64,000 nucleotides of DNA, taken from Blastococcus haudaquaticus. Its GTDB lineage: Bacteria; Actinomycetota; Actinomycetes; Mycobacteriales; Geodermatophilaceae. The stretch's first letter is position 1; every line of letters starts with the position of its first letter. Under the pieces are notes generated by a model. It was given only the letters and a program-made list of their open reading frames with translations. It was not told where the DNA came from and did not search any database. The stretch spans positions 992,001 through 1,056,000 of the forward strand of contig NZ_OCNK01000001.1 of the NCBI RefSeq assembly GCF_900230285.1, read 5' to 3'. Made by a program: the position numbers and the translations under genes. Below are positions 1 through 64,000 of the stretch, one piece after another.

Positions 1-1005
1 CCGGCGGGCCATGGACAGCGCCGTCCGGGACGCCGGCAGGATGGTGGTCTGCGTGGAGGCGATGGCGGCGGTCGCCACCGACAGCAGCACCACCCAGTCC
101 CAGCCGCCCATGACCTCCGTGGACAGCAACGCGAAGATCGCCTCCTCCTCGCCGGCGTTCTCCGACAGGTAGTCGGTGCCGGCGAAGGCCAGGACGGCGG
201 TGGTGACGCCGACGTAGGTGACCAGCAGCACCAGCGTCGAGACGATGGCTGCGCGGCCCGGCGTCTTCGTCGAGTCGCGGGTCTCCTCGGTGAGGTTGAC
301 CGCGGACTCCCATCCCCAGTAGGCGAAGACGCCCAGGAGGAGGCCGCCGGAGAGCGCCCCGGCTCCGGCACCGAAGGGGTTGAGCCAGTCCCAGCCCGGG
401 TCCAGACCACCCAGGGGGCTGTCCCCGGACAGGCCACGGCCCAGCGCCACCCCGGCGAACACGAGCAGCGCCGCCGTCTGGGCGAGGATCAGCACGTTCT
501 GCAGCCGTGCCGACAGCTCGGTGCCGAGCACGCAGATCCAGGTCATCAGCAGGATCAGCCCGACGGTCAGGACGAGGACGAGCGGCTTGTTCTCGGCCAG
601 CGAGTCCAGGCCGACCGTGCGGAGCGTGAACACCACGCCCACGTTGGCCAGGGAGCCGATGATCAGGACGCCGGTCATCGTGATGGCCCAGCCGCCGATC
701 CACCCGGCCCACGGCCCCATGGCGCGGGTCACCCAGGAGAACGTCGTCCCGCAGTCGGGATCGACCCGGTTGAGGGCGGCGAACGCGCCGGCGATGAGCA
801 CCATCGGCACGAACGAGGCCAGCAGGAGCCCGGGTGCGTGCACCCCGCCCAGGGCCACGAGAGCGCCGATGATCGCCGCGAGGGTGTAGGCCGGCGAGGT
901 CGAGGCCAGCCCGATCACCAGGGCGTCGAGGAAGCCGATGGCACCCGGGCGGAGCGTCTGCTCCTCGTCGGGGCGGACGGCGGAGCGGGCCGGGTCCACG
1001 GTCAT
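1..1005 (-). CDS. APC-family amino acid/amine permease (3' end outside window)
   Basis: Integral membrane amino acid-polyamine-organocation transporter, probably importing an amino acid or amine. 335 codons are visible from ATG at 1005 and the frame is still open at base 1, so roughly the last quarter to third of the protein is missing. The visible part starts with a short soluble tail, then hydrophobic helices with the family-typical stretch LNRVDPDCGTTFSWVTRAMG and a WGWES motif mid-protein. It closely resembles the permease at 14797-16329. It is divergent from the saccharopine dehydrogenase-like gene. No Shine-Dalgarno precedes the ATG, and a TTGCCG-17-GATAAC promoter ends 6 nt upstream, so the transcript may be leaderless. 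Substrate unknown; the amine-catabolic neighbourhood suggests a polyamine or GABA-like compound. Confidence 0.88.
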   Translation of the reverse strand, partial: MTVDPARSAVRPDEEQTLRPGAIGFLDALVIGLASTSPAYTLAAIIGALVALGGVHAPGLLLASFVPMVLIAGAFAALNRVDPDCGTTFSWVTRAMGPWAGWIGGWAITMTGVLIIGSLANVGVVFTLRTVGLDSLAENKPLVLVLTVGLILLMTWICVLGTELSARLQNVLILAQTAALLVFAGVALGRGLSGDSPLGGLDPGWDWLNPFGAGAGALSGGLLLGVFAYWGWESAVNLTEETRDSTKTPGRAAIVSTLVLLVTYVGVTTAVLAFAGTDYLSENAGEEEAIFALLSTEVMGGWDWVVLLSVATAAIASTQTTILPASRTALSMARR

Positions 1006-1011
1006 CCGACG

Positions 1012-1040
1012 GTTATCGCAGCCCAGACGCGGATCGGCAA
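1012..1040 (-). promoter_or_regulatory. Probable promoter of the first APC permease
   Basis: Reading the minus strand, TTGCCG (1040-1035) and GATAAC (1017-1012) are separated by exactly 17 bp. The -10 ends 6 nt before the permease ATG, placing +1 at or next to the start codon. Confidence 0.5.
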
Positions 1041-1115
1041 GGGTTTGCCGGTATCAACACTGTTACGGCGACGGAAGTCGTGGCTAGGGTGACCGGGACA
1101 CAACGGAGGTCCTGC

Positions 1116-2324
1116 ATGCGCATCCTGCTCGTCGGTGCCGGTGGAGTGGGCGGAGCGATCACCTCGATCGCCGCCCGCCGGTCGTTCGTGGAGCACCTGG
1201 TCGTGGCCGACTACGACCCCGCCCGCGCCGACAAGGCCGTCGCCGCCACGGGGGACCCCAGGTTCGTGGCCGCGCAGGTGGACGCGACCGACGAGGCCGC
1301 GGTCGGGGCACTGCTGGCCGAGCACCGCTGCGACGCGCTGCTCAACGCGACCGATCCGCGGTTCGTCATGCCGCTGTTCCGGGCCGCCCTGGCCGCGGGG
1401 GTGCACTACCTGGACATGGCGATGTCGCTGTCCCGGCCGCATCCCGAGCGCCCCTACGAGGAGGTCGGCGTCAAGCTCGGCGACGAGCAGTTCGCCCTGG
1501 CCGCCGACTGGGAGGCCCGGGGGCGGCTGGCGCTGGTCGGCATCGGCGTGGAACCCGGGCTGTCCGACGTCTTCGCCCGCTACGCCGCCGACCACCTGTT
1601 CTCGGAGATCGACGAGCTGGGCGTGCGCGACGGGGCGGACCTGACGGTGCGGGGACACGACTTCGCGCCCTCGTTCAGCATCTGGACGACGATCGAGGAG
1701 TGCCTCAACCCGCCGGTGGTCTTCGAGCGGGATCGCGGCTGGTTCACCACGGCGCCGTTCAGCGAGCCCGAGGTGTTCGACTTCCCCGAGGGGATCGGCC
1801 CCGTCGAGTGCGTGAACGTGGAGCACGAGGAGGTGCTCCTCATGCCCCGCTGGGTCGACGCGCGCCGGGTGACGTTCAAGTACGGCCTCGGCGAGGAGTT
1901 CATCGACGTCCTCAAGACCCTGCACAAGCTCGGGCTGGACTCGACCACGCCGGTCCGCGTCGGCGGCGTCGAGGTGTCGCCGCGCGACGTCGTCGCCGCC
2001 TGCCTGCCGGACCCGGCCGGCCTCGGCGAGCTGATGGAGGGCCGGACCTGCGCCGGGCTGTGGGTGAGCGGCACCGGGACCGACGGCGAGCCACGGCAGG
2101 TCTACCTGTACCACGTGGTGGACAACGCCTGGTCGATGCGCGAGTACGGCGCCCAGGCCGTCGTCTGGCAGACGGCGATCAACCCGGTGGTCGCGCTCGA
2201 GCTGCTCGCCACCGGCGCCTGGCAGGGCGTGGGCGTGCTCGGCCCGGAGGCCTTCGACGCGGTGCCCTTCCTCGACCTGCTGACGGAGTACGGCTCCCCC
2301 TGGGGCATGCGCGAGGGGGGCTGA
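1116..2324 (+). CDS. Saccharopine dehydrogenase-like NAD(P)-dependent oxidoreductase
   Basis: 402-residue soluble enzyme of the saccharopine dehydrogenase / carboxynorspermidine dehydrogenase superfamily. The N-terminus MRILLVGAGGVGG is a Rossmann NAD(P)-binding motif, followed by the catalytic alpha/beta domain. Family members reduce or oxidise a C-N bond between an amino acid and an aldehyde- or keto-acid-derived partner. The ATG at 1116 is preceded by GGAGGT at 1105-1110; an in-frame upstream start at 1080 would add residues ahead of the Rossmann fold and is rejected. It converges on the GabT-like gene, with a shared terminator between them. The neighbourhood favours lysine or polyamine metabolism; the exact substrate cannot be read from sequence. 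Confidence 0.85.
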   Translation: MRILLVGAGGVGGAITSIAARRSFVEHLVVADYDPARADKAVAATGDPRFVAAQVDATDEAAVGALLAEHRCDALLNATDPRFVMPLFRAALAAGVHYLDMAMSLSRPHPERPYEEVGVKLGDEQFALAADWEARGRLALVGIGVEPGLSDVFARYAADHLFSEIDELGVRDGADLTVRGHDFAPSFSIWTTIEECLNPPVVFERDRGWFTTAPFSEPEVFDFPEGIGPVECVNVEHEEVLLMPRWVDARRVTFKYGLGEEFIDVLKTLHKLGLDSTTPVRVGGVEVSPRDVVAACLPDPAGLGELMEGRTCAGLWVSGTGTDGEPRQVYLYHVVDNAWSMREYGAQAVVWQTAINPVVALELLATGAWQGVGVLGPEAFDAVPFLDLLTEYGSPWGMREGG

Positions 2325-2352
2325 CGGACCCCCGCAGGGCAGGGGTCCGTCA
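2322..2352. terminator. Bidirectional terminator between convergent genes
   Basis: Perfect 11-bp inverted repeat (TGACGGACCCC at 2322-2332 with GGGGTCCGTCA at 2342-2352, 9-nt loop). It sits between the converging dehydrogenase and aminotransferase genes and includes the dehydrogenase stop codon. It has no U-tract, as usual in high-GC actinobacteria. Confidence 0.7.
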
Positions 2353-2354
2353 CG

Positions 2355-3713
2355 TCACCTGGCGGGCGCCAGCTCGTCGAAGACGGCGTCCAGGACGTCG
2401 AGCGCCTCGGTGAGCAGCTCCTGGCCGATGACCAGCGGGGGCAGGAAGCGCAGCACGTTGCCGAAGGTGCCGGCCGTGAGCGTCAGCACGCCCTGCGCGT
2501 GGCAGGCCTTGGCGATGCGGCCCGTGAGCTCCGCGTCCGGCTCGCTCGTCCCGGCCTTGACCAGCTCGACCGCCAGCATCGCGCCGCGGCCGCGGACGTC
2601 ACCGACCACCGACGTCCGCTCCTGCAGGGCCCGGAGCCGGGGCAGCATCGTGGCCTCGATGGCGCGCGCCGCCCCGGCGAGGTCCTGCTCGCGCATCGTG
2701 CGGATGGTGGCCAGGGCGGCGGCGCACGCCACGGGGTTGCCCCCGTACGTGCCCCCGAGCCCACCGGTGTGGACGGAGTCCATGAGCTCGGCCCGGCCGG
2801 TCAGCCCGGCCAGCGGCAGCCCGCCGGCGATGCCCTTGGCGGTGGTGACCAGGTCCGGCACGACGCCCTCGTGCTCGGAGGCGAACCAGGCACCCGTCCG
2901 GCAGAAGCCGGTCTGGATCTCGTCGGCGATGAACACCGCACCGGCCTCGCGGCTCCACTCGGCCAGCGCCGGGAGGAAGCCCGGCGCCGGGACGACGAAG
3001 CCGCCCTCGCCCTGGATCGGCTCGATGAGGACGGCGGCGACGTTGCCGGCGCCGACCTGGGTCTCGATCATCGCGATCGCGCGGGCCGCGGCCTGCTCCC
3101 CCGTCGTCCCCGGCTGGTCGCGGAACGGATAGGACATCGGCACCCGGTGGATGTCGGAGGCGAAGGGCCCGAAGCCGTCCTTGTAGGGCATGTTCTTCGC
3201 CGTCAGCGCCATCGTGAGGTTCGTCCGCCCGTGGTAGGCGTGGTCGAACACCACCACCGCGGTGCGCCCGGTGGCGTGCCGGGCCACCTTGACCGCGTTC
3301 TCCACGGCCTCGGCGCCGGAGTTGAACAGGGCCGACTTCTTCGCGTGGTCCCCGGGAGTGAGGGCGGACAGCTCCTCGCAGACGGCGACGTAGCCCTCGT
3401 AGGGCGTGACCATGAAGCAGGTGTGGGTGAACGCCGCGACCTGCGCCTGCACGGCGGCGACCACCGCGGGCGCCGCGTTGCCGACGTTGGTGACCGCGAT
3501 GCCCGAGCCGAGGTCGATGAAGGAGTTGCCGTCGACGTCGACGATCACGCCGCCGCCGGCGCGCTCGGCGTAGACCGGCATGGTGCTGCCGACGGCGGAG
3601 GTCACCGCGGCCGCACGCCGGTCGGCGAGCGCGCGGGAGCGGGGGCCGGGCACCTCGGTCACCAGGCGTCGCTCCTGGGCCAGCGTGTCGGGGCCGGTGA
3701 GCAGGTCGGTCAT
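2355..3713 (-). CDS. gabT: 4-aminobutyrate aminotransferase (class III, PLP)
   Basis: 452-residue PLP-dependent class III aminotransferase, expected to transfer the amino group of GABA or a related omega-amino acid to 2-oxoglutarate, giving succinate semialdehyde and glutamate. Visible motifs are NSGAEAVENA (131-140), IEPIQGEGGF (230-239), the PLP-binding ADEIQTGF with D264, and Schiff-base lysine K293 in TTAKGIAGG. The ATG at 3713 has a GAGGAG Shine-Dalgarno; the open frame continues upstream but lacks conserved sequence. It is divergent from the PucR regulator across a 139-bp region holding a large palindrome, so PucR control is likely. No gabD lies within the window. Specificity for GABA over 5-aminovalerate is inferred. 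Confidence 0.9.
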   Translation of the reverse strand: MTDLLTGPDTLAQERRLVTEVPGPRSRALADRRAAAVTSAVGSTMPVYAERAGGGVIVDVDGNSFIDLGSGIAVTNVGNAAPAVVAAVQAQVAAFTHTCFMVTPYEGYVAVCEELSALTPGDHAKKSALFNSGAEAVENAVKVARHATGRTAVVVFDHAYHGRTNLTMALTAKNMPYKDGFGPFASDIHRVPMSYPFRDQPGTTGEQAAARAIAMIETQVGAGNVAAVLIEPIQGEGGFVVPAPGFLPALAEWSREAGAVFIADEIQTGFCRTGAWFASEHEGVVPDLVTTAKGIAGGLPLAGLTGRAELMDSVHTGGLGGTYGGNPVACAAALATIRTMREQDLAGAARAIEATMLPRLRALQERTSVVGDVRGRGAMLAVELVKAGTSEPDAELTGRIAKACHAQGVLTLTAGTFGNVLRFLPPLVIGQELLTEALDVLDAVFDELAPAR

Positions 3714-3798
3714 GGCATCTCCTCGCGGGCACGGGATGCCCCCGTGCGAAGGACGGGGCGCCGCTCCAGCGTGGGCCGCGCGGCGGGCCGGCGGTACC

Positions 3799-3836
3799 GT
3801 CCACTCCGGCGCGGCACACGCGCCGGAGTGTCCACT
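3799..3836. promoter_or_regulatory. Large palindromic operator candidate in the gabT-pucR intergenic region
   Basis: Perfect 12-bp inverted repeat CACTCCGGCGCG (3802-3813) and CGCGCCGGAGTG (3819-3830) around a 5-bp centre. A direct repeat GTCCACT overlaps both outer edges (3799-3805 and 3830-3836). Its place between divergent promoters fits an activator or repressor site, probably for the adjacent PucR protein. Confidence 0.6.
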
Positions 3837-3852
3837 TCGTCGAAGGGCGCCC

Positions 3853-5358
3853 GTGCCCGTCACCGTCGCCGGCCTGCTCGGCACCCCCTCGCTCGAGCTG
3901 AGGCTGCACACCCGCACCGCACCGGCGGACCGGCCGGTGTCGTGGGTGCACGTGAGCGAGCTGGCCGACCCGACTCCCTTCCTCGAGGGCGGCGAGCTGC
4001 TGCTCACCACCGGGCTCGCCCTGGCCCCCGGCGCCGCGGTCGGCGACTACGTGCGCCGGCTGGCCGACACGGGCGTGGTCGCCCTCGGCCTGGGCACCGG
4101 CCTGAGCCTCGCGGACGTGCCGGAGGAGCTGGTCACCGCCGCCGACGCCTGCGGCCTGGCGGTGCTCGAGGTCCCGAGACAGACCCCGTTCATCGCGTTG
4201 TCCCGGGCGGTCTCGGCCGCGCTGGCCGCCGACCAGTACGCGGCCGTCAGCCGCAGCTCGGCCGCGCAGCGGGAGCTCACCCGCGCGGCGCTGGCGGACG
4301 GCGGTCCGGGCGCCCTGGTCGACCGGCTGGCCGCGCTCATCGGGGGGTGGGCGCTGCTCTTCGACGCCGGGGGCGGTCTGCTGGCCGCCGCGCCGGCCGG
4401 CGCCTCGTCCCGGGCGGCGGGCCTGGCCGAGGAGATCGACCGGCTGCGCGGGCTGCGCGCTCCCGCCGGCGGCGCGGTGTCGCTGCCCGAGGAGACCGTG
4501 CTGGTGCAGTCCTTCGGCGCGCGGACGCGGGGTTTCCTCGCCGTCGGCCGGGGCGGACCGTTCCCCCCGGCCGACCGGCACGTCGTCAACGCCGCGGTCG
4601 CCCTGCTGACGCTGCGCATGGAGCAGTCGCGGTCCCTGGACACCGCGACGGCGACCCTGCACAGCGCCCTCCTGCGCCTGCTCCTCGCCGGGGAGGTCTC
4701 GACCGTCCGGCCGGTGGCGGAGGCGCTGGGGCACCAGCTGCCCGCGGAGCCGCTCCGGGTGCTCACCGTCCTGGGCACGGACGAGCAGCGCTCGGCCGCC
4801 GGCCACGTGGCGGCCGACGCCGCGACCCTCACGCGCGGGCACGTGTTCTCCGCGACCCAGGACGACGCCCTGGTCCTGGTGGTGTCCGACGACGGCGCGC
4901 TGGCCGACCGGCTGGGCGGCCTGCCCGGTCGGGTCGCGGGGGCAGCCGTCGGGATCTCCGCACCGGTGCCGTGGGCCCGGCTGACCGAGGGCGCCCGGCA
5001 GGCGCGGCAGGCGGCGGAGCAGAGCCGGACGACGGCCGGCCGGGTGACCGCGTTCCCCGACCTGGTGGGGCGAGGCCTGGCATCGGTGCTCGACCCGGAG
5101 CAGGTCGCGACCTTCGCCGAGGCGCTGCTCGCCCCCCTCGCGGCCGCCGACCGGGCCGGTCAGGGTGACCTGGTCGAGTCGCTGCGCGTGTGGCTGGCCC
5201 ACCACGGCCAGTGGGAGCCGGCGGCCGCGCGGCTGGGCGTGCACCGGCACACCCTCCGCAAGCGCATCCGCCGCGCCGGCGAGCTCCTCGGGCGGGACCT
5301 CGACTCCCCGGGTGCCCGGGCGGAGCTGTGGCTGGCGTTGCACCCACCCGTCAGGTGA
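3853..5358 (+). CDS. PucR-family transcriptional regulator
   Basis: 501-residue regulator. The N-terminal PucR domain (about residues 1-125) contains the typical WVHVSELADPTPFLEGGELLLTTG region, here split for brevity into WVHVSELADPTPFL and GGELLLTTG. A central GGDEF-like/CdaR region follows, and the C-terminus is a PucR/CdaR helix-turn-helix (AARLGVHRHTLRKRI) near residue 465. The GTG at 3853 is chosen because homology begins there; the longer open frame crosses the divergent promoter. PucR-type proteins often activate adjacent catabolic genes in response to the substrate, so gabT is the likely target. The effector is unknown. Confidence 0.85.
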   Translation: MPVTVAGLLGTPSLELRLHTRTAPADRPVSWVHVSELADPTPFLEGGELLLTTGLALAPGAAVGDYVRRLADTGVVALGLGTGLSLADVPEELVTAADACGLAVLEVPRQTPFIALSRAVSAALAADQYAAVSRSSAAQRELTRAALADGGPGALVDRLAALIGGWALLFDAGGGLLAAAPAGASSRAAGLAEEIDRLRGLRAPAGGAVSLPEETVLVQSFGARTRGFLAVGRGGPFPPADRHVVNAAVALLTLRMEQSRSLDTATATLHSALLRLLLAGEVSTVRPVAEALGHQLPAEPLRVLTVLGTDEQRSAAGHVAADAATLTRGHVFSATQDDALVLVVSDDGALADRLGGLPGRVAGAAVGISAPVPWARLTEGARQARQAAEQSRTTAGRVTAFPDLVGRGLASVLDPEQVATFAEALLAPLAAADRAGQGDLVESLRVWLAHHGQWEPAAARLGVHRHTLRKRIRRAGELLGRDLDSPGARAELWLALHPPVR

Positions 5359-5366
5359 CGTGCCGT

Positions 5367-5407
5367 CCCCTCCCGGGCGTCCGCGAGCCCCGCGGGCCCG
5401 GGAGGGG
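5367..5407. terminator. Bidirectional terminator between pucR and the LLM gene
   Basis: Perfect 12-bp stem CCCCTCCCGGGC (5367-5378) with GCCCGGGAGGGG (5396-5407). It continues inward through a 2-nt bulge into a second 5-bp stem and a 5-nt loop. It lies between convergent genes. Confidence 0.75.
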
Positions 5408-5415
5408 GCGCTGCC

Positions 5416-6462
5416 TCAGGTGAAGGCGGGCATCACTTCGTCGTGCAGCAGCTGCAGCTGCTCGTCGACGGTGGCGACCCCCGGGACGTCGCGCCCGGTG
5501 AAGGCCTTGACCAGCGACGCGTCGGTGATGGCGGCGATGAGGTGGTTGACCCCGGACGGCTCGATCTCCTTGATCTTCGCCGTCACCTCCTCCGGGGTGC
5601 CCGCGAAGGACAGCTTCTCCGCGATCTCCGGCGTCGTCAGCTCGATCCCCTTGGCCAGGTCCCCGGCACCGATCGCCTCGATGATCGGCGTGAGGCTGTC
5701 GGGATCGACGCCGTTGCGCTCGAGCTGCTCCGCCGGCATGGACGACGCGTAGATGCCGACCATGCTGCGCGCCGCATCCTTCGCCGCCGCCGAGTCACGA
5801 CCCACGGCGAGCACCACCCAGGCTCCGAAGTCCAGCGTCGTCCAGTCCTTGCCGGCCCGGTCCGCGCCGATCCGCAGGTGCTCGGCCGCGTAGTCGTAGG
5901 CCTCGCGGGTGTAGCTCAGGGCGTGGTGGCAGCCGTCGGAGTGCTCGGCCGAGGCCTCGAAGGACTTCGGCCCCCGCATGGCGCCCATCTTCACCGGCAC
6001 CCGCTCCTGCACCGGCCGCGCGAACGTGAACAGCCCGTTGTACTGGAAGAACTCGCCGTCGAAGGTGATCGCGCCGTCGTCGAGCAGCGTGCGGATCACC
6101 TGGACGCCCTCGATGACGCGTGACAGCGGCTTGGTGTTCTTCCAGTCGATGCCGTACTGGGCGAGCAGCCCGAAGTTGCCGCTCGACAGCACCACCTCGG
6201 CGCGCCCGCCGGTCAGCTCGTCCAGGGTGGCGGTCGCCTGGGCGATGAGCGTCGGCTCCCGGAGCACGACGCCGGACACGCTCGGCCCGAACCGGATGTT
6301 CGACGTCTGCTGGGCAGCGGCGGCGAACAGCAGCCACATGTCCTTGTGCCACGTCTCGTCGGCGGCGTAGCAGGCGTGGAACCCCAGCTCGTCCGCCAGC
6401 CGGATGGACCTCAGCGACTCCTCGAGCGGGTAGTCCGGGAGCATGACATAACTGAACCTCAT
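5416..6462 (-). CDS. LLM-class F420/flavin-dependent oxidoreductase
   Basis: 348-residue luciferase-like monooxygenase-fold enzyme starting MRFSYVMLPDYPLEESL, with the family's (beta/alpha)8 pattern. It is closer to the F420-dependent methylenetetrahydromethanopterin-reductase-like branch than to FMN alkane monooxygenases, judged from the GPSVSGVVLREPTLIAQATA stretch. Expected cofactor is F420 or FMNH2; substrate unknown. The ATG at 6462 has Shine-Dalgarno GAGGAG and overlaps the stop of the upstream permease by ATGA, so the two are translationally coupled. This suggests the enzyme acts on whatever the permease imports. Confidence 0.82.
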   Translation of the reverse strand: MRFSYVMLPDYPLEESLRSIRLADELGFHACYAADETWHKDMWLLFAAAAQQTSNIRFGPSVSGVVLREPTLIAQATATLDELTGGRAEVVLSSGNFGLLAQYGIDWKNTKPLSRVIEGVQVIRTLLDDGAITFDGEFFQYNGLFTFARPVQERVPVKMGAMRGPKSFEASAEHSDGCHHALSYTREAYDYAAEHLRIGADRAGKDWTTLDFGAWVVLAVGRDSAAAKDAARSMVGIYASSMPAEQLERNGVDPDSLTPIIEAIGAGDLAKGIELTTPEIAEKLSFAGTPEEVTAKIKEIEPSGVNHLIAAITDASLVKAFTGRDVPGVATVDEQLQLLHDEVMPAFT

Positions 6463-8006
6463 CGCATCTCCTCACGTGCCTGGGCGCGGGCCTCGGGCGA
6501 GGCACCGCCTCGGATCTGCTGCAGCTGTCGCGCCACCTCGCGGGCGTCGCCCTCGGGGATGTGCGCAGAATGCCGGTCCGGCCGGGCCAGGGCCAGGTAC
6601 AGCAGCCCGCTCCCCGCGACGACGGCGAGCCCGATGGCGACGATCCAGCGGTCGAGGAAGGTCTCGGTACCCGGTGCCGGCTTGATCAGCAGGACGATCG
6701 CGAAGATGCCGTAGGCCAGCGCGAGGACGTTGACGACGAGCCCGGCGGTGCCCAGGTTCCACAGGCCGGCGGGCCGCCAGCCCTTGAGCCGCTGGCGCAG
6801 CGCAGCGAGCACCACGGCCTGGAAGGAGACGTAGATGCCGAGCACGGCGAAGGCCGTGACGCGCGCCAGGATGCCTTCCTGGAAGTAGACGAACAGCGCG
6901 ATCAGGACCGGGACGACGCAGACGACGAGCAGCGCGTTGGTCGGGACGGCGTGCCGGGACGAGACGTGCGAGAGCCAGCCGCTGGCCGGCAGCATGCGGT
7001 CGCGGGCGAAGGCGTAGAGCAGCCGGCTGCCCGCGGCCTGCAGGGACAGCACGCAGGAGAGGAAGGCGACGACGGTGACGACCAGGAAGACCTTCGAGCC
7101 CGCCGTCCCCAGGGAGTTCTCGAGGATCGAGGGGATGGGGTCGGCGTCCTCCCCGCTGATGATCGCCGGCAGGTCCGGTGCCGCCAGCACGTAGCCGGCG
7201 TAGGAGACGAAGCCGGAGACACCGCCGACCACGATGGTGAGGATCATGGCGCGCGGGATCTGCCGGGTCGGGTCGGCGACCTCCTCTGCCACGTCCCCAC
7301 AGGCCTCGAAGCCGTAGAACAGGAAGAGCCCGGAGAGCGAGGCGGCCAGGAAGACCCCGAGGTAGCCGTCTCCCCCACCGGCCCCGAGCGAGTCGAAGAA
7401 GACCGAGAACGGCTGCTCGCGGCGGAACAGCAGCAGGAAGAGGCCGAGGGCGATGACGCCGATGAGCTCGGCGAGCAGGCCGATCTGGGCGATCCGGGCC
7501 AGGTTGCGGGTGCCGCTGTAGTTGACCGCGAAGGCGACGACCAGCAGGGCCACCGCGGTCGCGAGCACGACCGCCGGGGTCGCCTCCAGGTCGAACAGGG
7601 CGGCGACGAACCCGCCGCCGAACTCGGCGACGGCGGTGATGGTCACGATGACCGCCCAGATGTAGATCCAGGAGACGATCCAGGCGTACCGCCGGTTCCA
7701 CAGCCGTCGTGTCCACGGGTAGATGCCGCCGGCCAGGGGGTACTGGGAGACGACCTCACCGAAGACGAGCGCCACCAGCAGCTGGCCGACGCCCACGATC
7801 ACGATCCACCAGATCGCCGGCGGCCCGCCGATCGACAGGCTGTAGGCGAACAGCGAGTACACGCCGACCAGCGGCGAGAGGTACGTGAAGCCGAGGGCCA
7901 TGTTCGCCCACAGACCCATGCTGCGGTGGAACTCGCCCGAGTAGCCGAGCGCGGCCAGCTGGGCCTCGTCGTCGATCGGACCGGGGGGTGATCCGGGTGC
8001 GGTCAC
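6459..8006 (-). CDS. APC-family amino acid/amine permease
   Basis: 515-residue, about 12-helix APC-superfamily transporter of the eukaryote-like GABA/choline permease branch (FHRSMGLWANMALGFTYLSP near the start, then GGIYPWTRRLWNRRYAWIVS). The GTG at 8006 follows GGAGG 5-6 nt upstream. Its stop overlaps the LLM start, so one message makes importer and oxidoreductase. Upstream on the same strand are the Cache protein and the GntR regulator, separated by a 155-bp gap that contains its own promoter-like AT-rich stretch. Substrate not readable; the relatives I know carry GABA, amino acids or choline-like amines. Confidence 0.88.
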   Translation of the reverse strand: MTAPGSPPGPIDDEAQLAALGYSGEFHRSMGLWANMALGFTYLSPLVGVYSLFAYSLSIGGPPAIWWIVIVGVGQLLVALVFGEVVSQYPLAGGIYPWTRRLWNRRYAWIVSWIYIWAVIVTITAVAEFGGGFVAALFDLEATPAVVLATAVALLVVAFAVNYSGTRNLARIAQIGLLAELIGVIALGLFLLLFRREQPFSVFFDSLGAGGGDGYLGVFLAASLSGLFLFYGFEACGDVAEEVADPTRQIPRAMILTIVVGGVSGFVSYAGYVLAAPDLPAIISGEDADPIPSILENSLGTAGSKVFLVVTVVAFLSCVLSLQAAGSRLLYAFARDRMLPASGWLSHVSSRHAVPTNALLVVCVVPVLIALFVYFQEGILARVTAFAVLGIYVSFQAVVLAALRQRLKGWRPAGLWNLGTAGLVVNVLALAYGIFAIVLLIKPAPGTETFLDRWIVAIGLAVVAGSGLLYLALARPDRHSAHIPEGDAREVARQLQQIRGGASPEARAQAREEMR

Positions 8007-8081
8007 GCAGCCTCCTGCAAAGGGGTGGAGCGGCCGACGGCGGATGCCGGGTGTGCCGCAGCCCACACGAACGCCGGGAAA

Positions 8082-8108
8082 CCTATAGATACAGAGTTCA
8101 CAGGACAA
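8082..8108 (-). promoter_or_regulatory. Possible promoter/operator before permease-LLM operon
   Basis: The region is unusually A+T-rich for this genome. On the minus strand, TTGTCC (8108-8103) is followed 15 bp later by TATAGG (8087-8082). The spacer is short, so this could equally be a regulator site. Confidence 0.35.
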
Positions 8109-8161
8109 GACCGCAGCGTTGCGATCTCGTTGCATGTGGCCCTGGCCGGGTGCCCGCGCGG

Positions 8162-8881
8162 TCAGGCCCTCAGGAGCGTCGCGTCGCCGACCAGGTGCAA
8201 CCGCCACGGGACGCCGGGGACGCCGGCACCGGCCCCCAGCGGATCGGCGCCCCGGGGCAGCAGGCTGCCGACCAGCCGCCGGGGTGCGGTCGACAGGACT
8301 ACGCGGTCCTCGTCGTTGAGCAGCACGAAGGGGGCGGGGAGCCCGCCCAGGAGCGCCAGCAGGTGGTTCTCGAACCGGCGCACCGACACGTCGGCACCCA
8401 CGACCCCGACGAACTCGCCGTCGACGACGACGGGCTCGGTCAGCGTCAGCAGGTAGCGGCCCGTCCCGTGCACGTCGACGTAGGGGCCCACCACGTGCCG
8501 GCGGCCGGTACGCCGGGGGACGTCGAACCACTCCGTGGCCGTGTAGTCGTAGTACCCGAGGCTGGTGGGCCGGAGGTCGGGCTCCAGGCTGCGCAGGGGA
8601 CCGCCGCCGGGGTCGAGCTGCCACCACTCCAGGCGCAGCGGGAGCTCCTCGTCCGGGCGGGGTGCCACCACCAGGCCCAGCCCGACCGCGAGCTGGCCCG
8701 GCGCGTGCAGCAGCTCGCGGACGTCGTGGTCGAGGACCGTGCCACCGGTGTGCAGGCCGTCCCGCGCCGCCGGTCGCCGGACGGCGGCGTGCACCTGGGC
8801 GACCGTGCCGAAGACCTGCTCGACCACGTCGGAGACCGCGGCACGGACGCGCGCGATCTCCCGCCCCCCGGGCGACGTCAC
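8162..8881 (-). CDS. Soluble stand-alone Cache-domain protein
   Basis: 239-residue protein matching the extracellular-sensor Cache/PDC fold: YYDYTATEWFDVPRR, the GPYVDVHGTGRYLLTLTEPV core strand region and VVGADVSVRRFE are all visible at residues about 110-175. There is no signal peptide, membrane helix, kinase, HTH or cyclase domain, so it should be cytoplasmic and act only by ligand binding. The GTG at 8881 overlaps the GntR stop (GTGA) and has GGGAGG upstream, so it is made stoichiometrically with that regulator. A co-sensor or ligand carrier for GntR is an inference; no enzymatic motif is seen. Confidence 0.75.
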   Translation of the reverse strand: MTSPGGREIARVRAAVSDVVEQVFGTVAQVHAAVRRPAARDGLHTGGTVLDHDVRELLHAPGQLAVGLGLVVAPRPDEELPLRLEWWQLDPGGGPLRSLEPDLRPTSLGYYDYTATEWFDVPRRTGRRHVVGPYVDVHGTGRYLLTLTEPVVVDGEFVGVVGADVSVRRFENHLLALLGGLPAPFVLLNDEDRVVLSTAPRRLVGSLLPRGADPLGAGAGVPGVPWRLHLVGDATLLRA

Positions 8882-9690
8882 GACACCTCCCGCGCGGCGA
8901 CGGCGCCGTCCCCGCCCGCCCGCAGGCGCAGCTCGATCGACCACAGCGTGCGGGTCTCGATGTGCTCCTCGGTGAGCCGCCGTGCCAGGCCGCCGTCCCG
9001 GTCCTCGATCGCGTCCACCACCGCCCGGTGCCCGGCGACCATCACGTCGAGCAGCCCCGGATCGGAGGCGGGCGGCCACGGCAGCTGGCCGAGCTCGAGG
9101 TGCAGGTCCATGACCTGCATCGTCAGCCGCACGGACTGCGCGCAGGCGGCCAGCTCGATGAAGTACCGCCCCTCGGCGCGCCGCTGGCCGGTGACGGAGT
9201 CGGCGATCGCCAGCCGGTCGACGATGTCGCGCAGCCGGGCGATCTCGGTACGCGAGGCCCGGCCGGCGGCGAGCCGGGCCGCGGCCGCGGAGACCGCCCC
9301 GTGCACGTCGCCCAGCTCGCGCAGGTCGGTGGTCCCCAGCTCGGCCAGCCGGGCGTCGGCCAGCTCGCCCAGGACGTCGTCCCGCGCCCGGACGAAGCTG
9401 CCGCCGCCCCGGCCGCGCCGGGTGACCACCAGGCCGAGCTTGCGCAGCTCCGCGAGCGCCTCCCGCAGCGTCATCGTCGAGACGTTGAGCATGGTGGCCA
9501 GATCGGCCTCCGGAGGCAGCTGCTCGCCGTCGCCGAGGAGGCCGAGCGCGATCGCGCTCCCGACGCGGCGCACGACCGCCTCGCTGCGGAGGGCGCCGTC
9601 GTCCAGCGGCGAGAAGACCGCACGACGGGCGTCACCGCTGAGCAGTTGCACGCACGCCTCCCGCCGGCCGGATGCCGCCAAGTGTTGCAC
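8878..9690 (-). CDS. GntR/FadR-type transcriptional regulator (FCD domain)
   Basis: 270-residue GntR-family DNA-binding protein. Its winged helix lies at about residues 37-105 (LPPEADLATMLNVSTMTLREALAELRKLGLV), followed by an all-helical FCD effector domain (about 120-255) with the metal/ligand-type segments typical of FadR subfamily repressors. The start codon at 9690 is GTG. It is divergent from the FeS/FAD operon (start 9780) and translationally coupled to the Cache protein downstream. It probably represses both divergent units until a carboxylate- or amine-type substrate appears. Confidence 0.85.
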   Translation of the reverse strand: MQHLAASGRREACVQLLSGDARRAVFSPLDDGALRSEAVVRRVGSAIALGLLGDGEQLPPEADLATMLNVSTMTLREALAELRKLGLVVTRRGRGGGSFVRARDDVLGELADARLAELGTTDLRELGDVHGAVSAAAARLAAGRASRTEIARLRDIVDRLAIADSVTGQRRAEGRYFIELAACAQSVRLTMQVMDLHLELGQLPWPPASDPGLLDVMVAGHRAVVDAIEDRDGGLARRLTEEHIETRTLWSIELRLRAGGDGAVAAREVS

Positions 9691-9712
9691 CAGCGATACC
9701 CGTTCTTAACCG

Positions 9713-9741
9713 TTGATTCCATAGGTTTTGGCCGTTAGCGT
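9713..9741 (+). promoter_or_regulatory. Promoter of the FeS-FAD oxidase operon
   Basis: TTGATT (9713-9718) and TAGCGT (9736-9741) are spaced exactly 17 bp, giving a leader of about 33 nt with GAGGAG before the GTG at 9780. AT-rich bases just upstream (CGTTCTTAACCGTTGATT) are a candidate GntR site. Confidence 0.55.
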
Positions 9742-9779
9742 GGCCCCCACCACTCAGCCCCCTGTGACGAGGAGCACCA

Positions 9780-11276
9780 GTGACACAGGTCGAGCCGGAC
9801 CGCGCCGCCGAGGCGGACGCACTGTCCCGCCCCTTCACACCCGGGGCGCCGTCCAACCCACCCGAGCTGGCGGACTTCCCCGAGACCCTCGCCGGCCCGG
9901 TGCCTCCGCCGCGCCAGGACCCGAGGACCGCCGCGTTCGTCGAGCAGTGGCGCAACGCCTCGTACAACTGCTACTCGTCCGGGCACAAGTTCTGCCGCGA
10001 GGTCTGCCCGGTCACCCAGGTCGAGCGCAACGAGTCGTGGACGCCGACCGCGTTCCACGCCAACGTCGTGGCCATGGAGCGCGGTGAGCTCGACATCGAG
10101 GACATCGCGGCCGACTACGTCAACTGCACGCAGTGCGGCGCCTGCGAGCTGCGCTGCCCCAACACGCTCTTCACCGGCGACTTCTACCGGTTCCGCACCC
10201 GTACCGTCGACGTGGTCAAGGCGGTGCGGTCCCTCGCCGTGGAGAGCGGCATCCACCAGCCGAACTGGCAGATCTGGAACGAGCGCACCGATCTGCGCAC
10301 GCACGAGCCGGTCCTGGGCGAGACGCCGGTGAACCAGGAGAAGGTCCGCGACTGGGCCGAGGGGCTCGATCTCCCGATCGGCGGTGAGACGGTCCTGTTC
10401 GTCGACTGCGAGGCGGCGTTCTACCGGACGTCCGTGCCGCGGGCGGTGGCCCAGATGCTGCAGCTGGCCGGCTACGAATTCGGGCTCATGGAGGACCAGT
10501 GGTGCTGCGGCGGCCCGGCCGCCGAGATGGGCTACGCCGACCAGGCCCAGCGCTTCGCCCGCCACAACCTGGACAACTGGCGGAAGACGGGCACGAAGCG
10601 GCTGCTGGTGCTCGACCCGCACGACTACATCAGCTTCACCGAGGACTACCCGAAGTACTTCGGCGAGGAGTTCGACATCGAGGTCGTGCTCGTCATCGAG
10701 GTGCTGGCCCAGCTGCTGCGTGCGGGGAAGCTGACCCCGTCGGTCCCGGTGGACCGGGCGATCACCTACCACGACCCGTGCCGGCTCAACAAGCGCAAGG
10801 GCATCTGGGAGGAGCCCCGCGAGCTGCTCCGCGCCATCCCGGGGCTGAAGTTCGAGGACGTCGACCGGGTGACCCAGTGGTCCTACTGCTCCGGCGGTGG
10901 CGGCGGGCTGCCGATCGAGAAGCCCGAGCTCACCGCCAAGATCAGCGCGATGCGGCTGGAGCGGGCCGCGGAGCTCGACGTCGACACGCTGGTCAGCGCC
11001 TGCCCGTGGTCGGAGCGGCCGCTGAGCGAGGCCGGTGACGCCGAGGACATCGACGTCGTCGACCTGCACGAGCTGTTCGCGCAGTCGCTCGGGATCACCG
11101 TCGGCGGGTCCCGCGGCGACGTCGGCGACCGGCGGCTGGCCCAGGAGCGCACCGGCGTCCCGGGGCGGGCGCGGCGGGAGCACGGCAGCAGCCGCGGTGG
11201 CTGCGGCGGTGGTGGCGGGGGCTGCGGCGGCGGGTGCGGGAACGGTTCCGGCGGCTGCGGGTGCGGGGGGCACTGA
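9780..11276 (+). CDS. (Fe-S)-binding CCG-domain oxidoreductase subunit with Gly/Cys-rich tail
   Basis: 498-residue GlpC/LldE/HdrD-like electron-transfer subunit. An N-terminal ferredoxin-type region has C64, C72, C76 and then C116, C119, C122, C126 (NCTQCGACELRCPN). Two cysteine-rich CCG-like regions follow (DQWCCGGPAAEMGY near 240, and YCSGGGGGLPIEKPEL with CPWSERPL near 370-420). The last ~30 residues are almost only glycine with five cysteines, which I do not know from the family. The GTG start at 9780 has a GAGGAG Shine-Dalgarno. The FAD oxidase begins 2 bp after its stop, so the two very likely form one oxidoreductase that passes electrons to the respiratory chain. Confidence 0.85.
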   Translation: MTQVEPDRAAEADALSRPFTPGAPSNPPELADFPETLAGPVPPPRQDPRTAAFVEQWRNASYNCYSSGHKFCREVCPVTQVERNESWTPTAFHANVVAMERGELDIEDIAADYVNCTQCGACELRCPNTLFTGDFYRFRTRTVDVVKAVRSLAVESGIHQPNWQIWNERTDLRTHEPVLGETPVNQEKVRDWAEGLDLPIGGETVLFVDCEAAFYRTSVPRAVAQMLQLAGYEFGLMEDQWCCGGPAAEMGYADQAQRFARHNLDNWRKTGTKRLLVLDPHDYISFTEDYPKYFGEEFDIEVVLVIEVLAQLLRAGKLTPSVPVDRAITYHDPCRLNKRKGIWEEPRELLRAIPGLKFEDVDRVTQWSYCSGGGGGLPIEKPELTAKISAMRLERAAELDVDTLVSACPWSERPLSEAGDAEDIDVVDLHELFAQSLGITVGGSRGDVGDRRLAQERTGVPGRARREHGSSRGGCGGGGGGCGGGCGNGSGGCGCGGH

Positions 11277-11278
11277 CC

Positions 11279-12850
11279 ATGACGATCACCGAACCGGCCG
11301 GGCCCATCGGCACCGCGCCCTTCACCACCGAACCACTCAGCGACGACCGCCTCACCGCCCTGGTCCGGGCGCTGCGACCGGTCCTGGCCGACGACCAGAT
11401 CCTGCTCGCCAAGACCGACCGCTACAACCGCGCCCGCGTGCCGGCGCCGTTCCCGGTGCACCGGTGGGCCGAACGGGTGCCCGACGTCGTGGTCATGCCC
11501 ACCTCGACCGAGCAGGTGGCCGCGGTGGTGAGGATCGCCAACGAGATGCGCATCCCGGTCGTCCCGCGGGACGGCGGCACGGGGCTGACCGACGGCGCGG
11601 TCCCCCACCGCCGCGGGATCGTCGTCGACGTCAAGAAGATGAACCAGATCCACGAGCTGGACCTGGTCAACCGGACCGTGACGGTCGGCACCGGCATCAG
11701 CATGATGAAGCTCAACGAGCGGTTGGCCAAGCACGGGCTCTTCTATCCCGACGACCCGGCGTCCTACCCGTGCTCGCTGGTGGGAGGGAGGATCGGCACC
11801 AGCGGCTGGTCGCTCATCGGCTCCCGGTACGGGCACACCCGCGACCTCGTGCTCAGCTTCGACCACGTGCTGCCCACCGGCGACGTCCTGCATGTCGGCG
11901 ACGGCATCGGCCGGAAGATCAGCAAGTCCTCCAGCGGCTACTCCCTCAAGCACCTGTTCATGGGCCACCAGGGCACGCTGGGCATCGCCACGAAGGCGAC
12001 GCTCAAGTTGTTCCCCAAGCCGGAGGCCGAGCTCTCGCCGTTCTGGGCGTTCGACAACTACGAGGACGCCCACGCCTGCACGGGTGCGCTGGCCCGTGCC
12101 GGGGTGGCGACCTTCGCCGGCGCCGTCCTCTTCGACGAGCACAAGGTTGCCTACCTGCGTCGCGACGACGAGGCCTACATCCCGCAGCCGGCCGACGTCC
12201 GGGCGCTGGTCTGCTCGGTCATGTACGGCTACGAGGACGAGGTGCGGGCCGGCGGCAAGCGGCTGTTCCGCATCGCCAAGGAACACGGCGCCCGCTACCT
12301 CGGCGACGAGATCTCCGAGGGCGACTGGGCGGCCCGGCACGACCGGTACGCCACGCCGCTGCACGGGCGGACCAAGGACGGCCAGGTCATCCCGATGTCC
12401 TGGCACTGCGAGGACGCCGCGGTCAACTTCTCCGCCGTCCCGGCGGTCAGCCGGGCGTGGCACGAGATCCTGGCCGACCTCCGGCGCAAGACCGACGTCT
12501 TCGACGACTGGGGCATGTTCGCCTACACCTCCGCCGCCACCGGGGTCGACTACCTGACCGAGATCGACGTCGGCATCTGGGAGCAGCGCCTGGACGACAA
12601 GGCCTGGGCGGCATGGGTGAAGGCCAAGCGGGACATCGGCGCGGTGGCGCTCGCCCACGGCGGCTCGATGAGCGCCTGCCACGGCTCCTGCCGGGAGGGC
12701 GAGGTGGACCTGGTGCCCGAGGAGCTCGGCCGCGGCTTCGACGTGATGCTCGACGTCAAGCGGTCCCTGGACCCGAACAACATCATGAACCCGGGCAAGT
12801 ACCTGCTGGACCGCGCGTACGGGAGGGACACCACCGATGAGAACCGATGA
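11279..12850 (+). CDS. FAD-binding (VAO/GlcD-type) oxidoreductase
   Basis: 523-residue flavoprotein: PP-loop FAD-binding domain (about residues 60-240, with RDGGTGLTDGAVPHRRG) and FAD-linked oxidase C-terminal domain ending SLDPNNIMNPGKYLLD. Homologues oxidise 2-hydroxy acids, D-amino/hydroxy acids or alkyl ether precursors. The usual GGSISGEHGIG active-site signature is replaced by GGSMSACHGSCREG, so the substrate probably differs. The ATG at 11279 is 2 bp after the FeS subunit stop, and the 3' end overlaps the small protein by 14 bp. Likely a membrane-associated or cytosolic dehydrogenase complex with the FeS subunit. Confidence 0.85.
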   Translation: MTITEPAGPIGTAPFTTEPLSDDRLTALVRALRPVLADDQILLAKTDRYNRARVPAPFPVHRWAERVPDVVVMPTSTEQVAAVVRIANEMRIPVVPRDGGTGLTDGAVPHRRGIVVDVKKMNQIHELDLVNRTVTVGTGISMMKLNERLAKHGLFYPDDPASYPCSLVGGRIGTSGWSLIGSRYGHTRDLVLSFDHVLPTGDVLHVGDGIGRKISKSSSGYSLKHLFMGHQGTLGIATKATLKLFPKPEAELSPFWAFDNYEDAHACTGALARAGVATFAGAVLFDEHKVAYLRRDDEAYIPQPADVRALVCSVMYGYEDEVRAGGKRLFRIAKEHGARYLGDEISEGDWAARHDRYATPLHGRTKDGQVIPMSWHCEDAAVNFSAVPAVSRAWHEILADLRRKTDVFDDWGMFAYTSAATGVDYLTEIDVGIWEQRLDDKAWAAWVKAKRDIGAVALAHGGSMSACHGSCREGEVDLVPEELGRGFDVMLDVKRSLDPNNIMNPGKYLLDRAYGRDTTDENR

Positions 12851-13157
12851 CCAGCCGACGGGCCCGTCCGCCAGCGCGCCCTACCGCTTCGCCGAGCAGC
12901 ACACCCCGCCGGCGCCGGTGCGGGTGAGCGAGGTGGCGCAGACCACCTTCGAGCACGTCTACGAGGTCGACCCGCGGCTGATGGAGGTGCACGTCCTCCA
13001 GCAGGTGTTCCCCAACTGGGACACCCTCCGGATCATGCGCAGCCGGGCGGACCACCTCGCCTGGATGCACACGCACTTCGCGGAGAAGGTCATCACCGGG
13101 TCGGAAATCCTGGCGGAGATCGAGCGCGAGAGCACGCCGGTACCACCACCCCTCTAG
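12837..13157 (+). CDS. Small conserved-context protein of the FeS/FAD operon, unknown function
   Basis: 106-residue hydrophilic protein with no recognised domain, signal peptide or membrane helix. After a disordered Pro-rich start (to about residue 25) there is a compact alpha/beta-looking part containing FEHVYEVDPRLMEVHVL and a C-terminal helical segment. The ATG at 12837 lies inside the end of the FAD oxidase gene (14-bp overlap) with GGGAGG about 10 nt upstream, so it is co-translated. A third subunit, assembly factor or product-binding protein of the oxidase is plausible but unproven. Confidence 0.7.
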   Translation: MRTDDQPTGPSASAPYRFAEQHTPPAPVRVSEVAQTTFEHVYEVDPRLMEVHVLQQVFPNWDTLRIMRSRADHLAWMHTHFAEKVITGSEILAEIERESTPVPPPL

Positions 13158-13189
13158 GACGCCACCTCTCGAGGCGTGACTTCTGCGGA

Positions 13190-13195
13190 TAGCGT
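13190..13195 (+). promoter_or_regulatory. Possible -10 of the aldehyde dehydrogenase gene
   Basis: TAGCGT, identical to the -10 proposed at 9736, lies in the 102-bp gap before the dehydrogenase. No convincing -35 is seen; read-through from the oxidase operon is also possible. Confidence 0.3.
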
Positions 13196-13259
13196 GCCGA
13201 TCCCGGCTGCGCGCCACGCGGACTGGCGCCGCGCCCCCGTCCAACGATAGGAATCAGTC

Positions 13260-14705
13260 GTGAGCGACAAGCTGGAGCTGCAGAACTTCGTCGGCGGCGA
13301 GCACGCCGGCACCGCCGACGGCCACCGGATGGACCTGGTCGACCCGAGCACCGGCGAGGTCTTCGCGTCCGCGCCGGTCTCCGGGGCGGAGGACGTCGAC
13401 CGCGCCTACCGCGTGGCCGCCGACGCCTTCGAGACCTGGCGGGACACCACCCCGTCGGAGCGGCAGCAGGCGCTGCTGAAGCTCGCCGACGCGGTCGAGG
13501 AGCACGCCGAGGAACTGGTCGCGCTGGAGAGCCGCAACACCGGCAAGCCGATCGGCCTGACCGCCTCGGAGGAGATCCCCCCGATGGTCGACCAGATCCG
13601 GTTCTTCGCCGGGGCGGCCCGCACCCTGGAGGGCAAGGCCGCGGCCGAGTACATGGCCGGGCACACCAGCTGGGTCCGCCGCGAGCCGATCGGCGTCGTG
13701 GGCCAGGTGACGCCGTGGAACTACCCGATGATGATGGCGGTCTGGAAGATCGCGCCGGCGCTGGCGGCCGGCAACACCGTCGTCCTGAAGCCGTCGGACA
13801 CCACCCCCGCGACGACGCTGCGGCTGGCCGAGCTCGCCGCCGACATCCTCCCCGCGGGCGTCCTCAACGTCGTCTGCGGCGACCGCGACACCGGCCGGGC
13901 GCTGGTCGAGCACAAGGTGCCCCAGCTCGTGGCGATCACCGGCTCCGTCCGGGCCGGCATGGAGGTGGCCGGCGCCGCGGCCAAGGACGTCAAGCGGGTG
14001 CACCTGGAGCTGGGCGGCAAGGCGCCGGTCGTCGTCTTCGACGACGCGGACCTGGAGGCGGCCGCCGAGGCGATCGCCGTGGCCGGCTACTTCAACGCCG
14101 GCCAGGACTGCACCGCCGCCTCCCGCGTGCTGGTCGCCCCCGGCATCCACGACGACTTCGTGGCGGCGCTGACCGAGCAGGCGAGGAACACCGCCACCAC
14201 GTACGCGAACGGCGCCACGGACGAGGACGCCATGGTGCCGCCGGTGAACAACGCCAACCAGCTCGCCCACGTCACCGGCTTCCTCGACCGGGCACCCGAC
14301 CACGCGGAGATCACCGCCGGCGGCCACCGGCAGGGCGACCGCGGCTTCTTCGTCGAGCCCACCGTCGTCGCCGGGCTGCGGCAGGACGACGAGATGGTGC
14401 AGCGGGAGATCTTCGGCCCGGTCATCACCGTGCAGCGGTTCACCGACGAGGACGAGGCGGTGCGCTGGGCCAACGGCGTCGAGCTCGGCCTGGCCTCCAG
14501 CGTGTGGACGAAGGACTTCGGCCGGGCCATGCGGATGAGCAAGCGGCTGGACTTCGGGTGCGTGTGGATCAACACCCACATCCCGCTCGTGGCCGAGATG
14601 CCCCACGGCGGGTTCAAGCACTCCGGGTACGGCAAGGACCTGTCGATGTACGGGCTCGAGGACTACACCCGCATCAAGCACGTCATGGCCAACATCGAGA
14701 GCTGA
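13260..14705 (+). CDS. Gamma-aminobutyraldehyde/betaine-aldehyde-type dehydrogenase
   Basis: 481-residue NAD(P)-dependent aldehyde dehydrogenase. Catalytic residues are all present: N154 in TPWNYP, E250 in VHLELGGKAP and C284 in FNAGQDCTAASR. Overall similarity is to the 4-aminobutyraldehyde (PatD/PuuC) and betaine aldehyde group. With the copper amine oxidase and GabT nearby, oxidation of 4-aminobutyraldehyde to GABA is the natural role. The GTG start at 13260 follows AGGAA. A strong hairpin ends transcription immediately downstream. Confidence 0.88.
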   Translation: MSDKLELQNFVGGEHAGTADGHRMDLVDPSTGEVFASAPVSGAEDVDRAYRVAADAFETWRDTTPSERQQALLKLADAVEEHAEELVALESRNTGKPIGLTASEEIPPMVDQIRFFAGAARTLEGKAAAEYMAGHTSWVRREPIGVVGQVTPWNYPMMMAVWKIAPALAAGNTVVLKPSDTTPATTLRLAELAADILPAGVLNVVCGDRDTGRALVEHKVPQLVAITGSVRAGMEVAGAAAKDVKRVHLELGGKAPVVVFDDADLEAAAEAIAVAGYFNAGQDCTAASRVLVAPGIHDDFVAALTEQARNTATTYANGATDEDAMVPPVNNANQLAHVTGFLDRAPDHAEITAGGHRQGDRGFFVEPTVVAGLRQDDEMVQREIFGPVITVQRFTDEDEAVRWANGVELGLASSVWTKDFGRAMRMSKRLDFGCVWINTHIPLVAEMPHGGFKHSGYGKDLSMYGLEDYTRIKHVMANIES

Positions 14706-14730
14706 GCCGCGGCCGCGCCGACGGCGACGG

Positions 14731-14779
14731 AGCGCACCGACGCCCCCTTCTGCGGCTCAGAAGGGGGCGTCGGCGCGCT
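14731..14779. terminator. Strong bidirectional terminator hairpin
   Basis: Perfect 15-bp stem CCGACGCCCCCTTCT (14737-14751) with AGAAGGGGGCGTCGG (14759-14773) and a 7-nt loop. It is extended by 5 further pairs beyond one mismatch. It lies between the convergent aldehyde dehydrogenase and permease genes. Confidence 0.85.
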
Positions 14780-14796
14780 TCACCGGCAGGCGGGAG

Positions 14797-16329
14797 TCAG
14801 TCCTCGAACACCAGCGCCGGGGTGTCGGTGCGCAGCGTCTCGCCCCGGAAGAACTCCGGGTGCTTGGCCCGCCACACGAGCATGAGCACGGCGCCCAGCA
14901 GGAGCAGGCCGATGCCGATGACGAAGACGCTGCCGACGCCGAACACCGACGACCCGCTGCCGTACGCCGGGTCGAGCGTGTCGACGGCGGTCTGCACGAA
15001 CACCGCCGTGAGCATCACCGCCCCCAGCAGGGGGAACACGCCCTTGAAGACCAGGTCGCGGGCGCTGCGGGTCAGCTCGCGCCGGAAGTACCAGACGCAG
15101 GCGTAGGCGGTCAGGCCGTAGTAGAAGCAGATCATCAGGCCGAGTGCGTAGATCGTGTCGATGAGGACGTTCTCGCTGATCAGCGTCATCCCGACGTAGA
15201 AGACCGCGGTGCCGATGCCGGACGCCAGGGTCGCGGTGGACGGCGTCAGGAAGCGCGGGTGCACGTCGCCGAACCGCTTCGGGATCGCCCCGTAGGTGCC
15301 CATCGCCAGCAGGGTGCGGGCCGGCGGCAGGAACGTCGTCTGCAGCGACGACGCCGAGCTGGCGACCACGGCGAGGAAGAGCAGGAACGCCAGGCCCGTG
15401 CCCATCACCGGGTCGGCGAGCGCGGCGAAGACGTTGGCCCCCGTGTCCTCGTTGCCGAGGCCGGTGCCCTCGTCCCCGATGCCGGCGTACATCTGCACGG
15501 CGATCGCGGTCACCAGGTAGGTCACGACGATGACCGCCATGGACAGCAGCGCCGCCCGGCCCGGCGTGCGCGCGCTGCCGGAGGTCTCCTCGTTGACCGT
15601 CAGGCAGGTGTCCCAGCCCCAGTAGATGAACAGCGAGAGGGAGAGCCCCGCGGTGAAGGCGCTGAACGAGCCGATCGCGGTCGGGTCGAGCCAGGACAGC
15701 TCGAACGGGATGCTGTCGGGCGCCGAGCCGGTCTTCGCCAGCGCGAGCACCACGAACAGGGCGAGCACCGCCATCTGGAAGCCGACCAGGACGTACTGCA
15801 CGCGCTTGGTGGTCTGCACGCCGCGGTAGGCCACCCAGGTGGCCAGGGCGACGAACGCCACGCAGGTGAGGACGTTGACGAGCTTGTTGCCGCCCAGGTC
15901 CGCCAGCCACGCCGACCCGGTCAGCTCGCCCAGGAGCAGGTAGAAGAAGGAGACGGCGACCCCGGCGAGGCTGGACAGCACGATGATCGTCGCCAGCAGC
16001 GCACCCCAGCCGGCGAGCCAGCCGACGTAGGGGTTGAAGGCCTTGGTCGCCCACGTGAAGGACGTCCCGCAGTCCGGCGCGACGCGGTTGAGCTCCCGGT
16101 AGGCGTAGGCCACCAGCAGCATCGGCAGGAAGCCGGCGAGGAAGATCGCCGGCATCTGCAGCCCCACCTCGGTGACGGTCGGACCGAGGGTGACGGTGAG
16201 CGCGTACACCGGCGCGATGCTGGAGACGCCGAGCACGACGCTGGCCAGCAGGCCGACGGAGTTCTTCGACAGGCCCTTCGCGCGGAGGTCGCCGGCCGGT
16301 GCGACCGGGGCGTGGGGGTCGAGCGACAT
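14797..16329 (-). CDS. APC-family amino acid/polyamine permease
   Basis: 510-residue multi-helix APC transporter, similar in layout to the permease at 1-1005 (LNRVAPDCGTSFTWATKAFN here against LNRVDPDCGTTFSWVTRAMG there; WGWDT motif). It probably imports an amine or amino acid used by the divergent agmatinase/amine oxidase operon. The ATG at 16329 has AAGGA 8 nt upstream and begins MSLDPHAPVAP; the open frame extends upstream without conserved sequence. A 330-bp gap, shared with the agmatinase promoter, lies before it. Confidence 0.88.
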   Translation of the reverse strand: MSLDPHAPVAPAGDLRAKGLSKNSVGLLASVVLGVSSIAPVYALTVTLGPTVTEVGLQMPAIFLAGFLPMLLVAYAYRELNRVAPDCGTSFTWATKAFNPYVGWLAGWGALLATIIVLSSLAGVAVSFFYLLLGELTGSAWLADLGGNKLVNVLTCVAFVALATWVAYRGVQTTKRVQYVLVGFQMAVLALFVVLALAKTGSAPDSIPFELSWLDPTAIGSFSAFTAGLSLSLFIYWGWDTCLTVNEETSGSARTPGRAALLSMAVIVVTYLVTAIAVQMYAGIGDEGTGLGNEDTGANVFAALADPVMGTGLAFLLFLAVVASSASSLQTTFLPPARTLLAMGTYGAIPKRFGDVHPRFLTPSTATLASGIGTAVFYVGMTLISENVLIDTIYALGLMICFYYGLTAYACVWYFRRELTRSARDLVFKGVFPLLGAVMLTAVFVQTAVDTLDPAYGSGSSVFGVGSVFVIGIGLLLLGAVLMLVWRAKHPEFFRGETLRTDTPALVFED

Positions 16330-16659
16330 GCGGGGTCCTTGTCTCGAGGCCCGATCTCGGGGCGGCGGTGCGGGGTCCGGAACAGCGAGCGGTCGCCCCG
16401 GCGTGTCCTGCGTCACGCAGAGCCAGCCAGCTCACCGCGACCGGCGGAAGCGGCCACCCTGTCCACCGGAGGCCGGCAGAGGTGCCGATCCGGCACACCG
16501 GACGGCGTCCGAGGCGGCCGGGAGGCACTGTTCCGCACCACGGTTTCCGTCGTGTTTCCTCGTACGGACCACCGGTTCGGTCGTGCACCACCTGTCGACC
16601 GGCCGGATACGCATGCCATGCTGAGGAGGCCCGGACCCCGCACGACAGGACCGCACCCC
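16330..16659. other. 330-bp divergent intergenic region
   Basis: No gene is supported here. It should hold both divergent promoters. GATACG at 16606-16611 could be a -10 for the agmatinase operon. The hexamer GTTTCC occurs twice near 16543-16561 next to CGTCGTG-like bases, a possible regulator site. No riboswitch was recognised. Confidence 0.4.
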
Positions 16660-17688
16660 ATGCCCCGTTACGGCGCCCAGTTCGGGCCCGACGTCACCTA
16701 CCTGGGTGTCGAGCGCTGCGACCTCGACGACCCGGCGTCCTTCGCGGGTGCCGACGTCGTCATCGTCGGGGCGCCCTTCGACGGCGGGACGTCGCACCGC
16801 CCCGGGACGCGGTTCGGCCCGCAGGCCATCCGCATGACCGACTACCTGCCCCACGACGGCTCGCGCCCGAGCCTGGCGCTGCGCACCGACGGCCTCCAGG
16901 ACCTCCGCGTGCTGGACGCCGGGGACGTGGAGATGTACTCCGGCGACATCGAGACGGCGCTGCCGGCGCTGGAGGCCGCCGTCGAGAAGGTCGCCCGCGC
17001 CGGGGCGATCCCCGTCGTCCTGGGCGGCGACCACTCCATCGCCTTCGCCGACGCCACGGGCGTCGCCAACGCCCTCGGCCACGGCCGGGTGTCGATGCTG
17101 CACTTCGACGCCCACGCCGACACCGGAGACATCGAGTTCGGCTCGCTGTGGGGACACGGTCAGCCGATGCGCCGGCTGATCGAGTCCGGCGCCCTGCGCG
17201 GGGACCGCTTCCTCCAGATCGGCCTGCGCGGCTACTGGCCGCCGCCGGCGACCCTGGACTGGATGGCCGAGCAGCGGATGCGCTCCTACGAGATGACCGA
17301 GATCGTCCACCGGGGGCTGTCCGAGTGCCTCACGGAGGCCTTCGGCATCGCGACGGACGAGTGCGAGGGCGTCTTCCTCTCGGTGGACATCGACGTCTGC
17401 GACCCCGGGCACGCGCCCGGTACCGGGACGCCGGAGCCGGGCGGTCTCACCGCCCGCCAACTGCTCGACTCCGTCCGGCGCATCTGCCTCGAGCTGCCCG
17501 TCGTCGGGGTGGACGTGGTCGAGGTGAGCCCGCCCTACGACCACGCCGACATCACCGCGGCCCTGGCCAACCGTGTCGTCCTCGAAGCACTCTCCGCCAT
17601 CGCCCGCCGCCGCACCGGCGTCCCGCACGACCCCTCCCTCCCTCTCCTCGCCGACCGCCCCACCACCACCCCGGAGACCTCCGCATGA
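16660..17688 (+). CDS. speB: Agmatinase-family ureohydrolase
   Basis: 342-residue binuclear manganese ureohydrolase releasing urea from a guanidino compound, such as agmatine to putrescine or 4-guanidinobutyrate to GABA. Metal ligands are present: H125 (GGDHS), D150, H152, D154 (HFDAHADT) and D243, D245 (SVDIDVCDPG). The substrate loop LWGHGQPMRR differs somewhat from the classical SHGTPFRR of agmatinases, so another guanidino acid is possible. The ATG at 16660 has ACAGGA upstream; ATG 16618 in frame is an alternative, with a -10-like GATACG 6 nt before it. Its stop overlaps the amine oxidase start (ATGA), tying urea removal to amine oxidation. Confidence 0.85.
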   Translation: MPRYGAQFGPDVTYLGVERCDLDDPASFAGADVVIVGAPFDGGTSHRPGTRFGPQAIRMTDYLPHDGSRPSLALRTDGLQDLRVLDAGDVEMYSGDIETALPALEAAVEKVARAGAIPVVLGGDHSIAFADATGVANALGHGRVSMLHFDAHADTGDIEFGSLWGHGQPMRRLIESGALRGDRFLQIGLRGYWPPPATLDWMAEQRMRSYEMTEIVHRGLSECLTEAFGIATDECEGVFLSVDIDVCDPGHAPGTGTPEPGGLTARQLLDSVRRICLELPVVGVDVVEVSPPYDHADITAALANRVVLEALSAIARRRTGVPHDPSLPLLADRPTTTPETSA

Positions 17689-19580
17689 CCGCGCACCCGC
17701 TGGACCCGCTGACCGCCGACGAGTTCCGCGCCACCGCCGCCGTGCTGCGGCGGGACAGGGGCGTCGACGAGCGCTGGCGGTTCGCCGCCATCGAGCTGCG
17801 CGAGCCGGCCAAGGACGTCGTCCGCGCGTTCACCCCCGGCGACCCGATCCGCCGCGAGGCGCGGGTCACCTGCTGGAGCCGCGACGAGGGCACGACGTAC
17901 AAGGCGCTGGTCTCGCTCACCGACGATGCGGTCGTGTCCTGGGAGGCCGTGCCCGGCGAGCAGGCGAACATGACCGTCGACGAGTGGCACGAGGCGCACG
18001 AGGCGCTGATCGCCCACCCCGACGTCATCGCCGCCCTCGCCCGGCGCGGCATCACCGACCTGGACCTGGTGCTCATCGACACCTGGGCCTACGGGCACTC
18101 CCTGATCCCCACGGAGTTCCAGGACCGGCGGGTCGGCTGGACCGACGTGTGGCGCCGCTCCACCCCGACGGGCAACCCGTACGCCAACCCGGTGGACGGC
18201 CTGCACTTCGTGGTGGACATGAACACCATGGAGCTGCTGCGGATCGAGGACGACGACGCCCCGCCGGCCGGTGGGTCGCGGATGGGCGAGTACACCCCGG
18301 ACCTGGTGCCCGGCCTCGTCCAGCGCACCGACGTCAAGGCTCTGGAGATCACCCAGCCGGAGGGTCCCTCCTTCACCCTCGACGGCAACGAGCTGCGCTG
18401 GCAGAACTGGACGATGCGGCTGGGGTTCAACTACCGCGAGGGGCTGGTCATCCACCGCGTCGGTTACCGCGACGGCGAGGACGTCCGGCCGATCGCGCAC
18501 CGCCTGTCCTTCGCCGAGATGGTCGTCCCCTACCGGGACCCCAGCCCGGACCACCACCGCCGCACCGCCTTCGACATCGGCGAGTGGGGGCTGGGTTTCA
18601 TGACCACGTCCCTGAAGCTCGGCTGCGACTGCCTCGGCGACATCACCTACGTCGACGCCGTCCTGCACGACAGCCGGGGCGAGCCGTACACGATCGAGAA
18701 CGCCATCTGCCTGCACGAGGAGGACGACGGCGTGCTGTGGAAGCACGTCGACGAGCGCGCCGGATCGGAGGTGCGGCGGTCGCGGCGGATGGTGGTGTCC
18801 TTCCACGCCACGGTCGCGAACTACGAGTACCTGACGTACTGGCGCTTCTACCAGGACGGCACGATCGAGTGCGAGGTCCGCGCGACCGGGATCATGGTGA
18901 CCAGCGCCTTCGACGGGGAGGTCCCGCCCACCGGCACCGTCGTCGACGACCGCACCTACGCCCCGTTCCACCAGCACTTCATCGTCGCGCGCATGGACAT
19001 GGAGATCGACGGGCCGGAAAACACCGTCGTCGTCTCCGAGAGCGAGGCGGTGCCCGTCTCGGACACCAACCCGCACGGCCTGGCGCTCGTGCAGCGCAGC
19101 CGGCCGCTGCTCACCGAGTCCGAGGGCAAGCAGGACCTCGACTGGGCCAGCCAGCGCGGCTGGAAGGTCGTCAACCGGAACCGGCTCAACCGGCTGGGCA
19201 CGCCGACCGGCTACAAGCTCGTCGCCTCCGGGTCCTTCCCGGCCCTGGTCGACCGCAACTCCCCGATCATGCAGCGGGCCGAGGTCATCGACCACACGCT
19301 GTGGGTCACGCCGTACGCGGAGGAGGAGCGCTGGCCCGCCGGCGAGTTCTGCAACCAGAGCCGCGGCTCCGCCGGGCTGCCGGAGTGGACCTCGGCCGAC
19401 CGGCCCATCGCCGACACCGACATCGTGCTGTGGCACGTCTTCGGCATCCACCACATCCCGCGGCCCGAGGACTGGCCGGTCATGCCGGTGGACATCGTCT
19501 CGTTCTCGCTCAAGCCGTGGGGGTTCTTCGACCGCAACCCGGCGCTCGACGTGCCGCCCAACCCGTCGCGCTGCCACTAG
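17685..19580 (+). CDS. tynA: Copper-containing primary amine oxidase (TPQ)
   Basis: 631-residue topaquinone copper amine oxidase converting a primary amine, O2 and water to aldehyde, H2O2 and ammonia. The cofactor tyrosine is Y380 in VANYEYLTYW. Copper ligands H429 and H431 (FHQHF) and the catalytic base D297 (TAFDIGEWG) sit almost exactly where they do in Arthrobacter phenylethylamine oxidase, with a third histidine in the GIHHIPRPEDW segment. No signal peptide is seen, so it is probably cytoplasmic. The ATG at 17685 overlaps the agmatinase stop by 4 bases. In this context putrescine is a good substrate, though tyramine or phenylethylamine are classic for the family. Confidence 0.92.
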   Translation: MTAHPLDPLTADEFRATAAVLRRDRGVDERWRFAAIELREPAKDVVRAFTPGDPIRREARVTCWSRDEGTTYKALVSLTDDAVVSWEAVPGEQANMTVDEWHEAHEALIAHPDVIAALARRGITDLDLVLIDTWAYGHSLIPTEFQDRRVGWTDVWRRSTPTGNPYANPVDGLHFVVDMNTMELLRIEDDDAPPAGGSRMGEYTPDLVPGLVQRTDVKALEITQPEGPSFTLDGNELRWQNWTMRLGFNYREGLVIHRVGYRDGEDVRPIAHRLSFAEMVVPYRDPSPDHHRRTAFDIGEWGLGFMTTSLKLGCDCLGDITYVDAVLHDSRGEPYTIENAICLHEEDDGVLWKHVDERAGSEVRRSRRMVVSFHATVANYEYLTYWRFYQDGTIECEVRATGIMVTSAFDGEVPPTGTVVDDRTYAPFHQHFIVARMDMEIDGPENTVVVSESEAVPVSDTNPHGLALVQRSRPLLTESEGKQDLDWASQRGWKVVNRNRLNRLGTPTGYKLVASGSFPALVDRNSPIMQRAEVIDHTLWVTPYAEEERWPAGEFCNQSRGSAGLPEWTSADRPIADTDIVLWHVFGIHHIPRPEDWPVMPVDIVSFSLKPWGFFDRNPALDVPPNPSRCH

Positions 19581-19644
19581 GAGGACCTCTCTGCCCCCCA
19601 CCGCTCGCACGCTCGCGGCGGGACCCTGCAGCGAGGCCGGCCGC

Positions 19645-20130
19645 TCAGCTGTCCGGGGCGCCGGTGCGGCGGGTGCCCCAGGCGTAGGTCTGCTTGCGGA
19701 GGCCGAGGTACATGAACGTCTCGGTGGACTCCACGCCCTCGATCGCCCGGATCCTGCTGACGATGCCCAGCAGCTGGTCGTCGTCCTCGCACACGGTCTC
19801 GGCGAGGACGTCGAACGAGCCCGCGGTGATGACCACGTAGTCCACCTCCTCGAAGGCGGCCAGCGCGTCGGCGACGACCCGGGAGTCCCCCCGCGTCCGC
19901 ACCCCCACCATCGCCTGCCGGGCGAAGCCCACCTGGAGCGGGTCGGTGACGGCGACGATCTGCATGATCCCGGCGTCGAGCAGCCGCTGCACGCGCTGGC
20001 GGACGGCGGCCTCGGACAACCCGACGGCCGCGGCGATGCGCGCGTAGGGACGGCGGCCGTCCTCCTGCAGTTGCTCGACGATCGCGCGGGAGACGTCGTC
20101 GAGCACCAGTCCCCGGTCCCGGATCGTCAC
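19645..20130 (-). CDS. Lrp/AsnC-family transcriptional regulator
   Basis: 161-residue regulator. The N-terminal HTH (residues about 5-60, RPYARIAAAVGLSEAAVRQR) is followed by a RAM/AsnC ligand-binding domain (VGVRTRGDSRVVADALAAF onward). The GTG at 20130 is preceded by AGGAGG about 10 nt away; the long upstream open frame is a shadow. It converges on the amine oxidase gene and is the only local regulator beside the agmatinase/oxidase operon, so it is a reasonable controller. Ligand unknown, probably an amino acid. Confidence 0.88.
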   Translation of the reverse strand: MTIRDRGLVLDDVSRAIVEQLQEDGRRPYARIAAAVGLSEAAVRQRVQRLLDAGIMQIVAVTDPLQVGFARQAMVGVRTRGDSRVVADALAAFEEVDYVVITAGSFDVLAETVCEDDDQLLGIVSRIRAIEGVESTETFMYLGLRKQTYAWGTRRTGAPDS

Positions 20131-20282
20131 GCCTGCCGCCTCCTGACCACGGGATCCGTCGCGATGACGGGCTCCGACGGAGCGGATCCTATCGAGACCG
20201 GCGGGCGCACCACCGCTGCCCGGCCCGACCGGCCGCGCGATCCGCCCAGGGAGCTCACAGGACCGTCCGGTTCCCTGGCGGC

Positions 20283-20702
20283 ATGGAGACGGATGGACCC
20301 GATGAGGATCGACCGGATCAGCAGGTGGGCGCCGTGCGGCGACGGCAGCCGTGGTCCGAGCGCCGCCGCCGTTTGCTGCTCGGCCTCGCCGGGGGTGGCC
20401 TGGCCGGCGGGCTCGGTGCGATCGCGCTGCCCGCGCAGTACGGGGTGACCGCCGGGCTGCTGGCTCTGCTGTGCGGATTCCTGCTGCTGGCGGCCGCCGC
20501 CGCGTTCGTCCTCGTGCCGGGGCCCGGCACGGCCGGCACGCTCGCGCGGTCGGTCCCCCTGGCCGGCGCGGCGTGCGTCGTCGCCGTCCTCCTCCTGCTG
20601 TCCGCCCCCGAGGACGTGCGGTGGCTGTGGTGGTCGGCGACCGCGGCCACCGCCGCATGGACCGGGGGTGCCGCCTGGCAGGCCCGCCGCACGGCGGTCT
20701 GA
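20283..20702 (+). CDS. Small integral membrane protein, unknown function
   Basis: 139 residues. The charged, Arg-rich cytoplasmic N-terminus (to about residue 30) is followed by four predicted membrane segments (about 30-48, 53-76, 88-106, 113-130). No family recognised. It starts at ATG 20283 without a clear Shine-Dalgarno and is followed 22 bp later by the thioesterase gene. Confidence 0.6.
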   Translation: METDGPDEDRPDQQVGAVRRRQPWSERRRRLLLGLAGGGLAGGLGAIALPAQYGVTAGLLALLCGFLLLAAAAAFVLVPGPGTAGTLARSVPLAGAACVVAVLLLLSAPEDVRWLWWSATAATAAWTGGAAWQARRTAV

Positions 20703-20711
20703 GGGGAGCGC

Positions 20712-20717
20712 CAGACT
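20712..20717 (+). promoter_or_regulatory. -10-like hexamer for a leaderless start
   Basis: CAGACT ends 7 nt before the thioesterase ATG and no Shine-Dalgarno is present. The same hexamer sits at the same distance before the starts at 24140 and 29791. Confidence 0.4.
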
Positions 20718-20724
20718 GCTGGGC

Positions 20725-21516
20725 ATGGAACTCCCGGCCGCTCTCTACGAGCCCACGGACGACGGGTACCTGGCGACCGCCCTGACCATCGGACCCTGGG
20801 ATCCGGGGCTGCAGCACGCCGGCCCGCCGGCTGCGCTGCTGCTCCGCGAGGCCGAGCGGGCGAGCGGGATCGAGGGCGGGCAGACGGTGCGGCTGGCCTA
20901 CGACATCTTCGGCCCGGTGCCGGTGGGCCCGGTCCGGCTGCGGTCGTCGGTCGTCCGGTCGGGACGGCGGATCGAGCTGGTCGAGGTGGTGCTGACGGCC
21001 GGTGACGAGCGGCCGCTGATGCGGCTGTCGGCCTGGCGGATGCGCACCCGCGCCGACGGCGCCGCACCGCCGGCCCCCGCGCCCCATCCCGCGGTCGCCG
21101 GGCCGCAGGACAGCCGCGCGGAGGACGCGGCGTTCTTCACCACCGACGTCGCCTACCACCGGGCGCTGGAGTGGCGGTTCCCCACCGGGAGCTTCAACGC
21201 CCCCGGCCCCGCGTCGGCCTGGACGACCCCGCGCTGCTCCCTCGTCGAGGGCGAGCCGATGACGCCGCTGCAGCACCTGCTGGTCATGACCGACGCGGCC
21301 AGCGGGATCTCCGCCGAGCTGGACTGGACGAGGGCCACGTTCGCCAACGTCGACCTGCTGGTCTCGCTCAGTCGGCCACCCCGCGGGGAGTGGGTGGGCA
21401 TGGACGCGGTGACCACGCTGGGCGGCTCCGGTGCCGCGCTGTGCACGGCCGTCCTCTTCGACGAGGACGGCGCGATCGGCCGGTCGGCGCAGTCGCTCTT
21501 CGTGGAGCCACGCTGA
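20725..21516 (+). CDS. Thioesterase-family (TesB-like hotdog) protein
   Basis: 263-residue double-hotdog acyl-CoA thioesterase-like protein. GPWDPGLQHAGPPAALLLREAER at the start (shown here as GPWDPGLQHAGPPAALLL) is characteristic of the actinobacterial 4HBT_3 group, and the second hotdog begins near residue 150 with ALEWRFPTGSF. Expected to hydrolyse or bind acyl-CoAs; natural substrate unknown. ATG at 20725 chosen because homology starts there and a -10-like element lies 7 nt upstream; the longer frame overlaps the membrane-protein gene. Confidence 0.78.
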   Translation: MELPAALYEPTDDGYLATALTIGPWDPGLQHAGPPAALLLREAERASGIEGGQTVRLAYDIFGPVPVGPVRLRSSVVRSGRRIELVEVVLTAGDERPLMRLSAWRMRTRADGAAPPAPAPHPAVAGPQDSRAEDAAFFTTDVAYHRALEWRFPTGSFNAPGPASAWTTPRCSLVEGEPMTPLQHLLVMTDAASGISAELDWTRATFANVDLLVSLSRPPRGEWVGMDAVTTLGGSGAALCTAVLFDEDGAIGRSAQSLFVEPR

Positions 21517-21609
21517 CGGCCCGTCGGCGCCCCGGACGAGAACGGGGCATGGTGGACCGGACGACGGATCGACGAGGGACCGACCGACCGATCGAGTGAC
21601 AGGAGTGGC

Positions 21610-22500
21610 ATGGATGCGCTGACCGAGGTGCGCGACTGGCTCTCGGGCCGCGGGCTCGAGGTGGTGCTGATCGTCGTCGGATCGGTGCTCCTGGCCCGCT
21701 TCGTCTCGTGGGTGGGCACCCGGATCACCGACCGGATCGACGCCCGCTACACGGGCGGCGACGCGCTGGTCCGCTCGGAGGCTGCCAAGCACCGGCACTC
21801 CCTCACCCAGGTGCTCACCTGGGCCGCGGTGGTGCTCATCTACTCGATCGCGGTGTTCTTCGTGCTGGACCGGCTGGGCGTCCCGGTGACCGGCCTGGTC
21901 GCGCCGGCGACGGTCCTCGGCGTCGGGCTCGGCTTCGGCGCCCAGCGGATCGTCGGCGACGTCCTGGCCGGCTTCTTCATCATCACCGAGCGGCAGTACG
22001 GCTTCGGGGACGTCGTCTCGATCCAGGTGGTCGGCGGCGGGGACCCGGCGAACGGCACCGTCGAGGACGTGACGCTGCGGGTGACCCGCGTCCGGTCGGC
22101 CGACGGCGAGGTCGTCACGGTCCCCAACGGGCAGATCGTCAAGGTCGTGAACCTGTCGCGCGACTGGGCGCGGGCCGTCGTCGACGTCCCGATCCCCACC
22201 GCCGTCGACGTCAACCGGGCCAACGAGATCCTCCGCGGCGTCGGCCGCGAGGCGTTCCGCGACCCGGCCCTGCGGCCGCTGCTGCTCGACCCGCCCAGCG
22301 TCATGGGCGTGGAGAGCCTCGACCTCGACCAGGTGAACGTCCGGATGGTGGCGCGCACCCTGCCCGGCAAGCAGTTCGAGGTGGGCCGTGACCTGCGCGC
22401 CCGTGTCGTGCTGGCCTTCCGCGCCCAGGGGATGAGCGTGCCGACGCCGACGACCGTGTCGGCCGCCGTGCCCGGCCGCCGGGCGGAGGAGGACGCGTGA
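21610..22500 (+). CDS. Mechanosensitive ion channel, MscS family
   Basis: 296-residue small-conductance channel protein that opens on membrane tension during osmotic downshock. Three transmembrane helices are seen at about 15-37, 72-95 and 100-135; the last, GFGAQRIVGDVLAGFFII, is the pore helix. A soluble beta domain begins around the GTVEDVTLRVTRVRSADGEV segment and a vestibule follows. The ATG at 21610 has AGGAG 5 nt upstream. Its stop overlaps the GTG of the next gene (GTGA). Confidence 0.9.
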   Translation: MDALTEVRDWLSGRGLEVVLIVVGSVLLARFVSWVGTRITDRIDARYTGGDALVRSEAAKHRHSLTQVLTWAAVVLIYSIAVFFVLDRLGVPVTGLVAPATVLGVGLGFGAQRIVGDVLAGFFIITERQYGFGDVVSIQVVGGGDPANGTVEDVTLRVTRVRSADGEVVTVPNGQIVKVVNLSRDWARAVVDVPIPTAVDVNRANEILRGVGREAFRDPALRPLLLDPPSVMGVESLDLDQVNVRMVARTLPGKQFEVGRDLRARVVLAFRAQGMSVPTPTTVSAAVPGRRAEEDA

Positions 22501-22997
22501 CCGGGCCGGAGGAGAAGGCGACCGCGGAGCAGCCGACAGAGGTGCAGCCGGAGGTCCAGCCGTCGGTCAGCACGTCCCCCGCGGACGGGCCGACACGCAG
22601 CCGCTGGCACCCGTCGCGGATCCCCTCGCACCTGGGCCGCGCACGGACGTCGACGGTGGTCCTCGCCGTCCTCTTCGTCGCCGTCTACGTGCTGTACCTC
22701 AACGTGAAGCCGCCGACGCCGGGGGCCGCGACGACGTCGACCACGGAGACCGGCACCGTCGTGCCCGCGCCTTCGCCCACGACGACGACGGGGCCGGAGC
22801 CGGCTCCCGAGACGACCCCGGAGGCGACGACGTCCGCACCCCGGACGACGACCGCCCCGTCCACCAGCGCCGAGCCGACGCCCACCGAGGAGCCGACGGA
22901 GACCCCCCTCGAGGAGACCGACGAACCGCTGCCCTCGACCACGAGCGCCCCGTCCACCCGGACGAGCGCCCCCACGGGGGTCAGCCCGTCGGGCTGA
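22497..22997 (+). CDS. Single-pass Thr/Pro-rich envelope protein, unknown function
   Basis: 166 residues. The N-terminus is hydrophilic, one transmembrane helix lies at about 52-68 (STVVLAVLFVAVYVLYLNV), and the remaining ~95 residues are low-complexity Thr/Pro/Glu/Ser, probably extracytoplasmic. It is translationally coupled to the mscS gene (GTGA overlap), suggesting a function at the same membrane. The 3' end overlaps the convergent alcohol dehydrogenase gene by 17 bp. No family recognised. Confidence 0.72.
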   Translation: MTGPEEKATAEQPTEVQPEVQPSVSTSPADGPTRSRWHPSRIPSHLGRARTSTVVLAVLFVAVYVLYLNVKPPTPGAATTSTTETGTVVPAPSPTTTTGPEPAPETTPEATTSAPRTTTAPSTSAEPTPTEEPTETPLEETDEPLPSTTSAPSTRTSAPTGVSPSG

Positions 22998-24033
22998 TCC
23001 GGGGTCGGAACGACGTGACGACGGCGATCCCGGGCCGGCCGCCGACCTCGGCGAGGGCGGCCGGGGCGTCGTCGAGCCCCAGCTCCCGGGTCACGAGCCG
23101 GCGCGGGTCCAGCCGGCCGGCGGAGATCAGGCCCAGCAGCTCGGGGTAGGCGTGGGCGGCCATGCCGTGGCTGCCGAGCACCTGCAGTTCCAGGGCGATC
23201 ACCCGCTCCATCGGCACGTCGGCGCGGCCCTGGCCGGGCGGCAGCAGGCCGACCTGCACGTGCCGCCCGCGGGGCCGGAGGCTGCGGACGGAGTTCGCGC
23301 AGGTCACCGGCGCGCCCAGGGCGTCGAGGGAGACGTGCGCCCCGCCGCCGGTCAGCTCCACGACGGCGGCCGGGACGTCGGCACCGCCGTCCAGGACGTG
23401 CTCGGCACCCAGCTCCCGCGCCAGCTCGAGGGCGCCGGCCGCGACGTCGACGGCGACCACCCGGGCGCCGGCGGACACCGCGATCTGGACGGCGGACAGG
23501 CCCACGCCGCCGCAGCCGTGCACCGCGACCCATTCCCCGGGTCGTACCCGGGCGACGTGCACGACCGCGCGGAAGGCGGTGGCGTAGCGGCAGCCCAGCG
23601 CCGCGGCGGTGGCCAGGTCGAGGTCCGCGGGGACCGCGACGAGGTTCACGTCGGCCGCGTCGAGCGCCACGAACGCGGCCAGCGAGCCCCAGTGCGTGAA
23701 ACCGGGCTGCGTCTGGCGGGCGCACACCTGGTGCTCCCCCGCCGCGCACTGCGCGCACCGGCCGCAGGCGTTGACGAACGGCACCGTCACCCGGTCGCCC
23801 ACCCGCCATCGCCGGACCTCCGCCCCGACCGCGGCCACCGTGCCCGCCAGCTCGTGCCCGGGGACGTGCGGCAGGACGACGTCGGGGTCGTGACCCTGCC
23901 AGGCGTGCCAGTCACTGCGGCAGATCCCGCTGGCCGCGACCTCCACGACGACGCCGTGCGGCGACGGGTCGGGCGCCGGGACCTCCCGGACCGTCAGCGG
24001 GCCGGCGAAGGACTCGAAGAGCAGCGCGCGCAC
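22981..24033 (-). CDS. Zinc-dependent alcohol dehydrogenase (MDR family)
   Basis: 350-residue medium-chain alcohol dehydrogenase interconverting alcohol and aldehyde/ketone with NAD(P). Catalytic zinc ligands C38 and H60-E61 (GHELAG) are present. The structural-zinc cysteines are C90, C93, C96 and C104, and a Rossmann motif GCGGVGLSAVQIA is near residue 175. The GTG start at 24033 has no Shine-Dalgarno, but a -10-like CAGGCT ends 6 nt upstream. The substrate cannot be deduced. Confidence 0.9.
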   Translation of the reverse strand: MRALLFESFAGPLTVREVPAPDPSPHGVVVEVAASGICRSDWHAWQGHDPDVVLPHVPGHELAGTVAAVGAEVRRWRVGDRVTVPFVNACGRCAQCAAGEHQVCARQTQPGFTHWGSLAAFVALDAADVNLVAVPADLDLATAAALGCRYATAFRAVVHVARVRPGEWVAVHGCGGVGLSAVQIAVSAGARVVAVDVAAGALELARELGAEHVLDGGADVPAAVVELTGGGAHVSLDALGAPVTCANSVRSLRPRGRHVQVGLLPPGQGRADVPMERVIALELQVLGSHGMAAHAYPELLGLISAGRLDPRRLVTRELGLDDAPAALAEVGGRPGIAVVTSFRPRISPTG

Positions 24034-24039
24034 GCGCCC

Positions 24040-24045
24040 AGCCTG
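24040..24045 (-). promoter_or_regulatory. -10-like hexamer for a leaderless start
   Basis: CAGGCT on the minus strand lies 6 nt before the alcohol dehydrogenase GTG; no Shine-Dalgarno is present. Confidence 0.4.
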
Positions 24046-24127
24046 CCGTGCCCGGGGTCGGGCGGCCGAGCGGGCCGTGACGTGCCGGGCATCGGCCGGT
24101 TCGGGACGGCTGTTTCACGTGAGACAT

Positions 24128-24133
24128 CAGACT
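24128..24133 (+). promoter_or_regulatory. -10-like hexamer for a leaderless start
   Basis: CAGACT lies 6 nt before the GTG at 24140. It supports that start over the in-frame GTGs at 24077 and 24119. Confidence 0.4.
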
Positions 24134-24139
24134 GGGGTC

Positions 24140-25201
24140 GTGGACGCCGACCTGACCGCTCTCCGCGACGCCTGCGACCGCGCGCTCCCCGGGCACGGGC
24201 CGCAGACGGCCGCCGACCTGCTGGCGACCGTCCCGCCGGACACCGCCGTCGACCGCTACGGCGACGGCGGGGTGGTGGCCGAGCTGGAGGCCGAGGTGGC
24301 CGCGCTGCTCGGCCTCCCGGCCGCCGTGTACCTGCCGAGCGGGGTGATGGCGCAGCAGGCCGCGCTGCGGGTGCACGCCGACCGGCGGGGCCGGCGCGCG
24401 GTCGTCTACCACCCGGAGAGCCACCTCGAGCGGCACGAGGACCGGGCCCCGGAACGGCTGCACGGGCTCGTCGGGCGGCCGGCCGGGGACCGGCACCGGC
24501 TGCTCCTGCGCGCCGACCTCGACGCCGTCGCCGAACCGCCCGCCGCGCTGCTGGTCGAACTGCCGCAGCGCGACCTCGGCGGGCAGCTGCCCGCCTGGGA
24601 CGACCTCGTCGCGCAGGTCGCCTGGGCCCGCCAACGGGGCGCCGCCGCCCACCTCGACGGCGCCCGGCTGTGGGAGGCCGCAGCCGGCTACGCCCGTCCG
24701 CCGGCCGAGATCGCCGCCCTGTTCGACACCGTCTACGTCAGCTTCTACAAGGGCATCGGCGCGCTGGCGGGGTGCTGCCTGGCCGGCCCGGCGGACGTCG
24801 TCGCCGAGGTGCGCGAGTGGCGCCGGCGGATGGGCGGCACGCTGTTCGGGCTGTGGCCGGGAGCGGCGTCGGCGCTCAGCTGCCTGCGCCGGCGGCTGCC
24901 GCTGTTCCCCGGCTACCTGCAGCGGGCGCGGGAGATCGCCGACGCCGTGCGCGACCTGCCCGGGGTCACCGTCATCCCCGGCCCCCCGCAGACGCCGATG
25001 CTGCACCTGCTGCTCCGCACGGGCGCGGACGACTTCCGGACTGCCGCGCGAGAGCTCGCCGAGGGCGGTCTCTGGACGTGGGAGCGGTCGATGACGACCG
25101 GCGACCCCGCGGTGCAGCGGGTCGAGCTCCCGGTCGGCGACGCCACCATGGCGCTGTCCCTCGACGAGGTGCGCGGGGCGATCGCGACGCTGGCCGGCTG
25201 A
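24140..25201 (+). CDS. Threonine aldolase-like / beta-eliminating lyase PLP enzyme
   Basis: 353-residue fold-type I PLP enzyme of the low-specificity threonine aldolase / aromatic beta-eliminating lyase group. PLP elements are PSGVMAQQ (phosphate site region, about 67-73), D173 in HLDGARLWEA and Schiff-base lysine K204 in YVSFYKGIGALAG. Members cleave beta-hydroxy amino acids to glycine and an aldehyde. Start chosen at GTG 24140 from the upstream -10-like element; the GTGs at 24119 and 24077 are alternatives. The gene stands alone, divergent from the alcohol dehydrogenase. Confidence 0.82.
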   Translation: MDADLTALRDACDRALPGHGPQTAADLLATVPPDTAVDRYGDGGVVAELEAEVAALLGLPAAVYLPSGVMAQQAALRVHADRRGRRAVVYHPESHLERHEDRAPERLHGLVGRPAGDRHRLLLRADLDAVAEPPAALLVELPQRDLGGQLPAWDDLVAQVAWARQRGAAAHLDGARLWEAAAGYARPPAEIAALFDTVYVSFYKGIGALAGCCLAGPADVVAEVREWRRRMGGTLFGLWPGAASALSCLRRRLPLFPGYLQRAREIADAVRDLPGVTVIPGPPQTPMLHLLLRTGADDFRTAARELAEGGLWTWERSMTTGDPAVQRVELPVGDATMALSLDEVRGAIATLAG

Positions 25202-25254
25202 CCAGGCCCCGGGCGGGTGTGCCGGGTGCGTTCCGGCGTCCTAGGATCGGCAGT

Positions 25255-25360
25255 GGCTCACGAGAGGCAGCGACAAGCACCTGGCTGGCTGCCCGGCAAC
25301 CTCAACTCCGTCTGAGGTGCTCCAGGGGAAGAGCCGGCCGGACGACGCCCGTCGCCCGGC
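25255..25360 (+). ncRNA. SAM riboswitch, SAM-IV type
   Basis: In the 214-bp leader of metY. Visible are the SAM-I/IV clan core GGCAGC...GGCUGCCCGGCAACC (25266-25301), closing P1 GGCUC (25255-25259) with GAGCC (25331-25335), and a hairpin CCUCA/UGAGG (25300-25317). A loop CCUGG (25280-25284) can pair with CCAGG (25322-25326) as the pseudoknot. A further GC-rich hairpin lies at 25336-25360. The lack of the SAM-I kink-turn stem and the extra 3' part favour SAM-IV. It should repress methionine synthesis genes when SAM is abundant. Confidence 0.85.
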
Positions 25361-25381
25361 AAGGACGGAGTTCCTGCGCGC

Positions 25382-25397
25382 CGCGGGATCTCCCGCG
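25382..25397 (+). promoter_or_regulatory. Hairpin before the metY ribosome binding site
   Basis: CGCGGG (25382-25387) pairs with CCCGCG (25392-25397) around a tetraloop, a few bases before the TAGGAG Shine-Dalgarno at 25403-25408. It may belong to a translation-control expression platform of the riboswitch. Confidence 0.4.
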
Positions 25398-25415
25398 AGC
25401 GATAGGAGACGGCGC

Positions 25416-26708
25416 ATGACCGACCCGCAGAGCTGGAGCTTCGAGACCCGGCAGATCCACGCCGGCACGAGCCCCGACCCGACGACCGGCGCCCGCGCGC
25501 TGCCGATCTACGCCACCACGGCCTACCAGTTCCGCGACAGCAAGCACGCCGCGGACCTCTTCGCCCTGGCCGAGATGGGCAACATCTACACGCGGATCAT
25601 GAACCCGACGCAGGACGCGCTGGAGCAGCGCGTGGCCTCGCTCGAGGGCGGTGTCGCGGCGCTGGCCGTGGCGAGCGGGCAGTCGGCGACCACCCTGGCG
25701 CTGCTCAACGTCGCCGAGGCCGGCGACCACGTCGTCGCCTCCGCCTCGCTGTACGGCGGCACGTACAACCTGCTGCACCACTCGCTGCCCAAGCTCGGCG
25801 TCACGGTCTCCTTCGTCGAGAACCCGGACGACCCGGAGAACTGGCAGTCCCTGGTGCAGGCCAACACCAAGGCCTTCTTCGGCGAGACCATCGGCAACCC
25901 CAAGGGCGACATCCTCGACATCGAGACCGTCGCCGGGGTGGCCCACCGCAACGGCGTCCCGCTGATCGTCGACAACACCATCGCGACGCCGTACCTGATC
26001 CGGCCGTTCGAGTTCGGCGCGGACGTCGTCGTGCACTCGGCCACCAAGTACCTGGGCGGGCACGGCACCGCGATCGCCGGCCTGATCGTGGACGGCGGCA
26101 CGTTCGACTGGGCCGGTGGCAAGCACCCGGGCTTCACCACCCCGGACCCGACCTACAACGGCGTGGTCTACAAGGATCTGGGCGCACCCGCCTACGCGCT
26201 CAAGGCCCGCGTGCAGCTGCTGCGCGACCTCGGCCCGGCCATTTCCCCGTTCAACGCCTTCCTGGTCGTGCAGGGCATCGAGACGCTGTCGCTGCGCCTC
26301 GAGCGGCACGTGGGGAACGCCACGAAGGTGGCGCGGTTCCTGGAGAGCCACGACGCCGTCGACCGGGTGAACTACCCGGCGCTGGAGTCCTCGCCGTGGC
26401 ACGGGGCGCAGCAGAAGTACGCGCCCAAGGGTGCCGGTGCGGTGCTGACGTTCGAGCTGCACGGGGGCCGCGAGGCCGGCCAGAAGTTCGTGGAGGCGCT
26501 GGAGCTGCACAGCCACGTGGCCAACATCGGTGACGTCCGCAGCCTCGTCATCCACCCGGCGTCGACGACGCACTCGCAGCTCACGCCCGACGAGCAGCTG
26601 ACGACCGGTGTCACGCCGGGCCTGGTGCGACTCGCCGTGGGCCTGGAGGGCATCGAGGACATCCTCGCCGACCTCGAGGCCGGTTTCCGCGCCGCCAAGG
26701 CCGTCTGA
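25416..26708 (+). CDS. metY: O-acetylhomoserine sulfhydrylase
   Basis: 430-residue Cys/Met-metabolism PLP enzyme making homocysteine from O-acetylhomoserine and sulfide in the direct sulfhydrylation route. Features are the N-terminal ETRQIHAG, the MGNIYTRIMNPTQDALE substrate region (54-70) and Schiff-base lysine K211 in HSATKYLGGHGT. The length and the extended loop around the GGKHPGFTTPDPTYNGVVY region are typical of MetY rather than MetB. The ATG at 25416 follows TAGGAG. It is controlled by the upstream SAM riboswitch and is followed 19 bp later by metX. Confidence 0.94.
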   Translation: MTDPQSWSFETRQIHAGTSPDPTTGARALPIYATTAYQFRDSKHAADLFALAEMGNIYTRIMNPTQDALEQRVASLEGGVAALAVASGQSATTLALLNVAEAGDHVVASASLYGGTYNLLHHSLPKLGVTVSFVENPDDPENWQSLVQANTKAFFGETIGNPKGDILDIETVAGVAHRNGVPLIVDNTIATPYLIRPFEFGADVVVHSATKYLGGHGTAIAGLIVDGGTFDWAGGKHPGFTTPDPTYNGVVYKDLGAPAYALKARVQLLRDLGPAISPFNAFLVVQGIETLSLRLERHVGNATKVARFLESHDAVDRVNYPALESSPWHGAQQKYAPKGAGAVLTFELHGGREAGQKFVEALELHSHVANIGDVRSLVIHPASTTHSQLTPDEQLTTGVTPGLVRLAVGLEGIEDILADLEAGFRAAKAV

Positions 26709-26727
26709 CCGCGCCGGCGGGCCGATC

Positions 26728-27798
26728 ATGGGCGGGTGGGTCGAGGGGGACCCGGTCGGCGACCGGGTGTTCCTCGACCTGCCCGCGTTCTCCCCGGAGC
26801 GCGGCGGCGTGCTGCCGGCGGTCCGGGTCGCGTACGAGACGTGGGGGACCCTCGCGGCGGACGGCGGGAACGCCGTCCTGGTCGAGCACGCTCTCACCGG
26901 CGACAGCCACGTCGTCGGTCCGGCCGGGCCGGGGCACCCGACGCCGGGGTGGTGGGACGGGCTGGTCGGGCCCGGCGCCCCGCTGGACACCGACCGGTTC
27001 TTCGTCGTCTGCGCCAACGTGCTGGGCGGCTGCCAGGGGACGACGGGGCCGTCGTCCCTCGACCCGGACGGGATCCGCTGGGGGTCGCGGTTCCCCGAGG
27101 TGACCGTCGGCGACCAGGTGCGGGTGGAGGCGGCGCTCGCCGACGCGCTCGGCATCGACCGGTGGGCGTGCGTCGTCGGCGGCTCCATGGGCGGCATGCG
27201 GGCGCTGGAGTGGGCGGTGGCGCTCCCCGAGCGGGTGGGGACGCTGTTCTTCCTCGCGTCGGGCGCCGTGGCCACCGCCGACCAGATCGGCACGCAGACC
27301 ACCCAGCAGGCCGCCGTGCGCAGCGACCCCCGCTGGGCGGGCGGTGACTACGACCCGGCCGACCCCCCGCTGCAGGGGCTGGGCGTCGCCCGCCGGATCG
27401 CCCACCTCACCTACCGCAGCGCGTTCGAGCTGGGTGAGCGGTTCGGCTCCGCGGTGCAGGAGGACGGCCGGTTCGCCGTCGCCAGCTACCTGGAGCACCA
27501 CGCCGACAAGCTGGGCCGCCGGTTCGACGCCGGCAGCTACGTCGTGCTCACCGAGACCATGAACAGCTGGGACGTCGGCCGTGGCCGCGGTGGCGTCGAG
27601 GCGGCGCTGGGCCGGGTGACCGCGCGGTCGGTGGTGGCCGGTGTGGACAGCGACCGGCTCTACCCGATCACCCAGCAGCAGCAGGTGGCCGACGGGCTCG
27701 ACGTCCCGCTGCACGTGATCGCGTCCCCCTACGGGCACGACGGCTTCCTCATCGAGGTGGACGCGGTCGGGAAGCTGCTGCGGGACCTGCTGCGCTGA
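26728..27798 (+). CDS. metX: Homoserine O-acetyltransferase
   Basis: 356-residue alpha/beta-hydrolase-fold acyltransferase making O-acetylhomoserine from acetyl-CoA and homoserine, the substrate for MetY. Nucleophile S153 is in GGSMGGMRALEW; the acid and base are in AGVDSDRLYP and PYGHDGFL near the C-terminus. The segment VLGGCQGTTGPSS is typical of MetX. ATG 26728 begins MGGWVEGD; the upstream open frame lies inside metY. It is co-transcribed with metY under the riboswitch and ended by the strong hairpin at 27851. Confidence 0.93.
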   Translation: MGGWVEGDPVGDRVFLDLPAFSPERGGVLPAVRVAYETWGTLAADGGNAVLVEHALTGDSHVVGPAGPGHPTPGWWDGLVGPGAPLDTDRFFVVCANVLGGCQGTTGPSSLDPDGIRWGSRFPEVTVGDQVRVEAALADALGIDRWACVVGGSMGGMRALEWAVALPERVGTLFFLASGAVATADQIGTQTTQQAAVRSDPRWAGGDYDPADPPLQGLGVARRIAHLTYRSAFELGERFGSAVQEDGRFAVASYLEHHADKLGRRFDAGSYVVLTETMNSWDVGRGRGGVEAALGRVTARSVVAGVDSDRLYPITQQQQVADGLDVPLHVIASPYGHDGFLIEVDAVGKLLRDLLR

Positions 27799-27806
27799 CC
27801 GCTGCG

Positions 27807-27846
27807 CCTGCCACCTGCCACCTGCCACCTGCCACCTGCCACCTGC
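27807..27846. repeat. 7-bp tandem repeat, about 5.7 copies
   Basis: The unit CCTGCCA is repeated perfectly five times from 27807 to 27841, followed by a partial CCTGC. It lies directly after the metX stop and before the terminator. Confidence 0.9.
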
Positions 27847-27850
27847 GGAT

Positions 27851-27888
27851 GCTCGTGCTCTGAGTCCGTGGGGACTCAGAGCACGAGC
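27851..27888. terminator. Strong terminator hairpin after metX
   Basis: Perfect 17-bp inverted repeat (27851-27867 with 27872-27888) closing a GTGG tetraloop. It ends the metYX transcript; no U-tract follows. Confidence 0.85.
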
Positions 27889-27917
27889 GTGCGGAGGTGC
27901 CGCTCCGGTCGCCTGGG

Positions 27918-27923
27918 TAGCGT
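27918..27923 (+). promoter_or_regulatory. -10-like hexamer for a leaderless start
   Basis: TAGCGT lies 8 nt before the ATG at 27932 with no Shine-Dalgarno between. Confidence 0.4.
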
Positions 27924-27931
27924 CGCCGGGC

Positions 27932-29137
27932 ATGAGCTACGACGTCGCCGCGGTCCGGGCGCAGTTCCCGGCGCTGCGAGCCGGCACCGCCCACTTCGAC
28001 GGCCCCGGTGGCACCCAGGTGCCGGAGGCCGTCGCCCGCGCGGTCGCCGACACCCTCACCGCGCCGATCGCCAACCGCGGCCGGACCACCGCCGCGGAAC
28101 GCACCGCCGACGACGTCGTGACCGGTGCACGCTCGGCCCTGGCGGACCTGCTCGGCGCCGACCCGCGCGGGATCGTCTTCGGCCGCAGCGCCACCCAGCT
28201 GACCTTCGACGCCTCGCGGGCGATCGCGGCCGGCTGGGGGCCGGGTGACGAGGTCGTCGTCTCCCGGCTCGACCACGACGCGAACATCCGCCCGTGGGTG
28301 ATCGCGGCCGAGGCCGCCGGCGCGACGGTGCGCTGGGCGGCCTTCGACCCCGCGACGGGCGAGCTCACCGCCGACGACGTCGCCGAGGTGCTCACCGACC
28401 GCACCCGGCTGGTGGCCGTCACCGGGGCGTCGAACCTGATCGGCACCCGCCCGCCGGTGGCCGCCATCGCCGAGCGCGTGCACGCGGCCGGCGCCCTGCT
28501 CGCGGTCGACGGCGTGCACCTCACCGCCCACGCCCCCGTGGACGTCCGCGCGCTGGGCGCGGACCTCTACACCTGCTCGCCGTACAAGTTCCTCGGGCCG
28601 CACTGCGGCGTCCTGACCGCCGACCCCGCGCTGCTGGGGTCGCTGGCACCGGCCAAGCTGCTGCCGTCGTCGGACGACGTCCCGGAGCGCTTCGAGCTGG
28701 GCACGCTGCCCTACGAGCTGATGGCCGGGACGACGGCGGCGATCGACTTCCTCGCCGGCCTCGCCCCGGACGGTGGTACGCGGCGGGAGCGGCTGCTGAG
28801 CGCGATGGCGGCCGTCGAGGAGTACGAGGACGGCCTGCGCGAGCACCTGGAGGCGGGCCTGGCCGCGCTGCCCGGTGTCCGGCTCTGGTCGCGCGCCGCG
28901 CACCGGACGCCCACCCTGCTGGCCACGTTCGACGGGCGGGACGCCGCGGACGCGTACCGCTTCCTCGCCGCGCGGGGGGTGAACGCTCCGGCGGGCTCGT
29001 TCTACGCGATCGAGGCCAGCCGCTGGCTCGGCCTCGGCGCCGCCGGCGGCCTGCGCGTCGGCCTCGCGCCCTACAGCGACCGCGACGACGTCGACCGCCT
29101 GCTCACGGGCCTGAGGGAGTGGCTGGCCGTCCGTTAG
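27932..29137 (+). CDS. Cysteine desulfurase-like class V aminotransferase
   Basis: 401-residue fold-type I PLP protein of the SufS/CsdA-like group, subfamily like Vibrio VC1184. PLP residues are D193 and H196 in LLAVDGVHLTAH and Schiff-base lysine K219 in CSPYKFLGPHCG. I do not see the flexible cysteine loop of true SufS/IscS desulfurases at the usual place (the sequence there is THSLG-free and ends FELGTLPYELM), so desulfurase activity is uncertain. It stands alone after the metX terminator and probably has its own leaderless promoter. Confidence 0.85.
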   Translation: MSYDVAAVRAQFPALRAGTAHFDGPGGTQVPEAVARAVADTLTAPIANRGRTTAAERTADDVVTGARSALADLLGADPRGIVFGRSATQLTFDASRAIAAGWGPGDEVVVSRLDHDANIRPWVIAAEAAGATVRWAAFDPATGELTADDVAEVLTDRTRLVAVTGASNLIGTRPPVAAIAERVHAAGALLAVDGVHLTAHAPVDVRALGADLYTCSPYKFLGPHCGVLTADPALLGSLAPAKLLPSSDDVPERFELGTLPYELMAGTTAAIDFLAGLAPDGGTRRERLLSAMAAVEEYEDGLREHLEAGLAALPGVRLWSRAAHRTPTLLATFDGRDAADAYRFLAARGVNAPAGSFYAIEASRWLGLGAAGGLRVGLAPYSDRDDVDRLLTGLREWLAVR

Positions 29138-29147
29138 GACCCCGGCG

Positions 29148-29738
29148 TCAGGACAAGGCGTCGCCCGGCACCATGCCGGCCGGCGGCAGCGGGCGCCGGA
29201 CCACCGGGCGGACCTTGCGCGCCTCGGGGAGCCGCTCGTAGTAGGCGGCCGCGTTCCCGCGGATGTGCAGCAGGTCGTCGTCGGTGGCCTCCCGCACCAC
29301 CTTCGCCGGGACGCCGGCGATCACCGAGCGCGGCGGGAACTGCTTGCCCTGGGTGACCACGGCGCCGGCGGCCACGATCGAGCCCGAGCCGATGTGCGCT
29401 CCGTTCATGACGACGCTGCCCATGCCCACCAGCACCTCGTCGTCGATCCGGGCCCCGTGCAGCACCACGCGGTGCCCCACGGTGACGTCCCGCCCGATCA
29501 CCAGCGGGAAGCCGGGGTCGGAGTGCAGCGTGCAGCCGTCCTGGACGTTGGACCCCGCGCCGATCTCGATCGTCTCGTGGTCGGCCCGGGCCACCGCGCC
29601 GTACCAGATGCTGGCGCGCGGACCCATGCTGACGGCACCCACCACGACGGCGGTCGGTGCCACGAAGGCGTCGTCGTCGATCTTCGGGGCCCCGAAGGGG
29701 AGTTCCGCGATGTAGTTGTCTGCCACGCCGTCCAGCAC
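29148..29738 (-). CDS. Gamma-carbonic anhydrase family protein
   Basis: 196-residue left-handed beta-helix (hexapeptide repeat) protein. The repeats run from DDDAFVAPTAVVVGAV through IVAAGAVVTQGKQFPPRSVI, and histidines placed as zinc ligands are visible in TLHSD, TVGHRVVLHG. Homologues hydrate CO2 or act as acyltransferase-like proteins (YrdA/PaaY). Two GTG starts are possible, 29738 (chosen) and 29726; neither has a clear Shine-Dalgarno. It is divergent from the MetE-like gene. Confidence 0.85.
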   Translation of the reverse strand: MLDGVADNYIAELPFGAPKIDDDAFVAPTAVVVGAVSMGPRASIWYGAVARADHETIEIGAGSNVQDGCTLHSDPGFPLVIGRDVTVGHRVVLHGARIDDEVLVGMGSVVMNGAHIGSGSIVAAGAVVTQGKQFPPRSVIAGVPAKVVREATDDDLLHIRGNAAAYYERLPEARKVRPVVRRPLPPAGMVPGDALS

Positions 29739-29777
29739 AGCACAGCCCCGGACTGCGCGCACCGGTCGCCCGCGCGG

Positions 29778-29783
29778 CAGACT
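29778..29783 (+). promoter_or_regulatory. -10-like hexamer for a leaderless start
   Basis: CAGACT lies 7 nt before the ATG at 29791; no Shine-Dalgarno is present. Confidence 0.4.
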
Positions 29784-29790
29784 CGCCGAC

Positions 29791-30828
29791 ATGCCCGCCC
29801 GCGCCCTGCCCCGGCTGCCCACGTCGATCGTCGGGAGCCTGCCCCAGCCGGACTGGCTCATCGACCGGGACCGCCTCGCCCACCAGTTCCCGCCACGGGT
29901 GCGGGCAGCGGAGCTGTGGCGGGTCGCGCCGGAGCTCCTCGCCGGGGCGCAGGACGACGCGACCCTGCTGGCGATCCGGTCGCAGGAGGACGCGGGGCTC
30001 GACATCGTCACCGACGGCGAGATCCGGCGGGAGTCGTACTCCAACCACTTCGCGACGGCGCTCAGCGGGATCGACGTGGACCGTCCCGGCAGCATCCTCA
30101 ACCGCTCCGGCAAGCCGATCCCGGTGCCGCGGGTGGTCGGTGACGTCGGCCGGCCGGCCCCCGTCCAGGCCGACGACGTCCGGTTCCTGCGCGCGCACAC
30201 CGACCGGACCGTGAAGATCACCGTCCCCGGGCCCTTCACCATGGCGCAGCAAGCCCAGGACGACCACTACGGCGACGACCGCGCGCTGGCGCTGGCCTAC
30301 GCCGACGTCGTCCGTGCCGAGATCGCGGACCTCTTCGCCGCCGGCGCCGACATCGTGCAGATCGACGAGCCGTGGCTGCAGGCCCGCCCCGACGTCGCCC
30401 GGCGGTACGGGGCGGAGGCGGTGACCCGGGCCGTGGAGGGCGCGCCCGGCCCGGTGCACCTGCACCTGTGCTTCGGCTACGCCGCGATGGTCGCCGAGCG
30501 TCCCGAGGGCTACTCGTTCCTGCCCGAGCTCGCCGACACCCCCGTCGACACGGTGGCCGTGGAGACCGCGCAGTCCTCCCTCGACCCGGCCACGCTGCGG
30601 CCGCTCCGCGGCAAGGGCATCGCCCTCGGCGTCCTCGACCTGTCCACCCCGGAGGTGGAGACCCCCGAGGTGGTGGCCGACCGCGTCCGGCGGGCGCTGG
30701 TCGACGTCGACGTCGACCGGCTGGTGCTCACCAGCGACTGCGGTCTCAAGTACCTGCCCCGCGACTCCGCCGCCGGCAAGATGCGCTCCCTGGCGCTGGC
30801 CGCCGAGATCCTGCGCGCCGAGCTCTAG
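29791..30828 (+). CDS. MetE C-terminal-like methyltransferase
   Basis: 345-residue protein equal to only the catalytic barrel of cobalamin-independent methionine synthase. Zinc ligands H225 and C227 (LHLHLCFGY) and C317 (TSDCGLKYL) are present, as is TSIVGSLPQPDWL at the N-terminus. It lacks the N-terminal barrel of full MetE (about 750 residues), as in archaeal-type core MetE and methylcobalamin:homocysteine enzymes. It may methylate homocysteine or another thiol. The ATG at 29791 is preferred; an upstream in-frame start at 29716 would overlap the divergent gene's start. Confidence 0.85.
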   Translation: MPARALPRLPTSIVGSLPQPDWLIDRDRLAHQFPPRVRAAELWRVAPELLAGAQDDATLLAIRSQEDAGLDIVTDGEIRRESYSNHFATALSGIDVDRPGSILNRSGKPIPVPRVVGDVGRPAPVQADDVRFLRAHTDRTVKITVPGPFTMAQQAQDDHYGDDRALALAYADVVRAEIADLFAAGADIVQIDEPWLQARPDVARRYGAEAVTRAVEGAPGPVHLHLCFGYAAMVAERPEGYSFLPELADTPVDTVAVETAQSSLDPATLRPLRGKGIALGVLDLSTPEVETPEVVADRVRRALVDVDVDRLVLTSDCGLKYLPRDSAAGKMRSLALAAEILRAEL

Positions 30829-31026
30829 TCAGCTCTCGTCGGGCGTGAAGACGTCCTCGATCCGGCAGCCGAACAGGGCCGCCACCCGGAACGCCAGCGG
30901 CAGGCTGGGGTCGAAGCGTCCCTTCTCGAGCGAGATCACGGTCTGCCGGGAGACGCCCAGCTCCTCGGCCAGCCGGCCCTGCGACCAGCCGCGGGCGGCG
31001 CGGCGCTCGGCGAGGTCGTTGCGCAC
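30829..31026 (-). CDS. Small XRE-family helix-turn-helix regulator
   Basis: 65-residue Cro/CI-type repressor that is almost only the HTH domain (WSQGRLAEELGVSRQTVISL), of the group typically found as the partner of a small membrane protein. The GTG at 31026 lies 5 bp after the stop of the upstream membrane protein with GAGGGGG before it, so the two are co-transcribed. It probably autoregulates through the paired TGTCAAG palindromes at 31452-31516. It converges on the MetE-like gene, whose stop immediately abuts its own. Confidence 0.85.
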   Translation of the reverse strand: MRNDLAERRAARGWSQGRLAEELGVSRQTVISLEKGRFDPSLPLAFRVAALFGCRIEDVFTPDES

Positions 31027-31031
31027 CCCCC

Positions 31032-31439
31032 TCAGGCCTCGCGTCGGCGCAGCACCGCGAGGCGGACGGCCACGTCGGCCATCGCGACGACGAGCAGGGC
31101 GCCCAGCGCCGTCGTCGCGGCCACCTCCAGGCCGGTGGTGGCGAGCGCGGTCGTGCCGACGCCCGCGACGACCAGGACGTCCAGGAACGACGCCGAGGCG
31201 CTGCGGTGCCACCACTGCTGCTCGACGGTCTCCTCCGGCCGGGCGACCTCCTCGGTGTCCGCGGTGCCGGACAGGAAGACCAGCCAGCCGACGCCGTAGG
31301 CCGGTCCGACGGCGCACGCGGCGAAGACGCCGGTGCGCAGCCAGAACTCGTCGTCGTTCCCGAAGACCCCGGCCAGCAACCCGAGCGCGGCCGCGATCAC
31401 CAGCCCCGTGAGCACCGCAGCGACGTGCCGCACGACCAT
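31032..31439 (-). CDS. Small four-helix membrane protein
   Basis: 135 residues with predicted membrane segments at about 5-25, 35-55, 85-102 and 105-125, and a charged loop containing DTEEVARPEETVEQQWW. The function is unknown; such proteins often sit beside a small XRE regulator, as here, and may control or respond to it. The ATG at 31439 has AGGGGAG upstream and is placed just after the double operator. Confidence 0.75.
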   Translation of the reverse strand: MVVRHVAAVLTGLVIAAALGLLAGVFGNDDEFWLRTGVFAACAVGPAYGVGWLVFLSGTADTEEVARPEETVEQQWWHRSASASFLDVLVVAGVGTTALATTGLEVAATTALGALLVVAMADVAVRLAVLRRREA

Positions 31440-31451
31440 GATCGACTCCCC

Positions 31452-31516
31452 TGTGAAGCGTGCTTGACAGGGGAGAGGGAATCAGCGGTGCACGGAACTG
31501 TCAAGCACGCTTGACA
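31452..31516 (-). promoter_or_regulatory. Two 18-bp palindromic operators before the membrane protein/XRE pair
   Basis: TGTCAAGCACGCTTGACA (31499-31516) is a perfect 7-bp inverted repeat around 4 bp. TGTGAAGCGTGCTTGACA (31452-31469) is the same site with one changed base. Centres are 47 bp apart. The first contains a minus-strand TTGACA usable as -35, so binding would block transcription. Confidence 0.65.
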
Positions 31517-31522
31517 GAGGTG

Positions 31523-32905
<1,383 letters not shown>

Positions 32906-32931
32906 TCAACGTACGCGCGACGCTCCGGCGC

Positions 32932-33822
32932 TCACGGGACGACCTCGGCCAGCGCCTTGGGGATCTCCCCCGGCAGCTCCCGCGCGAGGAAGCCGAGCCG
33001 CCCCACCGAGGAGGCCAGCCGCTCCCCCGCCCGGCCGTGCAGGTAGGCGGCCCAGACCGCGGCCTGGGCCGGCTCGGCGCCACGGGCCAGCAGGCCTCCG
33101 GTGATGCCGGCCCGCACGTCGCCGGAGCCGGAGACACCCAGCCCGGCGTTCCCGCTCTCGTCCAGCCACAGCTGCCCGTCCGGCGTCGCGATCCACGACG
33201 TCGCCCCGCCCAGGCCGACGACCGCCCGCGTCCGCCCCGCGAGATCGAGGGTGGCCGCGCCCGGGTCGTCGTCGATCTCGTCCTCCTCCACGTGCAGGGC
33301 GTAGCTGATCTCCGTCGGGTTCGGGGTCAGCACCACCCGGCCGCCGAGGTGGTGCAGGCAGGTGTCGTCGGCGGTGACGCAGGCCAGCCCGAGAGCGTCG
33401 ATGGCGAGGGGGCCGCGGAGGTGCGGCAGGAGCCGCTTGCCGAAGGCCTCCGTCGCGTCCTTGTCCGTCATGCCCGGCCCGATGAGCACGGCGTCGGCGG
33501 ACTCGGCCAGCTCGCGCACGACGTCCGCGGCCTCGGGTGCCACGGCGCCGCCATCGGTCTCGGGCAGCGCCCGCACGAGGGCCTCGGGCAGCGCGGCGGC
33601 GGCGAACGGGGCGAGGGAGGCCACGGTGGCGACCTGGAGCTTGCCGGCGCCCGCGCGCATGGCGCCCTCGGCGGCGAGCAGGACGGCGCCCAGGGTCTCG
33701 GTGCTGCCCCCGATCACCAGGATCGAGCCGCGGGCGTTCTTGCCGCCGGTCGGCTCCGGGAGCTGCCAGCCGCGCAGCACCTCGGGGGTGACCTGCGTGG
33801 GCTCAGGGCTGCTGGACGACAT
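32932..33822 (-). CDS. nnrD: ADP-dependent NAD(P)H-hydrate dehydratase
   Basis: 296-residue ribokinase-fold repair enzyme restoring NAD(P)H from its hydrate using ADP. Features are KNARGSILVIGGSTETLGA (phosphate-binding start), LTPNPTEISYAL and GVSGSGDVRAGI with the catalytic aspartate near residue 240. Many bacteria fuse this to an epimerase domain (NnrE); here it stands alone. The start at 33822 overlaps the 3' end of the histidine phosphatase gene by 20 bp. Confidence 0.88.
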   Translation of the reverse strand: MSSSSPEPTQVTPEVLRGWQLPEPTGGKNARGSILVIGGSTETLGAVLLAAEGAMRAGAGKLQVATVASLAPFAAAALPEALVRALPETDGGAVAPEAADVVRELAESADAVLIGPGMTDKDATEAFGKRLLPHLRGPLAIDALGLACVTADDTCLHHLGGRVVLTPNPTEISYALHVEEDEIDDDPGAATLDLAGRTRAVVGLGGATSWIATPDGQLWLDESGNAGLGVSGSGDVRAGITGGLLARGAEPAQAAVWAAYLHGRAGERLASSVGRLGFLARELPGEIPKALAEVVP

Positions 33823-34543
33823 CGGGCTCCTCGGTGACTTCCTCGTCGCGGGCGACCAGGTGGTCGACGGCGTTGAACTCGGCGAGCCGGAGATCGCCGG
33901 CGTCGTCCATCTCGTAGCGGGTCAGCGAGGCGTTGGCGACCTGTTCCTCGCGGTCGACCTCGAGCAGCTCCTGCTCGGTCAGTTCCTCGAGGACGTACCG
34001 GAGCACCATGATCACGGCCTGGTGGGCGACGATCAGCAGCCGTTCGCAGTCGTGCCGCAGCGCCTCGGTGGCCAGCAGGCTGCGGATCCGCAGCGCGACG
34101 TCGGCCCAGCTCTCCCCGCCCGGCGGCCGGTAGTAGAACTTCCCGAGCAGGTCGCGGCGGCGTGCCTCGTCCGGGTACTGCTCCCGGATCCCGGTGCCCG
34201 TCATGCCGTCGAAGGCACCGAAGTCGCGCTCGCGCAGCCGTTCGTCGGTGCGGACGCGGACGTCCAGTCCCGCGGTGGCCAGCTGTGCCGTCGTCAGCGC
34301 CCGGGCGAACGGCGAGCTCAGCACCGCCGTCGGCCGCTGGTCGGCGGGCAGCTCGGCCAGGTGCCGGCCGAGCGCCTCGGCCTGGGCGCGGCCGGTGTCG
34401 GACAGGGGGACGTCGGGGTCGCGGACGTCGAGCTCCAGGCGGCCGGCCCCGGCCTCCTGCGCCCGGGCGTCGGCGACGTTCCCCACGCTCTCGCCGTGGC
34501 GGACGAGCCACACCACCGCCGGTCCGGGTCCACGGTCGCTCAC
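33803..34543 (-). CDS. Histidine phosphatase (phosphoglycerate mutase-like)
   Basis: 246-residue branch-1 histidine phosphatase. The phospho-histidine H16 lies in VWLVRHGESVGNVAD; the second arginine/acid motifs (FARALTTAQLA, ERDFGAFDG) and the late histidine (IVAHQAVIMVL) are present. Substrate unknown; relatives dephosphorylate sugar phosphates or small metabolites. GTG start at 34543 with GAGGAG upstream. It is the first gene of a likely phosphatase-nnrD-gdhA run. Confidence 0.88.
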   Translation of the reverse strand: MSDRGPGPAVVWLVRHGESVGNVADARAQEAGAGRLELDVRDPDVPLSDTGRAQAEALGRHLAELPADQRPTAVLSSPFARALTTAQLATAGLDVRVRTDERLRERDFGAFDGMTGTGIREQYPDEARRRDLLGKFYYRPPGGESWADVALRIRSLLATEALRHDCERLLIVAHQAVIMVLRYVLEELTEQELLEVDREEQVANASLTRYEMDDAGDLRLAEFNAVDHLVARDEEVTEEPDVVQQP

Positions 34544-34636
34544 GGGCTCTCCTCGCCGGTGCAGGGTGCGGTCACCCGGACGGCGTTAGCCGCGCAGGTG
34601 AGCGCCGAAACCGGCCGAACCGTCAGTGGCCGCAGG

Positions 34637-34642
34637 CAGGAT
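34637..34642 (+). promoter_or_regulatory. -10-like hexamer for a leaderless start
   Basis: CAGGAT lies 6 nt before the GTG at 34649. Confidence 0.35.
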
Positions 34643-34648
34643 GTGCCC

Positions 34649-35224
34649 GTGACGCTGCCGACCGACTTCCCGGTGCTCGCCTTCGCCGACCAGGCCGCCC
34701 TCGAGGCCTGGCTGGAGGCCGAGCACCTCACCGCCCCCGGGCTGTACGTGAAGATCGCCAAGAAGGCCACGGGCGTCCCGTCGGTGAACTGGGAGCAGAT
34801 GGTCGAGGTGCTGCTCTGCTTCGGCTGGATCGACGGCCGGGCGAACCGGCTCGACGACTCCTGGTACCTGCAGCGCATCACCCCGCGGCGCGCGAAGAGC
34901 GTGTGGTCGCAGAAGAACGTGGCGACCGTGGAGCGGCTGATCGCCGAGGGCCGGATGCGGCCGGCCGGGCTCGCGGCGGTGGAGGCCGCCCAGGCCGACG
35001 GGCGCTGGGAACGGGCCTACGCCGGGCCGGCCACCATCACGATGCCGGACGACCTGGCCGCGGCACTGGACGCCGAGCCCGCGGCCCGGGCCGCGTACGA
35101 CGCGCTGGACGGCCAGAACCGGTACTCCGTCCTCCACCGCGTGCACACGGCGGCCACGCCGGTCACCCGCGCGAAGCGGATCACGGCCCTGGTGCAGAAG
35201 CTGCGCGAGGACGGCGTGCCCTGA
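34649..35224 (+). CDS. YdeI/OmpD-associated-like protein
   Basis: 191-residue soluble protein of the YdeI/bacteriocin-protection group. VNWEQMVEVLLCFGWIDGR (near 50-68) and RITPRRAKSVWSQKN (85-99) are its hallmark stretches, and the C-terminus holds a helical repeat ending ALVQKLRED. No biochemical role is established for the family. Start set at GTG 34649; GTG 34643 is an alternative. Divergent from the histidine phosphatase gene. Confidence 0.85.
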   Translation: MTLPTDFPVLAFADQAALEAWLEAEHLTAPGLYVKIAKKATGVPSVNWEQMVEVLLCFGWIDGRANRLDDSWYLQRITPRRAKSVWSQKNVATVERLIAEGRMRPAGLAAVEAAQADGRWERAYAGPATITMPDDLAAALDAEPAARAAYDALDGQNRYSVLHRVHTAATPVTRAKRITALVQKLREDGVP

Positions 35225-35240
35225 GGCCCCGTCCAGAGGT

Positions 35241-36281
35241 TCAGCCGAGCCGGACGCCGAACCTGAAGCCGCTCTGGTCGACGCTGGTGACGGCGACCGG
35301 CGAGCCGTACGTGCGGGCGTGCACCATCATCCCGTTGCCGATGTAGAGGCCCACGTGGCTGATCGGCGAGTAGAAGAAGACCAGGTCGCCCGCCTGCAGC
35401 TCACCGCGCGAGACCTGAGTGCCCAACTGCGACTGCGCGCGGCTGGAGTGCGGCAGGGAGATGCCCGCCGCGGCATAGGCGTACATGGTGAGGCCGGAGC
35501 AGTCGAAGGCGTCCGGGCCGGTCGCGCCGTAGAGGTAGCGGTCACCGACCTGCTCGAGAGCCGCCGTGATCGCGTCTCCCGCGGCGCCGGGGGGCATCGG
35601 CAGGTCCCGGGGGGCCTGGATCGCGCGACCGGCCACGGCCGTGGTGACCGCGGCCTGCTCGGCGGCCGACAGACGGGCGAAGTCGGCCTGGTACCGGTCG
35701 GCCTTCGCCTGCGCCTCGGCCTTCTGGGCCTGGAGCTGGTCGCGGCTCGCCTGGGCGGCGGCGGCGGCCTGGTCGGCGGCGGCCTGCGCCTGCTCCGCGG
35801 CCGACTGCGCGATCTCCACCTCCGCGACGAGGTCGTTGGTGTGCGTGGCGATCATGTCCAGCGTCGTCATCTGCTGGACGAGCTCGGCGGCGGACTCGCT
35901 GGTGAGGAAGGCGGCCACCCGCGACTGGGTCTTGCCGGTGAAGCTGCTCTGCGCGATCGCCGCGATCCGGGGCGCGTAGACGTCGAGGGCCGCCTGGGCG
36001 GCGGTGGCCTGCGCGGCGGCGTCGGCAGCGGCCTGCTGCTGGGCGGCGACGACGAGCTCCGCCTCGTGCAGTTGCTCGTCGATGACGGTCAGCTGCTGGG
36101 CGGTCTCGCGCATGAGGGTCTGCGCCTCGGTCGCGGTCGTGGGGTCGGCCGCGGCGGTCGAGGGGGCCAGCAGCCCGGTCGACACCGCGACCAGCGCGGC
36201 ACCGAGGACGGCGCCGAGGGACCTGCCGAGTGACATGGCGGCGCGAGAAGGGCGCCGGGTCGTCGTGCGCGTGGACTGCAC
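35241..36281 (-). CDS. Secreted NlpC/P60 peptidoglycan endopeptidase
   Basis: 346-residue RipA-like cell-wall hydrolase. A signal peptide lies at about 1-45, with AAA-ADP as probable cleavage site. A long Ala/Gln-rich coiled coil (about 50-210) has the DLVAEVEIAQSAAEQAQ-type heptads, and an NlpC/P60 domain covers the last ~115 residues. Catalytic cysteine is in DAFDCSGLTMYAY, histidines in SPISHVGLYIG and MMVHARTYG. It probably cleaves peptide stems during division or wall turnover. The GTG at 36281 has GGAGG upstream; a 310-bp leader region precedes it. Confidence 0.92.
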   Translation of the reverse strand: MQSTRTTTRRPSRAAMSLGRSLGAVLGAALVAVSTGLLAPSTAAADPTTATEAQTLMRETAQQLTVIDEQLHEAELVVAAQQQAAADAAAQATAAQAALDVYAPRIAAIAQSSFTGKTQSRVAAFLTSESAAELVQQMTTLDMIATHTNDLVAEVEIAQSAAEQAQAAADQAAAAAQASRDQLQAQKAEAQAKADRYQADFARLSAAEQAAVTTAVAGRAIQAPRDLPMPPGAAGDAITAALEQVGDRYLYGATGPDAFDCSGLTMYAYAAAGISLPHSSRAQSQLGTQVSRGELQAGDLVFFYSPISHVGLYIGNGMMVHARTYGSPVAVTSVDQSGFRFGVRLG

Positions 36282-36592
36282 CGTCCGCCTCCGTCAGCTA
36301 GCGCCGGGCCCGGGGAAGGGGCACCATTCCGAGCGCGTCACGACGGACGGTAGGGATCCGGTGTCGACAAGTGCTGCACGGCGCGCTGATGACCGACGAG
36401 GCCACATTCCCTGCCGTCCCACCACATCCCAGCCGTCCCACTGATCCCACCCGTCCCGGCGCGACCATTCGCCACAACGGTCACCCTGCGGTGGCCGGAA
36501 AGCAGAAATGTGCGCCCAGGGTGCATTCCGCGTCGTGCGGAATGCGCCCCGGGCGCACATCAGCGCCCGCCGTCGAGAGGCGGGCGGACGAA
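36282..36592. other. 311-bp intergenic region before the NlpC/P60 gene
   Basis: No gene is supported. The upstream third holds the large hairpin listed separately; the rest should contain the peptidase promoter. I looked for a c-di-AMP (ydaO-type) riboswitch, common before such genes in actinobacteria, and did not recognise its conserved blocks. Confidence 0.4.
36508..36560. terminator. Long hairpin after the Cys/His-rich small gene
   Basis: A 24-nt arm (36508-36531) pairs with 36537-36560 around a 5-nt loop, with one G-U and one mismatch. It lies just past the stop of the minus-strand gene at 36593 and is best read as its terminator. Confidence 0.75.
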
Positions 36593-36895
36593 CTAGCCGG
36601 CGAGAGGTTCCTGCGCGACCTGCAGGGAGGCCACCGTGTCGAGGTCGCGCAGGATCGCGGCGAGCTCGTCGGCGGTCCATGCCTCGCAGCAGTCGCAGGT
36701 CTCGTCGTAGGTGGCGAGGCCGAGGCGGCCGCCGGCCTGGTCCTCGGCGATGGCGAGGTGCCCGGCGGCGGGATGACGATGGCAGGCGCAGCCCTGGGCG
36801 CACAGCCCGAGGCCCCACCCGGAGATCACGACCGTACGGCCGTCATCGCGGATCTTGCCCACCTGGAAGACGGACGGCTTGCGACTCCTGCTCAC
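36593..36895 (-). CDS. Cys/His-rich small protein, unknown function
   Basis: 100 residues with two cysteine clusters: C32, C36, C38 with H39, H41, H46, then C67, C69, C70. This suggests one or two bound metal ions. No domain recognised, no signal peptide. The GTG at 36895 has GGGGAGG upstream; the longer frame to 37087 is not supported. It is monocistronic, with a terminator behind it. Confidence 0.65.
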   Translation of the reverse strand: MSRSRKPSVFQVGKIRDDGRTVVISGWGLGLCAQGCACHRHPAAGHLAIAEDQAGGRLGLATYDETCDCCEAWTADELAAILRDLDTVASLQVAQEPLAG

Positions 36896-37165
36896 GGAGT
36901 CCTCCCCTTCGACAGTCCCGGTGGAAGTCCGGGCCCGGTGCGGTGCGGTGCGGACGAACTGGACAAGTAATCGGCAGGAATTCCACAGACCTGAAACCCC
37001 GTACGCGAATGCGTCCACTTCTCGGTCGAGCAGTGCCGCTCTTCCGATACCGAGCGTAATCGCGACAGCACGGGCCGTCCCCGGCATTTGTCACTGACGG
37101 TTGCGCGCAACAGTTGTGCACAAGTGGCCGTGCCGACTCGCGCCGTGCGACGCGTGTGACAGGAG

Positions 37166-38554
37166 TCAGCTCGCGGGGCTCACACTGCTCATGTTGAAGT
37201 CCGGCACGCGCAGCGCGGGCATCGCGCAGCGGGTGAACCAGTCGTTCCACTCCCGGGGCAGCGTCCGCTCGGTGCGGCCCGCCTGGACCACCCGCCCGAG
37301 GAGATCGACCGGCGATTCGTTGAACCGGAAGTTGTTGACCGCCCCCGTCACCTCGCCGCCCTCCACGAGGAAGACGCCGTCCCGGGTGAGCCCGGTGAGC
37401 AGCAGGGTCTGCGGGTCCACCTCGCGGATGTACCAGAGGGTGGTGAGGAACAGGCCGCGTTCCGTGCCGGCGAGCATCTCCTCGGTGGACGCCGACGCCG
37501 CCGGGTCCTCCAGGATCAGGTTGCCCACGGCCGCCGTCGCCGGCGCCGTGGTCCGCAGCGCCCACGCGCGGGGGCGGATCAGGTTCGCCAGCGTCCCGTC
37601 CCGGATCCAGTCCACGGCAGGGGTCGCCATCCCGTTGTCGAACACGGACGCCGACCCGGACGACGCGCCGACCACCTGGAAGGGGGCCGTCTCCAGGCCG
37701 GGGGCGTGCGGGTCGCTGCGCAGGGTCAGCGGGAGCGCGGCCAGCCGCTCCCCCACCCGGTTGCCGCCGCCGGTCCGGGCGAAGACGTTGCGGCCCTCGT
37801 CGGCATCGCGCGCCTCCATCGTCCAGTACAGGTAGATCATCAGGTCGCTGACCGCCGACGGCGGCAGCAGCGTCTCGTAGCGGCCGGCCGGCAGCTCGAC
37901 GCGGCGCCTCGACCAACCCATCTTCTTCGCGACGTCCGCGGCCAGGTCGGCCACCGAGACGTCGCGGAAGTCCCGCGTGCCGACCCCCGCCCAGACCGAG
38001 CGGCCGAAGTCGGGGCTCTTGCCGTTCAGCTCCACCCGGCCGCCGGGCTGGTCGTGCCGCAACCGCAGGCCGGTCGAGCTGCCGAGGTAGGTGGTGCTCA
38101 TCCCGTGCTCGGCGAACCCGTAGAGCAGCTCGTCGCGGTCGCGGGCCTCGCCGAACGCCTGGCCGAGGTCGGGGGCGAAGTCGGCGAACACCTCGATCGA
38201 GGTCTCGGCGGCGGGGGCGTCCCAGTCGCCGTTCCCTGTCGGGACGTCGCTGATCAGCGGGACGACGTCCTCGGCGGGCCCGGCGTCACGTGCGGCCTGC
38301 TCGCTCGCTGCGACCAGCTCGGCGACGTCCGGCGTCCCGGTGCGGGTCACCGTGCCGGCCGCCATGCCGGCGCCACCGTCGACGAAGGAGATGACGACGA
38401 CCTGGCGGGAGCGCATCGACCCGTTCGTCGTCAGGCTGTTGGCCGCCCAGCGCAGGTTGGCCTCGGAGCTCTCGACGACGAAGGTGATCTGGTCGTCGGC
38501 GGTCGAGGCCGCGAGGCACTTCTCGACCAGCTCCTGCGGGCTCACCCGGCTCAT
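37166..38554 (-). CDS. tldE: TldE/PmbA-like metalloprotease subunit
   Basis: 462-residue member of the TldD/PmbA family lacking the zinc HExxxH motif, as expected for the TldE/PmbA partner. Conserved parts are the GSMRSRQVVVISFVDGG N-terminal region, the central GRYETLLPPSAVSDLM and the C-terminal GGEVTGAVNNFRFNESPVD. TldD-TldE heterodimers degrade unfolded or peptide substrates and process some RiPPs. It follows the tldD gene by 79 bp on the same strand. Confidence 0.9.
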   Translation of the reverse strand: MSRVSPQELVEKCLAASTADDQITFVVESSEANLRWAANSLTTNGSMRSRQVVVISFVDGGAGMAAGTVTRTGTPDVAELVAASEQAARDAGPAEDVVPLISDVPTGNGDWDAPAAETSIEVFADFAPDLGQAFGEARDRDELLYGFAEHGMSTTYLGSSTGLRLRHDQPGGRVELNGKSPDFGRSVWAGVGTRDFRDVSVADLAADVAKKMGWSRRRVELPAGRYETLLPPSAVSDLMIYLYWTMEARDADEGRNVFARTGGGNRVGERLAALPLTLRSDPHAPGLETAPFQVVGASSGSASVFDNGMATPAVDWIRDGTLANLIRPRAWALRTTAPATAAVGNLILEDPAASASTEEMLAGTERGLFLTTLWYIREVDPQTLLLTGLTRDGVFLVEGGEVTGAVNNFRFNESPVDLLGRVVQAGRTERTLPREWNDWFTRCAMPALRVPDFNMSSVSPAS

Positions 38555-38633
38555 CTGTTCACCCGTTCGCTACCGCGCAGCGCTCCGCTCCTCGGTCGCT
38601 GGCGCTCCCTGCGATGCTCACACCGCTGTCCGC

Positions 38634-40145
38634 TCATCGCCCGCCCTCCTGCACGGTGTTGAGGATGTTCACGCCCTCGAAGAGCGCCGAGGGGCAGCCG
38701 TGGCTGACCGGGGCGACCTGGCCGGGCTGGGCCTTGCCGCAGTTCATCGCGCCGCCGAGCACGTAGGTGTCCGGGCCGCCGACGACCGTCATGGCGCCCC
38801 AGAAGTCGGTGGTCGTCGCCTGGTAGGCGACGTCGCGCACCTGCCCGGCCAGCCGGCCACCCTCGATCCGGTAGAACCGCTGGCCGGTGAACTGGAAGTT
38901 GTAGCGCTGCATGTCGATCGACCAGCTCTTGTCGCCGACGACGTAGATGCCGTGCTCCACCCCGGCGATCAGGTCCTCGGTGGAGGGGCCCGCCGGGTCG
39001 GGTCGCAGGGACACGTTCGCCATCCGCTGGACCGGCACGTGGCCGGGCGAGTCGGCGAACGCGCAGCCGTTGGAGCGGTCCAGACCGCGCAGCCGGGCCA
39101 TGTTGCGGTCGATCTGGTACCCGACGAGGACGCCGTCCCTCACGATGTCCCACTGCTGGCCGGCGACTCCCTCGTCGTCCCAGCCGACGGTGGAGAGGCC
39201 GTGCAGCGCCGTCCGGTCCCCCGTCACGTTCAGCAGCGGCGAGCCGTACTGCAGCGTCCCGAGCTTGTCGACGGTGGCGAACGACGTCCCGGCGTAGGCG
39301 GCCTCGTAGCCGAGCGCCCGATCCAACTCGGTGGCGTGGCCGATGGACTCGTGGATGGTCAGCCACAGGTTGGACGGGTCGACGACGAGGTCGTGCCGGC
39401 CGGCCGTGACCGACGGCGCCTTGGTCTTCTCGCGCAGCAGCTCGGGGATCTCGGCCAGCTCGGCGCGCCAGTCCCAGCCGGTCCCGGTCAGGTACTCCCA
39501 GCCGCGGCCCACCGGCGGGGCGAGCGTCCGCATGCTCTCGAAGGAGCCGGTGGCCCGGTCGACGGTGAGGGCGGTGAACTCCGGCGAGATGCGGATGCGC
39601 TGCTGGCGGGTGCGGGTGCCGGCCGTGTCGGCGTAGTACTTCTGCTCCTTCACGTGCATGCACCGGCTCTGCACGTGCTCGACGCCGTCGGCTGCCAGCA
39701 GCTGCTCGGAGAGCTCGGTGAGCAGGCCCGCCTTGTCCGCGTCGGGCACGTCGAAGGGGTCGACGTCGTACGCGGAGACGAAGACGGCGTCCGGGTACAC
39801 CGGTTCGGGCGCGAGCTCGACGCGGTCGGTGTTGATGGCGGCGGACACCTTCGCGACGGTGACGGCCTCCTCGGCGAGCCGGACCGCCTCGGCCGCCGTG
39901 AGGACGACGCCCGCGGCGAAGCCCCACGTGCCCTCGTGCACGACGCGGACCGACAACCCGAGGTCCTCGCCGTCGACGGATGCCTCGGGACGGGCGTCGC
40001 GCAGGCTGATCGTCTGCGTGCGGATCCGCTCGACCCGGATGTCGGCGTGCTCGCAGCCGAGGTCGACGGCGCGGGTCAGCGCGGCGTCGGTGAGCGCGGA
40101 CAGCGGCAGGGCGAGGAAGGTCTCGTCGATCGCGCGGACTGGCAC
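38634..40145 (-). CDS. tldD: TldD-like zinc metalloprotease subunit
   Basis: 503-residue catalytic partner. Zinc motif HESIGH at residues 265-270 in LWLTIHESIGHATELDRALG, with the later conserved GGAMNCGKAQPGQ including the cysteine ligand. The start is set at GTG 40145, preceded by GGAAGGGG; the frame extends upstream into the antiporter gene. With TldE it forms a proteolytic chamber in the cytoplasm. No RiPP precursor is seen beside it, so a general peptide role is the default. Confidence 0.92.
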   Translation of the reverse strand: MPVRAIDETFLALPLSALTDAALTRAVDLGCEHADIRVERIRTQTISLRDARPEASVDGEDLGLSVRVVHEGTWGFAAGVVLTAAEAVRLAEEAVTVAKVSAAINTDRVELAPEPVYPDAVFVSAYDVDPFDVPDADKAGLLTELSEQLLAADGVEHVQSRCMHVKEQKYYADTAGTRTRQQRIRISPEFTALTVDRATGSFESMRTLAPPVGRGWEYLTGTGWDWRAELAEIPELLREKTKAPSVTAGRHDLVVDPSNLWLTIHESIGHATELDRALGYEAAYAGTSFATVDKLGTLQYGSPLLNVTGDRTALHGLSTVGWDDEGVAGQQWDIVRDGVLVGYQIDRNMARLRGLDRSNGCAFADSPGHVPVQRMANVSLRPDPAGPSTEDLIAGVEHGIYVVGDKSWSIDMQRYNFQFTGQRFYRIEGGRLAGQVRDVAYQATTTDFWGAMTVVGGPDTYVLGGAMNCGKAQPGQVAPVSHGCPSALFEGVNILNTVQEGGR

Positions 40146-40168
40146 GCGCCCCTTCCTACCAGCAGCCG

Positions 40169-42031
40169 TCAGCCGAGTTCCTCGTCGAGCCAGCACCACC
40201 GCCACGCCTCACCCGGCTCGGCACTGACGACGACCGGGTGCCCGGCCGAGCCGAAGTGCGCCCGGGAGTGCCGCCTCGGCGACGAGTCGCAGCACCCCAC
40301 GTGCCCGCAGGACAGGCATCGGCGCAGGTGGACCCACGTCGTGCCCTCGACGAGGCAGTCCTCGCAGGCCGAGGCGGGCTGGGCATCCCCCACCGGCGCG
40401 GAGCGCAGGTGAGGGCAGTGGGTCTCGCGGGGACGGGGCGCCAGCGCCCGGTCGCGCGCCAGGGACTCGAGCTCCTCGGTGCGGTCGAGCAGCGATTCCT
40501 CGACGTCGATCGCGGCCAGGGCGGCGGAGAGGACGTCGCCGGGCGCGGTGCCGTCGTCGCGGGCGCGGATGACCACCTCGCGTTCAGCGGCGAGCATCTC
40601 CATGCGCAGCCGCGCGTAGGTGTTCGACGGCGTCTCCTGGTCGGCGAGCGGTCGGCCGAGACGCTCCCAGGCGGCGTGCGAGCGAGCCATCGAGCGGTCG
40701 CGCAACCGCTCGACGACGCCCTCGGGCTCGGAGCCCGTGGCCACCTCGTCGAGCCGGCGCAGTCCGGCCGCGCTCGCGGCGTCCCCGAGCTCGGCGGCGC
40801 GCAGCGCGTCTTCGGCCGGGTCCGGGGCCGGCAGGCCCGCCCGGCGGACCAGCCACGGCAGCGTCGAGCCCTGGATCAGCAGGCTCCCGACGACGACGGT
40901 GAAGGCGGCGAGCAGCAGCACCTCCCGGTCGGGCAGGTCCTCGGGCAGCAGCTGGGCCGCCGCCAGGGTGACCACCCCGCGCATGCCGGCCCAGGACACG
41001 AGGCCGGCGACCCTCGGGCTCCACGCCTGGCGCCGCATCCGGGGCGTGCCCGACGCCAGGATGCCGGCCAGCCCGAAGATGAAGACGGCCCGGGCGACCA
41101 CCGTGGCCACGAGCACGGTCACGCAGACGGCGACGATGCGGCCGGTGCCCAGATCGCTGTCGGCGGCATCGTCGAGCAGCCCGGGCAGCTGCAGGCCGAT
41201 CACCAGAAAGACGGCGTTCTCCAGCACGAAGGCGACCGTGCGCCAGGTGATCGCCTCGGTGACCCGCGCCGACGCCGTCTGCACGCGCGGCGAGAGGTGG
41301 GCCAGGGCCAGGCCGGTGACGACGGTGGCCAGGACGCCGGAGGCGTGCACCTCCTCGGCCGGGAGGAAGGCCAGGTACGGGGCGACGAAGGAGATTAGGG
41401 TGTCGAGCACCGGGTCCTTGACGCGTGCCCGCAGCACGGCCAGCACCGCCGCGACCACCCCGCCGATCAGCACGCCGCCGACGACCGCCCAGACGAAGTC
41501 GCCGGCGACCTCCGGCACGGAGGGGGACGCCGTCAATGCGGACACCGCGACCGTCAGGGCGATGAGTGCCGCCGCGTCGTTGACCAGGCTCTCCTGCTCG
41601 AGCAGGGTCGCCACCCTGCGGGGCAGGCCCAGCCGGCGGCCCAGCGCGGCCGCGGCGACGGCATCGGGCGGCGCGACGACGGCGCCCAGGGCCAGCGCGG
41701 CGGCGACGGCCACCCCGGGCAGCACCAGCCAGGTGGCCCACCCGACGACCCCGGTGGTGAACACGACGAGCACCACCGACAGGGACACGATGCTGGTCTT
41801 GTTGTGCTTGAAGTCGAACAGCGACGTGCGGACCGCCGTCGCATAGAGCAGCGGCGGGAGCAGCACGTGCAGGACCAGGTCCGGGTCCAGGCGGACATCT
41901 GGCACGTGCGGGAGGAACGAGGCCGCGGCGCCGACGACCACGAGGACCAGCGGGGTCGGCCACCCGAACCGGTCGCACATGCCGGCGACGACCCCGACGG
42001 CGATGACCAGGGCGACGATCTCTGCGGTCAT
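40169..42031 (-). CDS. CPA1 Na+/H+ antiporter with C-terminal UBP zinc finger
   Basis: About 620 residues. The first ~390 are a CPA1 sodium/proton exchanger of some 12 helices, including LPPLLYATAVRTSLFDFKHN and the ion-binding LVNDAAALIAL. A cytoplasmic helical region follows, and the last ~85 residues form a ubiquitin-hydrolase-type zinc finger: CPHL, then CEDCLVEGTTWVHLRRCLSCGHVGCCD (C-x2-C, C-x2-C) and HSRAHFGSAGHPVVVS. The ligand of this finger in bacteria is unknown. Start uncertain: ATG 42031 chosen, GTG 42037 or TTG 42049 possible. Confidence 0.88.
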   Translation of the reverse strand: MTAEIVALVIAVGVVAGMCDRFGWPTPLVLVVVGAAASFLPHVPDVRLDPDLVLHVLLPPLLYATAVRTSLFDFKHNKTSIVSLSVVLVVFTTGVVGWATWLVLPGVAVAAALALGAVVAPPDAVAAAALGRRLGLPRRVATLLEQESLVNDAAALIALTVAVSALTASPSVPEVAGDFVWAVVGGVLIGGVVAAVLAVLRARVKDPVLDTLISFVAPYLAFLPAEEVHASGVLATVVTGLALAHLSPRVQTASARVTEAITWRTVAFVLENAVFLVIGLQLPGLLDDAADSDLGTGRIVAVCVTVLVATVVARAVFIFGLAGILASGTPRMRRQAWSPRVAGLVSWAGMRGVVTLAAAQLLPEDLPDREVLLLAAFTVVVGSLLIQGSTLPWLVRRAGLPAPDPAEDALRAAELGDAASAAGLRRLDEVATGSEPEGVVERLRDRSMARSHAAWERLGRPLADQETPSNTYARLRMEMLAAEREVVIRARDDGTAPGDVLSAALAAIDVEESLLDRTEELESLARDRALAPRPRETHCPHLRSAPVGDAQPASACEDCLVEGTTWVHLRRCLSCGHVGCCDSSPRRHSRAHFGSAGHPVVVSAEPGEAWRWCWLDEELG

Positions 42032-42102
42032 CTCCACAGCCGCACCCAACTGCGCTGCGGTGCGGCGGTGTTCCCGGCGGCCGCGACGGGTAGCCGCGAC
42101 AC

Positions 42103-42906
42103 ATGCCCGAACCCGCGGACGACGTGACGATGACCTTCGGCGGCACCGCCACGATGCTGCTGCGGATCGGCGGGTTCACGCTGCTCACCGATCCGAACTT
42201 CCTGCACCGCGGGCAGAGGGCGCACCTGGGCTACGGCCTGCGGGCCAAGCGGCTCACCGAGCCGGCGCTGCAGCCCACGCAGCTACCGGAGCTCGACGGG
42301 ATCCTGCTGTCGCACATGCACGGCGACCACTGGGACCGGATCGCCACGAAGTCCCTGCCCAAGGAGACCCCGGTCGTCACCACCCGCGAGGCGGCGAGGT
42401 GCCTCGCCGACCGCGGGTTCTCCGCCACTGCCGACCTGCAGCCGTGGCAGACCCACGAGTTCCACCGGGGCGCCGACACGCTGCGGATCACCTCGGTACC
42501 GGGCGTCCACGGGCCGGGGCCGCTGGCGAAGGTGCTGCCGGCGGTGATGGGCAGCGTCCTCGAGCTGATCCACGGCGCGGATGTCGTCTGGCGGGGCTAC
42601 ATCAGCGGCGACACCCTGTACCGGCCCTACCTCGGCGAGGTGCTCGAGCGGTGTGGACCGCTCGACGTGCTCATCCCGCACCTGGGCGGCACCAAGGCGC
42701 TCGGGCTGACGGTGACGATGGACGCGCAGCAGGGGGCCGACCTCGTGGAGCTGCTGAAGCCGCCGGTCACCGTGCCGGTCCACTACGACGACTACGACCG
42801 CTTCCGGTCCCCGCTCGGCGACTTCGTGGCCGAGGTCGGCCGGCGGCAGCTGCCGGGGGCGGTCCGGACGGTGCAGCGCGGCGACACGATCTCCCTGCGC
42901 GCCTAG
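42103..42906 (+). CDS. MBL-fold (UlaG-like) metallohydrolase
   Basis: 267-residue metallo-beta-lactamase-fold enzyme. Metal site H71, H73, D75, H76 (HMHGDH) plus the histidine of VPGVHGPGP, the aspartate in YISGDTLY and the histidine of VPVHYDDYD. The UlaG/YcbJ-like group hydrolyses lactones or phosphodiesters; substrate here unknown. The ATG at 42103 lacks a Shine-Dalgarno, and TAGCCG sits 6 nt upstream. Divergent from the antiporter gene. Confidence 0.88.
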   Translation: MPEPADDVTMTFGGTATMLLRIGGFTLLTDPNFLHRGQRAHLGYGLRAKRLTEPALQPTQLPELDGILLSHMHGDHWDRIATKSLPKETPVVTTREAARCLADRGFSATADLQPWQTHEFHRGADTLRITSVPGVHGPGPLAKVLPAVMGSVLELIHGADVVWRGYISGDTLYRPYLGEVLERCGPLDVLIPHLGGTKALGLTVTMDAQQGADLVELLKPPVTVPVHYDDYDRFRSPLGDFVAEVGRRQLPGAVRTVQRGDTISLRA

Positions 42907-43059
42907 GGCGTCTCTACGGGCCTTTGGCGTCCTACCGCGGCTCAGCCCCTGGGATGACGCCGGGGCGAGTGGAGATCATCTTCCGGCCCGACGCCCGGTG
43001 ACGCCGCCCTGACCCAGGCTCGTCCTGCCACGCACCGTGGCCCGACGAGAGGGAGAACG

Positions 43060-43539
43060 ATGATCAGCAGGCGGACGGCGCTCGGCGTGAGCGGGGGTCT
43101 GGTCGCGGTGGCAGGAGCGGCGGTGGCCGGCGTGGTGGTCACGATGCCGGCCGGGGTGGACGGCGCCGGCGCCATGCTGGCCGAGTTCCGGGGCCACACC
43201 GAGACGTCGGACTACGCCGATGCGGACGCCGCGCCCCGGGACCTGCTGCCGCAGTGGACCCGGACGGTCGGCCACGACGTGACCGTCGTCCGGCCGGGGG
43301 ACACCTCGGGTGACGACTCGGGCAGCGTCCGGGCCGACATGCGCCTGGACCCCAGCTCCGAGCTCCCCACGTCGTGCACGGAGCTGCCCGACGTCGGCAT
43401 GCCCTGGGACGGCGGTGGGCGGTGGCCCGATCTGGGATCGGCTACCGCCCACGTGTGCGAGGGCTGGATCACCGTCGTGATCGACGACGCGCTGTACCTC
43501 TGGACCGACGACGAGCTCCGGGCGCCCGCCCGGTCCTGA
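43060..43539 (+). CDS. Exported or membrane-anchored hypothetical protein
   Basis: 159 residues. N-terminal SRRTALG followed by a hydrophobic segment (8-28) resembles a twin-arginine signal or signal anchor. The mature part is acidic with two cysteines (about C108 and C133) that could form a disulfide. No family recognised. ATG 43060 has GGGAGAA 3-4 nt upstream. It converges on the VOC gene. Confidence 0.65.
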   Translation: MISRRTALGVSGGLVAVAGAAVAGVVVTMPAGVDGAGAMLAEFRGHTETSDYADADAAPRDLLPQWTRTVGHDVTVVRPGDTSGDDSGSVRADMRLDPSSELPTSCTELPDVGMPWDGGGRWPDLGSATAHVCEGWITVVIDDALYLWTDDELRAPARS

Positions 43540-43548
43540 GCTCCGACG

Positions 43549-43935
43549 TCAGAACGCGTCCCCGGTGCGCCAGGCCATCTCCTGGAGCGTCCAGCCGTTG
43601 CCGTCGGGGTCCTCGAACCCCGCGTACCGGACGCCGCCGCCGACGTCCTGCACCGCTCCGACGTCGACGCCGCGCCCGATCAGGTCGTCCCGGGCGCGCT
43701 CGATGCCGTCGACGACCAGGTGCAGACCACGGACCGATCCGGGAGTGCCCTGGTACGCGGGCACCCCGGTGCCGAAACCGACCGAGCAGGCCGAGCCCGG
43801 GGGCGTCAGCTGCACGACCCGCACCCCGTCCGCCGGGGTCACGTCGACGTCGAGGGTGAACCCGAGCCGGTCGGCGTAGAAGGCCTTGGCGCGGTCGACG
43901 TCGGCGACGGGGATCGGCACCAGTTCGAGCTTCAT
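43549..43935 (-). CDS. VOC-family (glyoxalase-like) protein
   Basis: 128-residue vicinal-oxygen-chelate protein with two beta-alpha-beta-beta-beta halves: MKLELVPIPVADVDRAKAFY at the start and YAGFEDPDGNGWTLQEM at the end. Possible metal ligands are H77-like in GLHLVVDG and the late glutamate in QEM. Substrate unknown; relatives include glyoxalases, dioxygenases and resistance proteins. The ATG at 43935 overlaps the DoxX stop (ATGA); GTG 43941 is an alternative with AGGAG 5 nt upstream. Last gene of the ArsR operon. Confidence 0.85.
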   Translation of the reverse strand: MKLELVPIPVADVDRAKAFYADRLGFTLDVDVTPADGVRVVQLTPPGSACSVGFGTGVPAYQGTPGSVRGLHLVVDGIERARDDLIGRGVDVGAVQDVGGGVRYAGFEDPDGNGWTLQEMAWRTGDAF

Positions 43936-44360
43936 GTCCACGGGGACTCCTGTGCACGACGGGACGGGACCAGGGCCCGGACATCGTCCCAGCGGGCCCA
44001 CGCGACCACGGCGGCCGCGACGAGGAGGGCGATCGTCAGCGCGGGGGTGACCTCGAGGACGACCACGTTGGTGAACGTCGCCCCCGTCATGAGCGCCACC
44101 AGGCCGAGTGCCGCGACGCCGGCCAGCCGCGGGACGAGGAGCCCGATCACGCCGAGCACCTCGCACGTGCCGACGAAGATGCGCAGCCACTGGCCGGCGC
44201 CGATGTCGGCGAACATCTCGACCATCGCCGCGTCGCCGGCGAGCTTCGCCAGACCGGCCATCGCGAACACGGCCGCCAGGGCCAGCCGCAGCACCAGGAC
44301 GGCGATCCTGCCGGCACCTCCGGCCGCAGTGCGCTGGGCGACCGCAGCCCCGGTGGTCAC
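43932..44360 (-). CDS. DoxX-family membrane protein
   Basis: 142-residue four-helix DoxX/DoxD-like protein (VLRLALAAVFAMAGLAKLAG is the first helix and signature). Family members sit with thiol or electron-transfer enzymes but have no settled function. The GTG at 44360 overlaps the stop of the upstream SRPBCC gene (GTGA), and its own stop overlaps the VOC start, so it is fully embedded in the operon. Confidence 0.85.
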   Translation of the reverse strand: MTTGAAVAQRTAAGGAGRIAVLVLRLALAAVFAMAGLAKLAGDAAMVEMFADIGAGQWLRIFVGTCEVLGVIGLLVPRLAGVAALGLVALMTGATFTNVVVLEVTPALTIALLVAAAVVAWARWDDVRALVPSRRAQESPWT

Positions 44361-44851
44361 GTCGTCCCGCCGGCACCGCCGGCCAGGAACTCGTCCAGCT
44401 TCTCGTAGCCCGCCGTCGCGCCGTCGACCATCCCGCTGGCGACGAAGGCGTCCCGGTCGGCGAAGGAGTCGCACAGCGAGGTGGTCGTCAGCCGAGTGCG
44501 GCCGCCGAGGTCCTCGAAGCGGTACTTCTCCAGCGCGACGCCGTCCGGGTCGCCCTCGAACGTGAGCGTCTGGACGATCAGCTCGGCGGGACGGAGCTCG
44601 TGGAAGCAGCCCCGGAAGCCGTACTCCTCACCGTCGCCCACGGCCAGGTAGCGGTAGGACCCGCCGGTGCGGGCGTCCCAGTGGTCGATCCGCATCTCGA
44701 TCTCGCGGGGGCCCATCCACTGCACGACCAGTGCCGGGTCGACGTGGGCGCGGTAGACCTTCTCCGGCGGGGCGTCGAACTCGCGCGCGATCCGGACGAG
44801 CGGCACGTCGGGGTCGGACACGATCTGGGTCTCGCGGGTGGTGCTGGTCAT
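44357..44851 (-). CDS. SRPBCC/AHSA1-like protein (second copy)
   Basis: 164-residue START/Bet v1-fold protein of the AHSA1 group: VRIAREFDAPPEKVYRAH, WMGPREIEM and the C-terminal ASGMVDGATAGYEKLDEFL. It binds hydrophobic small molecules rather than showing a catalytic motif. It is a clear paralogue of the upstream gene at 44929. Starts at ATG 44851 with GAGAGGAA upstream, and is separated from its paralogue by 77 bp. Confidence 0.88.
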   Translation of the reverse strand: MTSTTRETQIVSDPDVPLVRIAREFDAPPEKVYRAHVDPALVVQWMGPREIEMRIDHWDARTGGSYRYLAVGDGEEYGFRGCFHELRPAELIVQTLTFEGDPDGVALEKYRFEDLGGRTRLTTTSLCDSFADRDAFVASGMVDGATAGYEKLDEFLAGGAGGTT

Positions 44852-44928
44852 GACGGCATTCCTCTCTCGGGCCGATGATTCGGGGGGACGCCCCGGGCCG
44901 GCGGTCCGCCGGCCCGGGGCGCGGGGCA

Positions 44929-45414
44929 TCAGCCGCGGGCGAGGAGCTCGTCGAGCTTCGCGTAGCCCTCGTTGACGCCGACGTCCATGCCGCTGGCGAC
45001 GAAGCCGTCGCGGCCCTCGAACGAGTCGACCAGCGAGGTCGCCGTCAGCCGGGTGCGGCCGCCACCGATGTCCTCCAGGACCAGCTTCTCCAGCGCGACG
45101 CCGTCGGGCATGCCCTCGAACGTGAAGGTCTGCACGATGAGCTCGTCGGGCCGCAGCTCGTGGAAGGAGCCGTAGAAGCCGTACTCCTGGCCCTCGTGGA
45201 TCGCCGTGTACCGCCAGGAGCCGCCGGTGCGGCAGTCCCACTGGTCGATCCGCGTCTGCGTGCTGTCCGGCCCCATCCACTGGGCGACCAACTCGGGATC
45301 GGTGTGCGCGCGGTAGACCTTCGCCGGCGGCGCGTCGAACTCCCGGATGATCCGGACGATCGGGACGTCGGGGTCGGAGACGATCTGGGTCTCGTGCTTC
45401 GTGGTGCTGGTCAT
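44929..45414 (-). CDS. SRPBCC/AHSA1-like protein (first copy)
   Basis: 161-residue Bet v1-fold protein beginning MTSTTKHETQIVSDPDVPIV, nearly the same N-terminus as its downstream paralogue, so the pair arose by tandem duplication. Ligand unknown. The ATG at 45414 overlaps the stop of the ArsR gene (ATGA), so regulator and first effector are coupled. ArsR-plus-AHSA1 pairs are common in actinobacteria. Confidence 0.88.
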   Translation of the reverse strand: MTSTTKHETQIVSDPDVPIVRIIREFDAPPAKVYRAHTDPELVAQWMGPDSTQTRIDQWDCRTGGSWRYTAIHEGQEYGFYGSFHELRPDELIVQTFTFEGMPDGVALEKLVLEDIGGGRTRLTATSLVDSFEGRDGFVASGMDVGVNEGYAKLDELLARG

Positions 45415-45767
45415 GACGGGGTTCCTTCCGGGGGTGAGGTGACGGGCTCGTCCGGCATGGCTGCCAGGACGTCGTCCAGACGGCGGTAGCGCTCCTCGGC
45501 CTGCCGCCGGTACCGCTCGATCCACTTGGTCATCAGGTCGAAGACATTCGCTTCGAGGTGCACCGGGCGGCGTTGCGCCTCCCGGCTCCGGCTCACCAGG
45601 CCGGCGTCCTCGAGCACCTTGAGGTGCTTCGAGACGGCCTGGACGGTCACGTCGTAGGGCGCGGCGAGCTCGTTGACCGTGGCGTCGGCGACCGCGAGTC
45701 GCGCCACGATGTCCCGCCGGGTGGGGTCGGCCAGTGCCGAGAACACCCGGGAGAGCGGATCTGCCAC
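45411..45767 (-). CDS. ArsR-family repressor
   Basis: 118-residue winged-helix repressor: LADPTRRDIVARLAVADATVNELAAPYDVTVQAVSKHLKVLEDAGLVSR (given here in parts) covers the HTH, with the recognition helix VQAVSKHLKVLE. The metal-binding ELCVCDL motif of metal-sensing ArsR proteins is absent, so it is probably not a metalloregulator. The GTG at 45767 is chosen because GAGGAGG lies 8 nt upstream (GTG 45770 is also possible); the TTG at 45788 would place that Shine-Dalgarno inside the gene. First gene of a five-gene operon with twin operators. Confidence 0.88.
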   Translation of the reverse strand: MADPLSRVFSALADPTRRDIVARLAVADATVNELAAPYDVTVQAVSKHLKVLEDAGLVSRSREAQRRPVHLEANVFDLMTKWIERYRRQAEERYRRLDDVLAAMPDEPVTSPPEGTPS

Positions 45768-45784
45768 CACTTCGTCCTCCTCAT

Positions 45785-45846
45785 TCAACCTTTCGGTTGA
45801 GGAAGAGGTTAGGACGGCAAGCGGCCGTGGTCAACCGTTTGGTTGA
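45785..45846 (-). promoter_or_regulatory. Promoter flanked by two palindromic ArsR operators
   Basis: Two TCAACC-N4-GGTTGA palindromes lie at 45785-45800 and 45831-45846, centres 46 bp apart. Between and overlapping them is a minus-strand promoter with TTGACC (45834-45829) and TAACCT (45811-45806), spacing 17 bp. One site covers the -35, the other the start of transcription. Confidence 0.75.
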
Positions 45847-45865
45847 AGAAGTTGTCGGCGGCTGG

Positions 45866-47164
45866 TCAGCCGGCCGCGAGACGCGCGGCCCGCTGGGCGA
45901 CGTCGAGGCGCAGCGCCTCGGTGTCCACCGTGGTCGAGGCGGCGTCCCGGACGACCTGGCGACCGGCCACCCACACGTCGCGCACGTGCCGCCCGGCGCC
46001 GGACCACACCAGGTGCGCCAGCAGGTCCGCCGGATCACCGACCGGCTCGAAGACCAGGTCGCGGGTGTCGACGTGCACCAGGTCCGCGCGGCGCCCGGCC
46101 GTGAGCTGCCCGAGGTCGGGCCGGCCGATCGCGTCGGCCGCCCCTCCCGTGGCCAGCCAGACCGCCTCGGCCGCGGTGAGCGCCGTCGCCGACCGCTCCG
46201 AGAGGCGGGCGAAGGACGCGGCGAGCCGCAGGTCGGCCAGCAGGTCGAGGCCGTCGTTGGACGCCGGGCCGTCGGTGCCCATGCCCACCCGGATGCCGCG
46301 GTCGAGCATCGCCCGGAGCCGCGCGATCCCGCTGGCGAGCTTGGCGTTGCTGGCCGGGCAGTGCGCGACCGCGACGTCGTACTCCGCCCAGAGGTCGAGG
46401 TCGCCGTCGTCCATGTGCACGCAGTGCGCGGCCAGCACCCGGCCGCCCAGGACGTCGTGGGCCGCGAGCAGGGCCGGCACCGACAGGCCGTGCGTGGCGA
46501 GCAGCTCCGCACCCTCGGTCGCGGTCTCCGCCACGTGCAGGTGCAGCAGCCTGCCGTGCTCGCGGGTGAGCTGGGCCGCCTCGCGCAGTACGGGGAGCGG
46601 GACGGTGTAGGCGGCGTGCGGCCCGATCCCGAACTCCACGGAGCCGTCGTCCGGCGCGCTCGCGAACAGCCTCAGGGCGTCGGCCAGCTGCTCCTGGAGC
46701 GGCGGCAGGCTCGGCATCGGGATGAGCGTGGCGAGGATCAGCGCGCGGGCGCCGGTGGTGCCGACGGCGGCGGCGATGCGCTCCGAATGGAAGTACATCT
46801 CGACACTGGTGGTCACGCCGTTGCGGAGCATCTCCGCGGAGGCGGCGGTCATGGCCACCTCCACGTCGTCCCCGGTGAGCCGGGCCTCCCGCGGCCACAT
46901 CACCTCCTGCAGCCACCGGTCCAGCGGAAGGCCCTCGCCCTGCCCGCGGAACAGCACCATCGGGGCGTGGGAGTGGGTGTTGACCATGCCCGGCATGAGC
47001 AGGCCCGGGAGCTCGACGAGCTCGGCGTCCCCGGCCGGCGGGGCGTCGGCGGCCGGCCCGACCCAGGTGATCAGGCCGTCGTCGACGTCGACGACGGCAT
47101 CCGGGACGACCGTCCCCTCCCGGTCCCCGACGACGACGGCGCGGGCGGTGAACCGGTGCGACAT
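45866..47164 (-). CDS. TRZ/ATZ-type amidohydrolase (deaminase)
   Basis: 432-residue metal-dependent amidohydrolase with an N-terminal beta-sandwich and TIM barrel. Metal ligands are H64 and H66 (VNTHSHAPM), with HLHVAET, AHCVHMD and GTDGPASND carrying the remaining His and Asp residues. Closest known activities are S-adenosylhomocysteine/5'-methylthioadenosine or other purine-type deaminases (MtaD group). No Shine-Dalgarno; TAGGTT lies 8 nt before the ATG at 47164. Its 3' end reaches the ArsR operators. Confidence 0.85.
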   Translation of the reverse strand: MSHRFTARAVVVGDREGTVVPDAVVDVDDGLITWVGPAADAPPAGDAELVELPGLLMPGMVNTHSHAPMVLFRGQGEGLPLDRWLQEVMWPREARLTGDDVEVAMTAASAEMLRNGVTTSVEMYFHSERIAAAVGTTGARALILATLIPMPSLPPLQEQLADALRLFASAPDDGSVEFGIGPHAAYTVPLPVLREAAQLTREHGRLLHLHVAETATEGAELLATHGLSVPALLAAHDVLGGRVLAAHCVHMDDGDLDLWAEYDVAVAHCPASNAKLASGIARLRAMLDRGIRVGMGTDGPASNDGLDLLADLRLAASFARLSERSATALTAAEAVWLATGGAADAIGRPDLGQLTAGRRADLVHVDTRDLVFEPVGDPADLLAHLVWSGAGRHVRDVWVAGRQVVRDAASTTVDTEALRLDVAQRAARLAAG

Positions 47165-47172
47165 GGAACCCG

Positions 47173-47178
47173 AACCTA
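47173..47178 (-). promoter_or_regulatory. -10-like hexamer for a leaderless start
   Basis: TAGGTT on the minus strand lies 8 nt before the amidohydrolase ATG. Confidence 0.4.
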
Positions 47179-47236
47179 GTGCCGCGCCGCCCGAGGGGCG
47201 CGGCGACGTCGCGGAGCCGCCGATACCGTGGTGGCC

Positions 47237-47917
47237 ATGTCACTCCTCGCCGCCGCCGCATCCGACGAGGGCGGGATCACCGGCTTCCTGCTGGACCTGG
47301 TCGACAGGCTGGGCGCGGTCGGAGTCGGTCTGAGCATCCTGGCCGAGACGGTCATCCCGCCGATCCCCAGCGAGGCGGTGCTCGGGCTGGCGGGGGTGCT
47401 GATCAACGAGGGCCGGATGAACGTCGTCCCCGTCGTCCTCTTCGCGACGCTCGGCTCCGTCATCGGCGCGATCTTCTTCTACTTCGTGGGCAAGGCGCTG
47501 GGCCCGCGCCGGTCGCACGCGTTCCTCGACCGGCTGCCGCTGGTGGAGACCGAGGACGTGGACAGGACCTTCGCCTGGTTCGAGCGGCACGGCCGCTCGG
47601 CGGTCTTCTTCGGCCGCATGGTGCCGATCGTGCGCAGCTTCATCTCGGTTCCGGCCGGGGTCGTGCGCATGCCGTTCGGGCAGTTCCTGCTGTTCACCAC
47701 CGCGGGCAGCCTGATCTGGAACAGCGTGCTGATCGGCCTGGGCGTCGCGGCCGGTGACTTCATCCGGGACAACCTGAAGTACCTGGACTACCTCGTCGTC
47801 GCGGCCGTGGTCGCCGTCGTTGGCTGGTTCGTCTACCGCAAGGCGTCCGGGAAGCTGCACCGTCCTCCGGCAGCGGGCAGCACGCTGCCGGTGGACGAGC
47901 GCGACCAGGCTCCGTGA
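47237..47917 (+). CDS. DedA-family membrane protein
   Basis: 226-residue DedA/VTT-domain protein, a family now linked to lipid-carrier (undecaprenyl phosphate) flipping. Signature parts are ETVIPPIPSEAVLGLAGVLI (first re-entrant region) and FFGRMVPIVRSFISVPAGVVRM (here FFGRMVPIVRSFISVPAG). A last helix lies at about 185-207 before a Pro-rich tail. ATG 47237 chosen over GTG 47228; GATACC at 47222-47227 may be a -10. Its stop overlaps the next GTG. Confidence 0.9.
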   Translation: MSLLAAAASDEGGITGFLLDLVDRLGAVGVGLSILAETVIPPIPSEAVLGLAGVLINEGRMNVVPVVLFATLGSVIGAIFFYFVGKALGPRRSHAFLDRLPLVETEDVDRTFAWFERHGRSAVFFGRMVPIVRSFISVPAGVVRMPFGQFLLFTTAGSLIWNSVLIGLGVAAGDFIRDNLKYLDYLVVAAVVAVVGWFVYRKASGKLHRPPAAGSTLPVDERDQAP

Positions 47918-47958
47918 CCGGATTCCATGTGACCGGATTCGATGTGACCGGACTCGGT
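47914..47958 (+). repeat. 15-bp tandem repeat at a gene start
   Basis: Three imperfect copies of GTGACCGGATTCnAT at 47914, 47929 and 47944 encode V-T-G-F/L-x repeats and supply three in-frame GTG codons. Confidence 0.85.
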
Positions 47959-48573
47959 GTCGAGACCCCGCACGGCCCGGCCCGCGCGCACGTGACGGAC
48001 GGCGGCGGCGGAACGACCGGCACGCTCGTTCTCGGGCACGGCGCCGGCGGTGGCGTGGAGTCCGTCGACCTGGTGGCGGTCACGGACGAGGCGGCGCGGG
48101 CCGGCTGGCGGGTGGTGCGGGTGGAGCAGCCGTGGCGGGTGGCCGGCAAGCGCATCGCCACGGCGCCGCCCACGCTCGACGCGGGGTGGAGCGCGGTGCT
48201 GGACCGGCTCCGGGCGGACGACGTCCTCACCGGCCCCCTGGTGCTCGGTGGACGGAGCGCCGGGGCACGGGTGGCGTGCCGGACGGCGGCCGCGCAGGGC
48301 GCAGCCGGGGTGCTGGCGCTGGCGTTCCCGCTGCACCCGCCCGGCCGGCCGGAGAAGAGCCGCGCGGACGAGCTGACCGCCGTCCCGGTGCCGCTGGTCG
48401 TCGTCCAGGGCGAGACCGACGCCTTCGGCGGACCGGCGGACGTGGCGGCGGTGCTCACCGGGCAGGCGGGCGCCTCGGTCTACGCCGTCCCTGGTGACCA
48501 CTCGCTGAAGCGCAACGTCGACATCGTGGCCGCTGCCGCGATGTCCTGGCTGGACGACCTCGTCGCTCGCTGA
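47914..48573 (+). CDS. Alpha/beta-hydrolase (Tex30/KANSL3-like)
   Basis: 219-residue alpha/beta-hydrolase-fold protein. The oxyanion turn LVLGHGAGGGVES, nucleophile S in GGRSAGARVAC, acid region VVVQGETDAFGG and histidine GDHSLKR form a complete triad. Substrate unknown. The first 15 codons are three copies of a 15-bp repeat, each beginning with GTG, so starts at 47914, 47929 or 47944 are all possible. The first overlaps the DedA stop (GTGA), suggesting coupling. Confidence 0.8.
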   Translation: MTGFHVTGFDVTGLGVETPHGPARAHVTDGGGGTTGTLVLGHGAGGGVESVDLVAVTDEAARAGWRVVRVEQPWRVAGKRIATAPPTLDAGWSAVLDRLRADDVLTGPLVLGGRSAGARVACRTAAAQGAAGVLALAFPLHPPGRPEKSRADELTAVPVPLVVVQGETDAFGGPADVAAVLTGQAGASVYAVPGDHSLKRNVDIVAAAAMSWLDDLVAR

Positions 48574-48583
48574 GCACGCCTCG

Positions 48584-50119
48584 TCAGAAGGGTGCCGGTT
48601 CGTCCTCGAGCTGTGCCGCACGGACGGCCGGGTCGTCGTAGCCCGGTGGTCGGGTGACCCGGGTGACCCCGCTGGGTGTGGTGACGGTGAGGACGCCGTC
48701 CGAAGTCATCGAGAAGGACCAGCCAGGGGCGTGGGTCTTGAGGCGGTGGTGCCGTCGGCAGAGGCAACAGAGGTTCTCGCAGGCCGTGGCGCCGCCCTCG
48801 GCGTGGGCGCGCATGTGGTCGAGGTCGGCCCAGCCGGCGGAGTTCCGGCAGCCGGGCTGACGGCACGTGCGGTCGCGCGTCATGACGAACCGCTCCTGTG
48901 CCGGCGTGTGCCGGTAGCGGCCGACCGGAGGTGGCCGGTCCAGGACCGGGCAGTCGCACTGACCGTCGGGGTGCTGGGGGCAGCCGCGGCGGGCCAGGCG
49001 TTCCAGCTCGGCGCGGGTGACGACGGCGCGCAGCGCGCCCGTCGCGGGATGGGTGAGGGCCAGGTGCAGGGTGCCGCCGGCGGGTGCCTGCAGCCCACCG
49101 GGGCAGAGCGCGTCCAGCTCTTCGAGCAGGGCGCGCAGGTGGGCGGCGGTGATCGCCTCGCCGTTCAGCTCCGCCGTCGGCGTCGAGGCCGGTCCCCGGA
49201 GCGCGTCGGGGGGTGCGAGCACCGTCAGATGAGCCGTGACGGGTGGCCGGGAGGTGTCCCAGGGCCGGGTGACCAGGTCGTAGAGCACCCCGACCCGCAG
49301 CTGCCCGATGCCGCGCGAGTCGCCGTCCGCCTTCGCCATGTGCGCGTAGCGGTCCATGGTGCGACTGATGGTGTCGGCCATCTCCCGGGGCAGGAACACC
49401 GACAGCTCCGCCATCCCGTCGCGCATCGGGCGGACCGCCACGTCGGCGGCGCGGGCGGCCTGCCGGCGCCGGCGGTCGGCAGCGGCGGGGTCGTGGCGGA
49501 GCAACTCGGCGCGCACCGCGGCCTGCAGCCGGCGGACGGGCAGTTCCCGCGCCCCCGGCAGGACCGCAGCCTCCACGGCGGCCAGCACGTGCGGCTCCAC
49601 CTCCCGCGAGGGCGCCAGCAGCTCGGCGGCCAACGCGAGGCCGCGCGGCCGGTCCAGCCGACCGTCGGCCATCGCCGCCCACGTGCCGGGCAGGTGGCGG
49701 ACCAGCAGCACGGAGAGGTCGGCCTGTTTCGTCGCGGCGGTGCGGGAGCAGCGGGAGATGATCGCCAGCTCGTCGGCGAAGAACTCGCTCACCCCGGGCG
49801 CCGCTTCCCGGCCGGGCGCGGGCAGCCCGTCCGGTGACGCCGCGCCGGGCTCACCGATCTGCCGGTCCTGCGAGTCCGGCCGCCGACGGGCGAGCTCGGC
49901 GACCAGTTGCGCCCGGTAGGCCGTCAGCTGCGCATCCACCTGGTCGACGCGCTGCACCTCGGCCGCGAGCTCTCGGTCGGTGCGGGAGCGCACCGGCATG
50001 AGCTCGCCTAGCCGCGTGGGTCGTTCGATCACCCCGGGCGGGAGGATCGACGGCGGCCACGACGGCTCATCGAGGGTGTTGACCGTCACCCCGACGCCGA
50101 ACCCACCGCCCTCGAACAC
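48584..50119 (-). CDS. DUF222/13E12-type HNH endonuclease-like protein
   Basis: 511-residue protein of the actinobacterial 13E12-repeat family: helical DUF222 from about residue 60 to 380, then an HNH nuclease domain with C-x4-C, D-H (WADLDHMRAHAEGG) and C-x2-C-HH (CCLCRRHHRLKT). These genes occur in many scattered copies in actinobacteria; function is unproven, and DNA repair or mobile nuclease roles have been proposed. GTG start at 50119 with TATCGT 7 nt upstream and no Shine-Dalgarno. Confidence 0.9.
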   Translation of the reverse strand: MFEGGGFGVGVTVNTLDEPSWPPSILPPGVIERPTRLGELMPVRSRTDRELAAEVQRVDQVDAQLTAYRAQLVAELARRRPDSQDRQIGEPGAASPDGLPAPGREAAPGVSEFFADELAIISRCSRTAATKQADLSVLLVRHLPGTWAAMADGRLDRPRGLALAAELLAPSREVEPHVLAAVEAAVLPGARELPVRRLQAAVRAELLRHDPAAADRRRRQAARAADVAVRPMRDGMAELSVFLPREMADTISRTMDRYAHMAKADGDSRGIGQLRVGVLYDLVTRPWDTSRPPVTAHLTVLAPPDALRGPASTPTAELNGEAITAAHLRALLEELDALCPGGLQAPAGGTLHLALTHPATGALRAVVTRAELERLARRGCPQHPDGQCDCPVLDRPPPVGRYRHTPAQERFVMTRDRTCRQPGCRNSAGWADLDHMRAHAEGGATACENLCCLCRRHHRLKTHAPGWSFSMTSDGVLTVTTPSGVTRVTRPPGYDDPAVRAAQLEDEPAPF

Positions 50120-50126
50120 ATGAGCG

Positions 50127-50132
50127 ACGATA
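50127..50132 (-). promoter_or_regulatory. -10-like hexamer for a leaderless start
   Basis: TATCGT on the minus strand lies 7 nt before the GTG of the DUF222-HNH gene. Confidence 0.4.
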
Positions 50133-50173
50133 CGGAGGGGGTCTGACAGTTCGGGCCCCCGACCAGGAGGTTC

Positions 50174-51262
50174 TCAGCGGCGGCGACGACGCCGTCGGAC
50201 CAGCAGCGTGAGGACCAGCAGCACGCCGGCCACACCGGCAGCCGACGCGGCATAGCGGGCCATGGCGGCACCGCCGGCCACCTCGAGCAGGTCGATCGGC
50301 TCCGGCTCCGTCTGCGGACGGGCCACGGGCCGCGGACCGGCCGAGGGAACGCTGCGCACCGGGCCGCCGGTCGCCGGCCGCTTCGGCGGAGCCGTGGGCC
50401 CACCGGGCGGCGCACTGGGGGCCTTGGCCGTCGCGGGCGCGGTGTCCGCCACGGCAGGAGCGGCGTCGGTGGTGGCGGCCGGAGCGGCCTCCTCCAGCGG
50501 CGGCACGGCCTTCACCGGCACGGTCTTGGCCGCCGCCTTCTTCGCCGGTGCCGCCTTCTTCGCGGGGGCCGCCTTGGCGGCCGGCGTCGCCTTCTTGGCC
50601 GGCTCCACGGGGCTGGAGGCGCTCACCTTGTCCGTCGCCGCCGCGGCGGCCTTCTTCGTGGTCGCGGCCGCCTTCTTCACCGCTCCACCGCCTGCGCCGT
50701 TCGACGCGGCCTGCTCTGCCGACGCGGCGATCTCCTCGACCGCGCCGGTGACGGTGGCGGCAGCCTTCGCCGCGGGGCTCGCGCTCGCGGCCGCGCGGGC
50801 GGCGTCCCCCTGCGCGTCGCCCTCCCCGAGCTGGGCGGCCAGCTTGTCGGCGAACTGCCCGAGCAGCTTGTTCCCGACGTCGGTCATGACGCCCCGGCCG
50901 AACTGCGCGGGCCGGCCGGTGATGTTGAGGTCGGTCAGCACGTCGACCCGCGTGATCGCGCCCTCCGCCGCCAGCTTCGCCGTGATGGTCGCCGCCGCCG
51001 TGCCGTTGCCCCGCTGGTCCTTGCCCTTGGCGTCGATGACGGCGCGGTGGGCGGCCTCGTCCTTCTCGACGAACGACGCCTTGCCCTGGTAGGTCAGGTT
51101 GATCGGGCCCAGCTTGACCTTGACCCGCCCGGTGAAGTCATCGCCGTCGACGCTGTCGAGCGCGGCACCGGGCATGCAGGGCGCGATCCGCTCGATGTCG
51201 AGGAGCACCCGCCAGGCCTCGTCGAGCGGCACGGGCACGGTGAACGAGTTCTCCAGCTGCAC
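50174..51262 (-). CDS. coxG: CoxG-like SRPBCC protein with Ala/Lys-rich linker and tail anchor
   Basis: 362 residues. The first ~150 are a CoxG/SRPBCC domain starting MQLENSFTVPVPLDEAWRVL, with CMPGAALDSVDGDDFTGRV. CoxG helps maturation or membrane recruitment of CO-dehydrogenase-type molybdenum enzymes. The next ~180 residues are low-complexity Ala/Lys/Pro with repeated PAKKA units, and a single membrane helix at about 330-355 is followed by RRRRRR. It therefore looks C-terminally anchored. It lies downstream of coxS-coxL-coxM (139-bp gap) with its own AGGAGG before the GTG at 51262. Confidence 0.85.
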   Translation of the reverse strand: MQLENSFTVPVPLDEAWRVLLDIERIAPCMPGAALDSVDGDDFTGRVKVKLGPINLTYQGKASFVEKDEAAHRAVIDAKGKDQRGNGTAAATITAKLAAEGAITRVDVLTDLNITGRPAQFGRGVMTDVGNKLLGQFADKLAAQLGEGDAQGDAARAAASASPAAKAAATVTGAVEEIAASAEQAASNGAGGGAVKKAAATTKKAAAAATDKVSASSPVEPAKKATPAAKAAPAKKAAPAKKAAAKTVPVKAVPPLEEAAPAATTDAAPAVADTAPATAKAPSAPPGGPTAPPKRPATGGPVRSVPSAGPRPVARPQTEPEPIDLLEVAGGAAMARYAASAAGVAGVLLVLTLLVRRRRRRR

Positions 51263-51400
51263 GGATGACCTCCTGGAGGTGCGTCCGGTCGACCCACCCC
51301 CGAGGGGCGGGCCGACCGGGACGGACGGGTACGGACCGGCGCGGCCCCGTCCAGAGCACCGCCCCGAGTGCGAGGGGTGGGGAGGACGGGGTCCCTCAAG

Positions 51401-52255
51401 CTACAGCCCTGCGGCCGCCGTGACCGCGCGGCGAGTCAGCACCTGGGCCAGGTGTTGCCGGTAGTCCGCCTGCGCGTTGAGGTCGCTGCTCGGGGTGGTG
51501 CCGTCGGCCGCGTGCTCGGCGGCCGCGGCGATGGCCTCGCCCGTGGCCTCCGCGCCGGTCAGCGCCTCCTCGACCGCGGACGCCCGCAGCGGGGTCGGGC
51601 CCATGTTGGTCAGCCCGATCCGCGCCTCGGCGATCCGGCCGCCCTCCATCCGCACCGCCGCGGCGACGGCCACGATCGACCAGGCCTGGGCCACCCGGTT
51701 GAACTTCTCGTAGTGCATGCCCCAGCCCTCGCGCTTGGGGATCCGGATCTCGACGAGCAGCTCCCCCTCCTGCAGCGCGGTGGTGAGGTAGTCGACGAAG
51801 AAGTCCGCGGCCGGCACGGTGCGCCGCCCCTCGAGCCCGGCGACGACGAACTCGGCGTCCAGCGCCAGCGCCACCGCCGGCAGGTCACCGGCGGGGTCGG
51901 CGTGCGCGAGGGCGCCCCCGAAGGTCCCGCGGTGGCGGACCTGGCGGTCGGCCACCGTCTCGGTCGCCTCGGCGATCAGCGGCGCATACCGCGCGATCAG
52001 CGGGTCGGAGAGGACGTCGGAGTGCGTCGTCATGGCGCCGACGACGATCGCGTCCCCCTCCTCGCGCACACCGCGGAGCTCGGCGACCCGGGTGAGGTCG
52101 ACGACGGTCTCGGGGGCCGCCAGGCGCAGCCGCATGACGGGGATCAGCGACTGCCCGCCGGCGAGGATCTTCACGTCCTCCCCACCGGAGGCGACGGCCT
52201 GCAGCGCCTCGTCGATCGTGGACGGGCGGGCGTAGGCGAACGGAGCGGGAATCAC
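51401..52255 (-). CDS. coxM: Molybdenum hydroxylase FAD-binding subunit (CoxM-like)
   Basis: 284-residue FAD subunit of a xanthine-oxidase-family enzyme, passing electrons from FeS clusters to the acceptor. FAD motifs are ILAGGQSLIPVMRLR (32-46) and HRGTFGGALAHADPAGD (about 110-125), and the CO_deh_flav_C domain follows from about residue 175. The GTG at 52255 overlaps the CoxL stop (GTGA). Order S-L-M. Confidence 0.9.
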   Translation of the reverse strand: MIPAPFAYARPSTIDEALQAVASGGEDVKILAGGQSLIPVMRLRLAAPETVVDLTRVAELRGVREEGDAIVVGAMTTHSDVLSDPLIARYAPLIAEATETVADRQVRHRGTFGGALAHADPAGDLPAVALALDAEFVVAGLEGRRTVPAADFFVDYLTTALQEGELLVEIRIPKREGWGMHYEKFNRVAQAWSIVAVAAAVRMEGGRIAEARIGLTNMGPTPLRASAVEEALTGAEATGEAIAAAAEHAADGTTPSSDLNAQADYRQHLAQVLTRRAVTAAAGL

Positions 52256-54729
52256 TGCAGGCCTCCTGCCGTGCTCGGAGCGTCGCTGGAGTCGGCGGCC
52301 TGGGCGTTGGTCCGGGCCGATGCGCGGTCCCCGCCGTCACCGCCCTCGTGGATGGCCCGCCAGACGCGTTCCGGGGTCAGCGGCATGCGGATGTCGCTCA
52401 CGCCCAGGTGCCGGACGGCGTCGATCGCGGCGTTGACGACGGCCGGGGTGCTGGCGATGCAGCCGGCCTCGCCGACGCCCTTGGCCCCGATCGGGTTGCT
52501 GGGTGCGGTGTGCACGGTGTTGCCGGTGTCGAAGTGCGGCAGGTCCGAGGCCGCCGGCACCAGGTAGTCGACGAAGGTGCCGGTGGTCAGGTTGCCGTCG
52601 GCGTCGTACACCGCCTCCTCGTACAGCGCCTGCGCGATCCCCTGGGCCAGCCCGCCGTGCACCTGTCCCTCGACGATCAGCGGGTTCACGATCGTCCCGA
52701 CGTCGTCCACGCAGGCGTACTTCCGGATCTTCACGAAGCCGGTCTCGGTGTCGACCTCCATCGCGCACAGGTGCGTGCCGTGGGGAAAGGAGAAGTTCTC
52801 CGGGTCGAACGTCGCCTCGGCGTCGATGGAGGGCTCGATGCCCTCCGGGTAGTCGTGCGCCGCGAAGATGGCGAGGGCGATCTCCTGGATGCCCAGGCCC
52901 GTGCCCGGGGTGCCGCGGACGGAGAACTTCCCGCCGGAGAACTCCAGGTCGTCCTCGCTCGCCTCCAGCAGGTGCGCGGCGATCCGGCGCGCCTTGGCGA
53001 CCACCTTCTCCGCTGCCTTCACCACCGCGGTGCCGCCGACGACGAGCGACCGGGAGCCGTAGGTGTCCAGGCCCTTGGAGGAGATGGCAGTGTCGCCGTG
53101 CAGCACCTCGACGTCCTCGAACGGCACCCCGAGGTGGTCGGCGACCAGCTGGCTCCAGGCCGTCTCGTGGCCCTGCCCGTGTGGCGTGGACCCGGTCACC
53201 ACCTCGACCTTGCCGGTCGGCAGCATCCGGATGGACGCCGACTCCCAGCCACCGGCGCCGAAGGACAGCGAGCCCAGGACCCGGGACGGGGCCAGCCCGC
53301 ACATCTCGGTGAAGGTGGAGAAGCCGATGCCCAGCTGCAGCGGGTCGTTCGACTCGCGGCGGCGCTTCTGCTCGGCCCGCAGCTCGTCGTAACCGAGCAG
53401 GTCCAGCGCGTCCTGGGTGGCCTTCTCGTAGTCGCCGCTGTCGTACTGCAGCCCCGCGACCGTGGTGAAGGGGAACTCCTCGGCGTTGATCCAGTTCTTC
53501 TTCCGGACCTCGAGCGGGTCCATGCCGAGCTCGTCGGCGAGCTCGTCCATGATCCGCTCGATCGCGAAGGTGGCCTCGGGCCGCCCGGCGCCGCGGTAGG
53601 CGTCGGTGGGCACCTTGTTGGTGAAGACGCCGTCGCACTCGAAGCGGTAGGCCGGGAACTTGTAGATGCCGGGGAACATGAACGCGCCGAGCGCCGGGAT
53701 GCCGGGCGTGATCAGCCGCAGGTAGGCGCCCATGTCGGCCAGCAGCCGCACCCGCAGTCCCTTGACGTTGCCCTCGCGGTCGGCGGCGACGTCGATGTAC
53801 TGGATCTGGTCGCGACCGTGGTGGGCCGTCATCAGCGACTCGCTGCGCGTCTCGGTCCACTTGATCGGCTTCCCGAGCCGGCGGGCCACCAGCAGCGTGA
53901 CGACCTCCTCCGGCGTGGGCGTGATCTTGCCGCCGAACCCGCCGCCGACGTCCGGGGCGATGACCCGCAGCTTGTGCTCGGGGACGCCGGTGACCATCGC
54001 CAGCATCACCCGCAGGATGTGCGGGATCTGGGTGGAGGACCAGAGCGTGTAGTTGTCGCCCTGCGGCTGGACGACGACCGAGCGCGGCTCCATGAAGGCG
54101 GGGATGAGCCGCTGCTGCACGAACCGCCGGCTGACCACGACCTCGGCGTCGGCGAACGCCTGCTCGGTGTCGGCCCCGGTGCCGGCGTCGCCGGCGTCGA
54201 AGACGAAGTGGTAGCTGGTGTTGGACGACGTGTGGTCGTGGCAGAGGTGCGCGTCGGCCTTGACCGCCTCCTCCATGTCGAGGACGACGGGCAGCACGTC
54301 GTAGTCGACGTCGACCAGCTCGACGGCGTCCTGCGCGGCGACCTTGCTGCGCGCCACGATGACCGCCACGGCCTCGCCGACGTGGTTCACCTCGTCGACG
54401 GCGATCGACGGGTGCCCCGGGTTGACCATGTCGGGGGTGACCGGCCAGGCGCAGGGCAGCGAGCCCTGCTCGTCGGCGACGTCACGCCCGGTGAAGACGG
54501 CGATGACGCCGGGCGCCTGCTGGGCGGCGCTCACGTCGATCTGGGTGATCTTGCCGTGGGCCACGGGGCTGCGCACGAAGGCCATGTGCAGCATCCCGGG
54601 CAGGACCATGTTGTCGGTCCACGTGGTGCGGCCGGTGATCAGCCGGGCGTCCTCCTTGCGGCGACGCGCCTTGCCGATCTCCTTCTCGGGGACGGCGTCG
54701 GCGGTGGTCGGCTCCTCGACGAGGGTCAC
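52252..54729 (-). CDS. Molybdopterin-binding large subunit, CoxL form II
   Basis: 825-residue catalytic subunit binding molybdopterin cytosine dinucleotide. The active-site loop at residues 377-383 reads AYRGAGR, the form II signature; true aerobic CO dehydrogenase (form I) has AYxCSFR. Other MoCo contacts GGGFGGK (262-268) and GAKGVGEAG near the C-terminus with the catalytic glutamate are intact. It likely hydroxylates an aldehyde or N-heterocycle, not necessarily CO. GTG at 54729 overlaps the CoxS stop; the longer open frame to 54978 lies inside coxS. Confidence 0.92.
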
Positions 54730-55271
54730 GACTGCACCGCCACGTGCGGGGCGGCCGCGGTGTCGACGACGGCCGGCGATTCGTGGCTGGTCCCCGACGC
54801 CGCCCGGCCGTGCATCTCCCCGGCGGCCTGCTGCACGGCGCGGACGATGTTCTGGTAGCCGGTGCAGCGGCAGAGGTTGCCCTCGATCCCCTCGCGGACC
54901 TCGTCCTCGCTCGGGTCGGGGTTGTCGTTCACGAGGTCGATCGAGGCCATGATCATCCCGGGGGTGCAGAACCCGCACTGCAGGCCGTGCATCTCGTGGA
55001 AGGCCTTCTGCATCGGGTGCAGCGTGCCGTTCTGCGAGATGCCCTCGATCGTGGTCACCTCGCTGCCGTCGGCCTGGACGGCGAAGACGGTGCAGCTCTT
55101 CACGGCCTCGCCGTCGAGGTGCACCGTGCAGGCGCCGCAGTTGCTCGTGTCGCAGCCGACGACCGTGCCGACCTTGCCGAGCTGTTCACGCAGGTAGTGC
55201 ACGAGGAGTGTCCGTGGCTCGACGTCGTCGCTGTAGGACGCCCCGTCGACCCGCACAGAAATCTGGGTCAC
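54726..55271 (-). CDS. coxS: Molybdenum hydroxylase 2Fe-2S subunit (CoxS-like)
   Basis: 181-residue two-cluster ferredoxin subunit. Plant-type cluster ligands C40, C45, C48, C60 and second-cluster ligands C99, C102, C134, C136 are all present. A ~25-residue C-terminal tail extends beyond the usual ~160. The GTG at 55271 has GGAGG 5 nt upstream, and an in-frame start at 55304 adds non-conserved residues. First gene of the operon; its stop overlaps coxL. Confidence 0.92.
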
Positions 55272-55381
55272 CGATCCTCCGCTCACAGGTGTGGCCCCGG
55301 TCACGTCCCGGGGTGCACGGCGGAGTCTGCATCGCCGATCGCGACTTAGGCCAGGCTCAGTGACCCGGAGCCGCTCCCGGG

Positions 55382-55409
55382 ACCCCGGAATCCGGCGGAA
55401 AGCCGGGGT
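55382..55409 (-). terminator. Possible terminator after the MFS gene
   Basis: ACCCCGG (55382-55388) pairs with CCGGGGT (55403-55409) across 14 nt, downstream of the minus-strand MFS gene. Confidence 0.4.
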
Positions 55410-55457
55410 GCGGGGCCGTCCGAGCGGCCGACCGCAACGTTGCAGCGTGGTTGCAGC

Positions 55458-56732
55458 TCAGCCGACGGGCAGGCGTTCGCCGACCGCGGCCGGGGCGGCC
55501 GGGCGCCGGTCGCGGCGCCGGAGCACGGCGGAGACCACCAGCGGCACCAGCCCGGCGGCCGCGAGACCGGCGCCGACGGCGCTCGGTGCGCGGTAGCCCA
55601 GGCCCGCGGCGATCACCAGGCCGCCGACCCACGCCCCGAGGGCGTTGGCCAGGTTGAGCGCCGAGTGGTTCAGCGCGGCCCCCAGCATCTGCGCCTCCCC
55701 GGCGGTCTCCATCAACCGCAGCTGCAGCAGGATCGCCAGCGTCGAGCCGCTGATGGACACCAGGAGGACGCCGACCAGCAGCCCGGGTGCCCACGGGGCC
55801 ACCAGCGCGGTGCCGGCGAGCACGACCATCAGCGTCACCAGGGACCCGGCCACCGAGGGGAACAGCGCCCAGTCGCCGAGCCGCCCGGCGAGCGCCGTAC
55901 CGACCACCCCGCCGATCCCGTAGACGAAGAGGACGACGGGCAGGGTCCCGCGGGAGAGCTCCGCGACGTCGGTGACCAGCGGGGCGATGTAGCTGTAGAG
56001 CGCGAACATGCCACCGAAGCCGACGATGCCGATCACGAGCGTCAGCAGGACCTGCGGCCGGCGCAGCGCGCCCAGCTCGCCGCGGACGGTGGCCTCGGGG
56101 CGCCCCGGCGTGGACGGGACGACGGCGAGCACGGCCGCGATGGTCGCGGCCGCCAGGACCACGACGAGCCAGTACGCCGAGCGCCAGCCGACCGTCTGCC
56201 CCAGCCAGGTCGCGGCCGGGACGCCGGCGACCAGGGCGACGGAGAGGCCCAGCATGACCGAGCTGACCGCCCGCCCCCGGAGCCGCGGCGCGACCAGGGA
56301 GGCGGCGACGAGGGAGGCGACGCCGAAGTAGGCGCCGTGCGGGAGCCCGGCCAGGAGGCGGGCCACCAGCAGGGTGCGGTACCCCGGCGCCAGGGCGGTG
56401 AGCACGTTGCCGACCAGCAACGCGCCCATGAGCCCGACGAGCAGGGCGCGACGGGGGAGGCGGGCGCTCAGCGCCGCGATCACCGGGGCACCGATCACGA
56501 CCCCGACCGCGTAGGCGGAGATGACGTGGCCGGCCGAGGGGATGTCGACACCCACGCCGTCGGCGATGTCGGGCAGGACGCCCATCGTCACGAACTCGGT
56601 CGTGCCGATCGCGAACCCGCCGAGCGCCAGCGCGACGATCGCGATCACGGTCCGCACCGTGCTCAGGGATGGGGCGGTCTCGGGGGGTGCGGCACTCACG
56701 CGGAGTGCCAAGGGCTCCCCATCGGCCGGCAT
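55458..56732 (-). CDS. MFS transporter (AraJ/Cmx-like exporter)
   Basis: 424-residue 12-helix major facilitator. Its start AIVALALGGFAIGTTEFVTMG is typical of the AraJ/SotB/chloramphenicol-exporter branch (DHA1 family), with the loop 2-3 motif ARLPRRALLVG and the motif-C-like region on helix 5 (GLSVALVAGVPAATWLGQ). It probably exports a drug or sugar-like metabolite. Start uncertain: ATG 56732 chosen, GTG 56699 possible. The GAF regulator ends 17 bp upstream on the same strand, so it may control this exporter. Confidence 0.87.
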   Translation of the reverse strand: MPADGEPLALRVSAAPPETAPSLSTVRTVIAIVALALGGFAIGTTEFVTMGVLPDIADGVGVDIPSAGHVISAYAVGVVIGAPVIAALSARLPRRALLVGLMGALLVGNVLTALAPGYRTLLVARLLAGLPHGAYFGVASLVAASLVAPRLRGRAVSSVMLGLSVALVAGVPAATWLGQTVGWRSAYWLVVVLAAATIAAVLAVVPSTPGRPEATVRGELGALRRPQVLLTLVIGIVGFGGMFALYSYIAPLVTDVAELSRGTLPVVLFVYGIGGVVGTALAGRLGDWALFPSVAGSLVTLMVVLAGTALVAPWAPGLLVGVLLVSISGSTLAILLQLRLMETAGEAQMLGAALNHSALNLANALGAWVGGLVIAAGLGYRAPSAVGAGLAAAGLVPLVVSAVLRRRDRRPAAPAAVGERLPVG

Positions 56733-56749
56733 TCCCGCGTCCGGCGAGT

Positions 56750-58063
56750 TCAGCGTGCGCGTCGTCCGCGGCGCAGGCGCAGCAGGTGCGCCGCCGCGGC
56801 GGCACGCCGCGGCGAGCTCGCCGGCAGGGAGTCGAGGCAGCTCTGCCAGATCGCGACGTCGTCCCGGGCCTCGGGCAGCTGGGCGAAGCGCAGCAGGAGC
56901 TCGGGACGGCGGCTGCGCAGGACCGCCTGCCGCAGCAGCGCGCCCACCCGCTCGCGGGCGACGGCGACCCCGGGCGCGCGGGAGCCGGGCAGCACCGCCC
57001 CGGGATAGCGCTCCAGCGCCTCCCCCACCGACCCGCGGGCCAGCAGCCGGCGCACCTGGTCCAGATCCGTGTCGATGCGCCCGAGCAGGCGGTAGGGCCG
57101 CGATCCCACCAGGTCCGCCCCGACGAGGCGGCGCAGCCGGGACAGCTCCGCCCGCACGGTGACCTCCGCGGCCTCGCCGGGGTGGCACTCGGCCGCCAGC
57201 TGGACCGCCGTCCGGCCCTCCCCCGCGACGGCCGCCTCGGCGAGCAGGAGCAGCAGCTCGGAGTGGCGGAGCGAGAGCTCCACAGGTCCGGAGGGAAGGG
57301 TCAGCCGCGCGCGTTCGCGGCCCAGGACGTCCAGCCGGGGCGCCAGGCGCTGCACCGGCCCCGGCCGGCTCCGCCGCTGCAGCTGATCCCGGTGCTGCCA
57401 GCGCAGTTCGGACTCCACCGCGGCGACGGTCGCCCGCACCAGCGTGAGCACGTGCGGACTGGCCACGTGGTCGCCGCCGGTCACGTCGATCGCCCCGAGC
57501 AGGACGCCGGTGACCGGGTCGTGCACCGGCGCGGCCGAGCAGCTCCAGGGCTGCACCGGGCGGCGGTAGTGCTCGCTGCCGTAGATCTGGACGGCGTGGT
57601 CGACGGCCAGCGCGGTGCCCGGCGCGTTGGTGCCGACGACCTCCTCGGCCCACCGGGCGCCCTCGACGAAGTGCATGCCCGCCGCCCGGGAGCGCAGCGC
57701 CGAGTCACCCTCCACCCAGAGCATCCGGCCGCCGGCGTCGGTGACCGCGACGATCATGCGGTCGTCCTCGGCGTCCTCGACCAGCAGCCGGCGGATCACC
57801 GGCATCACCGGTGCGAGGGGGTGGGCCTCCCGGTAGGCGATCAGGTCGTCGTCCAGGAGGTCCACCGGGGGCACCCCGCCGTCGGGGTCCACGCCGCTGC
57901 CCAGCGACCGGCGCCACGAGTCGTGGACCACCGCGCGCACTGCGTTCTCAGGTAGAGCCGTGCCCGTGACGAGGCGTTCGTGGGCGGCGCGCAGCCGCCG
58001 GTCGTGGTCCGGGCCCGGGCGCCCCGCGGGGAGCGCCAGCCAGGGGTTCACGGCCGGCGGCAC
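56750..58063 (-). CDS. GAF-domain transcriptional regulator (AcoR-like N-terminus)
   Basis: About 437 residues. The N-terminal RAVVHDSWRRSLGSGVDPDG and a GAF domain (about 100-215, with GTNAPGTALAVDHAVQIYGSE and HDPVTGVLLGAIDVTG, cited in parts) match AcoR-type sensors. There is no AAA+ sigma-54 domain. Instead a winged-helix-like DNA-binding region (about 250-340, with AAEVTVRAELSRLRRLVG) follows. Start uncertain: GTG 58063 with GCGGAG 6 nt upstream is chosen; TTG 58078 is possible. Effector unknown, often aldehydes or aromatics in relatives. Confidence 0.78.
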   Translation of the reverse strand: MPPAVNPWLALPAGRPGPDHDRRLRAAHERLVTGTALPENAVRAVVHDSWRRSLGSGVDPDGGVPPVDLLDDDLIAYREAHPLAPVMPVIRRLLVEDAEDDRMIVAVTDAGGRMLWVEGDSALRSRAAGMHFVEGARWAEEVVGTNAPGTALAVDHAVQIYGSEHYRRPVQPWSCSAAPVHDPVTGVLLGAIDVTGGDHVASPHVLTLVRATVAAVESELRWQHRDQLQRRSRPGPVQRLAPRLDVLGRERARLTLPSGPVELSLRHSELLLLLAEAAVAGEGRTAVQLAAECHPGEAAEVTVRAELSRLRRLVGADLVGSRPYRLLGRIDTDLDQVRRLLARGSVGEALERYPGAVLPGSRAPGVAVARERVGALLRQAVLRSRRPELLLRFAQLPEARDDVAIWQSCLDSLPASSPRRAAAAAHLLRLRRGRRAR

Positions 58064-58160
58064 GGGGCGCTCCGCCAACGGTGGCTCATGTCACGGCCAT
58101 CGTGACCGCTGACCGGCGCATGCACCAGAGATGGAGCCCCCGGAGTTGGTGCCGCCGGGT

Positions 58161-59429
58161 TCAGTGCGCGGCGGCGGGCACCACGTCGTCGTCGGGCACG
58201 GGGAGCTCCCACGGCCGGACGACGACCACGAGGACGACGATGGCGAGCACCAGGGCGGCGACGACGACCGTGCCGATCGCCACCGCGTCGTTGCCGAGCA
58301 GGCCCACCACGGGCGACACCAGCGCGCCGACCCCGAACTGGACGGCGCCCAGCAGGGCCGCGGCGGTCCCGGCCGCCTCACCGTGGCGGGAGAGGGCCAG
58401 CGCGGGTGCGTTGGGCAGCGCGAGACCACAGGCGAAGAGGACCGCCCACAGGCTCCCGGCGACGGCCCACAGGCCACCGGTGCCCGTGGCGGCGAGCACG
58501 ACCAGCGCGATACCGGCGACCGCTCCGGCGACGGTGCCCGCCACGAGCAGCTGCTGGGGCGACCAGCGACGCAGCAGGACCGGGTTGAGCTGGGTGGCGC
58601 CGATCAGCCAGAAGGCACCGGCGCCGAACAGCAGGCCGAACTGCTGCTCGTCGAGACCGAACTCGCCCTGGTAGACGAAGGCCGAGCCGGAGACGTAGCT
58701 GAACAGCCCGGCCATGGTGAGCCCGGCGACCAGCACGAGGCCGACGTAGGCGCGGTCGTGGAAGAGGCCGCGGTAGCCGCGGAGGGTCCCGCTGACGCCG
58801 CTGCTCTGCCGCCGCTCGGGAGGCAGGGTCTCGGGGAGGAGGCGGGCGCCGACGACGATCATGAGGACGCCGTAGACGGCGAGGAAGGCGAAGATCCCGC
58901 GCCACGAGGTGAACCGCAGCATCTCCCCGCCGATGGTGGGCGCGAGCACCGGCGCTGCGCCCAGGACGAGGAAGAGCCGGGAGAGCATCGTCGCGGCGGC
59001 GCGGCCGTCGTACAGGTCCCGCACGATGGCGATGGCGATGACGGCACCGGCCGCCGTCCCGACGCCCTGGAGCACCCGGAGCGCGCCGAGCACCGCCAGG
59101 TTCGGGGCGACGATCACCAGCAGGGACGCCAGCACGTGCAGTGCGGTGCCGGCCAGCAGCGGCCGCTTCCGGCCGATCGCGTCGGACACCGGGCCGAGCA
59201 CGAGCTGGCCCAGCGCGAGCCCGATGAGGGTCCCGGTCAACGTCAGCTGCACGGCTGCCGACGTCGTCTCGAGCTCCCGGGTGATGGTCGGGAGCGCAGG
59301 CAGGTACATGTCGATGGTCAGCGGGCCGATGGCCACGAATCCGCCGAGGACCAGCGCGGTGCGGGCGACGCCGGGTCGCTCGACCGCGGGGGCGGGAGTG
59401 GAAGTGGGCCGTTCCTGGAGGGCGGTCAC
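58161..59429 (-). CDS. Bcr/CflA-type MFS multidrug exporter
   Basis: 422-residue 12-helix drug:H+ antiporter. FVAIGPLTIDMYLPALPTI is the Bcr/CflA signature of helix 1; loop 2-3 motif GPVSDAIGRKRPLL and motif C on helix 5 are visible. The GTG at 59429 follows AGGA. It probably exports several hydrophobic compounds. It lies between the GAF regulator and the mftF gene but has about 130 bp upstream of its own. Confidence 0.9.
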   Translation of the reverse strand: MTALQERPTSTPAPAVERPGVARTALVLGGFVAIGPLTIDMYLPALPTITRELETTSAAVQLTLTGTLIGLALGQLVLGPVSDAIGRKRPLLAGTALHVLASLLVIVAPNLAVLGALRVLQGVGTAAGAVIAIAIVRDLYDGRAAATMLSRLFLVLGAAPVLAPTIGGEMLRFTSWRGIFAFLAVYGVLMIVVGARLLPETLPPERRQSSGVSGTLRGYRGLFHDRAYVGLVLVAGLTMAGLFSYVSGSAFVYQGEFGLDEQQFGLLFGAGAFWLIGATQLNPVLLRRWSPQQLLVAGTVAGAVAGIALVVLAATGTGGLWAVAGSLWAVLFACGLALPNAPALALSRHGEAAGTAAALLGAVQFGVGALVSPVVGLLGNDAVAIGTVVVAALVLAIVVLVVVVRPWELPVPDDDVVPAAAH

Positions 59430-59560
59430 GGTGGTCCTGTTCTGCTCGCTCGCGTCGCGGAGACCGACGCTGGCCGAGCCGCACTACGAGGGGCTCCAAG
59501 TCCGAAGGCCCGCGAACCATTCCGGCTCGGCAGAGGAACGCCCCACAGTTCACTCGCGGT

Positions 59561-60961
59561 TCACCGACGGGGCCGTGCCGGGAGCAGAGCCCGGACGCTG
59601 CCCGCCCGCGCGGCACCGGCCCAGAGCCCGGCGCCGTAGGCGAGGTCCTCCAGCCGCCGGGCGACGGCGAAACGGACCGGTCCCACCCGTGCCCGGTGGG
59701 GCACCCAGGCCACGGCGGCGTCAGCGACGGCCACGGCGGCCACCCAGCGGCGAGCGCGACGGGAGACCAGGGCGGCGGAGAGGGCCAGCGGCCAGTGGTG
59801 ACGGGTGACCGATCGGGCCAGCGCCCGCCCCGAGGCACCGACGCCCCGGGCCACCAGCAGCGCGGCGAAGCCCACGGGCGGCCGCTCCCCCGCGCCGGCC
59901 AGGCGGACGGCGAGCCGGGCGGTCGTCGCGGCCAGGACGCCGGCCGACGCCACCCCGCCCGCCCGGTGCCCCGAGAGGGCCAGGGCCCAGGCCAGCGCCG
60001 TCTCGGGAGCCATGACGACGGGGGCCACCGCGCCGGGGTGCCGCGCGTCGAGCAGCGCCGCCCCGGTGCCGTAGAACGCGCGGCGGCGCAGCCACTGCGC
60101 CGTCGTCCCCGGGTGCTCGTGCGCGACCCGGGCGTCCGGTTCGTACCGCACCCGCCAGCCGGCGCGGATCAGCCGCCAGACGAGGTCGACGTCCTCCGCG
60201 ACGCGCATCGACTCGTCGAAGCCCTCCCCCAGCGCGTCGCGGCGGACGAGCAGCGCCGCGCTCGGCACGTACGGGACCGCCGAGCCCGGACGCACCGCGG
60301 CCGCCTGCCCGCCCATGTCGAGGGCGCTGACCGCCGCCTCGTACCCGGCGAACCAGCCGCGGCCCCGGCCCAGGGCGACGATGCGTGGCGCCACCACCGC
60401 CAGCCGCGGGTCGTCCAGGTGGGGGCGCAGGCGCTCGAGCCAACCGGTGCGCGGCACGCAGTCGGAGTCCAGGAAGGCGACGAGGGGAGTTCCCGCCGCC
60501 CGCATCCCCGCGTTCCGGGCGGCCGCCGGGCCCTCCGGCACCTGGTGCCGCACGACGCGGACCCCCGGAGCGGTCACCGGCTCCGCCGAGCCGTCGTCGA
60601 CCACCACGACCGGGAGGTCCGCGGTCGCCGGGTCGGACCCCAGCGCCGCCAGCAGGCGGGCCAGCTCGACCGGGCGGTCCTTCACCGGGACGACGACCGT
60701 CACGTCGTCGGCGGCCCGGGGGCGCAGGTCGGGATGGGCGATCCCGGCGTCGAGCAGCTGCGCAGCCAGGACCGCCGTGGTGCGGTCCCGGACGGCGAGC
60801 CGGTCGCCGGTGAGCAGCCCGCGGGCGCGGGCCGAGAGCCGCAGGAGGCGCAGCGGTGAGCCGCCGAGCAGGGCGGCGCCGCCGTCCCGCCGGCGGGTGC
60901 GCGGGTCCAGCCGGACGGTGAAGCCGTCGGGCAGCCGGGCCGCGGGCGCTGCGGGCGTCAC
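59561..60961 (-). CDS. mftF: Mycofactocin glycosyltransferase
   Basis: 466-residue GT2-type glycosyltransferase. LPDGFTVRLDPRTRRRDGG at the N-terminus (about 11-29), followed by GGSPLRLLRLS, is the MftF-specific lead-in. The GT-A domain then has VPVKDRPVELARLLAAL, DDGSAEPV and the DxD-like FLDSDCVPR, and a hydrophobic C-terminal half. MftF adds beta-1,4-glucose units to premycofactocin, the redox carrier used by some alcohol/aldehyde dehydrogenases. The GTG at 60961 overlaps the isochorismatase stop. No mftA-E genes are within the window. Confidence 0.8.
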   Translation of the reverse strand: MTPAAPAARLPDGFTVRLDPRTRRRDGGAALLGGSPLRLLRLSARARGLLTGDRLAVRDRTTAVLAAQLLDAGIAHPDLRPRAADDVTVVVPVKDRPVELARLLAALGSDPATADLPVVVVDDGSAEPVTAPGVRVVRHQVPEGPAAARNAGMRAAGTPLVAFLDSDCVPRTGWLERLRPHLDDPRLAVVAPRIVALGRGRGWFAGYEAAVSALDMGGQAAAVRPGSAVPYVPSAALLVRRDALGEGFDESMRVAEDVDLVWRLIRAGWRVRYEPDARVAHEHPGTTAQWLRRRAFYGTGAALLDARHPGAVAPVVMAPETALAWALALSGHRAGGVASAGVLAATTARLAVRLAGAGERPPVGFAALLVARGVGASGRALARSVTRHHWPLALSAALVSRRARRWVAAVAVADAAVAWVPHRARVGPVRFAVARRLEDLAYGAGLWAGAARAGSVRALLPARPRR

Positions 60962-61506
60962 CGCCCCGCCAGCACCTCGTCGGTGGTCGCGATCGCCACC
61001 AGCGGGGCATAGAGGCCCATGATCCGCACCGCCGCGTCGTGGTCGTCGTCGGTGGAGCCCGCGCAGGCGTCCCGCACGACCCGGACGGGCACGCCGGCAT
61101 CGGCGGCGGGCAGCACGGTGGAGATGACGCAGCAGTCGGTGGCGACGCCGGCGACGGTCAGCGGACCGTCCCCGACGATCGCGGCGAGCTCCGGCCCCCA
61201 CTTGCCGAAGGTCGTCGCCTCCAGGACCGGGTGGGTGCCCGGGTCCTCGACCAGCGCGTACAGCGGCGCGTCCGGCGGCTGACGGGCGAAGTCGAACTGC
61301 TCGTAGTACGCCGTCCAGGCCCCGGCCGGCCGGTCCGGCGCGACGAATCGCGTCCAGACGACCCGGTCGCCGAAGGCATCCACCAGCCGGCGGATCCGTG
61401 GCCGGACCTCCGCGAACCGGGGCGCCCCCCAGGCCGAGTCCACGTCCCCGAAGACGTGCTGCAGGTCGACGACGACCAGCCAGCCCTCGGGTCCGGGCGC
61501 GCTCAC
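60958..61506 (-). CDS. Isochorismatase-family cysteine hydrolase
   Basis: 182-residue hydrolase with the D-K-C triad: D14 (VVVDLQHVF), K102 (TFGKWGPEL) and C126 (ATDCCVIST). The family includes nicotinamidases, carbamoylsarcosine amidases and ureidoacrylate hydrolases. Coupling (GTGA overlaps) to an NCS1 permease upstream and mftF downstream suggests the permease imports its amide substrate. The GTG start at 61506 lies over the permease stop. Confidence 0.85.
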   Translation of the reverse strand: MSAPGPEGWLVVVDLQHVFGDVDSAWGAPRFAEVRPRIRRLVDAFGDRVVWTRFVAPDRPAGAWTAYYEQFDFARQPPDAPLYALVEDPGTHPVLEATTFGKWGPELAAIVGDGPLTVAGVATDCCVISTVLPAADAGVPVRVVRDACAGSTDDDHDAAVRIMGLYAPLVAIATTDEVLAGR

Positions 61507-62981
61507 CCGCCGATCCTCTCCTGCGCGCGGACGGCCGGGCGACGCAGGGCGAACGTGCCGAGCAGGCCGATCAGCAACGCGGCGAGGACGCCGAGGTTGG
61601 CGTACGCCCAGTCGCCCTCGCGGCCGCCCAGCCCGACGGCGCCCAGCAGGTAGCCCTGCCAGTCCAGCCAGCCGGCGTAGGTGTTGGTGACCAGGCCCCA
61701 CCCGACGACGGTGCCCGCGAGGAGGAGGGCCAGCGGGACCGGCTGGACGCTGCCGTACCGGCCGCGGGCGTCGTAGAGGTCGGCCTCGGCGTAGTCGCGC
61801 TTCCGCACCGCCAGGTCCGCCAGCACGATCCCGCACCAGGCCGCGATCGGGACGCCCAGCGTGATGAGGAAGCCCTGGAACTGGAAGAAGAACTCGTCGG
61901 CGACGAAGACCACGAAGATCGTCCCCAGGACCATCAGCACGCCGTCGATCAGCGCGGCCACCGGCCGGGGCACCCGGACGCCGGCGGCGAGCAGGGAGAG
62001 CCCGGACGAGTAGATGTCGAGCAGCGCGCCGCCGATCAGGCCGAGCACGACGACGAGGATGAACGGCACCAGGAACCAGGTGGGCAGGATCGTGCCGAGG
62101 GCGCCGATCGGGTCCGCACCGATGGCCGCCGACAGGTCGGGGTCGGAGCCGGCGAGCAGGAGGCCGGTGAGCAGCAGCAGGACCGGGGCCAGCGCCCCAC
62201 CGAACGTCGTCCAGCCGACGACGCCGCGCGTGGACGCCTCGCGCGGCAGGTACCGCGAGTAGTCGGCCGCCGCGTTCACCCAGCCGAAGCCGTAGCCGGT
62301 CATCACGAAGACCAGCGCGCCGACGAAGGCCGCGGTCGAGCCCGGCTGCGCGGAGGTGACCGCCGACCAGTCGATCTCGCCGGCGACCAGGGCGATGTAG
62401 ACGACGGTCAGCACCCCGGTGACGACCGTGATCACGGTCTGCATGCGCATGATCAGGTCGAAGCCCAGGACGCCGCCGGCGACCACCAGCGCAGCGACGA
62501 CGAGCAGCGCGACCACCTGGGTGGCGGTGCCGCCGCTCCAGCCCAGCTGGGTGAAGACGGTCGACGTCGCCAGGGTGGCCAGCGAGACCAGCACGGTCTC
62601 CCAGCCGACGGTCAGGATCCAGGACAGCACCGCCGGCACCTTGTTGCCGTTCACGCCGAACGCCGCGCGGCTCAGCACCAGGGTCGGCGCGGACCCCCGC
62701 TTCCCGGCGATGGCGACGAAGCCGCAGAGCAGGAAGGAGACGACGATCCCGACGACGCCCGCGACGACGGCCTGCCAGAAGCTGATCCCGAAGCCGAGGA
62801 GGAACGAGCCGTAGGCCAGGCCCAGGACGCTGACGTTGGCGCCGAACCAGGGCCAGAACAGCTGCCGGGTGGTGCCCTTGCGCTCGCTCTCGTCGATGAC
62901 GTTGATGCCGTTGGTCTCGACGGCCACCCGCGGCGTGGGCGGGCCGGGGACCTCGGGGGCGTGGGTGGCCTGCTGTGCCAT
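61503..62981 (-). CDS. NCS1-family nucleobase/cofactor permease
   Basis: 492-residue 12-helix NCS1 (cytosine/purine/allantoin/hydantoin-type) transporter: ESERKGTTRQLFWPWFGANV before helix 1, SRAAFGVNGNKVPAVLSWI, and DYSRYLPREAS in the central loop. Substrate unknown; a nucleobase, vitamin or amide fitting the coupled isochorismatase-type hydrolase is likely. ATG 62981 with AGGAGG about 8 nt upstream. Its 3' end overlaps the hydrolase. Confidence 0.9.
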   Translation of the reverse strand: MAQQATHAPEVPGPPTPRVAVETNGINVIDESERKGTTRQLFWPWFGANVSVLGLAYGSFLLGFGISFWQAVVAGVVGIVVSFLLCGFVAIAGKRGSAPTLVLSRAAFGVNGNKVPAVLSWILTVGWETVLVSLATLATSTVFTQLGWSGGTATQVVALLVVAALVVAGGVLGFDLIMRMQTVITVVTGVLTVVYIALVAGEIDWSAVTSAQPGSTAAFVGALVFVMTGYGFGWVNAAADYSRYLPREASTRGVVGWTTFGGALAPVLLLLTGLLLAGSDPDLSAAIGADPIGALGTILPTWFLVPFILVVVLGLIGGALLDIYSSGLSLLAAGVRVPRPVAALIDGVLMVLGTIFVVFVADEFFFQFQGFLITLGVPIAAWCGIVLADLAVRKRDYAEADLYDARGRYGSVQPVPLALLLAGTVVGWGLVTNTYAGWLDWQGYLLGAVGLGGREGDWAYANLGVLAALLIGLLGTFALRRPAVRAQERIGG

Positions 62982-63115
62982 CGGTGCGTCCTCCTGCGGT
63001 GCGCCGGGTCCGGCGGATCCTTCGTCGCTGCGGCACGGTAGCCGCGCGCGCCCCGGCGGGCCCGCGGGCCGCAGCCGCAGACGGGTCCGGTGATCCGATC
63101 GTGATCTCCGTGTGC

Positions 63116-63134
63116 TTAGGTCAGCCTTACCTGA
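63116..63134. promoter_or_regulatory. IdeR/DtxR-type iron box
   Basis: TTAGGTCAGCCTTACCTGA matches the 19-bp actinobacterial iron-box consensus at 15 positions. It lies 18 bp before the start codon of the siderophore-binding lipoprotein gene, so iron should repress that gene. Confidence 0.8.
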
Positions 63135-63152
63135 CCGTCCGAAGGAGCACGC

Positions 63153-64000
63153 ATGTCCGCCCGTCCCGCCCTCCGCGGTGCCGCCCTCCTGGCCACCGCT
63201 CTCGTCGTCGCCGGCTGCGGTTCCGGTGACGACATGGCGCCCGACTCCGGCGGGGCGGCATCGGGCTCGTCGGAGGCCTTCCCCGTCACGGTGAGCACGG
63301 CGTTCGGCGACGTGACGGTCGAGGAGGAGCCCACGCGCGTCGTCGCGCTCGGCTGGTCCGACGCGGAGACCGCACTGGCTCTCGGCGTCCAGCCGGTCGG
63401 CGCGAGCGACTGGCTCGCCGTCGGGACCGACGACGGTCTCGGCGAGTGGGTCGAGCAGGAGTACGACGAGGCGCCGGAGATCATCGAGACCCTGGAGCCC
63501 AGCTTCGAGGCCATCGCGGCGCTCGAGCCGGACCTGATCCTGGACACCCGCTCGTCCGCCGACCAGGAGCGCTACGACCTGCTGAGCGAGATCGCGCCGA
63601 CGATCGGCCAGCCCGAGGGCGTCGGGCCGTACCAGACCACCTGGCAGCAGCAGCTGGACCTGGTCGGGCAGGCGCTCGGCCGGACCGAGGAGGCCTCCGA
63701 CCTGGAGGCCGAGGTCGAGCAGGCGTTCACCGACGCCGCCGCCGAGCACCCCGAGTTCGAGGGCACGGAGGTCGCCGTGGGCGCCTACAGCTCCGACGGC
63801 TTCGCCGCGTACGTCAGCGGCGACGCCCGCGTGGCGTTCATGGAGCAGCTGGGCTTCCAGAACAAGGCCGCCATCGAGGAGCAGGCCACCGAGAGCTTCT
63901 TCGTCCCGGTGAGCGAGGAGCAGCTGAACCTGCTCGACGCCGAGCTGACCGTCGTCTTCCCGATCTTCGTGGAGGCGAGCGAGTTCACCGGCAACCCGCT
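63153..64000 (+). CDS. Iron-siderophore ABC transporter substrate-binding lipoprotein (3' end outside window)
   Basis: 282 codons visible. The lipoprotein signal peptide ends in LVVAGC with C22 as the lipidated residue. A FecB/TroA-like periplasmic-binding fold follows: TRVVALGWSDAETALALGV, then IAALEPDLILDTRSSADQE and the start of the second lobe after a long linking helix (LDLVGQALGRTEEASDLEAEV region). It should capture ferric siderophores at the cell surface. GAAGGAG precedes the ATG at 63153. An iron box overlaps the promoter; transporter partners probably lie beyond the window. Confidence 0.9.
   Translation, partial: MSARPALRGAALLATALVVAGCGSGDDMAPDSGGAASGSSEAFPVTVSTAFGDVTVEEEPTRVVALGWSDAETALALGVQPVGASDWLAVGTDDGLGEWVEQEYDEAPEIIETLEPSFEAIAALEPDLILDTRSSADQERYDLLSEIAPTIGQPEGVGPYQTTWQQQLDLVGQALGRTEEASDLEAEVEQAFTDAAAEHPEFEGTEVAVGAYSSDGFAAYVSGDARVAFMEQLGFQNKAAIEEQATESFFVPVSEEQLNLLDAELTVVFPIFVEASEFTGNP

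Follow-up and report, generated by a model that had tools for sequence, protein, structure and literature searches.

Which substrate is served by a locus in which genes for a GntR regulator, a Cache protein, a permease and an LLM-class oxidoreductase stand back to back with genes for an FeS subunit, a FAD subunit and a small third protein? The window analysed here is a stretch of 64,000 nucleotides from Blastococcus haudaquaticus (contig NZ_OCNK01000001.1, positions 992,001 to 1,056,000), and all coordinates refer to it. The minus strand encodes the GntR/FCD regulator (8878..9651), a stand-alone soluble Cache protein predicted to be an intracellular amine sensor (8162..8881), an APC amino acid/amine permease (6459..8006) and the LLM-class oxidoreductase (5416..6462). 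The plus strand encodes the FeS subunit, with two 4Fe-4S type motifs, two CCG-type domains and a Gly/Cys-rich tail (9780..11276), a VAO/PCMH type FAD subunit with a FAD-oxidase C-terminal domain (11279..12850) and a protein of 106 aa from a conserved family (12837..13157). These genes and their divergent arrangement were as described in a previous reading made without database searches (the sequence-only reading), except that the overlap reported there between the Cache and permease genes is a gap of 155 bp. Overlaps of 4 bp do join the LLM gene to the permease gene and the Cache gene to the GntR gene. The FeS and FAD genes are 2 bp apart, the FAD and small genes overlap by 14 bp, and an aldehyde dehydrogenase (ALDH) gene (13260..14705, plus strand) starts 102 bp beyond the small gene. 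In 14 aligned Geodermatophilaceae-type sequences, conservation agreed better with a GntR start at 9651 than with the alternative, less likely start at 9690. The divergent promoter region, previously placed at 9691-9779, thus more probably spans about 9652-9779.

We examined the conservation of this arrangement in 80 loci retrieved by the FeS protein alone, so that the neighbour counts are free of selection for neighbours. The FeS, FAD and small genes were contiguous in 71 of them, confirming that the small protein accompanies the two redox subunits nearly always, and the LLM gene was present in 61. Most loci came from Actinomycetota; others came from Chloroflexota and one from a Desulfobacterota draft, but these lie on draft contigs of 4-15 kb and may therefore be misbinned. 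In a stricter set of 52 loci, each flanked on both sides by 6.5 kb or more of called sequence and with a gene counted anywhere in the locus, we found FAD in 52, the small gene in 49, LLM in 43, the permease in 36, Cache and GntR in 32 each, ALDH in 23, gabT in 11 and PucR in 8. A set of 87 loci, which holds the apparent duplicate contigs L029/L040 and L033/L105, gave LLM in 68, the permease in 45, ALDH in 32, the GABA transaminase GabT in 15, PucR in 11 and, with the window counted, a saccharopine dehydrogenase-like protein in 5. L028/L058, both present in the alignment used for the small protein, are likewise apparent duplicates. The recurrence of the genes across the 52- and 80-locus sets led us to reject a chance neighbourhood, and the spread of the FeS-retrieved loci to reject a module restricted to one family. 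The co-occurrence anticipated by the sequence-only reading is kept far beyond close relatives, and the lack of conservation which that reading had named as grounds for refutation was not observed, although the module is patchy, its FeS gene being found in 8/61 genomes among the relatives of the window. In a quick tree of the FeS proteins, whose midpoint root serves drawing only, one group of eight rows has no LLM gene alongside. We conclude that the genes almost certainly form one co-functional module.

A shared regulator might still connect two units acting on separate substrates, the FeS/FAD/small proteins being a redox side module. Many loci do consist of FeS-FAD-small-LLM without GntR, Cache, permease or ALDH genes, some of them cut by contig ends. 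However, the LLM gene, which in the window lies in the left unit, is co-directional with the FeS operon and at most five genes from FeS in 48 of the 80 loci, and in Prauserella, Actinomadura and others the permease and ALDH genes lie inside the FeS operon as well. Separate substrates are therefore very improbable.

What reaction might the FeS, FAD and small proteins catalyze? By sequence, the FAD subunit matches D-lactate dehydrogenases, LctD and glycolate oxidase best, its closest solved structures are hydroxy-acid enzymes, which act on hydroxyl groups, and the FeS subunit is similar to GlpC, LdhH and TfrB. These likenesses suggested that the three proteins form a respiratory 2-hydroxyacid dehydrogenase of the GlcDF or D-lactate/2-hydroxyglutarate kind and catalyze a late step, with 4-hydroxybutyrate or a 2-hydroxy acid among the conceivable substrates. 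However, the FAD subunit misses the GlcD equivalog cut-off widely (TIGR00387, 208.1 vs 567.9 bits), as does the FeS subunit for GlpC (87.9 vs 278), GlcF (41 vs 333) and LdhH (87.4 vs 800 bits). Near the C terminus of 2-hydroxyacid dehydrogenases, the Glu of an EHG motif is a metal ligand. The aligned residues of the FAD subunit read CHG (C467, H468), with C467 in 95% of 85 FAD sequences, and this conserved replacement of Glu by Cys weakens the analogy. In addition, CSG stands in the second CCG-type domain of 84/84 FeS sequences. A plain respiratory hydroxyacid dehydrogenase was rejected on the lost EHG motif and the missed cut-offs, and the functional kinship claimed previously found no support; a late-acting dehydrogenase of this kind seems improbable.

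The small protein gave no significant match in Pfam (to E 10), in NCBIfam or in PDB sequences, with single-sequence and profile searches. Its AlphaFold model (mean pLDDT 80.6, pTM 0.34) contains a hairpin and helices, the overall fold not being confident; such a model would be compatible with a docking subunit and is otherwise hardly informative. The best reading of the three proteins is a predicted dehydrogenase complex of an unusual kind. That this putative complex performs the amine-oxidising step is a tentative assignment, with chances somewhat short of even.

The LLM protein would, in our best reading, be an F420 enzyme. Its closest solved structures are F420-dependent Mer proteins, the similarity spanning residues 1-311 (best PDB match 2.5e-61), and its score lies below the Mer cut-off (TIGR03555, 188.2 vs 348.7 bits). 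The F420 gene cofD was matched in 47/48 module genomes (44/48 above cut-off) against 209/296 genomes of a phylum sample (156/296 above cut-off), a contrast that is not independent evidence since the module bearers mostly belong to F420-rich lineages. One genome (G070) has the LLM gene without a cofD match. Within the genus of a Microbacterium bearer (G378) the comparison was uninformative, the FeS gene occurring in 2/119 genomes, both with cofD, and cofD in 69/119 overall.

The regulator also bears on the substrate. In a profile search against the PDB, the Cache protein matched TlpQ best (6fu4 and 9kp3), with McpU (6f9g) sixth; the amino-acid receptors PctC and PctA took ranks 3-5, only about tenfold weaker than TlpQ. 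In TlpQ, residues Y208, D210 and D239 grip the primary amine of the ligand, according to the part of PMC6234866 available to us. Their equivalents are kept in the module's Cache proteins as Y134 (46/50), D136 (50/50) and D164 (50/50), a set that is common to PctC and PctA too. The carboxylate-binding Arg of PctA (R126) is absent in 50/50; position 116 of the Cache protein is A in 36, T in 9, M in 4 and S in 1. The sandwiching aromatics of the amine-type family dCache_1AM (PctD W155, F188, then Y189) correspond to W86, W118 and F/Y119, each kept in 50/50, in a register set by alignments to TlpQ and PctA, and D235 of that motif corresponds to D164 (50/50). The counterparts of M215 and S217, matched by spacing only, are hydrophobic at 144 in 49/50 and Thr, not Ser, at 146 in 50/50. 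For R103/D133, which in the published motif lie in an upstream insertion, we found no conserved pair in the 50 sequences; the match to 7prq, which we take to be PctD, covers the later part only.

The surroundings of the Cache protein elsewhere point the same way. At six places outside the module, a polyamine-type ABC transporter adjoins three, a glutamine/gamma-glutamylputrescine synthetase-like gene one, an SSADH-like gene with a permease one, and the remaining place is without such genes; the GntR/Cache pair outside the module adjoins potA-type transporters. Stand-alone intracellular amine-type Cache proteins next to a transcription factor have been reported in Actinobacteria (PMC10104139, from the accessible part of that paper), and the protein is best seen as a regulator part of this published type. 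We predict that this soluble relative of polyamine receptors senses amines, and the regulator of the module is quite probably amine-sensing. A nitrogen-containing substrate had already been proposed; the Cache residues and these outside neighbourhoods indicate that the module substrate is very likely an amine. As to the promoter region, a candidate operator, AACC-N12-GGTT (9708..9727, no strand assigned), is largely kept in the 14 Geodermatophilaceae-type sequences. A second pattern, TATG-N4-CATA, occurred in 17/43 divergent promoter regions (in 200 runs of a first-order Markov control the mean was 0.01 and the maximum 1) and in none of the Geodermatophilaceae-type regions among the 43; it is a lead only, because close relatives are among the regions and the same data served to choose the pattern.

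Which amine is concerned may be judged from the neighbouring genes. The ALDH gene, rightly included in the system by the sequence-only reading, is of the aminobutyraldehyde type (NF010000, 716.5 bits vs 615; stricter TIGR03374 missed, 565.2 vs 909.3). Eight module-locus ALDH genes were scanned (window, L041, L045, L048, L057, L066 twice, L095), and 7/8 passed the NF010000 cut-off, L045 failing. The pathway had been thought to end at this enzyme, but the locus runs on, with families recognizable by their profiles, to GabT (2355..3713, minus strand; TIGR00700, 575.8 bits vs 506.65), an agmatinase (16660..17688, plus strand; TIGR01230, 177.2 bits vs cut-off 174.3) and a copper primary-amine oxidase (17685..19580, plus strand; NF008559, 917.8 bits vs cut-off 651). 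The latter could oxidise the amine unaided. The region also encodes a PucR-type regulator (3853..5358, plus strand), a second APC permease (14797..16329, minus strand) and the saccharopine dehydrogenase-like protein (1116..2324, plus strand), which resembles carboxynorspermidine synthase with a score far under the cut-off. No gamma-glutamylpolyamine synthetase was found among the genes scanned in window 1-19580. In other hosts, gabT and ALDH adjoin LLM-FeS-FAD-small in Kribbella (L041), gabT and an SSADH-like gene accompany the module in two Microlunatus loci (L086/L092), a pot-type ABC transporter adjoins it in Actinophytocola (L066), and the Desulfobacterota locus (L045) carries gabT, ALDH, FeS, FAD, small, permease and LLM genes.

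We therefore lean towards a route from a polyamine or diamine to a GABA-like product, whose end may differ by host or lie elsewhere, since GabT was found in only 15/87 loci and ALDH in 32/87. The absence of GabT from most loci would also suit another biogenic amine, such as ethanolamine, choline or another amino alcohol, or a small methylated amine. The VAO-type flavoprotein would then oxidise a hydroxyl group or a derived alpha-hydroxy acid, like its closest solved relatives, and GabT and the aminobutyraldehyde dehydrogenase would be broad-specificity partners. In the tests described in the accessible text of PMC10104139, ethanolamine, choline and methylamines indeed elicited responses from amine-type Cache domains. 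However, the nearest Cache structures are polyamine/histamine receptors, gabT and aminobutyraldehyde-type dehydrogenase genes return in distant lineages, potA-type transporters adjoin the GntR/Cache pair elsewhere, and the EHG motif of hydroxyacid enzymes is altered, so that this alternative is unlikely without being negligible.

Our preferred reading is thus that the module is inducible and breaks down a biogenic amine, most probably a diamine/polyamine or something closely derived from one; in the detailed form that follows, its chances are evenly balanced. The amine would be imported by the APC permease and bound in the cytoplasm by the soluble Cache protein, which together with GntR would lift the repression of the divergent promoter that the two units share. 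Oxidation of this amine, or of a derivative, would fall to the FAD/FeS/small complex, whose FeS clusters would relay the electrons to an acceptor, and the LLM protein may contribute a step of this route that is linked to F420. The omega-aminoaldehyde so formed would be converted to an omega-amino acid by the aminobutyraldehyde-type dehydrogenase (GABA in the case of putrescine) and would enter the TCA cycle via GabT. A more specific version appears doubtful, though possible: a cytoplasmic FAD/FeS/small polyamine/diamine dehydrogenase with His/Asn/Cys in place of a presumed His/His/Glu metal site, combined with the F420 LLM enzyme and a polyamine-binding Cache/GntR switch.

If right, the proposal would assign a role to two orphan redox subunits and an unnamed protein family in Actinomycetota and beyond, would add a breakdown route for polyamines or related amines, and would place the stand-alone intracellular amine-type Cache proteins of Actinobacteria in a physiological setting. 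With a single sensor, a single divergent promoter, a short operon and few ligands, the system is compact enough for direct experiment. An open-access literature search returned no paper that we recognised as describing this gene set, and we know of no earlier amine catabolism tied to F420.

VAO-type FAD and/or CCG-type FeS subunits are found in GlcDEF, LutABC, GlpABC and the D-lactate and D-2-hydroxyglutarate dehydrogenases. The module resembles these enzymes in having such partners, but differs by its scores under the model cut-offs, by CHG for EHG and by a third protein from a new small family. Unlike Mer, the LLM protein is about 37 residues longer at its C terminus, and its hosts are not known methanogens. 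The bacterial polyamine routes set out in the available text of a review (PMC9397018) are gamma-glutamylation, aminotransferase, direct oxidation, spermine/spermidine dehydrogenase and acetylation. The module shares with the aminotransferase route an aminobutyraldehyde dehydrogenase and GabT as final steps, whereas none of the routes in that text has an FeS/FAD/small complex or an F420 enzyme, "F420" and "iron-sulfur" having 0 occurrences in its main text; the polyamine/diamine dehydrogenase with F420 would, if true, be a sixth route beside those five. Like TlpQ and McpU (available part of PMC6234866), the Cache protein has an upstream Trp and, after it, the Tyr/Asp/Asp set that grips a primary amine in those receptors, but it is only about 240 residues long, without membrane part or signalling domain. 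The accessible part of PMC10104139 predicts amine sensing without linking it to this enzyme set. Its Actinobacterial intracellular dCache_1AM proteins are a close counterpart, being likewise soluble, paired with a transcription factor as in our two-gene GntR-type pair, and sharing the motif's aromatic and Asp residues and the missing amino-acid-motif Arg.

All seven genes proposed in the sequence-only reading were found at their given positions and strands. On the minus strand lie an LLM gene of the Bac_luciferase family (5416-6462), an AA_permease_2 permease (6459-8006), a Cache gene (8162-8881; MCP-like_PDC_1/dCache_1, the dCache_1 match being under its cut-off) and a GntR regulator with FCD (8878-9651). 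The plus strand carries an FeS gene with CCG and Fer4 domains (9780-11276), a FAD gene with FAD_binding_4 and FAD-oxidase_C (11279-12850) and a gene for a 106-residue protein (12837-13157), which had no family match in the domain scan of the seven genes. The overlaps between neighbours were also as described, except that the Cache and permease genes are separated by 155 bp. Since 14 aligned Geodermatophilaceae-type sequences conserve the GntR frame no further upstream than the GTG at 9651, the shared promoter region would be about 9652-9779. The locus extends beyond this set on both sides, with a GABA transaminase (2355-3713; TIGR00700, 575.8 for a cut-off of 506.65) and a PucR regulator (3853-5358) on one side, and an aminobutyraldehyde-type dehydrogenase (ALDH, 13260-14705; NF010000, 716.5 versus 615), an agmatinase (16660-17688; 177.2 versus 174.3) and a copper primary-amine oxidase (17685-19580; 917.8 versus 651) on the other; it also holds a second APC permease. 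From established knowledge of these families, the predicted functions of the neighbours point to agmatine/putrescine breakdown. A saccharopine dehydrogenase-like protein (1116-2324), present in 5 of 87 loci, had carboxynorspermidine synthase as its best NCBIfam model (162.1, far under the cut-off of 800).

The FeS gene was detected in 8 of 61 relatives, the 4.5 Mb host genome counted (E <= 1e-60): 3/16 in the genus, 5/21 in the family's other genera and 0/24 in the remaining order. The closest FeS relatives were from Blastococcus and Geodermatophilus, and small-protein relatives occurred in 8 of 296 genomes of a phylum-wide sample. When contigs of GTDB species were scanned with an alignment of FeS sequences, 133 relatives were confirmed. 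In the best 80 of these 133, analyzed with a gene caller tuned to G+C-rich genomes, FeS was called in 77 loci, FAD adjoined it on the same strand in 76, FeS, FAD and small genes were contiguous in 71, and LLM was found anywhere in the locus in 61. The Desulfobacterota locus (L045) was uncalled and its genes were taken from the ORF list. With seven loci from other routes, the set reached 87, some duplicates included, and contained FAD (85), FeS (84), small (77), LLM (68), GntR (46), Cache (46), permease (45), ALDH (32), gabT (15) and PucR (11). Four further, diverged Cache proteins formed their own cluster outside the 46. FeS-FAD-small-LLM is the module core, and many loci show the order FeS-FAD-small-permease-(ALDH)-LLM with 4-bp overlaps and divergent GntR-Cache. 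A cytosine/purine-type (NCS1) permease occupies the usual place of the APC permease at L027:7967-9427 (assigned by Pfam), L045:11523-12942 and L138:1930-3372 (both by eye). GntR, Cache, FeS and FAD genes also lie on a Georgenia plasmid (L017, NZ_CP094291.1, a linear 28.7 kb record stopping within FAD), adjoining an FMN-binding glutamate synthase-like gene.

In a quick FeS tree, whose root serves drawing alone, Chloroflexota, Desulfobacterota, Euzebyaceae, Kribbella and most Thermoleophilia rows fell outside a large Cache-bearing group and mostly had just FeS, FAD, small and LLM. The three Chloroflexota loci and the single Desulfobacterota locus are draft contigs for which wrong binning is possible, the module being visible in them regardless. 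One Chloroflexota draft has its LLM gene broken into two reading frames (L043:4134-5204). Kribbella and Desulfobacterota loci combine the core with ALDH and GABA transaminase; as they group apart from one another and from Geodermatophilaceae and Microlunatus, the GABA transaminase link recurs. An eight-row group on a long branch (support 99) had no LLM adjoining FeS, contig ends cutting three of the eight. Four of these (Mycolicibacterium, Nocardioides; L048, L049, L051, L052) carry two 2,4-diaminopentanoate dehydrogenase-like genes, an acyl-CoA synthetase, an aminobutyraldehyde-type dehydrogenase and an ammonium transporter, as assigned by scanning one member of each, and perhaps represent a sister pathway for another amine. 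LLM was searched for in nineteen genomes or records, mostly picked because it was missing or cut off at the locus (G000 and G358 being carriers). It was present in 7 and absent in 12 (E <= 1e-40); the positives include G516 (locus L055) and G360, whose copy belongs to a second module (L065).

A close Cache protein occurred in 7 of 296 phylum genomes, at eight places. Two of the seven, the window's own genome and G080, also have FeS/FAD; the other five, with six Cache places, gave no small-protein match in the phylum-sample search. At L137, L139 and L142, GntR/Cache diverge from an ABC transporter with a YdcS-like binding protein (under cut-off) and an ATPase over the polyamine potA cut-off (362.9, 368.3 and 364.2 versus 355.6); at L142 there is also a GABA transaminase (635 versus 506.65). 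SSADH-like genes lie at L142 and L140, the latter locus also having the module's permease (67% identity), and L138 has a glutamine/gamma-glutamylputrescine synthetase-like gene (under cut-off). Genes resembling ferredoxin reductase, ferredoxin and P450 by eye (L138:5760-8432) adjoin GntR/Cache and this synthetase-like gene. L141 showed no polyamine/GABA-type neighbour and no called GntR gene. At the module locus L066, the far side of the Cache gene holds a second aminobutyraldehyde-type dehydrogenase and a transporter with an ATPase over the potA cut-off (401.9 versus 355.6).

A profile of 25 Cache family members searched against the PDB matched best 6fu4 (2.1e-9), which we take to be TlpQ, and 9kp3 (2.4e-9). 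The amino-acid receptors PctC and PctA (1.1e-8 to 3.9e-8) ranked just behind, followed by McpU (6f9g, 1.1e-7), so that ranking by itself cannot settle amine versus amino acid. The TlpQ residues Tyr158, Glu170, Tyr208, Asp210, Lys211 and Asp239, named in an excerpt of PMC6234866, match the 6fu4 chain letters at one constant offset. Equivalents of those gripping the primary amino group of the ligand are Y134 (46/50 Cache sequences), D136 (50/50) and D164 (50/50). As this Tyr/Asp/Asp set is common to amino-acid receptors too, the argument for an amine is the missing Arg: all 50 sequences have A, T, M or S where PctA has its carboxylate-binding Arg. From the amine motif, the R103/D133 pair could not be identified in the aligned Cache sequences. 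A membrane-spanning stretch is unusual (best 19-residue Kyte-Doolittle value: median 1.45, maximum 2.27, n=50). An excerpt of PMC10104139 reports stand-alone intracellular amine-type Cache proteins beside transcription factors in Actinobacteria, a type that the predicted protein of the window fits.

The FAD subunit has D-lactate dehydrogenases, LctD and glycolate oxidase as its nearest solved relatives; their EHG aligns to CHG in the module subunit (C467 in 95%, H468 in 98% of 85 sequences). Related flavoproteins carry an H-x-x-G-D-G-N-x-H motif; this region reads by eye W-H376-C-E-D-A-A-V-N383 in the module protein. On these readings, His/Asn/Cys would make up the presumed metal site. The FeS subunit carries the motifs C64-x4-H69-x2-C72-x3-C76-P (9969-10007) and then C-x2-C-x2-C-x3-C-P, and reads CSG in its second CCG-type domain. 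In the first motif, His is conserved at the usual Cys place (95% of 84 sequences). A Gly/Cys-rich C-terminal tail occurs in FeS of the window (11170-11273), L033 and L038, the alignment's five other rows being without it. In the small protein, M49, R65, R70 and L74 are invariant across 52 sequences. The LLM protein matched Mer across residues 1-311 (2.5e-61), under the Mer cut-off. The F420 synthesis gene cofD was sought in 48 module genomes, taken from 47 of the 80 loci and three other genomes, two of these loci sharing a genome and one further genome being absent from the set searched. It was matched in 47/48 and over cut-off in 44/48, versus 209/296 and 156/296 in the phylum sample; LLM is also absent from G380, the sole cofD-less genome of the 48. 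G070, where FAD and small were the only module genes seen at the edge of one contig and LLM lay on a different one, gave no cofD match, which either speaks against F420 use or reflects a gap in the draft.

In the best-supported scheme, an amine would be imported and sensed inside the cell, leading to de-repression; FeS/FAD/small with LLM would oxidise the amine or a derivative, and an aldehyde dehydrogenase step followed by transamination would complete the pathway. Its putative first and last steps rest on gene families and genomic context. We infer the middle, oxidation step because FeS/FAD/small stands out as the best-conserved redox core, and because an amine-to-aminoaldehyde step would otherwise be missing where ALDH and GabT are present. 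In the window, this step could be carried out partly or wholly by the copper amine oxidase. We recognised no description of this gene set in the open-access literature searched; the part consulted of a review (PMC9397018) on how bacteria metabolise polyamines and ethanolamine lists five polyamine routes, and the terms F420 and iron-sulfur have zero occurrences in its main text. The module is thus placed as a form of amine catabolism, with a real chance that it involves a new enzyme type.
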